Shown here piece by piece: positions 1 to 64,000 of a DNA stretch of 64,000 bases. The stretch lies in assembly GCA_900318195.1 (NCBI GenBank), contig ONJR01000144.1:62001-126000 (forward strand), written 5' to 3'. The position numbers and the translations under genes were made by a program. Below the pieces are notes generated by a model that did no database searches, was not told the DNA's origin, and worked only from the letters and a program-made list of their open reading frames with translations. Position 1 is the stretch's first letter. Each line of letters opens with the position of its first letter. Origin of the DNA: an uncultured Planctomycetota bacterium. GTDB taxonomy: Bacteria; Planctomycetota; Planctomycetia; Pirellulales; Thermoguttaceae.

Positions 1-960
1 AGCGTCATCTTTAAAAGCGACAAGCGCTTCGTACAAGACAGGCGCGTCAACATCCCACAACGAAACGTCCTTTAGTTCAGCTGTAAATTCACAGACAGGC
101 GAATCCTCATATTGTGGGAATTTGTCCAATTGAGGCGCCGAGTCATTCTTAACAAGATTGGGCTCAAGATCAAGACGTCGATTCGCAGTAAAAACCACCT
201 TACCGGAATCGCGTTCACGGATAGTAAACGTTACTACTGCGTTCTGCTGTTTATATGCGACCTCTGGCGTAATCGCCGCCTTGACGGTAGCGTCTCCGTG
301 CGTGGTCGTGCGCGGCGTTACGACAGGAGTCGTAATGAAAGCGGCGCCCTCCGGTAACCATAGCTCGCGCGAGCAGACGACGAGGTCGACGTTGCGATAA
401 ATTCCTGCGCCAGGATACCAACGTGAATGATGCTCGCGCGTATCGCATCGCACTTCAATCAAATTATCGCCCGAATGCAAATAAGGGGTTGCGTCAACCT
501 CAAACCCTAAATATCCATAATCCCATCCACCGGCGTACCTACCGTTCACGGTCACCTCGGGAAAGGACATGACGCCGTCGAAATGCAAGACAAAACGCTT
601 ATCGAGATCAGATGCGTCAACATGAAGAATTTTACTGTATATGCCGACGCCGCGCCAAAACGATTTGCCAGTCGCACCGTCGAGCTTGGAGTCAAACCCT
701 AATTCAATCGCCCAGTCATGAGGTAATCGAACGAGCTTTTGTAGTCCAGTCTTTTCACGAGGGGGCTGATCGCCCAGTTTAAAGTAACGAATAGGTTCCG
801 CTCGAACGTCGTCTTGCGCTACAGTAGCAAAGAGCCAGTCGTCGTTGAAAGGCTTCTTTGAACGCCCCGGCGTGTTCGAGTCGTACTGTGCGTACACAAT
901 TTGCGAGAGCGCTAGAACCATGAGCGCAACGATCGCAAACAACTGTTTTCGGTAATTCAT
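1..960 (-). CDS. GH2 family glycosidase (beta-galactosidase/glucuronidase type), N-terminal part, truncated by window edge
   Basis: The reading frame runs from an ATG at 960 on the minus strand to base 1 without a stop (320 codons), so the C-terminal catalytic barrel lies outside the window. It starts with a signal peptide (hydrophobic run about residues 7-22, ending near VYAQ). The GH2 sugar-binding jelly-roll follows, with typical phrases such as LVRLPHDWAIE, FWRGVGIYS, VTVNGRYAGG and the RWYPGAGIYRNV motif. An immunoglobulin-like domain begins near residue 235. Family knowledge: secreted GH2 enzymes hydrolyse beta-galactosides, glucuronides or mannosides. The substrate cannot be told without the barrel. 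It is followed by a phosphoesterase on the same strand, which fits a secreted degradative role. Confidence 0.85.
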   Translation of the reverse strand, partial: MNYRKQLFAIVALMVLALSQIVYAQYDSNTPGRSKKPFNDDWLFATVAQDDVRAEPIRYFKLGDQPPREKTGLQKLVRLPHDWAIELGFDSKLDGATGKSFWRGVGIYSKILHVDASDLDKRFVLHFDGVMSFPEVTVNGRYAGGWDYGYLGFEVDATPYLHSGDNLIEVRCDTREHHSRWYPGAGIYRNVDLVVCSRELWLPEGAAFITTPVVTPRTTTHGDATVKAAITPEVAYKQQNAVVTFTIRERDSGKVVFTANRRLDLEPNLVKNDSAPQLDKFPQYEDSPVCEFTAELKDVSLWDVDAPVLYEALVAFKDDA

Positions 961-1035
961 GACGCTACCATTCTTAGAGGAGGCGCGCTCTGCGCGCAAA
1001 ACTATCGAGAATGATGGAAAGTAAAAAAGCGCTTA

Positions 1036-2181
1036 CTATTCGATACTAAATTCGAACTCTTGCTTGTCATTATGGTACCATGCGTGTTCACGCGTAACGG
1101 GCGACAAGTCGAAGAGCGGTGAAAATGTGCGAACTTTGACCGTCTTCATATCTTTGGAGAACTCTAGTAACTGGAGCCATCCGTCGCCGCCGTTACCTTC
1201 CCAGCCACCGCCCATCGCCTGCATATCGCAAACAAGTTGCGAGACCGTTTTACCAGCTTCGTTCTTATCAACGCGAAAACCAGTGCAACCGTCCATGTCG
1301 TCTGCGGTGGAATGATGACCGCAAATTACCATCCGGATATTAGCCGTCGGATAGACCAATTCTTTCCAAATTTCTTCCCCGGAGCGACCGCCCTCTTTAT
1401 TGAGACCGTATCCTTCTTTTTCGTCGCGCGCGCAATCTGCGGTATAGGGTCGCATATAAGAGTGCGTGACGACGATTCCAAAGGAGTCAGCATTTTCAGG
1501 TCGTTCAAACACGCTCTTCGCCCAAGCGAGCGCTTCAGGACGAGGCGCAAATTCAAGCGCCACGACGACAATGCGCTGACCGTCAGTTCCCTGGAACTGA
1601 TACGCCGCGTTCTCAAGGGTCTTATAGCCATACGCGTTTTCGCACATATCAAAGAGAACGCCTTTCCACGACGGATTGCGATCGCTAGGAAAATAGTCGT
1701 TGAATTGTGTTTCGCGATTCAAGGAAGAACGCGTGCCGTAATGATTCCCGTCGGGGTAAATATACGGGCCGTAGTCGTGATTACCGGTAACGAGAACGTA
1801 GGGATAGACGCCGTCGAGTCTAGCAAAAGCTCTTGAGGAACATTCCCACATTTGCTTGCTTGTCTGATTGGCAAATTTTCCGTCCGGCTTTTGGAGATTG
1901 TTCGACTCAACAATGTCGCCAACGCAGAGAACCTGTTGAATATTGAGTTTTGACTTGTTTTCCGCGATCCACGCGGTCATGATATCCAGAATGCCTTGAT
2001 TGCGACCGTAGCGCGTGTAAGCCTGCGGATCGGGGATAACGACCATAGTCCAGGCGCCGTCCTGCTGGAGCGTGGGCGTTTGATAAGGAACAGAGTTGGA
2101 CTCTTGTGCAAAAGTCAACGCGGGACACAAGACGACAGATCCAAGAACGCAACACAGAACGACGACAATTTTCTTCAGCAT
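1036..2181 (-). CDS. secreted calcineurin-like metallophosphoesterase
   Basis: This 381-residue protein has a signal peptide (residues 1-26, ending LTFAQ). The dinuclear-metal phosphoesterase motifs appear in order: D51-P-Q (in place of the usual DxH), GD at 88-89, GNHD at 133-136, a lone His at 240 (VVTHSY) and GHH at 288-290. These are the metal ligands of the calcineurin-like fold. The first motif has Gln where His is common, as in several secreted relatives. Substrate is unknown; exported members often act on phosphodiesters or nucleotides released from biomass. It lies 75 bp upstream of the start of the GH2 gene on the same strand and may be co-transcribed with it. Confidence 0.82.
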   Translation of the reverse strand: MLKKIVVVLCCVLGSVVLCPALTFAQESNSVPYQTPTLQQDGAWTMVVIPDPQAYTRYGRNQGILDIMTAWIAENKSKLNIQQVLCVGDIVESNNLQKPDGKFANQTSKQMWECSSRAFARLDGVYPYVLVTGNHDYGPYIYPDGNHYGTRSSLNRETQFNDYFPSDRNPSWKGVLFDMCENAYGYKTLENAAYQFQGTDGQRIVVVALEFAPRPEALAWAKSVFERPENADSFGIVVTHSYMRPYTADCARDEKEGYGLNKEGGRSGEEIWKELVYPTANIRMVICGHHSTADDMDGCTGFRVDKNEAGKTVSQLVCDMQAMGGGWEGNGGDGWLQLLEFSKDMKTVKVRTFSPLFDLSPVTREHAWYHNDKQEFEFSIE

Positions 2182-2494
2182 GAGGCTACTCCAGGCGCAG
2201 TTTCAATTTTAGACCAAGCGCAAATACGCGCACGACTCACGTCATTGTAATCAATAAAATCGTTAATTCAAGAGAAAGCGACAAAGAAAGTTGACGGCTT
2301 CTCGGTTCATATGAATCAACTTTCAAGAACGCAATTTGAGCGAAAACAAAAAGAATACGACGCCTTTTGTAATCGAGCTTTTCCCCTATAATATAGGGGA
2401 ATGCGTGGAGGTAACAATCGACGCGTGTGTTTCCGCCCATTTTGACTGGCGGGAGCGTAAATCCACTACCGCCGGACAAGAATAGGATAAACAT
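2182..2494. promoter_or_regulatory. divergent intergenic region with a 17-bp palindrome over a -10 box, and a leader hairpin
   Basis: This gap separates the phosphoesterase (minus) from btaA (plus). A perfect palindrome, CCCCTATA-A-TATAGGGG, lies at 2383-2399. It contains a consensus -10 box (TATAAT, 2387-2392) read towards btaA; no good -35 box is seen. Transcription from it would start near 2399. A 14-codon open frame begins with ATG at 2401 and stops at 2445, followed by a hairpin (arms 2431-2437 and 2448-2454). The btaA start has a Shine-Dalgarno AGGA about 7 nt upstream. Placement of an operator here is inference from symmetry. Confidence 0.55.
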
Positions 2495-3691
2495 ATGACG
2501 TCCTTTGCTGAATCTGTTAGTTCACAGCTATTCAAATTGGTGCATGGCAATAATCTCGTGTACAACGTATGTTGGGAAGATCCGCGTCTGGATAAAGAAG
2601 CGTTGGAATTGTCGTCTACGGACACGATGTTAGTCATAACGTCGGCAGGTTGCAACGCACTCTCATACGCGCTTAGCGGCGTCAAACAGATCTATGCAGT
2701 CGATATGAATTACCGACAAAACGCGCTTCTCGACCTCAAAATAGCGGGAATTAAATCGCTTGACTATGAGACCTTCTTTAAACTGTTTGGAGAGGGACGA
2801 CTTGTTGGCGCACAACAAATATACCGCGATAGGATGCGTTCGCTTTTACCCGAGAGTTCGCAACAATATTGGGATCGCTACATAAAGAAATTCTTTGATT
2901 CCCCGAACCAAACGTTCTTTTACTGCGGCGCGTCCGGTTGCTTCGCCAAAATTGTCATGCGTTATATGACGGCGCGCGGTCTTCGCGATTTGGTGGACGC
3001 GCTTATTGACGCGCCTAATCTCGACGTCCAACGCGCCGTCTGGGAACAGTTACGAGCGAAAATGTGGTCGCGCTCTCTAAAGTTTTTCGTCAATCGCGAC
3101 CTCTCTATGGCGATGGTGGGTGTGCCGCGAGCGCAACGACGGCAGATTGAGAATAGCTTTGGCGGATTGACGCCATTCGTTCAACATTGTATGGACGAAG
3201 TCTGCCACGACCTGCCGGTGCAGGACAATTACTTCTGGCGCGCATACGCGAAGGGAAGCTACACGAAGGAATGTTGTCCCGAATACCTGACGCGTTCCGG
3301 CTTCGAGACGCTCAAGTCTGGCGCGGTTGACGCTATTTCAACTCACACAAGCACAGTTGAGAGCTTCCTCGTCGAGCGTCCCGAACTACAGATTAGCCGT
3401 TTTGTCTTGCTAGATCACATGGACTGGCTATCCGACAAGCTTTTCCACGCGCTGGAAGCAGAATGGCAAGCGATCGTGCAACACGCCTCGCGTGGCGCGC
3501 GTCTCATATGGCGTAGCGCGGGACTCGACGCGACAACATACCTTCATAGGGTTCAAGTGAATTGCGGGGGTCAAAAACGTTCACTTGGCGATCTCTTAGA
3601 TTATCGTCGCGAAACAGCAGAACGACTTCACAAACTCTGTCGCGTTCACACCTACGGTAGCTTTTACATTGCCGACTTGCTCAATGAATGA
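2495..3691 (+). CDS. btaA: DUF3419 / BtaA-like S-adenosylmethionine:diacylglycerol 3-amino-3-carboxypropyl transferase
   Basis: This 398-residue protein matches the DUF3419 family over its length. The N-terminal YNVCWEDPRLD (residues 23-33) is a family signature. It is followed by a Rossmann SAM-binding loop (ITSAGCNALSY, 48-58) and an acidic strand end (YAVDMN, 67-72). In bacteria that make betaine lipids, BtaA moves the 3-amino-3-carboxypropyl group of SAM onto diacylglycerol to give DGHS, which BtaB then methylates to DGTS. No BtaB-like methyltransferase is in this window, so DGTS synthesis is not shown. It sits 39 bp upstream of the GH38-like gene and is probably co-transcribed with it. 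Confidence 0.75.
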   Translation: MTSFAESVSSQLFKLVHGNNLVYNVCWEDPRLDKEALELSSTDTMLVITSAGCNALSYALSGVKQIYAVDMNYRQNALLDLKIAGIKSLDYETFFKLFGEGRLVGAQQIYRDRMRSLLPESSQQYWDRYIKKFFDSPNQTFFYCGASGCFAKIVMRYMTARGLRDLVDALIDAPNLDVQRAVWEQLRAKMWSRSLKFFVNRDLSMAMVGVPRAQRRQIENSFGGLTPFVQHCMDEVCHDLPVQDNYFWRAYAKGSYTKECCPEYLTRSGFETLKSGAVDAISTHTSTVESFLVERPELQISRFVLLDHMDWLSDKLFHALEAEWQAIVQHASRGARLIWRSAGLDATTYLHRVQVNCGGQKRSLGDLLDYRRETAERLHKLCRVHTYGSFYIADLLNE

Positions 3692-3730
3692 CACTAGTTC
3701 AATAACTCAAGCATCACGCCGTCCCAATCC

Positions 3731-6700
3731 ATGATTTCACTGATTCCCTGCTATAGCCTAGAAGATTTTTCACTCTATCGTAAAGCGTCTGACGTCGACG
3801 AGATTTTCTCAGCCTGGTCGGCGTTATACCATCCGGCGCTGGTCGCTCATTTTAACGACGCGCCACGTTGGGAAGCGGCGGGAAGCCCTTCTTCGGGTCA
3901 AACGCGCCGCCTCGTCGTTGTGCCGCCTTGCGCTGAGTACCTGATTTCGCACAAATGGATCAAAGAAGCGGAAGAAGGCGGCGCCGTCGTTATACGGCAC
4001 ATCGCAGATCGAGACGAGATTCTGAAAGAGGCGTTTCAAAAGCTAAATATTGACCCGCGCCCAGAGTCGGCGCGTACATCAGACCTCGCGTCCAACAACT
4101 CATTCTACCACTACGACGACGAAGCCGAATCGTTTCTCGCCGTAGGTCTGTGCTGTCTAATGGAAGAACTGTTGACGCGCAAACTTCGCTACATGAGCAA
4201 TCTTGACCAAGTAAGCTTCAATTCGCGAATTGTTGAAGCGGCGCGCGCACACATGGTCGGTAACGCTGACGAAAGAGAAAAAGGGCTCCAAAAGGCGTTT
4301 GATCTACTAACTCAATCCAAAGAATACTTCTTCCCAACTGCGACGAAATTCATTAATCTTGTATGGACTCAAATAGAAGACTTAGAATCGGCGCTCCCCA
4401 ATCTCCTCAGAGAAAGAAGGCTTCGACGTGAACAAACTAATTTGGTTATCTCCGTCCCAACGTTAAAAGCGTGCGTTCAGAATTATCCCGATACGCTCAA
4501 GCTCCTACGCGATGAAATTCGCGAACATCGCGTCGAACTAATCGGTGGCGACGAATGGGAAGCCCCTTTGTATCTCTTTTCGCCGACGGAAATCGTCGAC
4601 GCGCTTCGCGCCGGTCAAAGATATTACAACTCAACGCTAGGAACCGTTCCGTCTGTTTTCGGGCGACAAGAAGCTGGTTACGCGCAAATCTTACCACAAT
4701 ACCTTTGCGGAGTCGGTTACAAGGGCGCGCTCTCTCGCACAGGCGACGGTTGGTCTCTGCTCGAAAAGAACACCGACCGCTCCCAGATACGTTGGCAGGG
4801 ACGCGACGGTTCTATCATTACGACAATATGTAAAAAACCGCTTGACGCGAGTAGCTCGGAAGAAATTCTGCAAATGCCAGATAGGATAGGCAACTCGTAC
4901 TACTCGGACTCCGCTTCCGCCGTCGTTTTTGAACACCGACCGGGTAAGGAATCACGTTGGCTACGCGACCTACTTCGTATGGATCGGTATTCTCCTACGC
5001 TTGGTAAATTTTATTCGATCTCGGAATACTTACGCGTTACGGAAGGGAGCGGCGACAAAGAAAAATTTGTCAAAGACGCCTTCAAGACAAATTTCCTCAC
5101 ACGCTCAGCCAAACGTTCACGTGCAAACCCCGTTTCGCTTTGGCCCCTTCGTCGCCGTCTCACTCTTGCCGCTTCGGAAATTCAGGCGTTGGAAGCGATC
5201 GTACGTTCGATTGTCTACAAGGCGAAAATCTCCTGTTCCGCGATAGAATCAAGCAGATTGGAGTGGCTTCAACGATGTGAGAATCTCGCTGAACGCGCAA
5301 AGGCGCTTCGTGATGAACTTGACGCCCAATTATTCCCCGCAGTTCCGGACGAGAGACAAGACTCGGTCGATCTCTTTGCTAAGTCGAATGAGCTGGAAGC
5401 GGAACGCATTGAACTCACAAGCGCGACGGAACGCCTTCTGGACGCGTTACGAGATGAAATCCCTACGCCCAATCTAGAGTCAGGCGAGGACGTCGCTTGG
5501 CAAAATCCAGGTTTTCTCGTCTTGAACCCCACGTCAACTGATCACGACGTCGTTTGGGAAACGCGCTTCAACGGCGAACAGGACGCAACTGTTTTAGTGG
5601 AACGACTCAGAGAACTAGTCGCTTCCGTACGCGAACGCCTACAAAAATTACTTCCGAATGCGCGCCTACGCGTCTTTTCGACGCAAGATACCGACTTGAG
5701 ACGCTATGTTCTTACGCTACCGGCCTACGCTTACTGTTGGCTACCGAAGATTGACGAGTTAGAATACAACTTTATTATGCGTCCTCTTTTCAACCCTTCA
5801 GGACGCGAATCCTCACTATGGTCTACAACGCCGCCCAAACGACAAACGTTGACCGATCGCGAGAAAAAAAAGGGAGGATTCTTCTCGTCGCTCGTCTTCA
5901 AAGTACGCAACGAAAGCGAACGCCTCCACCCTGACCAATCAGAAGAGACGCAATCCTATCTTGCAGAATATGTCGAGGAACGTCTCTCTGCTACGAGCGT
6001 CGACAAGTATTATCGCCTTCGTAACGAATACGTCGAACTTAGAATTGACGCTGTAACCGGCGCCGTTAAGAGACTACAGACCGTCAATTCGGGCACGTCT
6101 TTTGGAGGAGGCGTACTCCACCAGCCAACGCTCGGCAATCGGTTTGCTTGGGACGTTGCGCTAAGATTGCCTGAGCGCCTACTCAAAGAAGATCATCGCA
6201 CGAAAGACAATTCAGGATACGGTTACACGACTTCAGCGGCGGATGAAATTAACATTCTTTCTGCGGTTGGAGGTCTGGGCGTACTCCGCGTCCGTGGCAG
6301 ACTCGTCGCTCCCAATGGCGAACTCGCGGCGACTTTTACCGAAACAATCTCGTTGCGCAGACGCTCGCGCGTGATCGACGTCGATCTAGAAATCGCGTCT
6401 CAAATAGAACCTGATTCTGCGCCGTGGAATTCTTATTACGCGTGTCGCTTTGCATGGAAGGACGCGCTTGCTCAATTAAGCGGCGGAGTCGGTTCGACGT
6501 TAATAGGCACGTCGCGTGATTATTTTCAAGCGCCGGAAGCCATAGATATAAGGAGCGAAGAGGGTATCGGCATTACAATTCTTTCAGCAGGTCTACCCTA
6601 TTTTCTCAAGACAAGCGCTACGCGTGTGGACGCCGTGCTCGCGCCTAAAGGAGAAGGAAGTCAAAGGTTCCACTTCGGCGTTGGTATAGACCTGGAAGAT

Positions 6701-7108
6701 CCGCAGTCGACCGCGCTGTCCTACGCCGACGCCGTACCAATTCTATTGTCAAAAGTTCCGGCATTACGCCGACCCGCGCACAGGCTATTTTCTGTTGACG
6801 CCGCCAACATATCGATAGTCAGCGTGGTTCCTATTATTGGCGCGCACGAAACTTCACAGTCTAAACAACGCCGCGCGGCGCGTGTGAACGATGATCTCAG
6901 CGGCGTTAGAATTACGCTACTCGAAACGCACAGCGCGTCGACGACGGCTCAACTCAAATGCGCGACGCCAATTGTGCGAATACAGACGATTGCGTTCGAC
7001 GAAACGCCAAGCTCGGAAGAGGTAATCCAAAAGAATTCGATAACTGTCGAGCTAGAATTTCGACCCAGGCAAATGCGAATTCTCGACCTTTACTTTGAAC
7101 GTCCGTAA
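3731..7108 (+). CDS. large GH38-like (alpha-mannosidase-fold) protein with probable loss of the catalytic nucleophile
   Basis: This 1,125-residue protein has no signal peptide. Its middle (about residues 185-330) resembles the N-terminal barrel of GH38 mannosidases and related deacetylases, including the conserved stretch before PQYLCGVGY. The place where GH38 has its nucleophile (P-D-x-F-G) reads P-S-V-F-G here, with Ser308 at bases 4652-4654. The N-terminal HxHxD zinc motif is also not seen. Residues about 470-560 are helical and charged. The C-terminal half (from about 740) looks like the beta-sandwich of GH38 proteins. Similar large proteins occur in other planctomycetes as far as I recall. 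It may be a binding protein or use different chemistry. It follows btaA closely. Confidence 0.6.
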   Translation: MISLIPCYSLEDFSLYRKASDVDEIFSAWSALYHPALVAHFNDAPRWEAAGSPSSGQTRRLVVVPPCAEYLISHKWIKEAEEGGAVVIRHIADRDEILKEAFQKLNIDPRPESARTSDLASNNSFYHYDDEAESFLAVGLCCLMEELLTRKLRYMSNLDQVSFNSRIVEAARAHMVGNADEREKGLQKAFDLLTQSKEYFFPTATKFINLVWTQIEDLESALPNLLRERRLRREQTNLVISVPTLKACVQNYPDTLKLLRDEIREHRVELIGGDEWEAPLYLFSPTEIVDALRAGQRYYNSTLGTVPSVFGRQEAGYAQILPQYLCGVGYKGALSRTGDGWSLLEKNTDRSQIRWQGRDGSIITTICKKPLDASSSEEILQMPDRIGNSYYSDSASAVVFEHRPGKESRWLRDLLRMDRYSPTLGKFYSISEYLRVTEGSGDKEKFVKDAFKTNFLTRSAKRSRANPVSLWPLRRRLTLAASEIQALEAIVRSIVYKAKISCSAIESSRLEWLQRCENLAERAKALRDELDAQLFPAVPDERQDSVDLFAKSNELEAERIELTSATERLLDALRDEIPTPNLESGEDVAWQNPGFLVLNPTSTDHDVVWETRFNGEQDATVLVERLRELVASVRERLQKLLPNARLRVFSTQDTDLRRYVLTLPAYAYCWLPKIDELEYNFIMRPLFNPSGRESSLWSTTPPKRQTLTDREKKKGGFFSSLVFKVRNESERLHPDQSEETQSYLAEYVEERLSATSVDKYYRLRNEYVELRIDAVTGAVKRLQTVNSGTSFGGGVLHQPTLGNRFAWDVALRLPERLLKEDHRTKDNSGYGYTTSAADEINILSAVGGLGVLRVRGRLVAPNGELAATFTETISLRRRSRVIDVDLEIASQIEPDSAPWNSYYACRFAWKDALAQLSGGVGSTLIGTSRDYFQAPEAIDIRSEEGIGITILSAGLPYFLKTSATRVDAVLAPKGEGSQRFHFGVGIDLEDPQSTALSYADAVPILLSKVPALRRPAHRLFSVDAANISIVSVVPIIGAHETSQSKQRRAARVNDDLSGVRITLLETHSASTTAQLKCATPIVRIQTIAFDETPSSEEVIQKNSITVELEFRPRQMRILDLYFERP

Positions 7109-7128
7109 AGCCGGAGTCTTGTCGGTTT

Positions 7129-9060
7129 TTAAAGGACGCCAACCGCGCACTTCACGCGTTCCGTCGCAATGACGGCGTCGTATTTCGCGTTTGCCAGCGC
7201 GCTTTTCGCCGCCGTCCTCATTGTCGCGGCGTCGAGAACTTCCGTGTGATTAAGAACGCCTTCCTGAAATCCACGCGTAACAACTCGATAATTCTCTTCC
7301 GCCTGCTCTGCGGCGATCAGCGCGACATTAAGACGTTCGCGCGCTTCGTTCTCAGCAAGACACGCATGGCGCACCTGTAATCGAATCAGCGATTCCGTCT
7401 CTTCACGCGCTCGCGCAATGGCCATAGCGCTCTCCTGCGCCGCGTTTTGTCGAGCGCGACTTGTACCGCCGTCGAAAGGCGTCCAGGTAACGCCAACAGC
7501 CGCCGTGGCGTTTGAATTATCGCGTAAATGGCTGTTTTGGAAATACGAGTACGCGCCTATTGCGGCTACTTGCGGCAACACGTCGGCGCGCGCTACTTTC
7601 GCCTGCGCCTGCATTGCGCGCGCTTCTGCATTAAGCGCAACGAGCTCGTTACGCGTACGCAACGCCGTTTCTGTTAGCGTTGCAATATTGGCGAGCGGCT
7701 CTCCTAACTCGACGTCGGCAAGTCTTACAGGCGCGTCCAGCGGTCGCCATAATAAACGATTGTATGCGGCTTCTGCAAGAGACAAAGCGTTAGCGACTCT
7801 GAGCTCTAACTGTTGCGCTTCGGAACGCGCAACTTGGGCGGCTAGTTTGACGTTCTTCGTTAGCATTCCCACATTGTACATACGCTCAGCGTCGTTCAAA
7901 TGCTCTTGCGCGGCGACAACGGCTTCTTGCGCCACCAGATGCAATTGACGCGCGCGTAACACGAGAAAGTACGCCTCCGTCGTTTCCAGCTTGACGCGTT
8001 GTTCGTCAACGGCAATACCAGCGGAAACGGCTTGTGTCAGCGCAGAAGCGGATTCTTCTAGCGCGCGAATTCGTCCGCCAAGATAAATCGGAATCGCAAC
8101 CGAAGTCGTCGACGTAACAAAATTGCGATCAGTAAGAGGCGTTCCAACCTGCAGATTCGTCGGTATATCCGCGAGTAACGGCTCTAACAAAGTTACTACG
8201 GCAGGCGGTAAGGCGCTTGAAACGCCGTTCAGTGCGCTGGAAACGTCAATGTCTGAAACCGTTGTCGGCTTATTAAGTAGACCCACATAGGTATTCGTCG
8301 TATTAACCTTGGGATTACGTAACGACGTTGCCGCACGATTAGCGGCCCGAGCGGCTTCTCTCTTATGTGCGAGAGCGCTTTGCGTACGGCTCTGAGAAAG
8401 AGCGATACTTATCGCCATCTCCAAGGATTCCACGGCAACGTCGTCCACAGAACCAAGGTCGTCGTTTTCATTCGGTAGAACCAAATCGGGAGCGTCGTCC
8501 GACCCCGACCGTGCTTGTGAACGAGAAGACGCTTCGGCAGGCTGCTCGAACGTTGTTCCTGCACGGTTCACAGGAACGGGGATCGACGTTGAAACAATTC
8601 GTTCTGCGCTTGTCTGTACAATACGTTTCCGCGCGGGATTCGCGTCCTGAACCTTTAAACGATTGGCGCCGGCGAGCGTTCCAGGTTTGACGTCGTCAAC
8701 GCCATAAAAACTCTGACGACGCGGCGGCGATACGTTGAGTTTCTCAGACAGACCGAACGACGACGAGTTTCTAGCAACAACCGCATTCGAGCGACTAGTA
8801 ACGCCAACCGAGTCCTCGATACGCATAGGGGAACCATTATTGTGAGGCGAGGCAGCGACACGCTGCACTGCCGCTTGATTCTCGGGCAAATACGCAGACG
8901 AACGCACATTTGTCTGTTGCGCAAGCGACTCGCCGACGCAACCAAACGTAATTCCGATCGCCATAATCCATCCGATAGTAGCGCTACTTCGGGTATAAAG
9001 TTCACCCCTGCACGCTTCAATATCTCTGTTGCGGACGTCTCTGTGTATCGCGTTTCTCAT
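7129..9060 (-). CDS. TolC-family outer-membrane efflux protein
   Basis: About 643 residues from the ATG at 9060; an in-frame ATG at 9099 adds 13 residues and has a GGAG four bases upstream, so the start is uncertain. A hydrophobic export segment (IGWIMAIGITFG) ends at ESLAQQ. A low-complexity linker of about 160 residues follows, then two outer-membrane-efflux repeats of long helices rich in Ala, Glu and Gln. The first begins near VESLEMAISIALSQS, the second holds VTWTPFDGGTSRARQNAA and ends in the ITHTEVLDAATM-like segment. TolC proteins form trimeric channels paired with an inner-membrane pump and adaptor; neither partner is adjacent. It is last in the minus-strand cytochrome and glycosidase cluster, with a 226-bp gap before it, so it may have its own promoter. 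Confidence 0.85.
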   Translation of the reverse strand: MRNAIHRDVRNRDIEACRGELYTRSSATIGWIMAIGITFGCVGESLAQQTNVRSSAYLPENQAAVQRVAASPHNNGSPMRIEDSVGVTSRSNAVVARNSSSFGLSEKLNVSPPRRQSFYGVDDVKPGTLAGANRLKVQDANPARKRIVQTSAERIVSTSIPVPVNRAGTTFEQPAEASSRSQARSGSDDAPDLVLPNENDDLGSVDDVAVESLEMAISIALSQSRTQSALAHKREAARAANRAATSLRNPKVNTTNTYVGLLNKPTTVSDIDVSSALNGVSSALPPAVVTLLEPLLADIPTNLQVGTPLTDRNFVTSTTSVAIPIYLGGRIRALEESASALTQAVSAGIAVDEQRVKLETTEAYFLVLRARQLHLVAQEAVVAAQEHLNDAERMYNVGMLTKNVKLAAQVARSEAQQLELRVANALSLAEAAYNRLLWRPLDAPVRLADVELGEPLANIATLTETALRTRNELVALNAEARAMQAQAKVARADVLPQVAAIGAYSYFQNSHLRDNSNATAAVGVTWTPFDGGTSRARQNAAQESAMAIARAREETESLIRLQVRHACLAENEARERLNVALIAAEQAEENYRVVTRGFQEGVLNHTEVLDAATMRTAAKSALANAKYDAVIATERVKCAVGVL

Positions 9061-9286
9061 AGTCAACTTCCCACTTCTGTATCGGCAATTTGCACACATT
9101 CAGCTCCAATGGCGCTAAAAGTCCACCATCTTTGCAAGCTAGCCATAAACACTGCTTTCGATACAATCGGCAAGTCTGAGCTCTACACTAAAAACAATTT
9201 TACCGAAAAAGAGAATTATGCTTAAAACAGCATATATATCGATTATGCGGACAGTCTACAACTGACAGAACGACTGCGTTTCGAGA

Positions 9287-10855
9287 CTATCGTGCAACTT
9301 CTGCTTGAATGGTTGGAGTTCCGGAGGCATACTTCAACAACTTTCTTTCGGAGACTCTCACAGGCTCGACAGTAAATTCGGGAATGTTGTAGGAACGCTT
9401 AGAGCCAAGTGTTTCGCATGGATCTTTCTGGGGCAACATAACAGGCTTGGAAAATTTTCCTGTCGTTTCGTCAAAATGAGTAAAATACAGACGCGTATAG
9501 GAGCCGTCGTCACGACGCGAACTGAAAACCATCCATTTTCCAGACGAACTCCAGGAATGGTAGCTATCCGGCTCGGTCGGTGAGTTGATCTCGTCAAGGC
9601 GTCGCGTTTCACCGGACGCTACGTCTAGGCTCCATATATCAGAATCCCGATACCAAATTGGAAAACAGCCGTAACGCGTTAAGGTAAAAATTAACTGTTT
9701 TCCATCGGGCGAAAGGCGTGGAAAGAGTGCGCTCTGCTCGCGTCCAGCCGCGTCGAAGACAAGTTCAGGCGCGCTAAATTGACCAGTTTCTTCGTCATAC
9801 TCCACGCGTTTGAGGTCGTAACGGATGTTTTTAACGAGGTACATTGCCTCGGTGGAGCGCGCCTCTGAATCGGTTCTTAGCGTCTTGAACCCTGGATTCT
9901 TCGCAGAACAATAATACAGTGTTTTACCATCCTGCGACCAACTAGGAAAACACTCAAGCGTCTCGTCACCCGGTGGAACGATTGGAGTCATAAGGTTTCG
10001 CTCGACGTCGTACAAATAGAGGTCGCCGAACGAGTCAAGCACGTCGATCCGATCAAGAGATTTCGTATGAAAAACCTGCTCCGTTTTATTCGATACGAAC
10101 GCAACGTGCTTTGAATTCGGGCGCCAGGCGGCATAACTGCACCCGCCGCTAAGTCCTACCGCCTTAAGCTCGCGCTTGGAAACCTCCGTCCCGTCTTGCA
10201 CAAAAATCGTTCCGCCGTCCACCAGTCTCAGATGAAAAAAGAAATTGTCTGTATGACGATCTTGAAATGTGTGGCAGTTGACACAAGTTCGTTCATTTAC
10301 AAGCCGCGCGCGAAAGAGCGCGCGTTCGTTAAACGATTCGAGGTCGCGCGTCCAGAGCGCAAGATCGGAAAAGTATTCGTAACCCGGACCAACCAATCTG
10401 TACGAAAGGTAACGATCAATCTCATCTGCCGATATTGTTATTGAAAAATCACGATACTTAAACCAGCCCGAAGAGTCTTTCGCAAAAACGGAAAACCGTA
10501 CGCTCCTACCAATATTACCACGAACAATTGTCTTCCAGACCTTCGTGGAAAACCGAACTTCAGAACCTTTGAAGAAAGCAAGAAGTTCGCCCTGATCGTT
10601 ATACGCGCCTACCGCGATTTGATCCGCTCTCTCGCAAACGTCGAAATTTAAAGGAGCAAGATTCGGAGGAATGGTTGTGTCGGTATAATCCGGGTAAATA
10701 CGCGGAGACTGATCCAATGTTTCAAACTCTTTCGGCGCCGCTCCCGATCCACGACCGAGGAGAAAGAACGCTATCGCAACAGCTAAGACGCCAAGAGTCG
10801 CAATTCCAACTGTCCTAAGGTTCAGTTTGCCAATTTCACCAGAACGCCGCAACAT
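9287..10855 (-). CDS. membrane-anchored haem-c TolB/PD40-like beta-propeller protein (copy 1)
   Basis: About 522 residues from ATG 10855 (a GTG at 10867 is also open). One N-terminal membrane segment lies at about residues 17-34. A conserved N-terminal stretch IYPDYTDTTIPPN precedes an about 100-residue beta domain. A single c-type haem site, CVNCH (about residues 191-195), follows. The rest is a TolB/PD40-like beta-propeller with repeats such as AAWRPNSKHVAF, FPSWSQDGKTLYY, FPRLSPDGKQLIF and HSWSSSGKWMVF. A full paralogue lies at 59838-61421 with the same order of parts. It sits 86 bp below the HZS-alpha-like dihaem gene on the same strand. Probable role is periplasmic redox or binding; the substrate is unknown. 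Confidence 0.72.
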   Translation of the reverse strand: MLRRSGEIGKLNLRTVGIATLGVLAVAIAFFLLGRGSGAAPKEFETLDQSPRIYPDYTDTTIPPNLAPLNFDVCERADQIAVGAYNDQGELLAFFKGSEVRFSTKVWKTIVRGNIGRSVRFSVFAKDSSGWFKYRDFSITISADEIDRYLSYRLVGPGYEYFSDLALWTRDLESFNERALFRARLVNERTCVNCHTFQDRHTDNFFFHLRLVDGGTIFVQDGTEVSKRELKAVGLSGGCSYAAWRPNSKHVAFVSNKTEQVFHTKSLDRIDVLDSFGDLYLYDVERNLMTPIVPPGDETLECFPSWSQDGKTLYYCSAKNPGFKTLRTDSEARSTEAMYLVKNIRYDLKRVEYDEETGQFSAPELVFDAAGREQSALFPRLSPDGKQLIFTLTRYGCFPIWYRDSDIWSLDVASGETRRLDEINSPTEPDSYHSWSSSGKWMVFSSRRDDGSYTRLYFTHFDETTGKFSKPVMLPQKDPCETLGSKRSYNIPEFTVEPVRVSERKLLKYASGTPTIQAEVAR

Positions 10856-10952
10856 ACTCAAATTCACCCCATTAACAGTTCCATAAAGCTACGAAAAGTT
10901 CGCTCCGCGAAACGACAAGCGTAACGTCTGTTATACGCTGTCTCTCACGTTC

Positions 10953-13900
10953 TCACGGCGAATATTCTTGACACGACTCCACGTCGAGCAACGGCCACAC
11001 GAGCTCGCCGCGCATTTGTCCCTCTTCGTCTTGAAACGCGCCAAGACGTAAAGCATTGGCGTCGAGCCAAAGAATAAAGGCGCCGCGATCCTCGTCTGAA
11101 ACGACGTCTTTGTGCGTTTCGTCGAACAGAATCTTACCCAATCGAGACTCATAAGCTCCCACGCGTCCCGGTCGCGAGCGCGATCCGCCATGAACGCCGG
11201 TAGTCGTTAAGCCGCCGCGCATCGAACCGCTATAATAGTAGACGTAGGGACGCAAATCTTCGTGATCCATCTTGGTGGGACCAGCATTCCTTTCAACATG
11301 ACACGTTACACAACGCGATTCGGCGATCGGTTTAATCAGGCGATAAAAATTAATCGGTTCAACCGGACCACACTCGGGTTCGAGCTTTGAGGGCGCGCGT
11401 TGAAAAGCTAACGGCTGTCCGTCAGGAGATATATTCGGGACGCTTGCCGTCGTTTCCTCATGACATCCCGTACAAACGAGTTTTTCGCCTGGATGAACAT
11501 ACGCAACGGATCGCATTGTTTGAACAGCCATATTATTCTCGTCGAGCGCCTGAAAAATGAGCTGTTTACCATAGGGAACCTCAAAGAAAGCGCTCCCGTC
11601 CGCTTCAACTGGCACAGTTCCGAGCGGAATTCGAGGCGTGTTTTCCGTTGCGTAGCCGATGAAAGGTTTATCCATCCACGGATTCGATTTAGGAATTGCT
11701 TGCAAAACGCGCAGTCGTTTGATTGGTCGATCCTCAGGAAACGGTCTATCATGAAGATTAACGTTGACCACGCCTACCGTAGCAACCTTATTGTGATCGG
11801 CATAATCTTCTCCTTGCGCCGTCTGCTGTGGTACAACTGGCGGTTTCGCGCGCGGACGAAGCGGGATCGGTTCAGTTAACCGCAGTCGCGGATCATATCC
11901 GATCGGCAGGATTTCACGCTCGCAAAGCAACTCTTCATTACCAAACCGATCGAGAAGCACGAGATCTTCCCAACTATTGCAGAGGTATAAATCCTCACTC
12001 AACGCCCAAGGCGCGCCGTATCGATACTGGCTACGATCATAAGTTTCCGATTCTGGAAAAGCCTCATATGGCGTAATGCGTCGAATCTGGCTCATATGAT
12101 TGTCATTTGGAACTCGTAAATCAAGCAGACAGAGCGAACCAAAGGACTCGCCATGATGCGGCGCCGCTGTAAAGACGTATTTATGCGAACCGGGTATTGG
12201 ACGAAACTGCATTTGCGTCATTGGTAGACCCGAAGGCGCGTCCTCGCAACGTCCAAAGCGATGATCGCCATGCGCGCAATCTTCGAATGTGTCCCAGGGG
12301 TATGGGTAGTTGCCTTGCGGCGAGCGAGGGTTACGTCCGTCGGGCGCGCATGTCCAGAAGGTGGAGCCAAGACAATTCTCGCGATCGGTGTAGTCCCAAC
12401 GCGAATAAACTAACGCGCCGTTATTATCGACCACGGGTCGCCATTCGCTCGTTTCGAAATAGCTTATCGGATAGATATCCGAACCGTCCGCCTTCATTGA
12501 GTGCATAACGGCAGTAGTAACGCGTAACGACGCGTCCTCGCCGAAGCAACGGATAAAGCCTCCACGCCGTTCGGAACAAAAGACGAGTCGTCCCGACGGC
12601 AACTCGCAGACGTCAAAGTCATTGTATGAGCCGTCGGTCAATTGCTCGATTTCATCGCTGTCCACACGTGTCTTAAAGATACTCCAGGTCGTGTCAGGGT
12701 TCCAAACCCAGCGGTGTTCCTGCGAATTACACCATGAAAAATAGATCGTTTTACCGTCATAGCTCAATTCTGGTTTGTAAAAAGAGCCGGTATCGAGCCG
12801 GCGTCCTGCTAATCGCTTATGATTCGCAGTTGCAACGACAGTTTTACCTGCAATCAAGTCTTTAATTTGCGGATCGCGACTTTTCCAATCCTCCAGGGCA
12901 AAGATACCGCCGCCATGAATTGTATTGAACCCATAAACTTGCGTCGACATATGCCCGCCAATTCTATCGGTATTGAATTTATTAGTCAATCGCGACCCGG
13001 CATAGCATGCGCGAGCAAGGAACATAATACGATCAAGATCGTCCAATTCGCTCTGTTGGAACATAATGAGCCGCCGAAAAGCGCACGCGATAAAGTAATC
13101 CGCCACACGCCGACGGTCGTCTGAGAAATAGGACTGATCGCGCTTAATCTCATCGGAAACTCGCTTGTCGAATCGTTCAAATTCATTTTTCAGCGCCGTA
13201 AAGACTTCTGAATCGTCGTCGAAATTTGCGCCGTCTAACATTGCGCGCACGCGTCGCACGACGACTTGAACAGGAGTCTTTTCCGTTTCGGTGTAGACGA
13301 GTGAATTAGGATCGTACGCTTGCTCCGCAGCGCCGCGCGGTGGTTGACGTTCGCCGCTTATTTCCCTTTCCAGCTCGAGAAATCTTTCTCCCCAGTTTGC
13401 ATAGACGCCATCGCGAAAATCACCGACTGAGAAAAGATTGATCGCAAGTTCGTTCATACGAGCGCCAAGTATTTTTTTATCGACTCCCTGGATAGGGACG
13501 TCCTTACGCGGCTTTTCACCGGGTTTAACAGTCGGCTCTATTCCTCCAGTCGGAAAAAGATGATCGAGGGATGAACTAACGCTTGTTTCTATCCTATTGT
13601 CGTATTTTTCGGCTAACCTACCCCATACTGGAATCGAAAGAAGATCGAAAGCAGACAGTTTTTTCAAATCGTCCAAGAGCGAGTAACGAGTAAAATCATC
13701 TGGGTCGCGCGGAGCAACGAAATACTTTGGCGTTTGAGCAAAACGATCTCCCGAAAGCGGCGTTTGATTCGGAATCGAACGTTCCAGAGCCTGCTCGAAT
13801 GCAATTCGCTTCGTCTTAGAATCAACAAAGTCGTCGAAGTCGAATCGAACGAGGAGAATCGTATTGTCGTCATAATCGCAAGGCTTAAAGAGTCGATCGT

Positions 13901-14579
13901 TCTGAGTCAGATCGCGAACGCCCTCGGAAATTCGCAATTCGTCGACCACGCCGTTACAAAAAATGGAACGGTCGACAAGGGAGCCAATAGCAAATTTGGC
14001 GTCGTCAGGGACAACCGAATCTTCGAGCGCAAGCGCGCCCCGACCAACGCATTGTCCATCAACATATAGCCTCGCTTCGTCTACGTCCATGACAAGACCA
14101 ACACGGTGAATCTGACCGTCGACAAGATCAAAATCGCTTATAATCGTCTGCTGTGCTCGATTGCCTGGAACGTACAGCGCTAATCGCCCCGTGCCGACAA
14201 ACGTATACAACTCCCAGTGTCGAGACGAGGTCTTCTCTTCATTTGCAAGGAAGATATTGAAAACATCGCGCGAGTCGACGCGCGCTGTTAATTCAACTGT
14301 AAAAGGACGCGACGTCAGTAACTGATCGCTGGGCATGATAAAGGAAACGCGTTTTGGCGCAAACGCTGTTTTGAGCTCCGGTGAAAAGGATTCCACTATC
14401 ATATCGTGAGAAAAGAAATCCGGTATGTCCACGGCGCTGTCAGTTGCGGCAATTCGATTGATCGTGGGCGGCAACTGTCCGATAGCGGTATGACAAACGC
14501 TTAAAATAAATGTCAATGCGCCGACCGCCGCGCTCAAAGGCGACAAACCGATAGGCGCACACATACCCGCGCGTTTCAT
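10953..14579 (-). CDS. secreted LamG plus hydrazine-synthase-alpha-like dihaem c-type beta-propeller protein
   Basis: About 1,208 residues. I choose ATG 14579 because GGAG lies 9 nt upstream and a signal peptide (hydrophobic run to CHTAIGQ) follows. A LamG-like domain comes first (MDVDEARLYVDGQCVG, then VVDELRISEG). A long helical part is next, then a propeller region with PELSYDGKTIYFSW and GRLVFCSERRGG. Two haem-c motifs close it: CTGCH (bases 11460-11474) and CVTCH (11298-11312). Order and motifs resemble the HZS-alpha middle-domain family, which is known beyond anammox bacteria; no other hydrazine synthase subunit is present, so it is not read as hydrazine synthase. It starts just past the stop of the GH32-like gene, in one operon. 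Confidence 0.7.
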   Translation of the reverse strand: MKRAGMCAPIGLSPLSAAVGALTFILSVCHTAIGQLPPTINRIAATDSAVDIPDFFSHDMIVESFSPELKTAFAPKRVSFIMPSDQLLTSRPFTVELTARVDSRDVFNIFLANEEKTSSRHWELYTFVGTGRLALYVPGNRAQQTIISDFDLVDGQIHRVGLVMDVDEARLYVDGQCVGRGALALEDSVVPDDAKFAIGSLVDRSIFCNGVVDELRISEGVRDLTQNDRLFKPCDYDDNTILLVRFDFDDFVDSKTKRIAFEQALERSIPNQTPLSGDRFAQTPKYFVAPRDPDDFTRYSLLDDLKKLSAFDLLSIPVWGRLAEKYDNRIETSVSSSLDHLFPTGGIEPTVKPGEKPRKDVPIQGVDKKILGARMNELAINLFSVGDFRDGVYANWGERFLELEREISGERQPPRGAAEQAYDPNSLVYTETEKTPVQVVVRRVRAMLDGANFDDDSEVFTALKNEFERFDKRVSDEIKRDQSYFSDDRRRVADYFIACAFRRLIMFQQSELDDLDRIMFLARACYAGSRLTNKFNTDRIGGHMSTQVYGFNTIHGGGIFALEDWKSRDPQIKDLIAGKTVVATANHKRLAGRRLDTGSFYKPELSYDGKTIYFSWCNSQEHRWVWNPDTTWSIFKTRVDSDEIEQLTDGSYNDFDVCELPSGRLVFCSERRGGFIRCFGEDASLRVTTAVMHSMKADGSDIYPISYFETSEWRPVVDNNGALVYSRWDYTDRENCLGSTFWTCAPDGRNPRSPQGNYPYPWDTFEDCAHGDHRFGRCEDAPSGLPMTQMQFRPIPGSHKYVFTAAPHHGESFGSLCLLDLRVPNDNHMSQIRRITPYEAFPESETYDRSQYRYGAPWALSEDLYLCNSWEDLVLLDRFGNEELLCEREILPIGYDPRLRLTEPIPLRPRAKPPVVPQQTAQGEDYADHNKVATVGVVNVNLHDRPFPEDRPIKRLRVLQAIPKSNPWMDKPFIGYATENTPRIPLGTVPVEADGSAFFEVPYGKQLIFQALDENNMAVQTMRSVAYVHPGEKLVCTGCHEETTASVPNISPDGQPLAFQRAPSKLEPECGPVEPINFYRLIKPIAESRCVTCHVERNAGPTKMDHEDLRPYVYYYSGSMRGGLTTTGVHGGSRSRPGRVGAYESRLGKILFDETHKDVVSDEDRGAFILWLDANALRLGAFQDEEGQMRGELVWPLLDVESCQEYSP

Positions 14580-14616
14580 TTGATCATTCTCCATAGCAAA
14601 GTCGAATTCTCGTCTA

Positions 14617-16755
14617 TTAGCGAATAATCGGAGCAACCGATAATCGCTCTATTTTCAGTTTAGCGCCAGCCTCGTTAGAGAACTTTAGCGCGCGAAGCTT
14701 ATTAACGTCGTTTTCATCCCAATCGTCGCGCGACGCGTACGTCGCCGTCCGCTCGCCGTTCACGCAAAGGTCCACAATATGATTAGGAGCGACACAATCT
14801 AATTCTATATGTCCGCTAGAAAAATCAACTCGATCAATCTTGACGTCGTTAAGGTAAACCGCTCGCTCGGAAAAAGCGACGACGATGAATCGATCTTCCG
14901 CATACGCTATTCTTAAATTTCTCATCCTGTCAATTTCATTGGGATCAAAAGAAGCGGAAAGTTGCAGACGAAAGCGTTGTGGAATCGCAATATCTAAGTT
15001 GCCGTCGGAAATCTTGCCCTCGTAGCGTGTCTCAGCTCCTGTTCTGGGAATCATCTCGGGGACAAACTTCTCGCCCAGCGTACCGTTTTCCATTCTGATC
15101 AACTCATGAAAAACAGCGCTACCGCCGAATCCTCGTTCACGCGTCCAACCGCAGATTATACGTCGACTCTCGCCAAAAGGAGAGGTCTTTGGAACGTTCA
15201 CCATTCCATTCATTAGAATATTCGGAGTCAAAGGGGCTTCCCAAGGACCTTGGGGAGATTTCGACATGAGATAATACCCATTAAGATGATTCGCTATCAG
15301 ATAGTAATCGTCCCCCCACTGGAACATATCGGGACATTCCGGTTCGCCGTTCATGTGAGCATAGAGGGGTTCGAGAACTTGCCAGTTCTTGAGATCGTCG
15401 GAAACAGCGCGCGCCCAACACCCTCGACCGCGATAACTAGCCGTAATCAGCATATAAAACCGACCGTCCTCAGGAGACTGAAATACGAACGGATCGCGAA
15501 CGCTCGACGAATAGCCCTCTGGAAGTAAAAACAGTGGATTAGGATCGCGTTTTTCAAAGTGCAAACCGTCTTCGCTTGTCGCAACGCCAAGAAGTCCGAA
15601 AACGTTCTTCTTCGTCCCGTCCGGCAGAGTATACTCTACGGCGCGATTCGCGTAAAAAGCGTAATACAAACCTTCGTGAAACAATACCGAACCAGTGCAA
15701 ATCGAACCCTCGTTTTGATCGTCTATCGCAAGTACAAAGGGACGATGCGTCCAATGGACAAGATCTTTCGACGTCGCTTGTATCCACTGATGCGCGCCAA
15801 GCCCGTTCTTGGCGCCATGACGATTCTTATCGAGCAAATACATGAAATGAAAAACGCCGTCGGCGTAAAATGGCATACAATCCCCAACCCCATAACGATT
15901 CGGTGGGGTCCAGTACTGCATCGACTCCGGAACGACGCGTTCCGTCCTTTCCCGTGCGTCAATTCGATCAGCGCCTCCGGACAGCAGGGTGATTTCATCA
16001 TTCGACAGCGCCCGATCCCAGATCGCAACATAATCGATTTCACCTACAAATCCGGTACGCAAAGAGTCGTGGGCAGAAGAATCATATTGCGCGCCGATGA
16101 CAAAAGGAATCTCGTTCGTTTTAAGATTACCAAGCATGAAATCTTCGTCACAACATCTACCATCAAGAAAGAATTCCATTTTCGCACCGTTAATCCGACA
16201 GAACGCAACTCGCCATGCGTCGCGTTCGTCAGGATTACGCGTCTCTGTACGCGGCGCCAACGTTTGGAGAATGGAACGATTGCCAGTCGAACCAACTTCT
16301 GCGCCAAAGGAATCCGCGAAGAAAAAAAGATTGAAGGCGAGCTGATCGTGCCCACCGTGTTTTGAAAAGAGCGGCGCCGAGTCCCAAAGGGTCGAGCTGG
16401 GTTTAACGCGTATGCCAAAAGTTGCTTCACGTCCCGTCAAGGCGCGCAAACGCTCGTTCACCGACTCAGTAACAGCAATAGCGCCCCCGCGCTGGAAGCA
16501 CGCAACGAGACCGTCGCCTCCCTGCGCGGCAGAGTCGGCGCGCTCACGCTCGGGCAGCGACACGCCCAATTCAACGTCGCCAGTTGTCAGAAGGCGGTCG
16601 TCTACGCCGCCGAAATCGGTAAAAAACAACGCGTCTCGCAGTAGTTTGCGAGGTTCTGACGCGCGCGTGACGGTAACGCCTAGCATTACCGCACACAGCA
16701 GGCAGAACAGAAACGTTCGCTTAACAAACAAACGCTTTTCTCTCACCAACGTCAT
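14617..16755 (-). CDS. secreted LamG plus GH32-like glycoside hydrolase (levanase/fructosidase type)
   Basis: About 712 residues from ATG 16755, chosen because AGGAGGG lies 7 nt upstream; the longer frame begins with TTG. A signal peptide ends near residue 32. A LamG-type jelly-roll fills residues about 100-250. The five-blade propeller has the three GH32 acidic sites: Asp292 in GDCMPFY (where WMNDPNG is usual), the RDP motif at 420-422 and the acid/base Glu473 in ECPDMFQ. A C-terminal beta-sandwich follows. Family knowledge: GH32 enzymes cleave fructans or sucrose-like bonds. The divergent first motif leaves substrate open. It begins 38 bp after the GH43 stop and leads into the HZS-like gene. 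Confidence 0.75.
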   Translation of the reverse strand: MTLVREKRLFVKRTFLFCLLCAVMLGVTVTRASEPRKLLRDALFFTDFGGVDDRLLTTGDVELGVSLPERERADSAAQGGDGLVACFQRGGAIAVTESVNERLRALTGREATFGIRVKPSSTLWDSAPLFSKHGGHDQLAFNLFFFADSFGAEVGSTGNRSILQTLAPRTETRNPDERDAWRVAFCRINGAKMEFFLDGRCCDEDFMLGNLKTNEIPFVIGAQYDSSAHDSLRTGFVGEIDYVAIWDRALSNDEITLLSGGADRIDARERTERVVPESMQYWTPPNRYGVGDCMPFYADGVFHFMYLLDKNRHGAKNGLGAHQWIQATSKDLVHWTHRPFVLAIDDQNEGSICTGSVLFHEGLYYAFYANRAVEYTLPDGTKKNVFGLLGVATSEDGLHFEKRDPNPLFLLPEGYSSSVRDPFVFQSPEDGRFYMLITASYRGRGCWARAVSDDLKNWQVLEPLYAHMNGEPECPDMFQWGDDYYLIANHLNGYYLMSKSPQGPWEAPLTPNILMNGMVNVPKTSPFGESRRIICGWTRERGFGGSAVFHELIRMENGTLGEKFVPEMIPRTGAETRYEGKISDGNLDIAIPQRFRLQLSASFDPNEIDRMRNLRIAYAEDRFIVVAFSERAVYLNDVKIDRVDFSSGHIELDCVAPNHIVDLCVNGERTATYASRDDWDENDVNKLRALKFSNEAGAKLKIERLSVAPIIR

Positions 16756-16792
16756 CTCTATACCCTCCTGCAATTCCAAATCTCATGACGAC

Positions 16793-17863
16793 CTAGTTCG
16801 CCGACTTGACGATTTCCGCAAGATTCACTGGGGTCGAAACGCCTTCCAAGGTCGGTTCGATCGGTGGAATCGAACCGTCGGGAGCAAAGGAAAAACGATC
16901 TAGACACGTTTCGCGTCCCCAACCGCCAGGCGCCTGCGGCTGGATAATTCGGTGGTAGAAAACGTAATTGTCGCCGTTCGGCAAAAAGAGGAAAGAATGG
17001 TGCCCGGGTCCCAAAATTCCCTTCTCCGGACGCTTTGATAGGATGATGGGATTCTCCTGGGGACTGACAAACGGTCCGAGCGGAGAATCAGAAGTCGCTA
17101 CCCACACCTGATAATTGGGATCGCGAGTATCGTTCTTGGACCACGTCAGGTAATATCGATCGTTACGGTAAAAGACGTAGGTTCCCTCGAAGAAATTCGA
17201 CGGCGTAATGTCCTTAACCGTGTCGCGCTTGATTTTGGTCATACTGTCGTCAAGCTCAGCGACGCAAAGGTATGAATTTCCCCAGTACAGGTAATTCTTA
17301 CCTGTTTGAGGATCGCAAAAGACGAAAGGATCAATCTCAACTCCTGGACGCCCCTTGGGATGCAAGTCGTGTCCGACAATCTCGCCGCAATCCACAAACG
17401 GACCAACCGGATCGTCGCCGGTCGCAACGCCTATTTTCTCATTGGCGCAGTAGTAAAAAAAGTAACGGAAGCTCCCGGTCTGAGTCTCTTTTTCGATAAT
17501 AGACGGCGCCCAAAACCGTTGCGTCTCCCAATGAATATCTTTGGCTGCGAGAGCCAGACCTTCACGGCGCCAATCGACTAGATTATCGCTTGAATAAACG
17601 ACAAAACCTTTGTTTGACGACGTCGGATAAACATATGCGCGCCCGGTCTTCTTCGAAAGAAGGACTTCCGGATCGGCGTTAGCGCCCGGAAATATTGGAT
17701 TGTGATACTTTCGACTCAATTCATTTGACTCGTCGTTGAACACGGCGTCGCACGCTACTGACAGGGAAGCAAGGTTCACGCTTACTCCGACGCCAATAAG
17801 CGCCTTCAATGCGTCGCGACGAGAAGGAAGTTTCGACTGTTCAGAATTTAAAGGTGTGTTCAT
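16793..17863 (-). CDS. Tat-exported GH43-like glycoside hydrolase, probable lipoprotein
   Basis: 356 residues. The N-terminus has a twin-arginine signal (SRRDALKALIG, Arg15-Arg16) ending in a lipobox-like SVAC with Cys38. The five-blade GH43 propeller shows its three acids: Asp64 (GANADPEV, base), Asp178 (EIDPFVF, pKa modulator) and Glu226 (FFEGTYV, acid). GH43 enzymes act on arabinans and xylans. It is the first gene of a minus-strand group leading to the GH32-like and HZS-like genes. The many short insertions are normal for the family. The Tat signal suggests folding in the cytoplasm before export. Confidence 0.8.
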   Translation of the reverse strand: MNTPLNSEQSKLPSRRDALKALIGVGVSVNLASLSVACDAVFNDESNELSRKYHNPIFPGANADPEVLLSKKTGRAYVYPTSSNKGFVVYSSDNLVDWRREGLALAAKDIHWETQRFWAPSIIEKETQTGSFRYFFYYCANEKIGVATGDDPVGPFVDCGEIVGHDLHPKGRPGVEIDPFVFCDPQTGKNYLYWGNSYLCVAELDDSMTKIKRDTVKDITPSNFFEGTYVFYRNDRYYLTWSKNDTRDPNYQVWVATSDSPLGPFVSPQENPIILSKRPEKGILGPGHHSFLFLPNGDNYVFYHRIIQPQAPGGWGRETCLDRFSFAPDGSIPPIEPTLEGVSTPVNLAEIVKSAN

Positions 17864-17997
17864 CTGCTTACTCCGCTGTTATGGGGGAAAAACGTCTGCA
17901 CTCAATTGTACGAATCGCAAAACAAAATCCAAGACTCGCGGTAAAAATCTTCTCGCTTCTTTCTGATATTTCGATTCATAAAAAGGTCGATCCCATC

Positions 17998-18025
17998 TTG
18001 ACGAAAATGAAATATATGTTAGAAT
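17998..18025 (+). promoter_or_regulatory. sigma-70-type promoter of the Fur/PerR gene
   Basis: TTGACG (17998-18003) and TAGAAT (18020-18025) are each one base from consensus and are 16 bp apart. The Fur-family start at 18060 has AGGAG (18048-18052) 7 nt upstream. Confidence 0.7.
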
Positions 18026-18059
18026 CAAATATGTCCTGCAGATAATTAGGAGATTCTAA
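18019..18059 (+). promoter_or_regulatory. inverted repeat TTAGAATC ... GATTCTAA, possible PerR/Fur autoregulatory site
   Basis: Two 8-bp arms (18019-18026 and 18052-18059) form a perfect inverted repeat with 25 bp between. The left arm covers the -10 box; the right arm ends at the start codon of the regulator and abuts its Shine-Dalgarno. The arms resemble half of a PerR box (TTAGAAT-N-ATTCTAA). Their 33-bp offset is about three helical turns. In RNA they could also pair and shield the ribosome site. Either reading is inference. Confidence 0.45.
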
Positions 18060-18524
18060 ATGAATGATTCGCAGGAAGAAATTATAAGGGAATTTCGCGA
18101 ACGATGTTCTCAAACTGGTATGAAGGCAACGGCGCCTCGTCTAGCCGTCTACCGGTTTTTGAGGAATAAACGCGAGCATCCTGTAGTGGATCGCGTTTGG
18201 GAAGCCGTAAGGGAAGAATTGCCGACAATCTCCAGAGAGAGCGTATATCGCATACTCAACGATTTTGTCGCGCATGGCGTTTTCGCTATGTTAGATCGCT
18301 CCGACGTAGTTGCGAGATACGATTCTAACCCTGAAAGGCACGACCACTTTTTTTGCACGCGTTGCGGTCGAGCGTTCGATTTCGAGATTCAGCAGTTGCC
18401 AACGATAATTGCTCAGGTAGCGGGCGGACTCGGCAAAATAGAACACGTGGAAGCGCGCGTGCAGGGCGTTTGCAAAGATTGTTTGAATAACGAACGGATC
18501 AATGACTCTGCAGACTTCGGTTGA
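18060..18524 (+). CDS. Fur-family metalloregulator, PerR-like
   Basis: 154 residues, the usual length for the family. The N-terminal winged helix includes TAPRLAVYRFL and the recognition region SRESVYRILNDFV (about 58-70). The metal-binding stretch HDHFFCTRCG (94-103) is typical. Two CxxC pairs, Cys99/Cys102 and Cys138/Cys141, would form the structural zinc site. Position just before reverse rubrerythrin favours a peroxide-sensing PerR over an iron-sensing Fur, but the key Asp/Asn residue was not assigned. A good promoter and an inverted repeat lie directly upstream. Confidence 0.85.
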   Translation: MNDSQEEIIREFRERCSQTGMKATAPRLAVYRFLRNKREHPVVDRVWEAVREELPTISRESVYRILNDFVAHGVFAMLDRSDVVARYDSNPERHDHFFCTRCGRAFDFEIQQLPTIIAQVAGGLGKIEHVEARVQGVCKDCLNNERINDSADFG

Positions 18525-18570
18525 CGCCGACGCGGCGTTGATTTCGCAGAAACTTCAACTTTTAAGCAAA

Positions 18571-18599
18571 TGTGGCGGTTACGCAATATGCGTTCCACA
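18571..18599 (+). terminator. stem-loop between the Fur/PerR gene and rubrerythrin
   Basis: Outer arms TGTGG (18571-18575) and CCACA (18595-18599) enclose inner arms ACGCA (18581-18585) and TGCGT (18589-18593). An AT-rich stretch (TTAATTAAA) follows. It could be a weak terminator for the regulator gene or an operator or leader element for rubrerythrin, so the call is tentative. Confidence 0.35.
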
Positions 18600-18669
18600 T
18601 TAATTAAACTAGACGCAAGCGTGATGCAAGACGCGCTCGCGCCCTTTCAAAGCATAAGGAACCGTTGAT

Positions 18670-19230
18670 ATGGCTACGATGAAGAAATTTGTATGCAAAG
18701 TGTGCGGATACGTACATGAAGGCGACGCCGCGCCGGAAAAATGCCCGCAGTGCGGAGCTCCAGCGTCGAAATTCGAGGAAAAGGTCGACGCGACTGACGC
18801 CTCTTACGCCACCGTTCACTCGATCGGCGACGGCAAGGTCGACGACGACGAAATCATGGCTGGTCTGCGCGCGAACTTCACCGGAGAATGCACCGAAGTC
18901 GGTATGTATCTCGCGATGAGCCGGCAAGCTGAACGTGAAGGCTATCCTGAAATCGCCGACGCTTTCAAGCGCTACGCCTTTGAAGAAGCGGAACACGCCG
19001 CGAAGTTCGCCGAACTCCTCGGCGAAGTCCTTGTTCCCTGCACGAAAACGAACTTGAAAATGCGCGCTGACGCGGAAGCTGGCGCTTGCGCCGGTAAGTT
19101 CGAACTCGCTGTGCGCGCCAAGAAGCTTGGATTTGACGCTATTCACGATACCGTCCACGAAATGGCAAAAGACGAAGCGCGCCATGGCTCCGGTTTCGCT
19201 GGACTGCTCAAGCGTTACTTCGGCGAATAA
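18670..19230 (+). CDS. reverse rubrerythrin (rubredoxin domain first), peroxide reductase
   Basis: 186 residues. A rubredoxin-like [Fe(SCys)4] site at the N-terminus uses Cys9/Cys12 (CKVCG) and Cys25/Cys28 (CPQCG). The ferritin-like diiron four-helix domain follows, with ligand motifs [19 protein letters not shown] and DEARHGSGF. Classical rubrerythrin has these domains in the other order, so this is the 'reverse' type known from clostridia and other anaerobes. Family knowledge: it reduces hydrogen peroxide and oxygen with electrons from NAD(P)H via rubredoxin partners. The PerR-like gene lies 145 bp upstream. AGGA lies 9 nt before the start. A strong terminator follows. Confidence 0.88.
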
Positions 19231-19263
19231 CCTACAGCGTCGTCTTTAAGAAGGTAACAAAAG

Positions 19264-19299
19264 CGCCTCGGTTGTCTTGAACTGCAACCGAGGCGTTTT
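19264..19299 (+). terminator. rho-independent terminator after rubrerythrin
   Basis: An 11-bp perfect stem (19264-19274 with 19285-19295), a 10-nt loop and TTTT (19296-19299) follow the rubrerythrin stop by 33 bp. An AAAA run on the left lets it also work for the opposite strand. Confidence 0.9.
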
Positions 19300-19323
19300 A
19301 GTCGGTATTCACTACGCCTTAGA

Positions 19324-21018
19324 CTAATCTTGTTTCTCTATGCTCGCAGGTTTCCAGCCGTGCGGTAAATAACCGAGGTCTTTGGCGGCGTACACGGCGT
19401 CTGTTGTAATCATGCGTTGCCACGCTTTATTTTGCATAGACCACTTAAAACCACGTTTTTTGAGTTTCGCGCGCACTTCTTCGTCCGGCTTGGAATCAAA
19501 AACGAGTTGTAGACGGTTGAGAGCCTTATTAAATCGTACAACGCCACCCTCAAATTGAACGTCGTCGCCATAATCGGCGTTTTTATTACGTTGTAGCAGA
19601 GTTATTCTCTGCTCGATTCTTCTTATTTCGGCAGAACTGTTGGGTAGATTGAAAAACTGGTACAGTTCCGGACCGTCTCGCGTAACAACATCCTGAAGCG
19701 GACCGTCGTATCCATCCCAAGAGCCGTGCTTGCGGCGATAGGCGTTGGCCGTCTTCATCTGTTCATGTAGTCGTTTGAGCGTAGTAAGCTTCTCCGTTAG
19801 CTTTTCAATTGCATTTTCATCATCTGAACTTATTCCGCCTGTTCCAATAGCCATAATCGTAGAGAGCATATCAGAAATCTTTTCATGCTCCTGCAACAAT
19901 TCGCCAACGCGTCGTACCTTCAGACGATGTCGTTCATGCGGCAAATTAGCGGCGCCAACAATCATCTGCGAAGGACATGACGCTGCGTTGCGATGATATT
20001 TATCGTACCACTGCGCCAAACGACGTTCATAAGTCTCAAGCACAGAATCAATCCGATTATGGAAGGACGGCGCAACTTTATTCTTCTGTTTGTTGGCGGT
20101 CTCACGCGCGGCGTCGACTGCTACGCGATACTCGCGCGTTGCACTATTGGGAACATATTCGCGGAAGGAATTCGCCTGCTGAGCCAATTTGGCGATTTCC
20201 TCGTCAATTTGATAATACCCATCAGGCTTGTCAATCATCTCGTCGTCCGTCTCTTCACTATCCGACTGCCGGTAATCGCTCGTCCCTGAACCGCTCGTCG
20301 CGTTCTCATCAGAAACAGATTCGGTAGTCTGGAGCTCATGCGGCGCTCTACCGTTAGGAGTTTCTTCACTCTTTGTATCCTGTTCGTCGCAGACTTGGAA
20401 CGACGGCGAAAGAATAATCTGACGCAGAAAATCCGTGAGCGCGTCGCAATACTTACCAACCTCATCGACGTCGGCATACCCGTAATCGTCGAGCGCCGCC
20501 GTATACTCGGAAAGAGTAAACGCAGCTTCCTCATTCGACGCTAACGCGTCTATTAAGAGCCTTTTCTTCTTTTCTATATCTGAGCCGAAGGTTGCCGCGC
20601 TCGCAAGATTAAGCGCGTAATTTTTCAAAAGCGGGGCTTTCCGATAAGCGCTTTCGTCCCCCAATTGCGAGGTAATCGAAGCGCGACGTCTCACGTCGTC
20701 CAACGTTCGCCACGACCGCTGAAAATCACGCCGCGCGTAATACTCAAAGACCTGGGTATCGGAGACGCGCCCGTCCAAGCGTCGCAAATAGCGACGTATC
20801 TTCCACCAGAATTCTTCGCGACTTTTCGCGCTTCGCGTACTTTCAAAATCCGAGATTAGCGCGCGAAGCGGCTCCTCGTCGCGATAGCTTACAGCTGGTA
20901 ATTCGCATGTCTTAAGGTAAGAACATGCCGCCGCTAAGCGATTAAGACGGTACTCTTCCGCCGCAGACGACATATCATTGATCGACGGTTCTTGTTCTGA
21001 ATAACTATTCTCTGTCAT
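19324..21018 (-). CDS. hypothetical protein with phage/mobile-element-type C-terminal domain
   Basis: 564 residues from ATG 21018. Longer frames run through a terminator hairpin at 21149-21189, so the internal start is preferred. No signal or membrane segment is seen. The protein is mostly charged and helical with likely coiled-coil stretches. The C-terminus has FDSKPDEEVRAKLKKRGFKWS followed by NKAWQRMITTDAVYAAKDLGY. As I recall, this pattern ends many large phage and conjugative-element proteins, where it is thought to be a small DNA-associated module. A region around residues 330-480 (VGAANLPHERHR, then KLTEKLTTLKRLHEQMK) also resembles such proteins. No other phage genes are near, so it is either domesticated or a remnant. 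Function unknown. Confidence 0.6.
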   Translation of the reverse strand: MTENSYSEQEPSINDMSSAAEEYRLNRLAAACSYLKTCELPAVSYRDEEPLRALISDFESTRSAKSREEFWWKIRRYLRRLDGRVSDTQVFEYYARRDFQRSWRTLDDVRRRASITSQLGDESAYRKAPLLKNYALNLASAATFGSDIEKKKRLLIDALASNEEAAFTLSEYTAALDDYGYADVDEVGKYCDALTDFLRQIILSPSFQVCDEQDTKSEETPNGRAPHELQTTESVSDENATSGSGTSDYRQSDSEETDDEMIDKPDGYYQIDEEIAKLAQQANSFREYVPNSATREYRVAVDAARETANKQKNKVAPSFHNRIDSVLETYERRLAQWYDKYHRNAASCPSQMIVGAANLPHERHRLKVRRVGELLQEHEKISDMLSTIMAIGTGGISSDDENAIEKLTEKLTTLKRLHEQMKTANAYRRKHGSWDGYDGPLQDVVTRDGPELYQFFNLPNSSAEIRRIEQRITLLQRNKNADYGDDVQFEGGVVRFNKALNRLQLVFDSKPDEEVRAKLKKRGFKWSMQNKAWQRMITTDAVYAAKDLGYLPHGWKPASIEKQD

Positions 21019-21148
21019 TATATCGGCTCTCATCATTGCTACCAAAGAGACCGCGTAACACACACGCAGAAAACGCTCGCGCTGAGCTATTCCACCAATG
21101 GACTCCAGTTTAGCGTAGCGTATGCTCAAGGTCAAGCGCCAAACACAA

Positions 21149-21189
21149 AGAAACCGGACCGCGTCTCCCAACGTCGCGATCCGGTTTCT
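21149..21189 (-). terminator. terminator downstream of the DUF11 lipoprotein gene
   Basis: Ten-base arms AGAAACCGGA (21149-21158) and TCCGGTTTCT (21180-21189) pair perfectly, and an inner CGCG/CGCG pair extends the stem. On the minus strand a T-rich stretch (TTTCTTTG) follows. It ends the transcript of the gene whose stop is at 21229. Confidence 0.75.
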
Positions 21190-21228
21190 AAAAAACGCAT
21201 ACGCGTTGCAGCGCAGTTGCGCTACGGC

Positions 21229-23442
21229 TTACTGAACCTTGCAGATGAAGCGCACAACGCCAAATTCTTTCGGCATGAGCGGCTTTTCAATTTCCCAGCG
21301 CAGCACGAGCGAACCTGTTTCGCTCAAATCGGCAAGGAAGTCCGCTTGCACGGAAGACTGCGCCGTGCCCTCGACGTAACGAAGACGCGCAGAAAGATTG
21401 TCGAGTATCGTTACGTTACCGATCGGTTCATCCCCGATATTCTCGAATCGAAGCGTGAACTCAACGAATTCGCCTGGGCGCGCCGCGTCCTTATTCGCAA
21501 TCTTAATAATACGCAATTTCGACGTCTTCGTATCGTCCTTTATATGATAGATCGTCGCAGCGCCTTCAACGTACGCGTTAGAAAAAGCGTTGATCAAATC
21601 GGCTGCCACGGCGACGCCCTGCTCGCCGCTCCAACCCTGTGCCGCCAGGGCGCCGTCGAGCATGAGAGTAGAATCGTTCGCGCTCAAATCGCTCACGGTA
21701 TCGGACGTCAACATTGCGGCAAGACGAAGCTGTGCGGAACCCTCGATCGGAATATCGCGACCGCTTGCAATCGTCGTGCCGACCGCCGCTTCTGCTCCCT
21801 CAGCAGATTGCGATCCGGTCGCGCCAAGCGCCTTGGTCGCCTGCTCGCGCACGTCCACCTGCGCTACGTCGTCGCGCTGCATCGCAGTAACAGACAAATT
21901 CGCGCTACCGACGGAAGCGCTGTGCGCGCCTTCCAACGCTGCAAGCGCTTGGCGCGCCGCGCCGAACCGCGGACTATAGATGAATACGCGATTTGTCGGC
22001 TCGCTTAGAATTCGCCCGTCGACGGCGTCAAAGTGAGCGACCGCGTCTTCGGGATCAAGATTCTCAATAGACCAGTCTTGTCTTGAATGGAATTCCCCTT
22101 TTGAATCGCCGCCGCCAACGACGTACTCGTCGAGTTTATCGCGGGGTGCGTCCGAGTCGCTAGGAGCCGAGGGGTTTGCAACAGGTCGCTTGACGTCGGC
22201 GTACGGAGACGCGATCGAAGGATCGATCTTTAACGGCAGCTGTACGCCGCCGATCCTCTCGCCGGATTCAGCGCTCGCTTCTGCGCCGTCTTCGACCACG
22301 TTGGGCGCGACCGCTTCAGGCGCGACTGCTTTAACGTTGACGTTCTCAGAGCTAATTTCGACTACTGGCACAAAATCCTGCTGAGCATTTGACTCGTTGT
22401 CTTTTCCGTCCGAAGCGACGCTCGCTCCGATTTCGGCTTCCTCAGAGTCGTCAAAGATAGACTCGTCATCGTCGAAAGCGGCAAAGGCGTCGTCCTCATT
22501 TGGCTCCTGACCTCGGACAATCCATTCTGCGGAATCGAATAAGTTCCAAGCCGCGCTTGTCGCGTGCGTCGGATAGGCGTTTGTCGGCGTACCTGGGAGT
22601 TGCGGTCCCACCGTTGGAGTTGACGTCGGTGGAGTAACTACGGTTGGCGAGGATTGCGGCAACTCGTGAGACTGCGGTTGCGCAACGCCAGCGGCGTTAC
22701 TAGAAACAGCGGTGTTCGTCTGAACAGCCTGATTGTTTGTAGCTTGAGCAACGTATTGGGGTTGCACAGGAACTGACGACGCTTGAGCGTACATATTGCC
22801 AACAGCGACGCCAGGCGTCACTTGCGACGAAATCGGGAAGTTTGTCGAGGACGGCGCGTTATAATTCGACGCATTTTGCGAGAAGTACGAGTTGACGGCT
22901 GCAGGATTGGCATAAGGCGTTGTTTCAGGCGTAGCGGGAGGCGCGGGCGGAACGCTTGGCGCTGTTGGAGCAGTTCCCGGGATATACGGTGTGCCATAAG
23001 CCGGTTGCATTTGCGCGGAAACAGGCGGAGTTGCTTTACCGGGCATGGCTCGGTTTTGCGCCATTTTTCTTTGCGCGGCCTCCGTTCGTATTTCTTCCAG
23101 AGTTTTGGCGCCCGGAGGCATAGCGCGCCAATGCTCGGGCAAAGTCAAGGAGCCGTCATGTTTGCTAATCGTGGGCACGCCGCCCATACTTTCTTTTTCC
23201 CAGCTACCAGAGTAGACGTCGCGATAGTACGCCTCTTCCTCGGGCGTTTTCGGATCGTATTTAGAGTAAGGGTCAGGAGTTGATCTTCTGGACGCCAATT
23301 CCGATTCGGTCGTTTTGCATGAGCAGAAGACTGCCGGCGCAATTAACGCGAAGGCAATCGCAACTCGCATAAGCGGTCGTTCTTTCAGGTCAAGAAGAGC
23401 GCGACCAAGGGCGGAATTCGAAGTTGTGTTGGGAGACTTCAT
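21229..23442 (-). CDS. DUF11-domain cell-surface lipoprotein with long disordered middle
   Basis: About 737 residues from ATG 23442, which has AAGG upstream; a further ATG at 23553 has none. A hydrophobic segment (MRVAIAFALIAPAVF) ends at CSCKTT, a lipobox-like site. Residues about 150-330 are rich in Pro, Thr, Ser, Gln and Asn and likely disordered; an acidic stretch (FDDDESIFDDSEEAE) follows. The C-terminus (last about 80 residues, from RPGEFVEFTLRFENIGDEPIG) is a DUF11 immunoglobulin-like repeat, as in chlamydial OmcB and planctomycete surface proteins. It probably sits in the cell envelope. It has its own terminator. Confidence 0.7.
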   Translation of the reverse strand: MKSPNTTSNSALGRALLDLKERPLMRVAIAFALIAPAVFCSCKTTESELASRRSTPDPYSKYDPKTPEEEAYYRDVYSGSWEKESMGGVPTISKHDGSLTLPEHWRAMPPGAKTLEEIRTEAAQRKMAQNRAMPGKATPPVSAQMQPAYGTPYIPGTAPTAPSVPPAPPATPETTPYANPAAVNSYFSQNASNYNAPSSTNFPISSQVTPGVAVGNMYAQASSVPVQPQYVAQATNNQAVQTNTAVSSNAAGVAQPQSHELPQSSPTVVTPPTSTPTVGPQLPGTPTNAYPTHATSAAWNLFDSAEWIVRGQEPNEDDAFAAFDDDESIFDDSEEAEIGASVASDGKDNESNAQQDFVPVVEISSENVNVKAVAPEAVAPNVVEDGAEASAESGERIGGVQLPLKIDPSIASPYADVKRPVANPSAPSDSDAPRDKLDEYVVGGGDSKGEFHSRQDWSIENLDPEDAVAHFDAVDGRILSEPTNRVFIYSPRFGAARQALAALEGAHSASVGSANLSVTAMQRDDVAQVDVREQATKALGATGSQSAEGAEAAVGTTIASGRDIPIEGSAQLRLAAMLTSDTVSDLSANDSTLMLDGALAAQGWSGEQGVAVAADLINAFSNAYVEGAATIYHIKDDTKTSKLRIIKIANKDAARPGEFVEFTLRFENIGDEPIGNVTILDNLSARLRYVEGTAQSSVQADFLADLSETGSLVLRWEIEKPLMPKEFGVVRFICKVQ

Positions 23443-23781
23443 TTGAAAACCTTTCACTGACGCGCGCGCGTCAAATAATCGGAGCGTTGCGTTATGTGCG
23501 AACGCGTTTACCAAGGTTGACTGACAGGCCGACGCCTTGTATGTTTTTTTCATGCGAGCGTGGCTCTGCGACTCGCCGCCTCAATGACTCGAGGCGCCAA
23601 AGACGCTATCGTCTTTATCGACCAAAATCGGTTGCGCCTTTACTTATTCTCGTTAATTCCAACAGAATCAGAAAAGTTTTACTATTTTAAAATCGCATTG
23701 CTAGGTTCCCATGAAACACTACAGTATAATTGTGTCGGTTAAAGCGGAAAATGATTTCGCGGGCAATATAAACCGAGAAAA

Positions 23782-24417
23782 TTAGCACGCTCCTATTTTG
23801 ACGAGCCCCATATACACGAACCGAAACGCAACGACGAGTAAAAAAACGCCAAGCGCGCGATTAATTCTAACCAGCCATTTGACGTTGAAAACTTCTTTGA
23901 GTTTGGCAACAAGGCAGGCTGTTGATAAATTGAAAAAGCAAATCGAAATGAAGAAAGACGCCAAATACACTGCGGCGACGCCAAGACCGTGATCACTGTA
24001 AAAACTGGAAATCTGAAGCGCGTTGATAGAGAATGAAAAGATCCATAGATTAGGATTCAAGACATTAGTCGCCCAGATCGTCCAAAAGGAAGAGCGAGGC
24101 TTCGTCTGAAAATCAAAGTCGCTCGCCGTCGTTTTGAATTGAAGCCAAGCAAAACGCATGAGAAGCGTAGCGCCGAAGAACGCTATGACGGCAAGCGCTG
24201 CGTCAGGAATATTCGACACGAGAAAAAGCGCAACTACGAGCGCTATCGGATCAGAGCATGGCGAGATTACAGCGGCGCGCCAACTTGATTTGACGCCGTG
24301 CGAAAGCGTCTCCGAGATAATAATTGTCTGCAACGGACCGGGCGAGACGGAACCCTGGAAGCCAAACCCAGCTCCCAACAAACCTGCGGCAACGTACGCC
24401 GACGTTAATGTCGCCAT
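23782..24417 (-). CDS. LysE/RhtB-family amino-acid exporter
   Basis: 211 residues, the normal size for the family, with about six membrane segments. The N-terminal signature GSVSPGPLQTIIISETLSHG (residues 22-41) matches the family SPGP motif. GAGFGFQG precedes it and the ISPCSDP stretch follows. Family members export basic or small neutral amino acids. The substrate cannot be assigned. AGGAG lies 9 nt before the start. Flanking genes are unrelated. Confidence 0.85.
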   Translation of the reverse strand: MATLTSAYVAAGLLGAGFGFQGSVSPGPLQTIIISETLSHGVKSSWRAAVISPCSDPIALVVALFLVSNIPDAALAVIAFFGATLLMRFAWLQFKTTASDFDFQTKPRSSFWTIWATNVLNPNLWIFSFSINALQISSFYSDHGLGVAAVYLASFFISICFFNLSTACLVAKLKEVFNVKWLVRINRALGVFLLVVAFRFVYMGLVKIGAC

Positions 24418-24635
24418 GGCTAGTTACTCCTCTAATATAATAGAACCGACGGCAAACTTAGAGCTAGATTATAGTCCAAGTCGTCAAAATAAAAGGGGGC
24501 GGTATGTAAACAAGCGCCGCAAGAAGACCGACGAGGACGTTGTTATCTCGACGTTGGTATATAAAATAGGAGCAAAGTCGTTGTGCGCATTGGGCGCAAG
24601 ATTGTCGATTCAACGTGAATAAATAGGAGATTTTT

Positions 24636-27077
24636 ATGACATTGAGATCAACAGGAGTACGCCTCGCGAGTAATCATAATTTTCTCGCTACTTTAAACTT
24701 TATATGCGTCCTGACGCTATGTGTCCACGCAGTCCATGCCCAAAATAGCGCCGAAGCTAACTGGACTCTACCCGATTCTCCTCCAGCTTGGGCGCGCAAC
24801 TCCGAGGGATTTTCTGCCACGACTCAAACCGATCCCTCTACGGGAATCAGCGTAACCCACATCGTCCATAGCGCTCCAACAGACTGGGCTACGCGCATAC
24901 CTGAACGCATTAACGTCCAACCAGGCGAAGTCTATTGTTTGTCGTGGAAGATCAAAAACGCGGGAGTTTCTTCGTGTGAGACGGGCGTGATCCTATATGA
25001 CGCGCAGGGACAGGCGCTCGATTGGTCCTTCGGCGGCTCGGAAATCTTTTCGAGCGACGAGTGGCAAAGAGGTGAAAATTCATTCATCACGCCTCGCGGA
25101 GTTGCACAGATTGAAGCGCGAGTAATTGGTTCTGGACAAACCGACGTCTATATTGAATCTTTCTCTCTCCACCGAGAACGCACCCTAGCGCTCGAAACGT
25201 CCAAAGACGTTTCAATCCTTGAAAATCAAACTGTACGAGTCTCATTCAATTGCCAAGACGCGTCTTTTTCCGTCGAAGATAAAAGAACACAGCGCGTCTG
25301 GCGCCAGCCGACCGGTTTTTCTAGTCAATTCGTAACAAAGGTTGACAAAGAATCGGACGCCATCGTCGTTTCACTCCTAGACGGACAAACGCTCTTCACC
25401 TATCAAGCAAAACTGGAGCTCGACGCAGACAAACCGGAAATACTCGTTACTCTCTCCGCTACCCCTGACGCGCAACAACGCTACGAGATAACCTACCCGC
25501 TACCGTTCGCCACTCGTCCAACCGACCGTTTAATCTTACCGGTAAACGAAGGAATTTCCTTCCCTGTTACCGAGGACGCTGCGCAACTTGGCGTCATTCA
25601 CACCTTCGGAGGGCATGGGCTCTGTATGTCTTTTTGGGGCGTTGTCGCCGACGTAGTCGAATCTGAACGTTCGGACGGCTATCTTGCAATAATCGAAACG
25701 CCGGACGATTCTGACGTCGACGTCCGTAAGCGCGAATCTGCCGAGGTAGGCGCCGTTTCGACCCTATCTGTTGCTAGTCGCTGGCATGGCGCTATGAAAA
25801 AATTCGGTTACGATCGCAAAATCCGATTCGTCTTTTTCGATCGGGGCGGATACGTCGCTCAGTGCAAGCGGTACCGAGAATTTGCGAAATCCGTTGGTCG
25901 ACTCATCACGTTCCAAGAGAAGGCGGCGCAAAATCACAAATTGGCAGATGGACTACAAAAACTGCTCGGAGCCGCCAATATTTGGTGCTGGGACGGTAAG
26001 AATGTTCAGACAGTCGAGAAACTCAAGAGCTTGGGAATCGATCGTATCTTATGGAGCGCGGGAGGTTCGGCAGAAGAGCTTGACGTTATGAACAAAATGA
26101 AAAACGTTCTGACAAGTCGTTACGATATCTACCAGGACGTTATGAATCCCGATCGATACAGCGAAGTATCCTGGGTGCATTCTGATTGGACGCCAGAAGC
26201 CTGGCCACAAGATCTCGTTTGGGACTCGCCTGACGGACACTGGACGCGCGGCTGGTCAGTCGACGCCAAAGATCCTACTCAGCCCCGAATACCTTGCGGC
26301 GTTCTATGCGACTCACGCGCAATTCCATACGCGGAAAAGCGCATTAGTCAGGAGCTAAAAGAGAAAGACTATCGCGCGAGATTCCTTGACACGACAGTCG
26401 CGTCCCCTTGGAGAGAATGCTGGAATCCCGATCATGTTATGACGAGGTCTCAGTGTAAAGACGAGCGAATGAAACTCCTGAAACTCCTTCACTCTTTCGG
26501 ACTCGTATGCGGTAGCGAAACGGGAATCGACGTCTCCGCGCCCTATTGCGATTTCTTTGAAGGAATGATGAGTCTTGGTCCCTACCGATGTCCCGAATCG
26601 GGGCGCTACCTTACAAAGATCTGGGACGAAACGCCGGAGCTTGTTCAGAAATACCAATTGGGTGAATCATACCGCTTACCGCTCTTTGAACTCGTGTATC
26701 ATGATTGCGTCGTCTCGTATTGGTATTGGGGCGATCACAATAACAAATTTCCCGAGTTCTGGTCAAAACGCGACCTCTTCAACGCACTGTACGGCACGCC
26801 GCCCATGTACTGTTTCACGCAAGAATTCCTCGCCGAGAACGAACAACGTTTCGCCGAGAGTTATGCGGTTGCCTCAAAAGTTGCCTACGCCGCGCAATTT
26901 TCCGAAATGACAGATCACCGAATTCTTACTAATGACCGGAAGGTCCAAATGTCGTCTTTCGCCAACGGGATCGACGTCGTCGTCAATTTCGGCGACGAAA
27001 ACTACGAGCTTGCACCCGGGGTGAGTGTTGCGCCCAAATCGCTTTTCATGACGACAAGCGACGCGTCCACGAAATAA
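24636..27077 (+). CDS. secreted GH101/GH129-like putative glycoside hydrolase
   Basis: 813 residues with a signal peptide (hydrophobic core FICVLTLCVHAVHAQ). A carbohydrate-binding jelly-roll (about 40-180) comes first. A beta-sandwich (about 190-370) and an (alpha/beta) barrel follow, with ILWSAGGSAEELD, YDIYQDVMNPD and RARFLDTTVASPW on likely barrel strands, and HSFGLVCGSETGIDVSAPYCDFFEG. This arrangement recalls GH101/GH129-type glycosidases. Asp in RFLDTT and Glu in GSETG are possible catalytic acids, but this was not verified. AGGAGA lies just upstream of the start. Substrate unknown. Confidence 0.5.
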   Translation: MTLRSTGVRLASNHNFLATLNFICVLTLCVHAVHAQNSAEANWTLPDSPPAWARNSEGFSATTQTDPSTGISVTHIVHSAPTDWATRIPERINVQPGEVYCLSWKIKNAGVSSCETGVILYDAQGQALDWSFGGSEIFSSDEWQRGENSFITPRGVAQIEARVIGSGQTDVYIESFSLHRERTLALETSKDVSILENQTVRVSFNCQDASFSVEDKRTQRVWRQPTGFSSQFVTKVDKESDAIVVSLLDGQTLFTYQAKLELDADKPEILVTLSATPDAQQRYEITYPLPFATRPTDRLILPVNEGISFPVTEDAAQLGVIHTFGGHGLCMSFWGVVADVVESERSDGYLAIIETPDDSDVDVRKRESAEVGAVSTLSVASRWHGAMKKFGYDRKIRFVFFDRGGYVAQCKRYREFAKSVGRLITFQEKAAQNHKLADGLQKLLGAANIWCWDGKNVQTVEKLKSLGIDRILWSAGGSAEELDVMNKMKNVLTSRYDIYQDVMNPDRYSEVSWVHSDWTPEAWPQDLVWDSPDGHWTRGWSVDAKDPTQPRIPCGVLCDSRAIPYAEKRISQELKEKDYRARFLDTTVASPWRECWNPDHVMTRSQCKDERMKLLKLLHSFGLVCGSETGIDVSAPYCDFFEGMMSLGPYRCPESGRYLTKIWDETPELVQKYQLGESYRLPLFELVYHDCVVSYWYWGDHNNKFPEFWSKRDLFNALYGTPPMYCFTQEFLAENEQRFAESYAVASKVAYAAQFSEMTDHRILTNDRKVQMSSFANGIDVVVNFGDENYELAPGVSVAPKSLFMTTSDASTK

Positions 27078-27089
27078 TGTCGCGTTACT

Positions 27090-27734
27090 TTAGCGAAGTT
27101 TAAACTTTGTGCGCGTAAGCCCGAGGTCAAGCGCCTTATAGAAATAGCGCGCGACAATGGACGCATAAGGCGACCATTTTTTCGCGCGCTTTCTGATCGA
27201 GGTGAGGGAAACGTCCGTCGTGTTGTAGAGCCAACGATAGACCTCTAGAAAACACCGGTCATAAGCGGAAAGAACGTCTTGTCGATCGAGCACGAAAATA
27301 AGGTACATCGTCGCGGTCCATGCTCCTATACCGCGTATTGAGGTCAAGTCTTTGAAGACGTCCTCGTCGGACTTCTTACGCAGTTCGTCGAAATCGAGCG
27401 TATGCGTCTGCAACGCAGCGTTGAGCTCGCGAATATACGTTATTTTCGGTCGTGAAAATCCTACCTGCTGAAGGTCTCGATCCGTTAATTCTGTCATTGC
27501 CGTCAAGGAAACGCGACCTTCACACGCTGTCTGCAACCGCTCAAAAATACTGCGCGCCGCTCGTTCCGAAATCATCTGACCTATGATAGACCCAACAAGG
27601 AACTCGTATTCGTTCTCGTAAATCTCATAAGTAAACGCGCCCACCGCCTCAATAACGCGAGCGACACGCGCGTCTTTCTTACGAAGATGAATGATTGCAG
27701 GCGAATCCTCGTTCAAGGTTACAAATTGTGCCAT
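27090..27734 (-). CDS. DNA-3-methyladenine glycosylase, AlkA-type (HhH-GPD)
   Basis: 214 residues. The helix-hairpin-helix LTSIRGIGAWTATMYLIF (about 122-139) and the catalytic Asp in SAYDRCFLEV follow the HhH-GPD pattern of AlkA. Family knowledge: it removes alkylated bases from DNA to start base-excision repair. The N-terminal TATA-like domain of E. coli AlkA is absent, as in many short members. It converges with the GH101-like gene 12 bp away. Confidence 0.82.
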   Translation of the reverse strand: MAQFVTLNEDSPAIIHLRKKDARVARVIEAVGAFTYEIYENEYEFLVGSIIGQMISERAARSIFERLQTACEGRVSLTAMTELTDRDLQQVGFSRPKITYIRELNAALQTHTLDFDELRKKSDEDVFKDLTSIRGIGAWTATMYLIFVLDRQDVLSAYDRCFLEVYRWLYNTTDVSLTSIRKRAKKWSPYASIVARYFYKALDLGLTRTKFKLR

Positions 27735-28097
27735 AATCGCAACGTCCTATGCTACCGCGAGCGCGTTAAGGGGATGGTTACAACGTCGTCCACTAGTAAG
27801 AATTCGACGCGACCCAATCTGAAAGTCCTTGCGTCTTGATTCATCAGCTAAGTCCGACATTGACGATAATGAAAATATACATTGACTCGCCAACACGTCA
27901 ATAGAAACGTGCGATCAGCGGCTCAAATGCGTCTTAGTCCGCAACGTTTAGCGTGCCGAGTGAAAGCATTGAAAGAAAGGTGTGACGCCAGCGCCGCATT
28001 TAGCCTAACATTTCGCAAAATCTGTTACTCGTCCTATTCGTACGTTCCCGTGCCTAGCGCTGTTACCTTTCCATGAATCTATTATGGGAATACTAAT
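27735..28097. other. intergenic region between alkA-like and hydE
   Basis: A divergent 363-bp gap. I see no convincing gene, tRNA or strong hairpin. TTGACG occurs at about 27860, with TATACA 10 nt after it, which is too close for a normal promoter. No good Shine-Dalgarno precedes hydE. Confidence 0.5.
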
Positions 28098-29258
28098 ATG
28101 ACATTGTCCCTGAATCAAGATATGACCGCAGCCGAGATCGAGACTTGGCTCGTTGAAACCTCGCCCGACAAAATATTGCTGCTTTTACGTCACGCCGACA
28201 ATACGCGCCGACATTATGTCGGCGACGCCGTATGGTTTCGCGGACTCGTGGAGCTGTCAAACTACTGTCGCAGAAACTGTCTCTATTGCGGCGTACGTGC
28301 GGCAAGACGTATTGAACGCTATCGAATGACGCGCGATGAAATTCTCGAATCTGCCCAAAAAGCACACGAGTGGAATTTCGGGACGCTCGTTATGCAGGCT
28401 GGTGAAGACAGCGCGCTCGACGAAGAATTCGTCGCCGACCTAATAGTTGAAATTAAGGAACGGTTTGAGCTCGCAATCACATTGAGTCTGGGCGAACGAA
28501 CAGAGCATGAGTGGGCGCGGTGGAAAGAAGCGGGAGCCGACCGTTATCTCTTACGCTTTGAAACCTCTAATCGTCAACTTTTCCATGCTATTCATCCCCC
28601 GGCGCCAAATTCATCTCCCCAGGATCGTGTGGCGCTTCTACGACGACTGCGCGACCTCGGTTACGAGGTAGGAAGCGGCGTCATGATTGGAATACCCGGA
28701 CAGTCCTTTTCCGATCTTGCGCAGGATCTGGCGCTCTTTCGCGAACTTGATCTCGATATGATAGGCTGTGGACCATTTCTTCCCCACTCGTCCACGCCAC
28801 TCGGAAGAGTGGAGCTAATCGACGGTCTCTTGCATAGTCAAGAGGCGAACGGTTTAAACGTACGATCCAAAGTCGATCGCTTTTGCTTTCCCGCCGCAGA
28901 GCGTCAAGTCCCCAACGATCTTGCGACGACCTTTAAAGTCCTCGCGTTATCTCGCATCATTTTGCCCAACGCTAATATTCCCAGCACGACGGCAATCGCA
29001 ACCCTTGACGGTCAAAAGGGTCGTCAAAGTGGTCTGGAATGTGGCGGAAATGTTATTATGCCCAATTTAACGCCGATGAAGTACCGTAAGCTGTATGAGA
29101 TCTATCCCAATAAATCGGGAACAGGCGAGTCCGCAGAGACTACTGTCGCGACGGCTCTAAAACAAATCGGCGAAATTGGACGTTTTCAAGGCGTCGGCTC
29201 CGGTTCGTCGCCGAGGTTTCTCGAACGTAATGGATCGAATAGAAAAACTGAGAGATAA
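28098..29258 (+). CDS. hydE: [FeFe]-hydrogenase H-cluster radical-SAM maturase HydE
   Basis: 386 residues. The radical-SAM cluster motif Cys57-x3-Cys61-x2-Cys64 (CRRNCLYCG) is preceded by VGDAVWFRGLVELSNY. Further HydE hallmarks are QAGED, TLSLGER, KEAGADRYLLRFET, SGVMIGIPGQS, GPFLPH and the C-terminal PNANIPSTTA, GGNVIMPNLTP and YEIYP. HydE builds a precursor of the azadithiolate-bridged diiron unit of [FeFe] hydrogenase, working with HydG and HydF. Those genes and the hydrogenase are not in this window. No accessory iron-sulphur cysteine motif was assigned. It fits a fermentative hydrogen-making or -using anaerobe. Confidence 0.88.
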   Translation: MTLSLNQDMTAAEIETWLVETSPDKILLLLRHADNTRRHYVGDAVWFRGLVELSNYCRRNCLYCGVRAARRIERYRMTRDEILESAQKAHEWNFGTLVMQAGEDSALDEEFVADLIVEIKERFELAITLSLGERTEHEWARWKEAGADRYLLRFETSNRQLFHAIHPPAPNSSPQDRVALLRRLRDLGYEVGSGVMIGIPGQSFSDLAQDLALFRELDLDMIGCGPFLPHSSTPLGRVELIDGLLHSQEANGLNVRSKVDRFCFPAAERQVPNDLATTFKVLALSRIILPNANIPSTTAIATLDGQKGRQSGLECGGNVIMPNLTPMKYRKLYEIYPNKSGTGESAETTVATALKQIGEIGRFQGVGSGSSPRFLERNGSNRKTER

Positions 29259-29383
29259 GAATCGAAAAGGAGTCAACGATTATCGCGATTGTGTCGATAA
29301 TAACAACAATGGGCATATGGAAGGATTATGCCATTAGTGTAAACCTCCACAAATAATGACGATCTTGATCGGTAAAGGACGTT

Positions 29384-30241
29384 ATGATAAACCGGGATAA
29401 CATAGACTCCGCGCGCTCAGAATCAAGCGACCTCGACGCTAGTGCGCCGCTGTCCGAATATCTTCGGTATGATCGAGAGCAGAAAGGAGCAAACGTCGGC
29501 GGCTATCAAAACGCCGTTACACACCGTCAAGGGTGCGCCGACCTGATCGCGCTAAGACATATCAAGGAAACGTTGATCGCCAGTAAGCGTAGTAATCGCG
29601 TCGTTGCGCCAGACGAGCATATAGCAAGGGAGCATACGGCGCGCGTCGACTATCCCTACTACGATCAAACGCAAGAATTCGTTCAGACTTGTAGGCAGGA
29701 CATGACCGGAAAAGTAGTCGCCAATTCGCAAATTCACGACGTTTCGCCACAAAACGCGTCCGAAGAGAGCGTCGGTTCGCACTCAACCGCTTTCCAAAAC
29801 GCTGTCCTTAGCCTCAGCCCGAACGAGAATCACACTGACGCGTCAAATATGCCGTCGTCCACCGACATTCAACTCGCGCCATTAGACGAGCAGAACTTCG
29901 AATTTGACCTCTCGCCCAGGTTCGGAGAACAGATTGACAAGAGCGTCAATCTTGGTAATCTTCGCCGCCTGAACGCCAGTAAACGTAGCAAGACTAATAT
30001 GCCAATCTTATCGCGTTTCGTCGAATTGGTTGACCAAGTTCGGGCATCGGGGGCGGATCGCGAAGTTGATATGTCGCCCAACTCGTCGGCAACGAGTGTG
30101 ATTGATTCGCTTCCCTCTGTCGGAACCAAAGTCTTCGACGGGGCAACGTCACCGTCTGGAGTTACGGTTGCGCTCGCAATTGCGCCTGAATACCTCGCTG
30201 ATTCAACTCTGGTCGGAGTCTTCGAAGACGGCGCGCTATAA
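29384..30241 (+). CDS. hypothetical protein, no recognised family
   Basis: 285 residues, rich in Ser, Asp and Asn, without membrane segments or signal peptide. No motif is recognised. It looks mostly disordered, with a short basic stretch (LRRLNASKRSKTN, about 198-210) and a helix after it (ILSRFVELVDQVRA). AAAGGA precedes the start, which supports translation. It lies between hydE and the WecA-like gene on the same strand and may share their transcript. Possibly lineage-specific. Confidence 0.5.
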   Translation: MINRDNIDSARSESSDLDASAPLSEYLRYDREQKGANVGGYQNAVTHRQGCADLIALRHIKETLIASKRSNRVVAPDEHIAREHTARVDYPYYDQTQEFVQTCRQDMTGKVVANSQIHDVSPQNASEESVGSHSTAFQNAVLSLSPNENHTDASNMPSSTDIQLAPLDEQNFEFDLSPRFGEQIDKSVNLGNLRRLNASKRSKTNMPILSRFVELVDQVRASGADREVDMSPNSSATSVIDSLPSVGTKVFDGATSPSGVTVALAIAPEYLADSTLVGVFEDGAL

Positions 30242-30285
30242 ACGGCGTTGTTGCCGAGCTCATAATCCCTTTACTTGCCAAAGTC

Positions 30286-31515
30286 ATGTATACGTCATTC
30301 CCTCTATGTAACGCGCCTTTCGCATCGATAAACGCGTCCCTGACTCTTCCTATTCTGGCAACTTTTCTCATTCCAGCGCTGATTAGCGGGTGCGCCTGCC
30401 TTATGATTAGAAAAAAGGCAGGTAAACTTGGATTGCTCGATCAACCGGGCGTACGGAAAATTCATACTGTTCCAATTCCTGTCGGTGGAGGGCTGGGAAT
30501 ATGGCTGGGAGTCTGTTTGACATTAGCAGTTTTAAGCGCTATTGTTCTCGTATTAGTACGTGCGAACGAATGTGCTTTTAGTACTGCGGTTCTCTCACAC
30601 GTCCCTCATTTTGCCCAGGAACATCTCGAAGGGATAGCTTTCCGGCTCGGTCGACTGTGGGGGCTTCTCGCATTAGGTAGCGTCCTCACAATTCTGGGAA
30701 CGCTCGACGATCGATACAATTTGTCATGGAAATTACGGCTTGGAGTCGAGTTCATCGTCGCAATAATTGCCGTCGCCTACGGATGGCGCGCAACCTTTTT
30801 TGTCGACGTTCCCTGGATAACCTACCCTATAAGCGTCGTTTGGATCGTCGGGCTCGTAAATTCTTTCAATATGCTCGATAATATGGACGGTCTCTCGGGC
30901 GGGGTTGCCGCAATATGTGCGATAATCCTCGCGACGGTAGCGCTCTGTTTTGCTCCGAACGCAGAATCAGGCGCGCCCCAATACTTTTTGGCGTTTTTTT
31001 TGATCATTCTCGTCGGGTCTATATTTGGTTTTCTCATCCATAATCGTCCACCTGCAAAGCTGTTCATGGGAGACGGCGGCGCCTACTTTATCGGCTTTCT
31101 GCTCGCTGCCACGACACTTTCAATGACGTATGTGGGCAACTCGACTCCGAAGAGCGCAATTTTTACGCCGCTCGTCGTGCTTGCCGTTCCCATTTACGAC
31201 ACGGTCAGCGTCGTCATAATCCGTTTACGCAATCGAGTCAGTCCCTTCATCGGCGACAACAATCATTATTCCCATCGACTCGTCGCGCTCGGTCTTACTA
31301 AAGTTCAGGCAGTAGCAACAATCTACCTGACGACGACGATATGCGCAATCGGAGCCTTTTTCCTCTACCAAGTGAGTTTCATATCAGCAGTTTTAATACT
31401 CGGACAAACTATTCTCATCCTCACGCTAGTCGCAATCTTGGAATTTGCAGGTCGAAAGAAAGCATTACAAAAGAATAAATCGACGGGAGAGCCTCCCGTT
31501 ACGCAAGCGAAATAG
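30286..31515 (+). CDS. WecA/TagO-type polyprenyl-phosphate N-acetylhexosamine-1-phosphate transferase
   Basis: 409 residues and about ten membrane segments. Family motifs appear in order: VRKIHTVPIPVGGG (substrate loop), GTLDDRYNLSW, NSFNMLDNMDGLSGG (metal-binding Asp pair) and FMGDGGAYFIGF, then an HNRPPAKL stretch just before it. These are typical for WecA, TagO and WbpL enzymes rather than MraY. Family knowledge: they move a UDP-linked N-acetylhexosamine-1-phosphate to undecaprenyl phosphate and start O-antigen, teichoic-acid or exopolysaccharide synthesis. No other polysaccharide genes are adjacent. Confidence 0.88.
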   Translation: MYTSFPLCNAPFASINASLTLPILATFLIPALISGCACLMIRKKAGKLGLLDQPGVRKIHTVPIPVGGGLGIWLGVCLTLAVLSAIVLVLVRANECAFSTAVLSHVPHFAQEHLEGIAFRLGRLWGLLALGSVLTILGTLDDRYNLSWKLRLGVEFIVAIIAVAYGWRATFFVDVPWITYPISVVWIVGLVNSFNMLDNMDGLSGGVAAICAIILATVALCFAPNAESGAPQYFLAFFLIILVGSIFGFLIHNRPPAKLFMGDGGAYFIGFLLAATTLSMTYVGNSTPKSAIFTPLVVLAVPIYDTVSVVIIRLRNRVSPFIGDNNHYSHRLVALGLTKVQAVATIYLTTTICAIGAFFLYQVSFISAVLILGQTILILTLVAILEFAGRKKALQKNKSTGEPPVTQAK

Positions 31516-31826
31516 CAAGATGGACTACGTTTTTCCCACTAGTAGGAGAATATAAATAAGAAGGACAATATGGTAAAGGAAGGGGATTTTCTTTTCTTTT
31601 ACAAGAATATCTTTTTCACCCCTTGTCGACCTGCGATATAACGATATAATGGGGCGAGTAAGCGTTCTTGATTATGCGTTTGACTCACGCCTGTGGCGTT
31701 GATGAAGACGGTTCCTTGAGCGCTCGTGGGCGGATCGCCGGGCACGGCGCGTTGCGTCCGTTTTTGGTCGACGCCGAGATATTCGAGCGACCGAGCTACC
31801 ACGTTTAATCGTTTGGGGTTACTGTT
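31516..31826 (+). promoter_or_regulatory. promoter and long leader of the small basic protein gene
   Basis: TTGTCG (31623-31628) and a perfect TATAAT (31645-31650), 16 bp apart, face the small basic protein gene. Transcription from about 31657 would leave a leader of about 170 nt with small GC-rich hairpins, for example ACGCC-TGT-GGCGT. A 23-codon frame (31570-31641) with AGAAGGA before it lies ahead of the promoter. A 67-codon minus-strand frame covers the same ground but has no support. Confidence 0.55.
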
Positions 31827-32033
31827 ATGACAATCGATAAGAGTTTAAAGATTAAAAAGGGCGTTTCGCGTTCGCGTAACGTCTTGACGAGGGTTGAGCG
31901 TATTGAAAAGCTACAGGCGCAAGATCGCTGGGCTGATGGGAATTCTCCTTTCAATCTTCCGAAGATTCGCGTCTATAAGGTCGTTCTGAAGAAGAAAAAG
32001 AAGGTCAAGGACGCTGAAGGCGATAAGAAATAA
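31827..32033 (+). CDS. PVC-superphylum small basic protein
   Basis: 68 residues starting MTIDKSLKIKKGVSRSRNVL, then RVERIEKLQAQDRW and SPFNLPKIRVYKV, with a Lys-rich tail. This matches the small basic protein family shared by Chlamydiae, Verrucomicrobia and Planctomycetes (TIGR04137 as I recall). The role is not established; its size and charge suggest RNA or ribosome binding. It stands alone between a clear promoter and a clear terminator, as a well-expressed gene would. It is a strong lineage marker. Confidence 0.85.
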   Translation: MTIDKSLKIKKGVSRSRNVLTRVERIEKLQAQDRWADGNSPFNLPKIRVYKVVLKKKKKVKDAEGDKK

Positions 32034-32060
32034 TCTTCGCTCCTCGTATATGTGCGTAAT

Positions 32061-32095
32061 AAAGGTCGCAGATCGTTATCTGCGACCTTTTGTTT
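32061..32095 (+). terminator. strong rho-independent terminator of the small basic protein gene
   Basis: A 12-bp perfect stem AAAGGTCGCAGA/TCTGCGACCTTT (32061-32072 with 32079-32090), a 6-nt loop and TGTTTT follow. It also faces the Vsr gene stop at 32106, and could act in both directions. Confidence 0.92.
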
Positions 32096-32105
32096 TAGGT
32101 CTTGA

Positions 32106-32636
32106 TTACTTGCTACTCTGTCCTACAAGAAATTGCTTGTAAGTCTCGACAAGTGGTCGCAAGCGATCTTCTAGTTCCTCACTCTTTGCCCTCTTGAATT
32201 CGCATTCCCAAACACGAATCACAAGATACCCGCGGCGTCGAAGCCGTTCTGTCGACTCCTGGTCGCGCGCCTGATTACGAGCTATCTTGGCTTGCCAATA
32301 CTCGCGATGATCTTTCGGCTTCGTATTGCGGCAGTCATGCCCATGCCAAAAGCAACCGTCGACGAAGATCGCGACGCGAAGTTTTGGAAAGATGAAATCG
32401 GGATGACCGATCAGCTTTGAATTACGCCGCCATCCCTTAATTCCGCGCTTCTTGAATTCCTCGATCATCTTTAGTTCTGTCGACTTATTACCAGTCGAAC
32501 GAACCTGTTTCATAATATCGGAACGTTTCTGTGCGGAAAACACATCGTGCTTATTGCGCGCTTTGCTTGGTTTCGGCGCGGGAGCGAGTCGTCTTATGAC
32601 GCCGCCGCTTTTTGTAACATCGTTTGACTTTCCCAT
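32106..32636 (-). CDS. vsr: Vsr-type very-short-patch DNA mismatch endonuclease
   Basis: 176 residues. Vsr motifs are clear: RSDIMKQVRSTGNKSTE, KGWRRNSKLIGHPDFIFPK, then VAIFVDGCFWHGHDC and a C-terminal RRRGYLVIRVWECEF. The Asp of PDFIF and the Asp of VDGCFWHG hold the active-site magnesium; the Cys/His set binds zinc. Family knowledge: Vsr nicks next to T in T:G mismatches that arise when 5-methylcytosine deaminates. It begins 15 bp after the methyltransferase stop, the normal pairing. Confidence 0.92.
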   Translation of the reverse strand: MGKSNDVTKSGGVIRRLAPAPKPSKARNKHDVFSAQKRSDIMKQVRSTGNKSTELKMIEEFKKRGIKGWRRNSKLIGHPDFIFPKLRVAIFVDGCFWHGHDCRNTKPKDHREYWQAKIARNQARDQESTERLRRRGYLVIRVWECEFKRAKSEELEDRLRPLVETYKQFLVGQSSK

Positions 32637-32651
32637 TCCCGGGTTCCCCAG

Positions 32652-34331
32652 TTAATTCAACCTCTTGTTTACTCTTTTTCTCGTCGTCCCCTTCGAGCGA
32701 AACACCAACGGCAAAAACCTCTCTAGCGCTTTAACGACGAGATCGACCGGCACGGCGTTCCCCACCTGCTTACGTAATTGCGCGTCAGAAACGACAATAT
32801 TAAAGGAATCGGGAAATCCCTGAAGGCGTAATAACTCAAGAGGTGTAAAACGTCGCTCGCCATTTACGAGTAGGTAATTGTAACTTGCTCCTGCGCGTAA
32901 CGCGCAACTGTACGGGTAAGACGAAATGATTCCGGACTTATTTTCATGCCACACCGCCGGTCGAAAATCGCAATGGTGCTTCTTTTTACGGCTCATAACA
33001 ATCGTAGGAGAAGCATAATAGCGTTCATGTACTTCGAGCTCCGGTTCAAGAATATCAGCCAAGGTTTTTCCATGCGTCGTTTTCATCGGCCATTCCATTT
33101 CAAAGGGTTCAAGCGCGCCAACGATAACAACGCGTTCGCGTTTCTGAGGCAAACCGCAATCCAGCGCGTTCAAGACTCGCCAATCCACGTAATATCCCAA
33201 TTCGTCTTGCAAAACGCGCAGAATAACGTCAAACGTTCTACCGGAATCGTGCGTCGTCAGCTGCCGAACATTTTCCAGAACGAAAGCGCGAGGACGTTTG
33301 TCTCGCAAAATACGCGCTATTTGAAAGAAGAGCGAACCTTTCGTTTCATCCGCGAAGCCCTTTCGCAAGCCAATTATAGAAAACGCTTGGCAGGGAAAAC
33401 CGGCAAAGAGGAGATCGAAATCGGGAATCTCCTCGGACGGCAACGTTGCGACGTCGCCGCATGGCAAGTCGCCGAAGTTGGCTTCATAGCTCTTCTGGAC
33501 AAATCGGTCCGAATCACAACTCAAAACGCACTTTGCGCTACGCTTCATCTCTTTGAAAACAGTCTGCGCAGCGTATCGAAATCCACCAATTCCACAGAAA
33601 AGGTCAAAAAAACGAATTGCACGTCCAATCGTAGGGTCAACGAGTTCGGGTGGCGAAAGCGCTAAACCTTCCTCTTCTGCTGTTCTTGAGAAATACGACG
33701 AAACCGTCTGACTCTTGCGCGGCGGGTACACACGCCGCAATGAATCCGGCGTCGCCACGCCATTAGCAATATTCGCAACTTCAAAGAGCGGTTCCCCCGA
33801 TTCGATAACCAACTTCCCGACACAAGCGTCCTCACAGTCAGGCGCCCCGGCACACTTGCGAATTTCCTTTGCTACGTTTTCCTCTGTATTTAACGCCTGC
33901 TCTGAGTTCGCGTCAATATCTTCTGCGGATGAGACGTTGGTCACCTCAAGATCATTGCTCAACTCATGCACGTTCTTCCCTACAGGGATTCGTTGCGTTT
34001 CTTGACGCACCTTCTGTTTTTTTCCGCGCGTACCGCTCTTTGGGGGACAACAATTAGGAGCCAAGCGCAACAATTCACATTCTCCTTCCGCTACGTCGTC
34101 CTCAGTTTTATCCAGACGCGAGTTTACCAACTTCGCGTCTTTAGGCGAGTCAAAAAGCTCTTCGACAGTAGAATTCAACGTTTTGGCAACCCTCAACGCC
34201 ACGTCGACCGGAACAACACACTCTCCTAATTCTATGGCGCGCGCCATTCGCTCGGAAATACCCGATTGATCGGCAAAAGTCTCTAATGAAAGCGCTCTAG
34301 CTTTCCTCATCTCTGCAATTCGATTATTCAT
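32652..34331 (-). CDS. C5-cytosine DNA methyltransferase with N-terminal HTH domain
   Basis: 559 residues from ATG 34331, which has GAGGG 8 nt upstream and overlaps the preceding gene by 8 bp; ATG 34349 is the alternative. An XRE-type helix-turn-helix fills residues about 8-60 (ALSLETFADQSGISERMARAIELG). A long linker has a Cys cluster (Cys160, Cys166, Cys170). Catalytic motifs: FFDLFCGIGG (241-250), GFPCQAFS with Cys314, ENV (353-355), QKRER (396-400) and the target-recognition region before FTPLELLRLQGFPDSF. It methylates C5 of cytosine; the target sequence is unknown. The HTH could repress its own operon. Confidence 0.9.
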   Translation of the reverse strand: MNNRIAEMRKARALSLETFADQSGISERMARAIELGECVVPVDVALRVAKTLNSTVEELFDSPKDAKLVNSRLDKTEDDVAEGECELLRLAPNCCPPKSGTRGKKQKVRQETQRIPVGKNVHELSNDLEVTNVSSAEDIDANSEQALNTEENVAKEIRKCAGAPDCEDACVGKLVIESGEPLFEVANIANGVATPDSLRRVYPPRKSQTVSSYFSRTAEEEGLALSPPELVDPTIGRAIRFFDLFCGIGGFRYAAQTVFKEMKRSAKCVLSCDSDRFVQKSYEANFGDLPCGDVATLPSEEIPDFDLLFAGFPCQAFSIIGLRKGFADETKGSLFFQIARILRDKRPRAFVLENVRQLTTHDSGRTFDVILRVLQDELGYYVDWRVLNALDCGLPQKRERVVIVGALEPFEMEWPMKTTHGKTLADILEPELEVHERYYASPTIVMSRKKKHHCDFRPAVWHENKSGIISSYPYSCALRAGASYNYLLVNGERRFTPLELLRLQGFPDSFNIVVSDAQLRKQVGNAVPVDLVVKALERFLPLVFRSKGTTRKRVNKRLN

Positions 34332-37300
34332 TCTCTGAGCCCTCGTCATTGGGATGTGATCTCTCAGTCGTCTTAGTCAGACGGGAGAGCTTGTCGAATA
34401 ACTCTGCGAGTTCGGCGCTAAACACATTGAGGAGCGAAAAGGGACGACAAAAACGTTTACACCAATCTTCCATATGACGCGCCCGTCTTGCATTGGCAAA
34501 CGCCTCTTCAATTCGCCCCTCTTGAAACGCGAGTTTAGCTCTACCCAGAAATTCTAACCATAGCAAACGACGTATCATGAAATCCTTTTGCCTGATCTGC
34601 TCGTTCAAATACAATCGCGCGTCTTCTAGGTAAGTTTGCGCAACCTTCTGATCGCGTGCGCCGCCTTTATTGATAAGAGCGTTGGCGCAAAGCAGTTTCA
34701 GATAACACTGACCGTGCTTCAACGCGCTTTGTTGTGCGTCCGATAGTGATTCTGGTCTCGAAACACGTTCAAAATTTCGCGTCTCTTGAATCACGTTGTT
34801 CCAGAGCCCAAAGTCATAGGAATAATCAATGATATTATTGACGACGTCCAGCTCCAGCATATTAGGAAATTTAAAAGTATGTCGCACAACCGCGAGAAGT
34901 CGCCTAAACTGCGACAGCTTCGCTCGATCGCTTATCGTTTTCGACCCGCCTATAATCTGCAGCGAAACGAGAATATACTGGTAAATAAACTCTATTTCGA
35001 TCGCATTCTCATTCAGTTCTTCCTCGTTACATGAATAGCTTGCTTGCGCCGACTTGTGCCCAAAGAGACTCATGCAACGCCGCCAGATTGAACGTAACTG
35101 CGGACGCCTCGGTCGCGATAATCCAGAAACGGCGTCAACTCGCGCAACGACGTTACGAACACGTTCAGAAAAACGAGACTTCACCTCGCTGAGCGCTGCA
35201 GCCGTCGGCATTGCAATACGTCCATCAAATGCAATTGCGTCAAAAAAGGCCGCGCGTGTAACAAGACTACCACATAGTCCAAATAACGGCGCCTGATAAA
35301 AACCAACAGAGAGTTCCCCCCTGTCAAACGCATGAAGAAGCGACGAGACAATCACATGAACAGACGAATTGATTTGGCTACCGCCCACAAAATCGCCTAT
35401 TGAGTCATAAAATTGGTTCAACGCCTCCATTCGGGGCACAATCGAAGTGGCGATGTCTCGAACGTCCAATTCGGTCGAACAGGCGTCCAACGCTTGACGC
35501 GTAAGAGAATGAGCCTTCATCGCAAAATGATTCGCGAGATAGAAGCATCGTCTCTCATTACTGTAAAAATCAACAAGCCATCCCGACAATCTCCAAATCA
35601 TCGGAACCAATTCGTCTCTGTCGCTAGCGTCAAGACGATCAAAAAATCGCTCGGAACGATAAAAACATCTTGCGGCGAAAAGTCGATCGTCTCTTTCGCC
35701 ATTCTCAAAAAGTTGCAGGAGCGCAGTAATCATGACTCCAAAACGACAGAGTCTAAAATGCGTTTCACAGCTGTCCAGACACACACGCACTACGCTTTTA
35801 AGACACGCAATTTCGTTCTCGACGTCTTCATCTTCATGATACATACCGGCAAAGGCCATCATGAATAGAATGTGCGTTTCAGGAGATACGCGACGAGCGC
35901 CGTTACGCTGGTCGTCCTGAACTAGTAGCGACGAAACGATTGTCGCTATCTTGCGAAGAGTCGGTCGATCATTTAATTCGTCGTCGACAAAATCGAAGTA
36001 GTGATGATAGAAAAAGAGTTGGTACTCGAGGGAACGACCTTTTAAGCCACTTAGGTATGGAACAAGCCATGTTTCAACGGTTGTCCAAAGAGCGAGCCCC
36101 TCTTCTCGTCGCCCTTTGCGCGCGAGAAAGGCCGTATAGCAATGCAAACTCTCTATATATTGCAACGCCAAAATCGGATTGGTTTTGATACGAGCGCCAA
36201 GGGCGCACAGCGCCAATAGGTACGCACGCTCCGCGCGATCAAAAAATTCCTTACGTTCGCCGGGTCGCGCAATCTTTACGCCCTGGAGCAGGAAAGTATT
36301 GAATTGATCTATATTACTGTTAGTTTCCGATTCTAACCAAGGTTGCGAACGTTTCAAATCGAAGTCGGCGCTTTCGCGTTCGTCCGCCGCTTCCTTCGTA
36401 AAACATTCGCATTCGCGTTCCCCTAACACATCGACGTCTTCGTCTACGAAAGTTGCAATTCTCCAACTGTTCCGCTCACATGCGGCGAGCAAGTCGCCAA
36501 GATAACAGAAGACTTTTCGCGCGGCGATCAGTCGCGAGACTGCAGTCTCTTGCTTATTATCGTCGTTTGACTCAGCGAGAGGTCGAGAATCTTTCACAAA
36601 GGCTTCGTTCTGTCTCTGTAATTTTTCCTTTAACGCGTCAACGTCGACGCGCGCGCCGCCTTCACAATACAGTTGCAGTTCGGCGTCAGCCTCGACAAGA
36701 ATTGCGGCAAACTCGCGCGCAACAATGGAAACTTCCGCTGCGGCAAGAGTCTTCTCATTACGCGCCCAGTAAATATCCACTATCTTTTGCAACGTTTCAA
36801 ATAGAGAGCTGAAATTACCGTTTTCACAATCGTCGACTCGCTTGACAAACACACGTAAGCAAAAGTTCAGATCGCGCCACACGACTTCTGCCAGCACACC
36901 GCCAAGCCGGTGGAGTAAGACGTTCCCGCTACGAGTCTCGTCTGTCGCATTGAAATCGTCTGTTTCTAAGGATCGAACAAATTCAGCGCGCCGCGTCTGA
37001 AATTGTTCGAGCGTCATGTGATTCAGGATCGGCGCGCTCTCTTCCAAGGAATCGTATAGCGGCGCGACAAAGTTTGTATGACGCTCGGACACGCCGACCT
37101 TATACACCGGGAGGAATTTGCACATATCGTCCGACCATTCGCCTTTCATCAAAACGCGAACTCTGAGAATGCGCAAGGTTACAGTTACGTCGTCCAGAAT
37201 CGACGCGTTTAAACTGAAATCTTTGACGTGGTCGCCCGCCTCCTCGGCGTCATGAGGATTGCTCACACTCTCGACGTATCTAATGCGCAACTTATTGATG

Positions 37301-39429
37301 TAGTACAACCACAGCTTAATAACGCGCAACGTCTCGCGTTTGGACGAGTAAGCTTCAAGCCACTGAACTGACGCCGCGACAACACGCGCGAGAGACGAAA
37401 GTTTGTCCCAATGTTTCTGAACTAACTGGTCGTGCAAAAGGAGAACGGCGCGCAAAATTGCGCGGCGCGAGTCAAGACTACGCCCTTGCTCGGCAAAAAG
37501 ACACGCGCTCAAAATGAGATTCTCAAATCGTTCAGACTCATAGAATTCTTCATCGCCGCCTACTTCATGAATATCGCTAACGAGCGCCTCAGCCGCCATG
37601 ACGCACTCGAACGCGCGAGGATCTGAATCATAGAAATAACGTCTACCGCAAATATGGAGAGCGCAAAACCTTGTTACAAGGAGATCGCGCCATCCATTCT
37701 CGACTGGATTGTTACAATTAGTGAACGCTATAGCGCGCTCGAGACACTCGAGCTCCCGTTGTTCATTATTAACGGACGTGTAGTAACCTAATAACGTCAG
37801 GAGCAAAACAAAGTACGTTTTGGCAATCTTATCGCGTTCGTCTTCGCTTAACCCTTCGACTAGTGTCTGCAACTTTTGAGCAAGCGGCTCCACAGTAGCT
37901 CCGCAATCGCGTGAAAACGCGGTTTTAGCTAGTAGCAGTGTTAACGAGATCGCTGCCGCGCACGCGTCAAGGAAACGTTCGTCGTCCAAGGCGCCACAAC
38001 GATAACTTTGCAAAAGGTAGTCAACCGCCTTCACAAGATCATACAATACTTCGTCGCTTTCCGCATTTTTACTCGACAAAGTAGCGCGTTTTTGATACGC
38101 ATGACGCGCAATTTCAAATTTTAACCAGGGAGGATCGGCGGGCATGGGATCCGCCAACATTTCGTCAGCAAATTTAATTGTTTTATCGGTAATCGCAACG
38201 CTCTTTTGAAATCTACCCAGCCGATGCATTAACGAAGCGCAATTCAACATCACGTAGGCGTAATGAGACGCATACGCATAATGGTTCCGTGAACGAAGAT
38301 CTTCAATAAAACTGATCGCGTCCTCAACGCTCGATTCGGCTTTACAAAACTCGCCTTCGCTAATCCTAATTTCTGCTACTTGAAGCGCGCAGTTGGCTAG
38401 ATCAACTAAGAAAGCGAAACTGACGCTTTCATTCTGGAGCGCCGTCATCGCATCGTTGCATGAACTGATCGCCGCTGAATAATCGCCAACAGAGAGTTGG
38501 AGGTTAGCCATTGTTATATTAACATACGCAAACCTTACGCTATTCAGTTCGTCTGTCGGGTCTTGATCGCAGAGCGTTTTAAGCCAGGTTCGCGATTCCT
38601 CAAACTCCGCGAGCGCCTCCGATTCAAATCCCCAAATCATAGCGCCGCGTCCGTTAGCGTAATGTCGCCGCGCCTTGACTAGCGCGTTTTCCAAGCCTAA
38701 CGACATTTCAAGAATATGATCTATTGTGTCGAGCGATTGCTTAACAACGTTCTGGGGAGGTCGTAACGAACGACTTACAAACGCGCCTATTTCACGTAGC
38801 GACACTTCAATCAACAGAGTTTGAGCGTCCAAGTCAGGCGCGCCCTCATTCTCTGATTCACGAAGCAACTCGGTCAGATAGCGTCGTGAAGAAGCGTAGA
38901 CTTTCGTTTCATAGCTGAAGGGAACGTCGTCGGTCGAGGAAACTAGGAGAAGTTTTACAAGAGGTATCGCAAAGGCTGGATTCTCCTTTCTCTCCTTGCG
39001 CAAACGTCTAATCCACTTATTTCGGCTCTCTACATCGAGCTCTTCCCAGTCGAAGTCTATGAAGGAACCTATTTCCTCATCCGACTCGGGATCGGGAAGT
39101 CCCGACAAAGCATGACTCGTTTCAGCGTTCTGCTCGTGAAACGCATCGTCTCCCTCTTCTGATTCAAAGGGATCAGAAGCCGATCTCCTCATCGCGCTAT
39201 AGAACATGATGAGATCAGCCCAAAAGAGCTCGTCGCTCACAAAGTTCTCTTCTTGAAAGCGCCGTTTCATCCACGCGCCAGTTTCCGCGTCGTCGTCTAC
39301 CCTCGAAAGACGTTCGTCTCTCGAACGACGCGTTTCATTGACGAAATTAAGCAAATTCTCAACTGCGGTTTCCAAGTACGAACCGCTAGCGTTATCTTCA
39401 TTGGTGTTGTAATCGTCGACTTTGTTCAT
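34324..39429 (-). CDS. giant TPR-like helical-repeat protein of unknown function
   Basis: About 1,701 residues from ATG 39429; the frame also opens at a TTG at 39483. No signal or membrane segment. Residues about 230-470 contain TPR-like helical pairs (FESEALAEFEESRTWLK, LQLSVGDYSAAISSCNDAM, RISEGEFCKAESSVEDAI and RLGRFQKSVAITDKTI). Similar helical repeats seem to continue through most of the chain, including ALINKGGARDQKVAQTYLEDARLYL near the end. No nuclease, ATPase or protease motif is seen. It overlaps the HTH-methyltransferase start, so the pair is likely translated together. Base composition matches its neighbours. Function unknown; the operon suggests a role tied to DNA modification, but this is inference. 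Confidence 0.6.
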   Translation of the reverse strand: MNKVDDYNTNEDNASGSYLETAVENLLNFVNETRRSRDERLSRVDDDAETGAWMKRRFQEENFVSDELFWADLIMFYSAMRRSASDPFESEEGDDAFHEQNAETSHALSGLPDPESDEEIGSFIDFDWEELDVESRNKWIRRLRKERKENPAFAIPLVKLLLVSSTDDVPFSYETKVYASSRRYLTELLRESENEGAPDLDAQTLLIEVSLREIGAFVSRSLRPPQNVVKQSLDTIDHILEMSLGLENALVKARRHYANGRGAMIWGFESEALAEFEESRTWLKTLCDQDPTDELNSVRFAYVNITMANLQLSVGDYSAAISSCNDAMTALQNESVSFAFLVDLANCALQVAEIRISEGEFCKAESSVEDAISFIEDLRSRNHYAYASHYAYVMLNCASLMHRLGRFQKSVAITDKTIKFADEMLADPMPADPPWLKFEIARHAYQKRATLSSKNAESDEVLYDLVKAVDYLLQSYRCGALDDERFLDACAAAISLTLLLAKTAFSRDCGATVEPLAQKLQTLVEGLSEDERDKIAKTYFVLLLTLLGYYTSVNNEQRELECLERAIAFTNCNNPVENGWRDLLVTRFCALHICGRRYFYDSDPRAFECVMAAEALVSDIHEVGGDEEFYESERFENLILSACLFAEQGRSLDSRRAILRAVLLLHDQLVQKHWDKLSSLARVVAASVQWLEAYSSKRETLRVIKLWLYYINKLRIRYVESVSNPHDAEEAGDHVKDFSLNASILDDVTVTLRILRVRVLMKGEWSDDMCKFLPVYKVGVSERHTNFVAPLYDSLEESAPILNHMTLEQFQTRRAEFVRSLETDDFNATDETRSGNVLLHRLGGVLAEVVWRDLNFCLRVFVKRVDDCENGNFSSLFETLQKIVDIYWARNEKTLAAAEVSIVAREFAAILVEADAELQLYCEGGARVDVDALKEKLQRQNEAFVKDSRPLAESNDDNKQETAVSRLIAARKVFCYLGDLLAACERNSWRIATFVDEDVDVLGERECECFTKEAADERESADFDLKRSQPWLESETNSNIDQFNTFLLQGVKIARPGERKEFFDRAERAYLLALCALGARIKTNPILALQYIESLHCYTAFLARKGRREEGLALWTTVETWLVPYLSGLKGRSLEYQLFFYHHYFDFVDDELNDRPTLRKIATIVSSLLVQDDQRNGARRVSPETHILFMMAFAGMYHEDEDVENEIACLKSVVRVCLDSCETHFRLCRFGVMITALLQLFENGERDDRLFAARCFYRSERFFDRLDASDRDELVPMIWRLSGWLVDFYSNERRCFYLANHFAMKAHSLTRQALDACSTELDVRDIATSIVPRMEALNQFYDSIGDFVGGSQINSSVHVIVSSLLHAFDRGELSVGFYQAPLFGLCGSLVTRAAFFDAIAFDGRIAMPTAAALSEVKSRFSERVRNVVARVDAVSGLSRPRRPQLRSIWRRCMSLFGHKSAQASYSCNEEELNENAIEIEFIYQYILVSLQIIGGSKTISDRAKLSQFRRLLAVVRHTFKFPNMLELDVVNNIIDYSYDFGLWNNVIQETRNFERVSRPESLSDAQQSALKHGQCYLKLLCANALINKGGARDQKVAQTYLEDARLYLNEQIRQKDFMIRRLLWLEFLGRAKLAFQEGRIEEAFANARRARHMEDWCKRFCRPFSLLNVFSAELAELFDKLSRLTKTTERSHPNDEGSENE

Positions 39430-39620
39430 TTTGTTAATCTTATCGTGTTCGCCGTATCGTCGTCGGCGTCGACAACGCCGCAACAGTCTTAAAAAACCGG
39501 CGATAAAGTAAAAGGTAAAACGCGTCCATTACGTAGCAAAACGGTTCGCGTCAGCTCCGCGCCAACGATTTGAGTCGATCAAGATCTCCTCGGTCAACGT
39601 TAAAAAAACCTCCCTCGTCG

Positions 39621-41021
39621 CTATAGCAAACGGTCGTCCGTTCCCAATAGTGTCAAGGCTTCATTATAACGACGCTCGCCACAGAGGTTGCGCAACGCCT
39701 TTACAAAATCAATCTGTTCAGGAGTCCACAGGATCGGTCTCACTACGGACGTGTTAAGCGTACTCTTTAATTTACCGACGGTGTGTTCATAGATCAGCGT
39801 CGTCAACCGTTCAAGCCCTGATCGTAGCCGCGCGCTAACGCGCACAAAATCAGGAGACCACTCGCTGTCGGATTGAGCGTCGAGAAGGTCTGACTTATTA
39901 AGTACCTTCAGAATTTCTAGATTACTCGCGAAGGATTTATCAAGCCCCTCGCGCGTCTCAAAAGAGACTTGCGAGGACTGTGGTACGCCTGCGTCGTAAC
40001 AGTACAAAGCGACGTCGGCAACTCGACTAAATTGCCGCGCATTTTCGATTCCGACACGCTCAACGCGATCAGTCGTATTACGCAGACCGGCCGCGTCGAC
40101 GAATCGAAAAAGCCAGCCGTTAATAAGCGCAGTTGCGCCGACTAAATCGCGCGTCGTGCCAGCCTCGGGAGAAACCACGGAACGCTCATAACCGAGAAGC
40201 GCGTTGAAAAGACTGCTCTTGCCAACATTTGGAGCGCCAAGAAGCGATACGACAAACGGTTCAAAAAGTCGACGTCCCCAAGCTCGATGGATAAGAACCT
40301 CGTCGAGCTCGTCGGTAATTTGACTTTCAAGCTCTAAAGCGCGACCAAACGCGCTCGAAACAAGAACCGAGAGGTCGGAGCCAAGGTTTTCAAAGAAGAG
40401 CCGAAGCGCACGGCGCTGATCGAGCGCTATTCTCGCCGTCTCTTCAGAGGATACCCGCGCAATCAAACTTGAGATTTTTGAGAAGAACAACTCTTCCAAT
40501 ACGTTTGAGGAACCAAAGAGCGTTCCACGAACCAACCCGGAGTCCGCCGTAAGCATTCTATTGTGTTGAACCGCATTATTCGCCTCCTCACGCTCAAGTT
40601 TACGTTCCCATTTATCAGGCTCAAGAGTTCGCGCGCCAGAACGAACGAAAAACTCGATAATCCGCGTCGTGACGAATTCGCCGCCATGGCAATCAATTTC
40701 GTACGCAAAATAGCCGCGCCGCCTCAGAACAACTTCTTCGTATATGCCTTCGTCCTTCCCTTCATCGACTTTAAAATACGCAAAGAACGGTCGATCATAT
40801 TCGAAAAAAGAGTTGCGCGGCGACTCGCGTGATTCTCCCAAACGCACGCGTCGTGCAAGCGCGTTGAGAGCCTCCGAGCCGCTAACGCCCAACGATGAGA
40901 CGCCGCCGCGACCAATAGGCGTTAGCCGCGCGATAAAGAAATCGTCCTGCTCGTGCGGAGTTGCTTCGGTGAAACACAAGTTAGTCGCGTCCGTCACTCC
41001 AAACCTCAATAGATCGTTCAC
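39621..41021 (-). CDS. divergent MnmE/TrmE-like GTPase without the C-terminal cysteine motif
   Basis: 466 residues from a GTG; no in-frame ATG is available upstream. The N-terminal folate-binding-like part has FFIARLTPIGRGGVSSLGVSG (cf. IATPxGRGGIxxxRISG). The G domain has a complete GAPNVGKSS P-loop (262-270), GTTRD (288-292), DAAG (309-312) and NKSD. In MnmE the chain ends in FCIGK, whose Cys is needed for tRNA wobble uridine modification; here it ends ALTLLGTDDRLL, so that Cys is absent. It could have another role. It starts 39 bp after the membrane-protein stop and probably shares a transcript. Confidence 0.7.
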   Translation of the reverse strand: MNDLLRFGVTDATNLCFTEATPHEQDDFFIARLTPIGRGGVSSLGVSGSEALNALARRVRLGESRESPRNSFFEYDRPFFAYFKVDEGKDEGIYEEVVLRRRGYFAYEIDCHGGEFVTTRIIEFFVRSGARTLEPDKWERKLEREEANNAVQHNRMLTADSGLVRGTLFGSSNVLEELFFSKISSLIARVSSEETARIALDQRRALRLFFENLGSDLSVLVSSAFGRALELESQITDELDEVLIHRAWGRRLFEPFVVSLLGAPNVGKSSLFNALLGYERSVVSPEAGTTRDLVGATALINGWLFRFVDAAGLRNTTDRVERVGIENARQFSRVADVALYCYDAGVPQSSQVSFETREGLDKSFASNLEILKVLNKSDLLDAQSDSEWSPDFVRVSARLRSGLERLTTLIYEHTVGKLKSTLNTSVVRPILWTPEQIDFVKALRNLCGERRYNEALTLLGTDDRLL

Positions 41022-41060
41022 TGCGTAAAATCAAAAAAGGCAGTTACACTTACTTCTCGC

Positions 41061-42194
41061 TCAAATTCCCCTGCTCTTCTCTTCTTCACGTCTTGCATTT
41101 TCGGAGTCAAACGTTGGCGCGCCCTTACCGTCCTGGAGAATCCTTCGCAACTTTTTACTCTCACCTTTACCAAGATTTAACGCGCAAGAATCGTACGGTG
41201 TTCCATCCACGCTACGACGCAAAAGCGCGTAGACAGCGTTTGTATAGACGACTAAAGCAACCGCTAAGTAGGAATCAGGAGTCGCAATAACGGTAAGACG
41301 CCAAAAATCGATCCAACGACTAGTAGCGCCATAGTAAACGTTGTCGAAAAAAACAAGAGCAAGTTGTGCGAACGCCTCAAAAATAACGAATCCTATAACG
41401 GTCAAAATAGCGGCCGCTACCATATAAAAGATCCAAAAGAGCGGTCGTTGCGTAAGGTAGGATATACCACGAGAAGTTGCGTCAAAACCGTCGCAATTTT
41501 CAGCGGCTATCGCGGAAACAGCAAGAGGCGCGGAAAAACTCGTTACCACGCACAAAAAGAGCGTAATGAAACTAAGCGCGACAACAACCGGCGCAGCAAA
41601 ATGTAAAACTCCGATTCGACCGACCATACCTAGCGCTATTAACGCCGATAAGAGCAAACAGGGGATAGCGCATGGAAGCAGAGCCGAGGGTAATCGTCGG
41701 ATTGCAAATGTAAAGGACGCGAATAAGGACGAGCGCGACGTCGTTAAAAGTCGAACGAGAGTAGCGCGGGACAAAGCAAGAGCAAAAAGTCCGGCAAGCG
41801 CCAATCCAACGATTAGCGTCGGTAAAAAACATACGCACGATTCCAAACGTTCCGCGCAAAACTGTGCGTGCATATCCTGGAGTGCGCTTACACGAAACGA
41901 ATACTTGATCGGCGCCAGCGCGCTGACGACAACGCCCTCGCCAGCACAAAACGGCTCGCCAACAACAAGGAGCGAACGATCACACGACGAATCACAGCCT
42001 GCAAGTTGCGGTTCAATAAAACACGACCGCACCCCGAGCGTCGTAGCAAATAACGCAATCAGTAGCGCGCCCAATGCAATAAACGAAAACTTAAACGTTG
42101 CCGAAAACGCTCTGAAAAAAAGAGTCGGTGGAACCAAGGACTGCCAATCGACGCGTCTTATGACGCCTTCGTCAATATCAGTCAGCTTGTTCAT
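41061..42194 (-). CDS. polytopic membrane protein, unknown function
   Basis: 377 residues from ATG 42194; the longer frame starts from a rare codon and has an unlikely N-terminus. About six hydrophobic segments are seen, for example FSFIALGALLIALFATTLG, FLPTLIVGLALAGLFALAL and VVVALSFITLFLCVV. Overall layout (a YVAL-like permease without transport motifs) resembles predicted membrane proteins found beside chaperone or tRNA genes in planctomycetes. No function can be given. It is 39 bp ahead of the MnmE-like gene. Confidence 0.6.
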   Translation of the reverse strand: MNKLTDIDEGVIRRVDWQSLVPPTLFFRAFSATFKFSFIALGALLIALFATTLGVRSCFIEPQLAGCDSSCDRSLLVVGEPFCAGEGVVVSALAPIKYSFRVSALQDMHAQFCAERLESCVCFLPTLIVGLALAGLFALALSRATLVRLLTTSRSSLFASFTFAIRRLPSALLPCAIPCLLLSALIALGMVGRIGVLHFAAPVVVALSFITLFLCVVTSFSAPLAVSAIAAENCDGFDATSRGISYLTQRPLFWIFYMVAAAILTVIGFVIFEAFAQLALVFFDNVYYGATSRWIDFWRLTVIATPDSYLAVALVVYTNAVYALLRRSVDGTPYDSCALNLGKGESKKLRRILQDGKGAPTFDSENARREEEKSRGI

Positions 42195-42348
42195 CGCAGA
42201 ATTCCTCCCATAAATAAGCGCGCCTCCCCAAGGCGTCGCACCACATAAAACCGTATTATACTCTAGACTCCCAAAAAACCAATACAATCCTAGCAGTTTG
42301 TCAAGAAAAAACAATTCTGACGCTCTGGAACTTAGGAAAAAGATAACC

Positions 42349-42386
42349 AAAAACGACCCTCCCCGTGAAAGAAACGGAAAAGGTCG
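42349..42386 (-). terminator. terminator after the YacG-like gene
   Basis: On the minus strand a 13-bp stem (CGACCTTTTCCGT with ACGGGGAGGGTCG, wobble pairs included; bases 42354-42366 and 42374-42386) is followed by TTTTT (42349-42353). The membrane-protein/MnmE genes therefore likely have their own promoter in the 42195-42348 interval. Confidence 0.85.
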
Positions 42387-42445
42387 CAGAAATACACAAG
42401 CGCGTTCAGCAAGCGCGCATTCGGCGCGGAACGCACGCGAGCGGA

Positions 42446-42649
42446 TTACTCTTCTATTTGACGCTCGCCAAGCTCTGTGTCTAAAATTGCTTTTTCAATC
42501 TCATCGACGTCCAAACGTAACGTTTCGATCGAATACTCTTCATTCAGCCACCGCTTCATATCGATCATCTGGCAGCGGTTGGAGCAAAATGGCTTCGGCG
42601 CGTTCTGATTATCTGACGCGACTTCTTTACCACAAATTGGACAACGCAT
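42446..42649 (-). CDS. yacG: YacG-like zinc-binding protein (gyrase inhibitor family)
   Basis: 67 residues. CPICGKEV and PFCSNRCQMIDMKRWLNEEY match the YacG/DUF329 family; the four Cys bind one zinc. In E. coli YacG inhibits DNA gyrase by binding GyrB. The tail lacks a longer C-terminal segment, as in some relatives. It lies 44 bp below the FmdB-type gene and is followed by a strong terminator. Confidence 0.85.
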   Translation of the reverse strand: MRCPICGKEVASDNQNAPKPFCSNRCQMIDMKRWLNEEYSIETLRLDVDEIEKAILDTELGERQIEE

Positions 42650-42693
42650 GAAAAAGACTACCTATTTCTCGCGTGCAAAGACGCAAAACGTTT

Positions 42694-42918
42694 TTACTTG
42701 GAACTTGTCGAAGGAGTCGACGGAGAAGACGAAGCGTTCTTATAATCGGTACAATAAAATCCCGTCCCCTTGAAAATAATACCGGCGCCGCCGCTAATAA
42801 GTTTGTGGAAACGTGCGCTTCCACACTTAGGACACGCTTTAACAGGCTCCGCCGTCATCGGCTGGAAGATTTCGGAAGACTGACGACATTCGTCACAATA
42901 ATATTCGTAGGTTGGCAT
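42694..42918 (-). CDS. FmdB-family zinc-ribbon protein
   Basis: 74 residues from ATG 42918 (MPTYEYYCDECRQSSEIFQ). Two CxxC knuckles (CDEC, CPKCG) form a zinc ribbon, followed by ARFHKLISGGAGIIFKGTGFY and a Ser/Thr-Pro-rich tail typical of the FmdB family. Function in these small proteins is mostly unknown; the family name comes from a methanogen formamidase cluster. Lies between grpE and yacG. Confidence 0.85.
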   Translation of the reverse strand: MPTYEYYCDECRQSSEIFQPMTAEPVKACPKCGSARFHKLISGGAGIIFKGTGFYCTDYKNASSSPSTPSTSSK

Positions 42919-42987
42919 TGTTAAATACAATTCTGATAAAACACGGTAACCGATAGGAAACTACCGTCATTTTACGATCGGTTATCG

Positions 42988-43022
42988 AAAAGGCGCTACG
43001 CTCCGCTAGTAGAGCGTAGCGC
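42988..43022 (-). terminator. terminator after grpE
   Basis: An 11-bp perfect stem (42993-43003 with 43012-43022) has an 8-nt loop. On the minus strand it is followed by CTTTT. It closes the chaperone transcript 27 bp below the grpE stop. Confidence 0.88.
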
Positions 43023-43048
43023 AATTTCTGAACCAGACGCGTAATCAC

Positions 43049-43642
43049 TTACTTCACGATAGGCACGGCAAGTATCACTTGCGAAGGGCGGACGACCCTA
43101 TCCTTTAAAATGAAACCCGTTTTAACCTCGGTTATAACGGTATTCGGCTCGTACTCGTCAGAAGGCGCAAATCCGACCGATTCGTGAAACTTCGGGTCAA
43201 AGGGTTGATGAAGCGCCTCGATCCTTTCAATGCCATTCCTCGCGAGAATAGTTGCAAATTCCTTCGTAACCATTTTAACGCCGTCAAGAATAGCGGCGCC
43301 GTTCTTCTCGGGCTCCGATATATTGAGCGCGAGTAAAAGATTGTCCCAAACTGGCAAAATAGCCCGCGCCAAGTCCATAGACGCGTACTTTTTTTCCTCG
43401 TCATGTATTCTCTGCGTTCTTTTGCGGAAATTTTCCAGCTCAGCGAGCGCGCGCAGCTTGTCGTCCTTTTCTTTCGCCAACGCGTTCTGCAACGCCTGAA
43501 ACTCCTCTTTGGAGAGAACCACGCTCTCGCCTGCGTCGTCGACGTCCTGAACAGCGTCGCCGTCTGATAGTTCGTCGGCAAGCGCCTCAAAAGTTTTCTG
43601 AAGATCGGAAGGATTAACGTCGTCTTTATTGTTCTGTTCCAT
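43049..43642 (-). CDS. grpE: GrpE nucleotide-exchange factor
   Basis: 197 residues from ATG 43642 (the longer frame starts with TTG). A long N-terminal coiled coil includes ELENFRKRTQRIHDEEKKYA. The C-terminal beta domain has HQPFDPKFHESVGF and the end VVRPSQVILAVP, both GrpE signatures. GrpE releases ADP from DnaK. It follows dnaJ by 139 bp; dnaK itself is not in the window. Confidence 0.93.
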   Translation of the reverse strand: MEQNNKDDVNPSDLQKTFEALADELSDGDAVQDVDDAGESVVLSKEEFQALQNALAKEKDDKLRALAELENFRKRTQRIHDEEKKYASMDLARAILPVWDNLLLALNISEPEKNGAAILDGVKMVTKEFATILARNGIERIEALHQPFDPKFHESVGFAPSDEYEPNTVITEVKTGFILKDRVVRPSQVILAVPIVK

Positions 43643-43781
43643 GATATCTTTTCTATCAACCCACTTCAAATATCGTACCTTGCCTCAAAATTTCTCACGC
43701 GTCATTCGTCAGAACGCCAAACTAGCGCTTGAAATTCAAAGCATACCGACTTTATCAGGGCGTCGGTTAGTTCCCCTGGGA

Positions 43782-44960
43782 TTATTTATCCTTATCTGCC
43801 TTGTCGTCGTCGGGCTTGGCGCCTTTTTTGTCCGAAGGAAAAAAATCCTTAACAAACTCCTTCAGGCGCGCGCCAAAACTTTTCCGCTCTGTCAACACAG
43901 AATCCCCCTCGTACTCAGCTAACTTACGAAGAATCGCTTCGTGCTCCGGTTTGATCTTGGTCGGCACCTCGATATAAACTTGAATGTGCAGATCGCCAAC
44001 AATATTCCGTCTCGGAGTCGGCATTCCTCGCCCGCGCAATCGAATGACGTCGCCATTCTGCGTTCCTGGCGGAATCTTAATCTTCTCGACGCCGTCAAGG
44101 GTAGGAACTTCAACCTCTGCGCCAAGCGCAGCCTGAGCGTAGCCGATCGGAATCTGACAGATAAGATCCTGCCCGTCGCGGTGAAAGAAAGGATGCTTTT
44201 TGATTTGGATAAAGACGTAACAATCGCCGGAAGGACCTCCATTGGGACTATGCTCGCCTTCGCCCTGCAACCTCAACCGAGCCCCACTGTCGACGCCGGC
44301 TGGAATTCGCACTGTCCGCACGACCTCTTTCGCCGTCAATCCCGAACCGCGACAATCCATACACGGTTCCGCTATAATAACGCCGCGTCCGCCGCACTTT
44401 GGACATGTCGTTTGAAACGAGAAGACGCCCGTCGATTGTTGAATTCGTCCACGACCGCCGCAATATTTGCAGGTCTCAGGTTTCGTACCAGGTTTCGCGC
44501 CGGAACCTCCGCAAGTTTGGCATACCTCGCGTCTCCGATAGCGAATTTCCTTATCGACGCCCTTTGCCGCCTCGTGAAGATCAAGGGTAACGCTACACTG
44601 TACGTCGGCGCCTTGTCGCACCCGTGTCGCGCGTCCACCGCCAAATATGTCGCCGAACATTCCGCCAAACAAGTCGCCAAAGGAGCCAAAGATCTCGCTA
44701 ACGTCTTGAAAACCGCCGCCAACTCCATTGCGTTCAAGACCTGCTTTTCCGTAGCGGTCGTATATTTCTTTCTTTTCGGGATCGCTTAAAATCTCGAACG
44801 CTTCTGCGCATAGCTTGAACTTTGCGACAGCTTCTTCGTCGCCAGGATTGCGGTCAGGATGGTATTTCAGAGCCGCTTTGCGATACGCCGATTTAATCTC
44901 TTCCGGCGACGCCGTGCGTTCGACCTCAAGAATATCGTAATAATCGAGTTCTTCAGCCAT
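43782..44960 (-). CDS. dnaJ: DnaJ co-chaperone
   Basis: 392 residues from ATG 44960. The J domain (residues 4-70) has the HPD motif in [17 protein letters not shown] Gly/Phe-rich segment follows. Four zinc-finger repeats ([24 protein letters not shown] and CMDCRGSG) are intact, so it is a full type-I DnaJ. The C-terminal tail is Lys/Asp-rich. It stimulates DnaK ATPase and binds unfolded proteins. Lies between groEL1 and grpE. Confidence 0.95.
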
Positions 44961-45007
44961 CGTAATCTTCTCGAGTTGTGAAATCTTAAACCACATCGCG
45001 CTAGACG

Positions 45008-45046
45008 TAAGGTCAGACTCACCCTAGCTGGACGAATCTGACCTTA
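45008..45046 (-). terminator. stem-loop between groEL1 and dnaJ
   Basis: Ten-base arms TAAGGTCAGA (45008-45017) and TCTGACCTTA (45037-45046) pair perfectly across a 19-nt loop. No clear T-run follows on the minus strand, so it may be a partial terminator or RNA-processing site that lowers dnaJ-grpE levels relative to groEL. Confidence 0.5.
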
Positions 45047-45090
45047 TGCGCCGTGGAGCGCGCTCAACGATTCAGCGCGCCGTTGTCAAA

Positions 45091-46701
<1,611 letters not shown>

Positions 46702-46731
46702 TTAAAACGTCCTTATATATTCGGTAAGAGA

Positions 46732-46755
46732 ACTTCTACGCATTGCGTCGGAAGT
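46732..46755 (-). other. intercistronic hairpin between groES and groEL1
   Basis: Nested arms ACTTC/GAAGT (46732-46736, 46751-46755) and ACGCA/TGCGT (46738-46742, 46744-46748) lie between the two genes. A wider inverted repeat AAGAGAAC/GTTCTCTT (46726-46733, 46783-46790) flanks it. Possibly a processing or stability element. Confidence 0.45.
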
Positions 46756-46795
46756 CTCGCTGTATTGAAAGGGAGTGTCGACGTTCTCTTCAGAA

Positions 46796-47110
46796 TCACT
46801 CTGACTTGACAACCTTGGCCAGGACGTCGCTTTCGCGGAGAATTTTATATTGCTCGCCGTCAACTTCAACGTCGGAACCGGAATATTTTCCGTAAATCAC
46901 TTCATCGCCGACCGCGACATTCATTTCCGCGCGTTTGCCGTTGTCGAGGAGACGTCCAACGCCAGTCGCCACAACGGTTCCGCGTTGCGGTTTTTCTTTC
47001 GCGCTGTCGGGTAGCAAGATTCCTCCGGAGGTCTTTTCTTCAGCGTCGAGAGGTTTCACGACAATACGATCGTCGAGAGGTCGGATGTTGAGATTTTTCT
47101 TAGCGGACAT
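46796..47110 (-). CDS. groES: GroES co-chaperonin
   Basis: 104 residues. I start at ATG 47110 since AAAGGATC lies about 7 nt upstream. [26 protein letters not shown] contains the mobile loop; [17 protein letters not shown] and [12 protein letters not shown]-like segments follow. It forms the lid of GroEL. The gene sits between two groEL copies. Confidence 0.95.
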
Positions 47111-47161
47111 TTTAGATCCTTTCAATATTGAATATCTGTCTTGATGAATTTCCTTTGAAAT

Positions 47162-47187
47162 CCGAGATCGCGTAATTGCGATCTCGG
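47162..47187 (-). terminator. hairpin between groEL2 and groES
   Basis: Perfect 10-bp arms (CCGAGATCGC at 47162-47171 and GCGATCTCGG at 47178-47187) lie 33 bp below the groEL2 stop. On the minus strand the stem is followed by ATTTCAAAGG without a T-run, so it is a weak terminator or attenuator between groEL2 and groES-groEL1. Confidence 0.5.
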
Positions 47188-47220
47188 GTATTTACGGTCG
47201 CGCGGACAGTAGTACGAGCA

Positions 47221-48867
47221 TTAGAATCCGCCCATACCGCCGCCCATGCCGCCCATCGCGTTCGGATCTGGCGTGGCGGGCTCGTCTTTCGGGATCTCCG
47301 TGAGCAAGCACGAGGTCGTGAGAAGCAAGGCGGCAACGCTCGCGGCGTTCTGAATCGCAGTACGAACAACCTTAGCGGGATCGATCACGCCCGCTTCCAC
47401 GAGATCGCAATAAGCGTCTTTATCGGCGTCGTACCCGTCGTTCTTACCTGTCATCTGGCGTACGCGATTGACAACCACAGCGCCTTCAATTCCGGCGTTC
47501 TTAGCGATGGTTCGGATCGGCGCCTCGAGCGCTTCCTTAACGATCTGAACGCCAAACTTCTCGTCGCCAGTCGTCTCAACGGCGTCAAGAGCTTCCGCCG
47601 CGCGCAATAGAGCGACTCCGCCGCCCGGCACAACACCTTCCTCCAGCGCCGCCTTAGTCGCCGCTTGCGCGTCTTCATAGAGATACTTGCGTTCTTTCAG
47701 TTCCGATTCCGTCGCGGCGCCAACGTTAATTCGCGCAACGCCGCCCGCAAGCTTCGCAAGACGCTCTTGCAATTTTTCTTTATCATACGAACTCGTCGTC
47801 GTCTCAATCTCAGCGCGAATTTGCGCGACACGCGCGTCGATATCCTCTTTCTTACCAGCGCCGCCCACAATCGTCGTGTGTTCGCCTGTCACAACAATCT
47901 TCTTTGCGCGTCCAAGGTCGTTGAACTGAACCGCGTCCAACTGCACGCCAAGATCTTTGTAGACCGCAGTCGCTCCCGTAAGAACGGCAATATCGCCCAA
48001 CATAGCCTTGCGACGATCGCCATAGCCCGGCGCTTTGACTGCGCAGACCTGAAGAATACCGCGCAACTTATTGACGACCAGAGTCGCCAAAGCCTCGCCC
48101 TCAATATCCTCGGCGACGATCAGTAGCGGCTTGCTCTGTTTACTAACGGCTTCCAAAATCGGTACAAGGGATTTTGCGGTCGAAATCTTATCCTCGAAGA
48201 CGAGCACGAGCGCATCGTCAAACTCGACCTTTTGGTCGTCAATGTTCGTTACGAAATGGGGAGAAAGGTAACCGCGGTCAAACTGCATACCTTCAACGAC
48301 GTCGACGTACGTCTCGAATTGCTTACCTTCTTCAATCGTGATAACGCCGTCCTTTCCTACCTTGAGGAAAGCGTCGGCAAGCACCTGACCAATCGTGGAA
48401 TCGTTATTTCCCGCAATCGACGCAACCTGAGCAATTTCCTTCTTGCTCTTGTCGTTAACAGGGGTCGCCATTTTATCGACGAACTCGCCGACGGCAGTCG
48501 CCGCCTTTTGAACGCCGCGCGAGAGCGCCATGGGATCAGCTCCCGCCGCCGTCATTTTGAGACCTTCGAGATAGATCGCCTCAGCGAGTACAGTCGCGGT
48601 CGTCGTACCGTCGCCGGCGATTTGATTCGTTTTGGACGCCGCCTGTTTGACAAGGGACGCGCCCAGATTTTCTTCGGGATCTTCCAGTGAAATGTCCTCA
48701 GCGACGGTAACGCCGTCCTTAGTAACTTTGGGAGCTCCCCAACCTTTGTCTAAAACGACGTTTCGACCGCGAGGCCCCAACGTGCTTTTTACGGCTCGAG
48801 CCAACTTCTTGACGCCCTCGGCGATAGGCGCGCGAGCGGCGTCGTCAAACGACGTTTTTTTTGCCAT
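47221..48867 (-). CDS. groEL2: GroEL chaperonin (second copy, GGM tail)
   Basis: 548 residues with the canonical [65 protein letters not shown] and a C-terminal [10 protein letters not shown] tail. Its start has AGGAG 9 nt upstream. It heads the chaperone row and leads into groES. The nucleotide-binding Asp in [10 protein letters not shown] is intact. No CIRCE repeat is seen upstream. Confidence 0.95.
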
Positions 48868-49352
48868 AGCGGAATACTCCTATTTAAATATCTTTCAAAA
48901 ACTGTCCCGAGCCGCGTAAACAGGGCTTCAAACGCTCTTCTCAAAGGCGCGACTCGATTCTTTTATTCACGACTCATATCACGCTCGTTAACTCGCCGCG
49001 ACCAAATACGACCGCGTCAATGAACGTGCTATTAGCTAAGCACACTAAACGCCAAAAGTAAAAGAATCTGAGATAAAAATCGTTTTAGAGCATTTTTTTC
49101 AATAAAAAAATCCCATAGCGCAAGTTTCAATGCCAAAAACATCAAGTTAGAAACGTCTAACGAAAAAGACAAACTAGAGAAAATAAAGAAAACAGACACA
49201 ATGTCAGATAAAACAAAACCGTGTCTATTCAGAGGAAATTCGCCTGCGTCAGACTACGGCGTCGTTCTTAGAAATCTCTTCGTATATAATGAATGATGAA
49301 CCAACGTCGATAGAACTCCTGCCCATCGACGTTGGTTTTCCTAGGTCAAGCG
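48868..49352 (-). promoter_or_regulatory. 485-bp intergenic region with an AT-rich hairpin, upstream of groEL2
   Basis: It holds the terminator of spoVG at the right. An AT-rich inverted repeat (ATTTTTTT/AAAAAAAT, 49092-49111) and GTGCT/AGCAC arms (49028-49045 region) lie further left. I see no CIRCE (TTAGCACTC-N9-GAGTGCTAA) and no confident -10/-35 pair. No gene frame is supported. Confidence 0.45.
49299..49337 (-). terminator. terminator-like hairpin after spoVG
   Basis: A 13-bp perfect stem (AACCAACGTCGAT at 49299-49311 and ATCGACGTTGGTT at 49325-49337) has a 13-nt loop. It stands 16 bp below the spoVG stop. The T-run is better on the plus strand (GGTTTTCC), so it may serve both directions. 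Confidence 0.65.
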
Positions 49353-49784
49353 TTAATTGTCGAAATAGTCGTCGTAACTGGAGACATACCCCGGCAACAA
49401 CGATCGCTCTTTCTCCTCCTGATACGCTGTGATAAGCGCAACGTGGATATATTCCCGACACTTGGCGCTTATCGGATGCGCTATGTCGAGATATTGCCGA
49501 CTAGGAGGACAATTGGCTAACTCGGGATAAGGACGCTCACGCGGCAATCGCTCGCCACAGAAATTGCAATAGACGGCCGAAATATGATTGGTTCGTGAAC
49601 AATGAGGACAATGGAACGAGAATTTACGCGTCGGCATTGCAACAAAAAGTCCCTGATTTCCCTCAAGGATCTTAATATCGCGGATAACGAATGAGTTGTC
49701 GAGCGTAATCGAACAAAAAGCGCGAAGCTTCTTGCGATCATTATCAGAATCGACCAACCTAATGCGAATTTCTGTGATTTTCAT
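49353..49784 (-). CDS. spoVG: SpoVG-family regulatory protein with inserted zinc ribbon
   Basis: 143 residues, longer than the usual about 95. MKITEIRIRLVDSDNDRK, LRAFCSITLDNSFVIRDIKILEG, GLFVAMPTRK and the end DIAHPISAKCREYIHVALITAY match SpoVG. Between PTRK and DIAHP is an insertion of about 40 residues holding CPHC (59-62) and CNFC (73-76), a zinc ribbon. SpoVG proteins bind DNA or RNA. It lies 118 bp below ispE, the same neighbour as in Bacillus (ispE-purR-yabJ-spoVG). Confidence 0.82.
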   Translation of the reverse strand: MKITEIRIRLVDSDNDRKKLRAFCSITLDNSFVIRDIKILEGNQGLFVAMPTRKFSFHCPHCSRTNHISAVYCNFCGERLPRERPYPELANCPPSRQYLDIAHPISAKCREYIHVALITAYQEEKERSLLPGYVSSYDDYFDN

Positions 49785-49902
49785 CTCAATCTTATTCTTT
49801 GAACTCGAGGCGCATCAAAAACGACCAAACGCAAGCGCGACGTTCACAAACAGGAACGGACGATACGCTCGCGTCAGGCGCCGAACGACATTTATTATCG
49901 CG

Positions 49903-50907
49903 TCATGAGGTTAATGTTTTAACCACATATATCCCTTCAAGCTCGTCGCGAACCGGTTGAGATCGCTCGCGCAGGCATTCGGCGCCCAATGTCGCCGACT
50001 CCTCGTCGGGATAAATCGCAAAAAAGGCGGAACCGCTCCCGGTCATTTGTGCGACCAGCGCGTTCGGAGTTGACGCAAGCATATCCCGCCATCGGCGAGC
50101 GTCGCGCCATATAGACGCTACGGCCTCTTCCAAACGGTTGGATATTCCTCGCGCGAGAACTCGCGCCACCCTCGAACTAAGTTCGCGACTGTCATATTGG
50201 TCGTTCGTCTCGTACTCATTACGAATTGCTCGACACAACGATTCAAGTGATCGCGGTTCGCACGGCGGCATGGAATCGAACGCGCGATACGCCGCAGGGG
50301 TCGGAACGCCGTCGCGCGGTTTTAAAATAACAAGGTTCAATGACGGCAATCTAAATGGCTCGACTAGTTCACCACGCCCTCGTCCAATCGACGCGCCGGA
50401 TTCCAAGAACAATGGGACGTCGCTTCCAAGTTGAGCCGCCATTTGTTTTAATTCATTCGCCGAAAAAATGTCGTTGGCAAGAAGATTGAGCGCCACGAGC
50501 GTCGCCGCCGCGTCGCTTGAACCTCCGCCCAAGCCAGCCTGAATCGGGACGCCCTTGTAGACTCTCGCCGAAAGCGATCGCAACTTTGGACTCAATTCCT
50601 GTTTTTCGGCGCTTGCCTTGCAGAAAACCTCATATGCGCGAAAAATCAAGTTCGACGAATCGCTGGGAATTCGAGTATAAGAAGAACCATTTTCGTCGCA
50701 ACATTCGACAACGAAGTTCCTCGTACCGCCACACAGCGAATCACACTCGGCAAACTCTATTCGGTCAAACAGGCTCACCGGCGCAACCAAGGTCTCGATA
50801 TCGTGGTATCCGTCGCGTCTCAAATGGTGTATTTCAAAGAAAAGGTTTACTTTGGCCGGAGCCCAGACGACAAGCTTTTTACCGTCGTCCTGAAGTGTCG
50901 TCCTCAT
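49903..50907 (-). CDS. ispE: 4-diphosphocytidyl-2-C-methyl-D-erythritol kinase (IspE)
   Basis: 334 residues from ATG 50907. GHMP-kinase motifs: APAKVNLFFEI at the N-terminus, the P-loop AGLGGGSSDAAATLVALN and the C-terminal MTGSGSAFFAI. It phosphorylates CDP-methylerythritol in the MEP pathway of isoprenoid synthesis. Slightly longer than E. coli IspE (283), with inserted acidic loops. No strong Shine-Dalgarno is present. Confidence 0.92.
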   Translation of the reverse strand: MRTTLQDDGKKLVVWAPAKVNLFFEIHHLRRDGYHDIETLVAPVSLFDRIEFAECDSLCGGTRNFVVECCDENGSSYTRIPSDSSNLIFRAYEVFCKASAEKQELSPKLRSLSARVYKGVPIQAGLGGGSSDAAATLVALNLLANDIFSANELKQMAAQLGSDVPLFLESGASIGRGRGELVEPFRLPSLNLVILKPRDGVPTPAAYRAFDSMPPCEPRSLESLCRAIRNEYETNDQYDSRELSSRVARVLARGISNRLEEAVASIWRDARRWRDMLASTPNALVAQMTGSGSAFFAIYPDEESATLGAECLRERSQPVRDELEGIYVVKTLTS

Positions 50908-50983
50908 CTGGATACCGATTTCGTTCTGCAATGCCCACAGACACAAGGAGTACTCCTCGCATCAAAGTACAAGCATTCTTATA

Positions 50984-50998
50984 GTTTTATAATAAAAC
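50984..50998. promoter_or_regulatory. 15-bp AT-rich palindrome upstream of ispE
   Basis: GTTTTAT-A-ATAAAAC is perfect and lies in the 305-bp gap between rlmN and ispE, about 80 bp ahead of the ispE start. TTGACG (51006-51011 on the minus strand) and -10-like TATAAA overlap it, though their spacing is poor. Confidence 0.45.
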
Positions 50999-51192
50999 GG
51001 CAATTCGTCAACCCCTTTATGCATCGAAATGAGGTTCAACGTACTACCTAATTGTTAATCTTTCATACAACCGCGCGCCAAAGCGAGCAGTCCCTATCAA
51101 ACCCTAGCATTCATATGCTTGATGGGCACACCCCACCGCAACTATAGACCATCTAAATTCCAAATTTGTTACGGTTACTTTCGCCTTAAAAC

Positions 51193-51214
51193 AGAAAAAA
51201 AGGAAAATTTCCTT
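51193..51214 (-). terminator. possible terminator at the rlmN stop
   Basis: AAGGAAATTTTCCTT followed by TTTTT on the minus strand begins inside the stop codon. The stem is short and AT-rich, so termination may be weak. Confidence 0.45.
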
Positions 51215-52415
51215 AACCGTCTCCATTGTTCCGCTTTTCACGGAGGCTCCAACGCAATTGTCCGCACGCCGCATTAATTTTATCACCCTTACGAAAACGC
51301 GCTTTAACCTGAACGCCCTCGTCTTCAAGAACGCTAATAAACCGCTTGATCACCAGAGACGACGGGGTTTTGAACGGTAGATCTGCGCCTGGATTATAGG
51401 GAATAACATTCACAATCGCCGTCTTATTACGGAGTAACCGCGCTAACTCGCGCGCGTGTTCGACAGAAGAATTAACTCCGTCTAACAAAATATACTCATA
51501 CGTTACGCGCCTACCCGTCTGATTGAAAAAGTAATCGGCAGCATTCAAGACTTCATGAATCGGATGTCGACGATTTTGCGGCATAATAGCGTCGCGAATT
51601 CTGTCGTTCGGAGCATGAAGTGAAACCGCCAACTTATAGGGTACGTGCAAATCGGCAAGACGGCGGATTCCGCCAGGAATGCCAACGGTGGAAATCGTTA
51701 CCTTTCTATTCCCGACGTCCAGACCGTCCGCAGCCGTCGCCTCATCGAGCGCGGCAAGTAGCGCGTCCAAATTAAGGGTCGGTTCGCCCGTCCCCATAAC
51801 GACGATATGAGTGAGGCGTTCGTCTTTCGGAAGTAGCGCGTTGAGGCGAAGTAGCTCTTCCAAAATTTCACTCTTTGACAAATTCCTCGAAAACCCCCCC
51901 AAACCGCTCGCGCAAAACGCGCACCCCATAGCACAACCGACCTGCACGCTCACACACGCTGTACGATGAGCGCGATCGTCGCGCAACAACACGCATTCGA
52001 CGCGGCTTCCGTCACACCACTCAATAAGTAGCTTTTCCGTGCCGTCGTCCGAAAGAGACTTCGCGACCAGTCGACCTTCTAAGAAGGAATCGTCAGAATC
52101 GAAAGGATCGTCTAGAATCGTCGATTCACGACCGTTATGCAGTAAAATTGTAGTAAGCGAACCTTTCGCAGGGGCGGCGCGCAATGACGGCGCGTTACAA
52201 AAGGCGCCTGTCAACAGCGCGCGAGTTTCCTTTGACAGATCGCTCATCAGCGAAAACGACGTCGTTTTACGCGCAAAAATCCACCGTCTTAGCTGTCCCG
52301 CTCGATACGCGGGAAGTCCAAGCGTTTTAAAATAGGCTATCAGCTCGTCTCTTGAATAATCAAGCAAAGGTCGATTCGACGCGTCTAAATTGCCTGGCTC
52401 TGACTCAGTTTTCAT
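51213..52415 (-). CDS. rlmN: dual-specificity 23S rRNA/tRNA adenine-C2 methyltransferase RlmN
   Basis: 400 residues. The radical-SAM motif Cys161-x3-Cys165-x2-Cys168 (VGCAMGCAFC) and the C-terminal DKINAACGQLRW are RlmN hallmarks; the latter Cys forms the thiyl/covalent intermediate. MGTGEPTLNLD and VSLHAPNDRIRDAIMPQNR are also family sequence. It methylates A2503 of 23S rRNA and A37 of some tRNAs. It begins 48 bp below the DUF4129 protein gene and may be its distal partner. Confidence 0.95.
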   Translation of the reverse strand: MKTESEPGNLDASNRPLLDYSRDELIAYFKTLGLPAYRAGQLRRWIFARKTTSFSLMSDLSKETRALLTGAFCNAPSLRAAPAKGSLTTILLHNGRESTILDDPFDSDDSFLEGRLVAKSLSDDGTEKLLIEWCDGSRVECVLLRDDRAHRTACVSVQVGCAMGCAFCASGLGGFSRNLSKSEILEELLRLNALLPKDERLTHIVVMGTGEPTLNLDALLAALDEATAADGLDVGNRKVTISTVGIPGGIRRLADLHVPYKLAVSLHAPNDRIRDAIMPQNRRHPIHEVLNAADYFFNQTGRRVTYEYILLDGVNSSVEHARELARLLRNKTAIVNVIPYNPGADLPFKTPSSLVIKRFISVLEDEGVQVKARFRKGDKINAACGQLRWSLREKRNNGDG

Positions 52416-52463
52416 GATTCTTTCAGCGCTCCTAGCGAAATATCGTTGTTCCTTCGATTACCA

Positions 52464-54938
52464 TTATTCCTGTAGATCGTTCCGTTCGATTTGTGAACTA
52501 CGCCACAAATTCACCTGTTCACGAGACCAATCAACGGCGTTGATTGTCTTGAGTATGCGCGCTATTGCGCCAATATGACGACCAAAATTGTTATTCCGCT
52601 CGACAACAAGACGTTTTGCGCGTCCCCATATCGGCCACGCGGCGAAAGCTATAAAGAACGCCAGCGCGACAAAATGCCATACCATGATTGTATAGGGACT
52701 CGCCTTAGTAAGAGAAAAGGGTCCCGGCTTCGGCTTATAACCACTCTCGCTCTCTTCTAGATCCTGGTGAAGATTATAAAGCGCTAACTGTGCGCGCCCG
52801 TCAGGATTAAACTCGCGTACGAGCCGTTCTACGAGTACTCGATTAGTCCTCTCAGTTAACGCATAGTTTGACAAAATAGAGGTCGAATTGATAAATATCA
52901 TTTGACTCTTGCCAACGCGCCGACGACAAATGATCGGCACGTCGTCGAGCGCAACAAGCGTCTCCGTTCCTTCAGCGGGCGCGAGCGTCGTCCATTCGCG
53001 GAGCGGCGCTGAGTCCAGACCGTTTACCCAATCTGGCGCGCCTGTAAACTTCGCGTGTAATTTCGGTTCTCGTTTAACGTCGTCGTCGATGAAAAGCGAA
53101 CGGCACCACACCTTGTCAACATTTGGACGATCATGAGTATCCTCCGAAGAATCGCTCCAATCGTCGCCAAAATCAACTCCACGCCGCTCTACGTCGCCAT
53201 ACGTAAAAAACGTCTCGTCATTCGAATCAGCCGCCAATTCAAACCAATCGAAATATTCGTCGTTACTCGAATCGTCAAACTCGATCTCGTCTTCTTCCAA
53301 ACCTCCGGAGTCTATGCGGAGTTGTTCTTCTTTCGCGAGCTTCTGGATTGCAACCTCGCGACGTTGCGACAACTCGTCCTTGAAATGGAGCGCGGTAAGT
53401 CGTGTCTCATCTCGTCTGGTGCGCGCACGCTCTATTTGCGTCTTACATTCGGCAATATATAGTCCACGCTTGTCCGACGGCGCGTTTGCTTTGACGTCCT
53501 CGAGCGCGTTCTCCCAGTATTCTACAGTTGCGTTCCACTCGCTAAAAACACAGACAAAAACACGGTTGGGCTTCTCATTCAACCAATCCTCAATCGAGCT
53601 GGGATCGCTACCGTCAGGCGTAAAACCAATAGGTCGTCCCGATTCCGTTCCGTATAGTTGGCGATTGCTCGACGGGACATAAAACTCCTTCCAGTCCCTC
53701 TCAGGCACGCAATTCGCATACCTTTCCAAATTGGCTTTGAACGCCTCGCGTCTAGCTTTCTGAGAACCTTCGTCTGATATAGCGAAAACGTGCGGTTTGA
53801 CCATCGTATAAGCTCCGAAATCGTCGGACGTAGTCGCTGGTCCAAGCCATATAATCGTATCGACGGACGGGTCGTCCATTATGCACCGAGACGTTGAACG
53901 CATCCCCCCCTTAATCTTGGAATCGCAGTAGTGAACAAAAGCTGAAAGTGAATTCATACTCCTTGAATTATCGAGGAGCGCAGGCGATTCATACGCGTCA
54001 CGCCAGTATTCCTCCCCGCAACCTAGCGCTGTGAGTGAAATTGCCAGTAGCGTCCCCAACAAGAAGCTCATTGTGTGAAACTGCTGAGACGTTGCCGATT
54101 GTTGCGCCACGCTGGTCGCGACTGACTGTTGCCGCATTATTTCATCGTATCTAGTCATAGCGTCCTCAAACGAGTCGATTAGCACGTAAAGTCGCGACTC
54201 AAACTCGTCCCGGGTTGTCGGTTGACCTCCGAAATAGACGCGTTCGAACTCCGTCATAGCGCTACAATAAATGGATTGCTCGACGGCGCAACCATTAAGC
54301 TCGCGGTAATATTCCAGATTCGTCTTGCCTTTATCGAGCAGAATGAACTCGCGTTTATCAAGCTCCACCAATATCCAACTGAAAAGAAAGATTGTCGCGC
54401 TTCGAAAATCACCGCGCGCACGCGCGTCAAGCGTGGCGCTCTTGAGATCGTCGTAAAAGACTTTTGCTTCGTCCGCAAGCGTTTCAACCCGTCGTTGGCG
54501 TCGCAATTCTTCTTCAAGTTGAAATTTGCGACGAGTCGAACGCAACTGGAAAGAATGATAGGCGTACCATCCAACCAACGCTAGAATAGCAAGCATGAAA
54601 GTGGAGACAATAGCCCAAAATGCGCCGCCGTCTCCTTTCGCAGGCAGCTTCGGTTCCTCGATGTGATCATGCTCGGCAACGCGCCGTTCTTTTATCGGTC
54701 TTTGCGGAAGAAAGCGAACTGCGTCGTCGGAAGTCGAATACCAGGGGCAACGTTTAAGCGCTCCGTTGACAGCGTCTCGAACTTCCTTGTCGTCTTGCCT
54801 ATTAGCGGACGCATTAAGGATATCGTCGGCGCTTAGGGCAGCTTTGGCGTCGATCGTCGACAACACAATTAAGAGAACAGAAAACAGAAATACTGCGCGC
54901 CACGTTGTCGTGACCAATGTTTTGTCGTCACGCTTCAT
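52464..54938 (-). CDS. DUF4129 and DUF4350-like fusion membrane protein
   Basis: 824 residues. Signal segment at 13-32; a membrane helix at about 106-125; then the DUF4129 motif GDFRSATIFLFSWILVELD and LDKGKTNLEYYREL (176-214). A second hydrophobic segment begins at Met290 (MSFLLGTLLAISLTALGCG) with a lipobox-like Cys307, which looks like a signal peptide buried in the chain. A DUF4350-like domain then runs to the end, with QMIFINSTSILSNYAL and a last membrane helix (VWHFVALAFFIAFAAWPIWG). In relatives these are usually two proteins in the same gene cluster. Overlaps the preceding gene by 4 bp. Confidence 0.65.
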   Translation of the reverse strand: MKRDDKTLVTTTWRAVFLFSVLLIVLSTIDAKAALSADDILNASANRQDDKEVRDAVNGALKRCPWYSTSDDAVRFLPQRPIKERRVAEHDHIEEPKLPAKGDGGAFWAIVSTFMLAILALVGWYAYHSFQLRSTRRKFQLEEELRRQRRVETLADEAKVFYDDLKSATLDARARGDFRSATIFLFSWILVELDKREFILLDKGKTNLEYYRELNGCAVEQSIYCSAMTEFERVYFGGQPTTRDEFESRLYVLIDSFEDAMTRYDEIMRQQSVATSVAQQSATSQQFHTMSFLLGTLLAISLTALGCGEEYWRDAYESPALLDNSRSMNSLSAFVHYCDSKIKGGMRSTSRCIMDDPSVDTIIWLGPATTSDDFGAYTMVKPHVFAISDEGSQKARREAFKANLERYANCVPERDWKEFYVPSSNRQLYGTESGRPIGFTPDGSDPSSIEDWLNEKPNRVFVCVFSEWNATVEYWENALEDVKANAPSDKRGLYIAECKTQIERARTRRDETRLTALHFKDELSQRREVAIQKLAKEEQLRIDSGGLEEDEIEFDDSSNDEYFDWFELAADSNDETFFTYGDVERRGVDFGDDWSDSSEDTHDRPNVDKVWCRSLFIDDDVKREPKLHAKFTGAPDWVNGLDSAPLREWTTLAPAEGTETLVALDDVPIICRRRVGKSQMIFINSTSILSNYALTERTNRVLVERLVREFNPDGRAQLALYNLHQDLEESESGYKPKPGPFSLTKASPYTIMVWHFVALAFFIAFAAWPIWGRAKRLVVERNNNFGRHIGAIARILKTINAVDWSREQVNLWRSSQIERNDLQE

Positions 54939-55894
54939 CTTGACGCTCCTTCTTGCATAAACTCGACGGATTCCAACGATCCAGTTACAGGCGCATTCTC
55001 CATAACGAGCGGCTCCAACGTTCGCGAGCGTGCCGGAGCCCTACGACGCGCGACGTGTTCTGACGCCAGTTCGTCTTCTTCGCCTCCTAAACGTAACGTC
55101 TCGGTTCGAAAAGCAAGATCTACGTCCCACCCTTCGTAGGAAATGCGAAAATTGATATAGCTACAGAATTCAAAGACGACGTTGAAAAGCTTGCACCCGA
55201 AAAGAAAAATCGGAAAGACAACAAAATTAACTATCAGGATTGCCACGTTTGGCTCGGGAAATATAGTGTTCACTAGCGAGGTTAGCGTAGCATAGCCGCT
55301 TATAACGCCGCTAAAGAGGTAAATTTCATTCGCAAATCCAGTCGAAAGAGCCGTTCCACGGATACCTCCGGCATTAATCATAGCCGCGCGCTTGCTAGTC
55401 GACGCTACTTGTTTACTTCCCCAAAAAGGCGTGCGCTCGAGTAAAATGATTTCAGGATAATATGCGCGTAAACGTATAAAACGTGTCAAAACCAGGTAGT
55501 AGAACACCTGGAAAAAACGCTCGCGCCATAACTGAAAAATCTGTCTCTTGGTAAGGCGGCCAGTTGCGGAAAAAAGCCATTGTCCAAGGTATTGAGTTAC
55601 AAGCGAACCAACAAACTGTCTTTCGAAACTAATCGTTACCCAAACGATAAATCCATTGAATAAAGCGGTGGAAACATCGTAGGTTGAGCTCGTAGTGAAG
55701 TTGAAAAACCAAAGCCACAGCGCGCAGTTTAACAGATAGACCGGCGCCGCCAAAACGCCGTAATAAAACGCGAGCGACTTGAAAAGTTTACCGATGAGCC
55801 GTACGGCGAGATCGCGTTGTTCTTCAACGGTACGCTTACGCGGAACAATCGCCGGTGATCTCCAAGACGAGAGCGACGTTTTAATGGACGACAT
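54935..55894 (-). CDS. membrane protein of the SpoIIM/DUF4129 cluster
   Basis: 319 residues with about five membrane segments. Typical pieces of the planctomycete neighbour are LRAYYPEIILLERTPFW and RISYEGWDVDLAFRTETLRL. I cannot give it a firm family name; related genes near spoIIM are often described only as membrane proteins. The stop overlaps the next start (ATGA), a sign of translational coupling. Confidence 0.6.
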   Translation of the reverse strand: MSSIKTSLSSWRSPAIVPRKRTVEEQRDLAVRLIGKLFKSLAFYYGVLAAPVYLLNCALWLWFFNFTTSSTYDVSTALFNGFIVWVTISFERQFVGSLVTQYLGQWLFSATGRLTKRQIFQLWRERFFQVFYYLVLTRFIRLRAYYPEIILLERTPFWGSKQVASTSKRAAMINAGGIRGTALSTGFANEIYLFSGVISGYATLTSLVNTIFPEPNVAILIVNFVVFPIFLFGCKLFNVVFEFCSYINFRISYEGWDVDLAFRTETLRLGGEEDELASEHVARRRAPARSRTLEPLVMENAPVTGSLESVEFMQEGASR

Positions 55895-55973
55895 AGGAGC
55901 GACCTATCTTTAGGTGAAAGGAAGTGCGAAATACGAAAAGTGAAAAACGCGCGCAAAAGTAGACGCTATAGAC

Positions 55974-57098
55974 CTACCCCCATCCCTGCTCGCTTTCCAC
56001 ATCTGAACGACTCGTTATACGGCGCGTTATTTTCTTTATTTTAGGGAGCGCGACGCCTATCCAATACTCTTTCAAATTTACCGCGCCGCTTGCTCGAACA
56101 ATCGACGCTCCTCCCAACACCAAAAAATACGTCGCAATCGCAATAATCGACAAGACCATTATTACCAGTTTTGCAACGAGGGGCGCGTCCTGTCCGAACT
56201 CCTCGGCGAGAAGGCGCATCGGACTGGGAGAAACGAACGCCTCAATAAAAGCGGCCAGGCAAAAAAACACGAACGCGCATATTAGCGCCGGACACGCTTT
56301 AATTGCTTCGCGGCGCATCGAATCAAACCGCCGATAGCCGTGCGTCCAGATAAAGCCAAACCCGATCCGTAAGCCAGCCGCCGCCGAAAGCGTGATCGCG
56401 GTAAGTTCAAACGGCGCGTGCGCTCGAGTAAATTCGTAGAAATTCGCGCTAATATCAGACGTGCACGCCGCGCTCGACATATAGCCGTAGACGCAGCCAA
56501 TATTGATCGCGTTCGTCAAAAGGACAAAAATTCCGGGGAAACAGCCAAGCAGACTGTAGGCAAAGCATTTGAACCCGATTCCACCGTTATTGTAAGCATA
56601 AAACGCCAGCATCGGAAGCCGATCAAACGCCGACGATTCAAATTCGTCGGAGTACATATGTCTGTATGAAGCGAGCGCGGCGGCGCCGACCACGTCCTCT
56701 GCAAAAGAAGGATTGACTTGCGAAGCAGACATACAGACAAGAAATGGAATCCAAAACAAGGCAAGCGCAACCCAAAAGATCCAATCGGTGATAATCCAAC
56801 GCGGCGATTCGTAAAAGAAAATCGACCAAAACCCGCGTCCCTTACTGTAAGCTCGACGGTAAAGGCACGCATAAGCCTTACCGACAAGATTATTGAGTCG
56901 CGCGACCACATTCGGCGGCAAATTGTAGGTTTCTGCTAGCGCAAGATCGGCGCCTATTGCGCGATACAGTGCGGCGAGGCGCGCGACGTCCTCAGGGGAT
57001 CGACGACGTAACAAGCGAGGTTTACCGAATTCATCGACAAGCTCCTCCAATGCTAGCCAGTCATTTTCGCGACTCGAAATCAACTCTGCAACCGTCAT
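55974..57098 (-). CDS. SpoIIM-family (DUF95) membrane protein
   Basis: 374 residues. N-terminal cytosolic helices (NDWLALEELVDEFG, ALYRAIGADLALAETY) precede the membrane part. AYNNGGIGFKCFAYSLLGCFPGIFVLLTNAINIG and HAPFELTAITLSAAAGLRIGFG are SpoIIM signatures. In Bacillus SpoIIM aids septal remodelling during engulfment; non-sporulating bacteria use this family in MoxR/DUF58 membrane clusters of unknown role. The MoxR and DUF58 genes are not in the window. First gene of this minus-strand group. Confidence 0.82.
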   Translation of the reverse strand: MTVAELISSRENDWLALEELVDEFGKPRLLRRRSPEDVARLAALYRAIGADLALAETYNLPPNVVARLNNLVGKAYACLYRRAYSKGRGFWSIFFYESPRWIITDWIFWVALALFWIPFLVCMSASQVNPSFAEDVVGAAALASYRHMYSDEFESSAFDRLPMLAFYAYNNGGIGFKCFAYSLLGCFPGIFVLLTNAINIGCVYGYMSSAACTSDISANFYEFTRAHAPFELTAITLSAAAGLRIGFGFIWTHGYRRFDSMRREAIKACPALICAFVFFCLAAFIEAFVSPSPMRLLAEEFGQDAPLVAKLVIMVLSIIAIATYFLVLGGASIVRASGAVNLKEYWIGVALPKIKKITRRITSRSDVESEQGWG

Positions 57099-57204
57099 AA
57101 CGTCTCCACATACGGCGGCGCATTAAGCGTCGCTTCTCCTATTCTGTTTGCGCCGATCGCCACGACAAGACGCACTAATTCGTCTCCTATCTTCGACGCT
57201 TGCT

Positions 57205-57220
57205 TTTTGCCCTGGCAAAA
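57205..57220. promoter_or_regulatory. 16-bp palindrome between spoIIM-like and LOG-like genes
   Basis: TTTTGCC-CT-GGCAAAA is perfect and lies in the 258-bp gap between divergent genes. TTGCCC (57208-57213) and TATTAT 18 bp later could be a promoter towards the LOG gene with this palindrome over its -35 box. Possible operator by symmetry; not tested. Confidence 0.45.
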
Positions 57221-57356
57221 GCTATACTGCTATTATATTGGTCGCGAGCGGACTTTCAACGCCCAAGACAAATTCATAATAAGTCGTTTCTCGCTACTAC
57301 GTCGAATTTCGATGAAAGAGACCGGCTAACCAACGAGAAGACCAAGAGGAAATATT

Positions 57357-58274
57357 ATGACGATCAAAAAATCCGACGTCGTCGACGTCGAACAAAATAT
57401 GAAACGGCTGCTGAATTCGCCAAGCTATCGTTTGGCTATGGAGGATCCCGATTTTATCGAAGGAAACGACGGTCGGGAGACCCGTGTGCTCGCCGAGGCG
57501 CTCAAAGTGGAACGCACGCTTAGGCGCGCAAACGTCGCCTCAACTATTATCGTTTTCGGTAGCGCAAGAATCAAATCGCCGGAAGTCGCGCAAGCCAGAC
57601 TGCGAGACGCGCAACTCCAGCTTAGAGCAGCGCCTGAAAACGCAGCGCTTCAACAGGAGGTTGCACGCGCCAATAACGTCGTCAAGTGGTCGAAATACTA
57701 CCAGCTAGCGCGAGAATTTGGCGAGGTAGTCGCACGAAAAAACGATCCGTTTAACGAAGAACACGATCAACGCGGCGGCGTGCGTGTGTCGAAAAAACGT
57801 GAGTTTGTTATATGTACCGGAGGGGGACCTGGTATCATGGAAGCGGCGAATCGCGGCGCTTTTGACGCTGGCGAAGCGACCGTTGGCTTGAATATCAAAC
57901 TACCGTTCGAGCAGCAGCCGAATCCCTTCGTTTCCGAAAATCTGTGCTTCAACTTTCGGTATTTCTCGATTCGTAAATTTCACTTTCTCTTGCGCGCCAA
58001 GGCTCTCGTGGCGTTTCCAGGAGGCTTCGGCACTTTCGACGAACTTTTTGAAGCCCTCACTCTACGTCAAACTGGTAAAATGCAGGATCTGCCGATCGTT
58101 CTTTATGGTAAGGAATTCTGGACGAAGGTCGTCAATTTTGACTATCTAGTCGAAACCGGAGTCATTAGCGCGTCGGATCTAAGGCTCTTCAACTTTGCGG
58201 AAACGGCGGAAGAGGGTTGGCAGATCATCAAGGATTATTACGACGCCAAAAGAGAGCTTGGAACTGAGGCGTAA
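57357..58274 (+). CDS. LOG-family protein (TIGR00730, nucleoside monophosphate phosphoribohydrolase type)
   Basis: 305 residues. Family motifs: VICTGGGPGIMEAANRGAF, FSIRKFHFLLRAKALVAFPGGFGTFDELFE with the active PGGxGTxxE and the catalytic Arg/Glu. Members cleave the N-glycosidic bond of AMP or cytokinin phosphates, and many bacterial copies were earlier named lysine decarboxylase. N-terminal about 100 residues are a helical extension. GAGG lies 8 nt before the start. Confidence 0.85.
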   Translation: MTIKKSDVVDVEQNMKRLLNSPSYRLAMEDPDFIEGNDGRETRVLAEALKVERTLRRANVASTIIVFGSARIKSPEVAQARLRDAQLQLRAAPENAALQQEVARANNVVKWSKYYQLAREFGEVVARKNDPFNEEHDQRGGVRVSKKREFVICTGGGPGIMEAANRGAFDAGEATVGLNIKLPFEQQPNPFVSENLCFNFRYFSIRKFHFLLRAKALVAFPGGFGTFDELFEALTLRQTGKMQDLPIVLYGKEFWTKVVNFDYLVETGVISASDLRLFNFAETAEEGWQIIKDYYDAKRELGTEA

Positions 58275-58308
58275 AGTTCTTTCCCCTTTCCAAAGGAGAA
58301 AAAACCTG

Positions 58309-58374
58309 TATAATGAAGAGGAGCGATTTCAGCTGCGTCTTGCGCATAAGCAAGATTCGAGCTGGATTCGCTCC
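58309..58374 (+). promoter_or_regulatory. promoter with a 55-nt leader hairpin ahead of the small membrane protein
   Basis: TATAAT is perfect (58309-58314). The RNA would start near 58320 with a hairpin: GGAGCGA (58320-58326) pairs with TCGCTCC (58368-58374), TTCAGCT with AGCTGGA (58328-58334, 58360-58366; one wobble) and TCTTGC with GCAAGA (58338-58343, 58350-58355), loop GCATAA. No T-run follows, so it is not a terminator. Confidence 0.55.
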
Positions 58375-58446
58375 TTACAGCCAAAGTGTTAAAAAGTAAA
58401 GAACTGACGCTGTTAGCGCCACTAACTAATACAGACAGACGGGAAC

Positions 58447-58773
58447 ATGACCTTTCGCTCGCAAATAATCAAAAGTCGACTTTTTTTGTGTTTGGTAGCG
58501 TTTTCGAGCCTTTTAGCTTGCTCGCCACTTGCGTTCGCGGCTGAAGGCGAGGAAGAGACAACCAAAGATCCCGTGTGGGTTCTCAGCTACGCTGGGTTGA
58601 TATTTTTTGTCGGTTCGACGATCATTCTGGCAATCCTATTTTCACGCAGTCGTCCCGATTCCGTTCTCAACCATGAAGAACAGAAAAACGTCGAGAAATT
58701 ACGAGCGGAACGTTTCAAGAAGCGCCAGAAGGAAGCGCGACTTGCGGCAATGCAGGCGCATAAAAAACGTTAG
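58447..58773 (+). CDS. small single-span membrane protein, unknown
   Basis: 108 residues. A signal peptide (LFLCLVAFSSLLACSPLAFAA) precedes a short acidic part (EGEEETTKDP), one membrane helix (LSYAGLIFFVGSTIILAILF) and a basic, charged C-terminal helix (EQKNVEKLRAERFKKRQKEA). No family recognised with certainty. Similar small proteins occur in planctomycetes, as far as I recall. It has a long structured leader. Confidence 0.6.
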   Translation: MTFRSQIIKSRLFLCLVAFSSLLACSPLAFAAEGEEETTKDPVWVLSYAGLIFFVGSTIILAILFSRSRPDSVLNHEEQKNVEKLRAERFKKRQKEARLAAMQAHKKR

Positions 58774-58868
58774 TTTATGACGTTCGATTCCGCACGCGAG
58801 CCGGTTATGCTATTTCCATACTTTCCGTTCGTAAGCGCTATGCGGTCTGACAAGCAAACGTGTTCAGC

Positions 58869-59825
58869 ATGAACGGCACATTAGAGACTCAAGATCGATC
58901 AGCGCGTTTAGAATCCTCGCGCGCTAGTACGCGTCGCGAGGATCTCGTCGGTACGGCGTTAGGTTTGCTAGCTTTTCTGATTTGGGGGCTCTTCCCCATC
59001 TACTTCTACTATCTGCGCGACGTCAATCCCTTAATCACGCTCGCATTTCGAGCTATTTTCACGACGGTACTCCTTGCGCCTGTTGTCCTCTTCTGCGGTA
59101 ATTGGCGCAATATTCTTACGGTCATGCGGCGACCGGCGTACGATTTGGGGCTCTTTATAACGATGGCGACAACAGCGACAAGCTGGGGAATGTTTATTTG
59201 GCTCGTTACAGTCAATCACACTCTGTACGCAAGCCTAGGTAATTATGTGTGTCCACTCGTTACCGTAGCGTTCGGCGCGATTATCTTCCGCGAACGTCCT
59301 ACGCGTCTACAGTATATCGCAATCTTTCTTGCCTTAGCCGCCGTAGTTGTTTTTGCGTTTGGCGTCGGACGCTTTCCATGGGAAAGCGCGCTCGTCGCGG
59401 TTGTATTTGCTGTCTATTCCGTCTTACGAAAGAAAATGGACGTCGATTCGTCAACGGCGTTGAGCGTCGAAACAATCTTCGCCTTTCCGTTAGCAACCGC
59501 CTACTTGGTTTACGCGCTCGTTGAACCTCGTCAAGCGCCGCAATGGGCAACGAGCGCGTCGACTGTGGCTCTACTTGTTGGCGGAGGCGCTCTGACGGCA
59601 ATCCCACTTCTGCTCTTTGGCTCGGCAGCGCGACGTTGCAAACTTTCCACGCTTGGTATTCTTAATTACCTTACGCCAACGGGTCAATTCCTCTGTGGAG
59701 TCTATTTTCTAAACGAGGCGACGACCACGTTTCAGTGGATCAGCTTTATACTAATATGGTGCGCGCTCGCCGCATTCACAACCGATCTCATTTTATCGGA
59801 GCGTCAAGTCGCAAAGCCGGAGTAA
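58869..59825 (+). CDS. rarD: RarD-type EamA-family transporter
   Basis: 318 residues from ATG 58869 (a GTG lies 9 bp upstream). Ten membrane segments in two EamA halves. RarD signatures include LLAFLIWGLFPIYFYYL, SWGMFIWLVTVNHTLYASLGNYVCPL and NYLTPTGQFLCGVYFLNE. Family members are drug/metabolite transporters named after chloramphenicol resistance; substrate unknown. Confidence 0.88.
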   Translation: MNGTLETQDRSARLESSRASTRREDLVGTALGLLAFLIWGLFPIYFYYLRDVNPLITLAFRAIFTTVLLAPVVLFCGNWRNILTVMRRPAYDLGLFITMATTATSWGMFIWLVTVNHTLYASLGNYVCPLVTVAFGAIIFRERPTRLQYIAIFLALAAVVVFAFGVGRFPWESALVAVVFAVYSVLRKKMDVDSSTALSVETIFAFPLATAYLVYALVEPRQAPQWATSASTVALLVGGGALTAIPLLLFGSAARRCKLSTLGILNYLTPTGQFLCGVYFLNEATTTFQWISFILIWCALAAFTTDLILSERQVAKPE

Positions 59826-59837
59826 GTCGCTAAAAAG

Positions 59838-61421
59838 TTACTGCAATTTGTCGACGTTCTTTGTCTCGTTCGAGTCGCCCCTCGCCGCTCGATATAGTTC
59901 GTGCGAATCGACTTTCAGCGATTCTATCGTCAACTCTGGGACATTGTACGATTTGAATCGATATAGATTGTGTCGGGGATCGCGTTGCGGCATAACGAAC
60001 GGTTTCGACGCGCGACCGTTTTCATCTACGTGAGCAAAATAGAGACGCGTAAACAGTCCGTCTTCACGCCGCGAACTAAAGACAAGCCATCGTCCAGTAG
60101 ACGACCACGTGTGATAGCTATCGGAGTCGTCGCTATCGAGTTCGTCCCAACGCCGCTCCTCGCCCGTACGCAAATCCTTAAGGTAGAGATCAGCCTCAGG
60201 ACGCCAGATTGGAAAGGTCCCCCCTTCGGCACATGTATACGCTAAAAATGCGCCGTCCGGCGAAACGCGTGGAAAAAGCGCCGTCCTTCCCTGAGCGACC
60301 GCGCCAACGACAACTTGCGGCTCGCCAAGCGTATTCGTCTTTTCGTCAAAAGAGCGACTCATAATATCGTATCGTAATTCAGAAGCGCTTTTTGCCATTT
60401 CCTCCGTCAGTGTATGAAGGGCTTTTGCGTCACCGGCAATCGACTCAGCAAGGTAAATCTGTTCCAGGAGCTCGCGCAATTTTTCCGACTTAACTTCAGC
60501 GACACAGTAAAATAAAGTTGTCCCGTCGGGCGACCAACTCGGAAAGGTTTCGAGCAAACAGGGCGTGCGTTCCACAACGGCAAGTTCATTCTTAGCCGCG
60601 TCAAAGAGAACTAGGTCAGAAAATGCGTCGTAGACCTCAAGCTTTTGACTGGAAAGCGAGTGGAAGATTTGACGCGTCTGATTGGTTGAAAACGCGACCA
60701 CGCTACCAGTGGGACGCCATGCGGGATAAGAGCATGAAATTCCGGCGCTCTTGACTTTGCCGCTCACTTTAGTCGCAGTCTCGCCGTTTACAAAAATCGT
60801 ACCGCCATATGCAGGATCGTCTGTACGTCTGAAGTGAAACAGGAAATTGTCCGTCTTGCGATCCTGAAAAGAATGGCAGTTTATACAAGGAGACGACGAC
60901 ACAAACCGATTGTCGAAAAAGACGCGTTCCTCAAAACTTTCGAGCGATCTTTGCGCGAGCGCTATGCGGTGCGCGTAATCATAGCCGGGTTCAATTAAGC
61001 GATATGCGACAAACGCGTCAATTTTATCGGCAGACGTCTCATTCTCGAACGTGCGGTACTTCGTCCATTCGCCGTCTCGCTTGACAAAGACGTCAACGGT
61101 AAAGGACGCGCCCGTATTCACGGTGAGCAATTCGCGCCATTTTGTCTCTGGAATCAGAACGTCGCGTCCAGTCAGAACGAATTCGCACCCTTTCTTTCCC
61201 GCAAATCGCGTCGCATACGCCTCGCCTTCCTCAAGAATACGGAAATTCATAGGCGCAATATTGGGCGGAACGGTTGTTTCGACATAATCCGGATATATGA
61301 CCGGCAAAGAGTCAACCGCCTTGAACTCCTTCGGAACCGAACCATAGTTTGAACACCCGCACACGCCCCAAACTAGGCAAAGCGCCACAACAACGACTCG
61401 AATACTCGCTCGATAATTCAT
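59838..61421 (-). CDS. haem-c TolB/PD40-like beta-propeller lipoprotein (copy 2)
   Basis: 527 residues from ATG 61421 (MNYRASIRVV). Signal peptide ends in a lipobox-like GVCGCSN. The same order of parts as the protein at 9287-10855: YPDYVETTVPPN, a beta domain, CINCH (179-183), and propeller repeats AAWRPTGSVVAF-like, FPSWSPDGTTLFY, FPRVSPDGAFLAYT, HTWSSTGRWLVF. Both proteins share the end VMPQRDPRHNLYRFKSYNVPEL / VMLPQKDPCETLGSKRSYNIPEF. It is 21 bp below the DUF6057 gene, so probably co-transcribed. Confidence 0.75.
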   Translation of the reverse strand: MNYRASIRVVVVALCLVWGVCGCSNYGSVPKEFKAVDSLPVIYPDYVETTVPPNIAPMNFRILEEGEAYATRFAGKKGCEFVLTGRDVLIPETKWRELLTVNTGASFTVDVFVKRDGEWTKYRTFENETSADKIDAFVAYRLIEPGYDYAHRIALAQRSLESFEERVFFDNRFVSSSPCINCHSFQDRKTDNFLFHFRRTDDPAYGGTIFVNGETATKVSGKVKSAGISCSYPAWRPTGSVVAFSTNQTRQIFHSLSSQKLEVYDAFSDLVLFDAAKNELAVVERTPCLLETFPSWSPDGTTLFYCVAEVKSEKLRELLEQIYLAESIAGDAKALHTLTEEMAKSASELRYDIMSRSFDEKTNTLGEPQVVVGAVAQGRTALFPRVSPDGAFLAYTCAEGGTFPIWRPEADLYLKDLRTGEERRWDELDSDDSDSYHTWSSTGRWLVFSSRREDGLFTRLYFAHVDENGRASKPFVMPQRDPRHNLYRFKSYNVPELTIESLKVDSHELYRAARGDSNETKNVDKLQ

Positions 61422-61493
61422 CTTTGGTCTCAATATTATTCCGGTAAAATTAGTTTCTACGCCTGACCGCAAGTCAATCGATTATTTCTCGCG

Positions 61494-63800
61494 TCAATAG
61501 TGATTGTAAACAGAGTCGTCTACGGCAAAAGCCCAATAGGTTCCGCGACAGTAATTTCTCATTGCATCCTGGATTTGCGGAGTCGCTAGCATATTGGCGG
61601 CGTGTTGCTCTTTGAAAAAGTCAATAAAGGGCGCAAACTGGTCAAGAGTCTCCTGAGAAAACTTATACTCGCATTCTTGCCATGCCTTGTCATAGGTTTG
61701 ATACCGCCAGGTCGCATATCCCTGCTCAATTCCCTTCGGCGCGGTCCCAGCAGAAAATTTCTTCATGTACGAGTCGGCGCGTTTTAAGAACTGCTCGCCT
61801 TTCTTCTGCAACAGCAACGACACAAGTATCAACTCTTGTCTCGCGGCGTCCGCCTCGTCAAATTCATCGACGTCGACGACGCCAGCCAAGAAGACGAGAT
61901 TCGGAAAAACGCGCAACGTCGACTTATTGTGAAGGGGACGCATCGAACGCAATTTTTCCGTAAAAGCAGCGACCTCCACCACCAGATCGGCGGCTACTCC
62001 GTACTTATTCGCCGCTTCTTCAAAAGACGCCGCCCGCGCTCGACGCGCACGACTGTCGTCTATCACGCGGGAAATAGAATCGTCGTTTCGGAAGTCTCTG
62101 ACGCCCTCGTAAAAACGCGGAGAATCGAGATATGCAAGTCGAACTTTGGCCCATTCGCGGTAAAAAAGGGTTTGTGTAAGTTCGTTCAGATAACGACGCG
62201 CTAATTTATCTTCGCCATTGATTAGCATAGCGGTCGCGAGCGTCATGAGACAGGAGGTCGAGCGATCCTCAGCCGCGACATAATTATTCATCGCCAAACG
62301 AACGCCAATATTAGTCTGTCCCCAATAGCAATACACTAACTCGATCAGCGCGCGGTTCGCAACCTCTTCAACCTCACGGCGCTTATTGAACAACCACATT
62401 TTTAGCTGGTAATACGACTGATTATCAACTGAACGTAAATAATCCTCTTGCGTTACCTCAATCGTCCCCAGCCCAGCAATCGGACGATTAAAGACGTCGG
62501 AGCCGAGACGACCAAGATGATAAAGAGCTACGTTGCGCAACATCGTGGCGCCGTCAATTGGAAAAGGATTTTGCTCGTCAAGCTCGACGATCGTTTGCCA
62601 ATCCTGCCGCGTAAGCGCGCGCGTTGATTTGAAAATTTGAAAGAAGGACTTATTATGGTACGAGGCGAGAAAAGTCGCGCCTATCATAATCGCTAAAGTC
62701 GCCCAACTAAGCCGCGCGCTTCGAACGCGCAACTCCTTTTCAAGTCGGATCGCTCTTGCTTCATCGCTCTCTTTGATCTCTTCCTTTTTGTGCTTAGTAT
62801 TGGTTCGACGTTGTTCTTTAATGGTCGCGCGCTTTTCTGCGCGGCGCTGTTGACGACGACTCTGTTCGTCGCGCTTTACGAAAAGTAGCCAGCGGCTTAT
62901 CAAGTACATGATGAAAACAGAACAAACAGCCAGTATCGTAAAACCGTAGACAAAAACAGCTGTGATGGAATTCTTATCGTATCTGACGTCTTCAAGGAGC
63001 CCCTGCACAAAAATATTGACGCGGCAAATTCGTGAATAGTAGACGCCGTGATAATAGGCGCAAGGCACAATAACGGCAAATACGATAATTGCAACTACGC
63101 GAAATACGGGAACGCGTTTCATTTTCGACGTCGTCTCAACTTCACGAACGTTTGAATCTCCCGGCGTTTTCCGTTCTGCCAAGGTGAACTCATGGAGCAA
63201 CGCTAGCACGAGCGCAAAAGGCGCCCAAAACCCGACAAGCGGATAAAAAGCCAACACATAGAGCGCGCACGCCAAGACGCGAAGACTCGCAGAAGGAATC
63301 TTTCGATAACCGGCAAAAACGAAAAGAGTCCACGCCAACGCAATCGGCGCTGCAAAATTAATAGAGGGATTGTACGGAAGATACACATAGTACGCGACCC
63401 AGGTCTGCGCTATAGCGAGGCAGCACGACGGCAGGAACGTAAAGATCCGTGCGACGCCGGTAAACTGTACTAGTCGCGCGACCAGCAATTGAACGATAAG
63501 CAAAAGAGTCGCGTAAATCAGACCGCCTAGAGCTGGATAGTATGCAAACTGCAAAAAAAAGGCCGAAATCCAGGAAAGAAAACCGTCTGGAGTCTGCATC
63601 CAGCGCGTAAGGAACTCGACGCGTGGAACAAACATCGAGTTCTCTTGACAAACAAAGAGGTAGTCGCCGTAACGCCAGCCCCAAAAATAAAGCATGAAGA
63701 CAAAAAACACGAACGACGTCAATACGTCGTTCCAGCGCGGCGCGCGCTCCGTCTTATGTGGAGACGTCTCCACCGCAATCATGTCTGAATTCTCTTGCAT
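61494..63800 (-). CDS. DUF6057-like large membrane protein
   Basis: 768 residues (ATG 63800; ATG 63782 also fits). The first 300 residues have about eight membrane segments (VLTSFVFFVFMLYFWGWRYGDYLF, GGLIYATLLLIVQLLVARLV, FLPSCCLAIAQTWVAYYVY). A charged Lys/Arg-rich cytosolic loop and another membrane helix (TLAIMIGATFLASYH) follow. The C-terminal 400 residues form a helical periplasmic domain. It resembles the DUF6057 family, also found in Bacteroidota. Function unknown. It precedes a haem-propeller gene. Confidence 0.65.
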   Translation of the reverse strand: MQENSDMIAVETSPHKTERAPRWNDVLTSFVFFVFMLYFWGWRYGDYLFVCQENSMFVPRVEFLTRWMQTPDGFLSWISAFFLQFAYYPALGGLIYATLLLIVQLLVARLVQFTGVARIFTFLPSCCLAIAQTWVAYYVYLPYNPSINFAAPIALAWTLFVFAGYRKIPSASLRVLACALYVLAFYPLVGFWAPFALVLALLHEFTLAERKTPGDSNVREVETTSKMKRVPVFRVVAIIVFAVIVPCAYYHGVYYSRICRVNIFVQGLLEDVRYDKNSITAVFVYGFTILAVCSVFIMYLISRWLLFVKRDEQSRRQQRRAEKRATIKEQRRTNTKHKKEEIKESDEARAIRLEKELRVRSARLSWATLAIMIGATFLASYHNKSFFQIFKSTRALTRQDWQTIVELDEQNPFPIDGATMLRNVALYHLGRLGSDVFNRPIAGLGTIEVTQEDYLRSVDNQSYYQLKMWLFNKRREVEEVANRALIELVYCYWGQTNIGVRLAMNNYVAAEDRSTSCLMTLATAMLINGEDKLARRYLNELTQTLFYREWAKVRLAYLDSPRFYEGVRDFRNDDSISRVIDDSRARRARAASFEEAANKYGVAADLVVEVAAFTEKLRSMRPLHNKSTLRVFPNLVFLAGVVDVDEFDEADAARQELILVSLLLQKKGEQFLKRADSYMKKFSAGTAPKGIEQGYATWRYQTYDKAWQECEYKFSQETLDQFAPFIDFFKEQHAANMLATPQIQDAMRNYCRGTYWAFAVDDSVYNHY

Positions 63801-63964
63801 TGCGAGTCCAAACGTTCGTTTGTCAATAATCCGTTTATAGGGGAAGGAACAAAATTCTTTCGTGGAATTTCACAGTGAAAAAGTCAGCGGAACTTCCCAA
63901 ATAACCACTACGTCATAAAATTACCGATGGGCGCCTTGTCGCTTGCACGACTCGGAAACTGACC

Positions 63965-63983
63965 TTGATTGTATTTGATTGTA
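63965..63983. repeat. tandem 9-bp repeat TTGATTGTA
   Basis: Two copies of TTGATTGTA (63965-63973 and 63975-63983) are 1 bp apart near the edge of the window. The 10-bp period could suit a regulator binding on one DNA face, but the gene it would serve lies outside or is DUF6057. Confidence 0.35.
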
Positions 63984-64000
63984 TATGAGATCGCACAAGA

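Follow-up and report, generated by a model that had tools for sequence, protein, structure and literature searches.

To our knowledge, the synthesis of hydrazine is the sole function known for the HZS_alpha family, and the puzzle addressed here is the presence of about 20 c-type HZS-like proteins per genome in anaerobic gut planctomycetes without haem-copper oxidases. Non-anammox homologues of the alpha subunit of hydrazine synthase (HZS) are known in Planctomycetota and Desulfobacterota; their hosts include Thermogutta terrifontis, and the key HZS residues are absent in them (PMC12758564). Planctomycete-specific cytochromes (PSCyt) with carbohydrate-binding modules have been described near sulfatase and glycosidase genes (PMC5615132), and in a survey of CAZymes across the phylum the top coding frequency for a single genome was that of a ruminant-gut member of the Thermoguttaceae (PMC11131199). 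Here we describe a locus at which the gene for a dihaem HZS_alpha-domain protein is tied to two glycosidase genes within one genus, a concrete and testable substrate lead for the family and a finding that bears on the origin of hydrazine synthase. The best explanation overall, to which we assign a probability of roughly 55%, is a glycan-utilisation unit of one gut Thermoguttaceae genus, in which the dihaem product would act as a glycan-docked electron-transfer protein.

The DNA analysed, referred to below as the window, is a stretch of 64,000 nucleotides from contig C158 of a 4.18-Mb MAG in 283 contigs, assigned to the gut Thermoguttaceae (Planctomycetota). Relatives named in GTDB belong to the Thermoguttaceae or to other uncultured Planctomycetota, and many of them were sampled from rumen, rectum or caecum. 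The initial annotation of the window had described four co-directional, exported genes between positions 9287 and 17863 as one operon with three CxxCH motifs. Judging from our analysis, the four ORFs lie on the minus strand at those positions, separated by gaps of 37, about 37 and 97 bp when the best ATG starts (16755, 14579 and 10855) are used; all four products carry export signals by inspection, and the CxxCH motifs do number three, of which the dihaem protein has two and a propeller one. All three motifs are invariant in alignments of the orthologues, one row in the wrong frame (L156:7670-9451, alignment A2) having been left out, and the sole further CxxCH gene of the window encodes a second propeller (59838–61472). 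The same-strand run extends past the interval into a TolC-type gene, and on its other side a FUR-family regulator gene (18060–18524, plus strand; PF01475, 9e-21) lies divergent from the GH43 gene, as it also does in L130, L135 and L138. Matches to promoters and terminators were 1.3 to 1.6 sd above shuffle means in number and were not counted as evidence.

Orthologues of the GH43, GH32-like and HZS-like proteins were sought within the genus across 20 genomes, one of them that of the window, and those of the propeller in 60 relatives. The GH43, GH32-like and dihaem genes are adjacent, on one strand and in the same order in G005, G006, G007, G014 and G018, and also in G002 and G008, whose contigs both end within the GH43 gene; in G016 the order is kept, with one CBM4/9-bearing gene inserted. 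Counted by species, the unit is kept in eight others of the genus, once with that insertion, or nine with the window, and the dihaem orthologue adjoins the GH32-like gene in seven of these eight and lies one gene away in the last. Because the unit is kept in nine species, the link between the glycosidases and the dihaem protein goes beyond a chance feature of a single genome. The gene 3′ of the dihaem gene varies between species, being a flippase gene in G006 and G016, a GH5 gene in G008, a gene of similar size to that GH5 in G014, a convergent three-haem paralogue in G018 and, in the window alone among the species compared, the propeller. The unit therefore ends at the dihaem gene, and we consider it highly probable that it spans positions 10953–17863, with its boundary in the 97-bp gap before the propeller.

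The main rival to our explanation is that history alone has placed the three genes side by side: the dihaem protein would have an unrelated periplasmic role, and the linkage would reflect inertia in a CAZyme-dense genome. It takes this place because the CAZyme frequency of ruminant-gut Thermoguttaceae is very high (PMC11131199), and in genomes so rich in CAZymes, genes are likelier to become neighbours by accident. In agreement with this rival, a tree built from 22 dihaem orthologues requires two changes: linkage was gained basally in the genus and later lost once, the loss being confined to one clade of hindgut samples that retains all of the genes; in G010, G011, G015 and G017, the GH43/GH32-like pair and the dihaem orthologue are on separate contigs. 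Dihaem orthologues from other genera (53–62% identity) lack a GH43 or GH32-like neighbour and sit by Sel1, MFS or esterase genes or by no co-directional gene, which likewise suits a historical linkage. Since the hindgut clade has split the unit and the orthologues of other genera lack these neighbours, linkage is not required for function. However, adjacency and short gaps have been kept over nine species at about 67–74% protein identity while the flanks turned over, further CAZymes have been recruited around the unit (GH127 in G007, the CBM4/9 protein in G016 and GH5 in G008), and the dihaem protein itself bears a LamG domain, all of which argues against mere inertia and leads us to regard a purely historical linkage as unlikely.

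The propeller, which the initial annotation had placed in the same operon, did not follow the other three genes when gene order was compared among relatives: the order GH43/GH32-like/dihaem proved conserved, and the propeller was never found beside it. This PD40 propeller (9287–10855, minus strand, in an ORF reaching 10867; PF07676, 3.6e-18) has its single CxxCH, CVNCH, at 10271–10285, and in the alignment of its orthologues His212, His267 and His437 are likewise invariant. Its N-terminus forms a hydrophobic anchor, with a lipobox-like Cys in several orthologues (by eye), and a PDB sequence search with the protein gave no match. The orthologues (56–64%) lie behind a secreted protein of 513–581 aa that resembles an outer-membrane barrel and adjoin GH38 genes, with TolC between propeller and GH38 in four genomes; TolC has the same order as in the window in L148, L150, L151 and L153. 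In the window, the corresponding genes are those for a TolC-type outer-membrane efflux protein (7129–9099, minus strand; PF02321, 3.4e-41), which comes after the propeller here and in relatives, and for a GH38-like protein at the far end of the block (3731–7108, plus strand; PF01074, 4.5e-07), which has the same place in relatives, so that the order GH38/TolC/propeller over 3731–10867 matches theirs. No propeller orthologue stands beside a dihaem gene among the relatives, and the propeller was rejected as a member of the unit on synteny. The window is thus a junction of two blocks, the three-gene unit abutting the propeller/TolC/GH38 block at the 97-bp gap. A single operon of all four genes, with two cytochromes serving glycan breakdown, would fit the shared strand, the 97-bp gap and the lack of a strong terminator between genes 3 and 4, but it is very improbable given that the propeller lies elsewhere in every relative, travelling with TolC and GH38; the gap also holds a weak stem-T site, although such matches are common by chance. 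The second propeller of the window, which belongs to the same family, and others in relatives adjoin DUF6057 membrane proteins, which points away from glycan enzymes. Pairing of monohaem PD40 propellers with DUF6057-type proteins, twice in tandem, occurs at 59838–63800 of the window, at L158:2819-9359 and at L167:3926-11487.

The first gene of the unit encodes a GH43 glycosidase of 356 aa (16793–17863, minus strand; PF04616, 4.3e-56) with an export signal that combines a Tat-like SRRDALK motif and a lipobox-like LSVAC (by eye). Its nearest solved structure is 3qz4 (1.3e-69), its five-bladed GH43 domain contains the catalytic Asp, Asp and Glu expected of the family, and the motifs ADPE, EIDP and FFEG are kept in the orthologues. 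The second gene encodes a LamG-bearing GH32-like glycosidase (14617–16755, minus strand; PF00251, 2.6e-25; PF13385, 5.5e-11) with a Sec signal peptide (by eye); the ORF reaches 16779, and the ATG at 16755 is preceded by AGGAGGG. It matches GH32 enzymes among solved structures at 3e-14, and its assignment to GH32 is carried by the GH32N domain (PF00251, 90 bits), the nucleophile Asp and the RDP and EC motifs, with GDCMPF, RDP and EC kept in 22 sequences. Because the catalytic motifs are kept, both enzymes are predicted from sequence to be active on terminal pentose or fructose residues, which they should set free, and the GH127 gene adjoining the unit in G007 hints at arabinose-rich glycans as the target. 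The best relatives of the GH32-like protein outside the genus (L237 and L238) have no CxxCH gene alongside.

The third gene (10953–14579, minus strand, in an ORF extending to 14636) encodes a protein with a Sec signal peptide (by eye), in which a LamG domain, a helical domain and a propeller accompany an HZS-alpha-like dihaem part (PF18582, 1.8e-19; PF13385, 1.4e-13; PD40 weak). The LamG (ConA-like) domain comprises residues 103–241 (13914–14330, minus strand) and was recognised by PF13385 and by LamG/pentraxin folds in the PDB. Residues 387–525 (about 13062–13478), which lead from the LamG domain to the propeller, are confidently modelled as an all-helical domain (pLDDT mostly 85–96), for which Pfam gave no match. 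The HZS_alpha domain scores 70.5 bits against a Pfam cut-off of 26.6, and a weak sequence match to Kuenenia HZS alpha covers both haem sites, the first CxxCH (CTGCH, residues 1055–1059; 11460–11474, minus strand) aligning with haem alpha-I and the second (CVTCH, residues 1109–1113; 11298–11312, minus strand) with haem alpha-II. An AlphaFold model from 20 sequences reached a middling mean pLDDT of 62.7; its best PDB fold match is HZS alpha itself (5c2v; E 9e-17, probability 1.00), and because the TM score is 0.39 on the target, the domain arrangement is unsure.

The protein thus shares with anammox HZS alpha the HZS_alpha domain and two CxxCH motifs, both of which align with 5c2v. In HZS, the ligand of haem alpha-I is Tyr591, four residues past the His of CxxCH (PMC12607021). 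This position is Thr in the dihaem protein, and a Tyr was found there in none of the orthologues and paralogues listed; the NCBI equivalog for anammox HZS alpha gave 29 bits, short of its cut-off of 800, and no beta, gamma or fused genes occur at the locus. Hydrazine or anammox chemistry was rejected on these three counts, and without Tyr591 and the beta and gamma partner genes no hydrazine is expected from the protein. For the same reasons, it belongs among the non-anammox HZS_alpha-domain proteins already described (PMC12758564), combining a domain score over the cut-off and the 5c2v fold, albeit at low TM, with the lack of Tyr591. A haem enzyme of peroxidase- or NO-type chemistry, inherited from an ancestor of hydrazine synthase, could also have the HZS-alpha fold of the model, and a paralogue in the same genome does lie beside a beta-gamma/MauG-like protein, as reported for non-anammox homologues (PMC12758564). 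Nevertheless, such an enzyme in place of an electron carrier seems quite improbable at a locus with neither Tyr591 nor a beta-gamma gene, the more so as key HZS residues were found absent in such homologues by the published analysis (PMC12758564).

The presence of a gene for a CcsBA-type maturation protein makes it plausible that the dihaem protein and the propeller are c-type haem proteins; both have export signals and invariant CxxCH motifs. This CcsBA-type haem attachment protein (L221:3366-9272; G000:C50:13366-19272) is 1968 aa long in one frame, about twice the usual size of the fused form, and has a ResB-like N-terminus, a CcsA C-terminus and the motif WGxxWxWDPKE. Within the genus, a CcsA domain was found in 18 of 20 genomes. 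The contig of the window also encodes a protein of 683 aa in which a long linker joins the first half of CydA to a C-terminal CxxCH (L220:6684-8735; G000:C158:132684-134735), a possible link from quinol to cytochrome c. CydA-like matches occur in nine of the 20 genomes, none of which has COX1.

We infer that a glycan-docked electron-transfer protein is the most economical reading of the dihaem protein. The two exported hydrolases would cut back plant-glycan side chains that contain arabinose, xylose or fructose, the dihaem protein would dock via its LamG domain and propeller onto that glycan or its fragments, and the two covalently bound c haems would provide an electron-transfer site outside the cytoplasm, with no part in hydrazine chemistry. 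The substrates, the docking and the co-transcription of the unit are presumed in this scheme, and the electron-transfer role is put forward tentatively, its chances being somewhat short of even. The idea that glycan breakdown is coupled to extracytoplasmic redox chemistry thus survives as a possible but unproven property of the three-gene unit, from which synteny excludes the propeller. Coupling to sugar oxidation is regarded as unproven because there is no dehydrogenase in the block, the linkage has been lost once and paralogues lie beside non-glycan genes; the three-gene unit encodes no sugar dehydrogenase, donor, acceptor or redox partner.

The window genome encodes about 18 HZS_alpha proteins, and its paralogues carry NPCBM, F5/8-type, DUF7402, LamG or FGE-sulfatase-like domains. 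At least one HZS_alpha protein occurs in 44 of the 197 genomes of the order, mostly those of this family, and the maximum is at least 23 copies; the expansion, from 13 to at least 23 copies in many genomes, is concentrated in this one family of the Pirellulales. An FGE-sulfatase-type domain is seen at the C-terminus of HZS-alpha-like proteins in L174:8128-12609, L176:7847-11875 and L182:2060-3808, and at L177:7804-13125 an HZS-alpha-like paralogue adjoins a beta-gamma-like protein (NF052342, 77 bits). Near an HZS-like orthologue of another genus, L207:2-7702 holds five tandem ORFs of about 502 aa, the one tested being weakly GHL10-like. Of ten genes scanned next to the other HZS-alpha-like genes of the window genome, most were metabolic or housekeeping (among them a tRNA synthetase, glutamine synthetase, a PfkB kinase and abhydrolases), and these ten showed no general placement of HZS-alpha-like genes beside CAZymes. 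This would suit a purely historical linkage, and it makes the tie to glycosidases look specific to one orthologous group.

COX1 was found in no member of the genus. In the order, HZS_alpha proteins occur in 17 of the 22 genomes that lack COX1 and in 27 of the 175 others, one of the 22, absent by name from the listing, having been counted as without HZS_alpha. This anticorrelation is strong across the order but confounded by family, and the difference in copy number within the family is weak (p = 0.08). A wider reading, which we consider improbable, is that the HZS-alpha-like proteins of oxidase-less gut planctomycetes together make up a network for electrons outside the cytoplasm: each member would dock onto its own glycan via a LamG, NPCBM or F5/8-type domain, electrons would flow into or out of the quinone pool via the CydA-like/cytochrome c fusion, and the GH43-GH32-like-dihaem unit would be one glycan-specific branch.

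The initial annotation had held the coupling to be undescribed, which is true in part. Cytochromes bearing carbohydrate-binding modules near glycosidase genes have been published (PMC5615132), as have non-anammox HZS-alpha proteins (PMC12758564), whereas the conserved GH43/GH32-like/HZS-alpha-like unit is new, as is the finding of how large the HZS_alpha family of oxidase-less gut planctomycetes is and how varied its domains are; neither was found in the literature searched, which was covered in part. With Kuenenia HZS alpha (5c2v), the dihaem protein has in common the HZS_alpha middle domain, the propeller and two CxxCH motifs at matching positions; it differs in its added N-terminal LamG and helical domains and in standing without Tyr591 and without beta and gamma genes. 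The homologues reported previously (PMC12758564) are, like it, dihaem HZS_alpha proteins of anaerobes without the key HZS residues, but they were chosen by their linkage to beta-gamma genes, whereas the window protein has GH43 and GH32-like neighbours and a fused LamG domain. PSCyt (PMC5615132) resemble the window in that c-type proteins are fused to LamG-like domains with glycosidase or sulfatase genes nearby; membership of that group was rejected, no PSCyt or PSD Pfam match being obtained up to E 0.1, and PSCyt genes are found most often in MAGs from upper lake water, whereas the kind described here belongs to gut anaerobes without COX1. With the CAZyme gene clusters of Planctomycetota (PMC11131199), finally, the unit shares the co-location of secreted CAZymes, and it differs from them in that a haem protein is always part of it.
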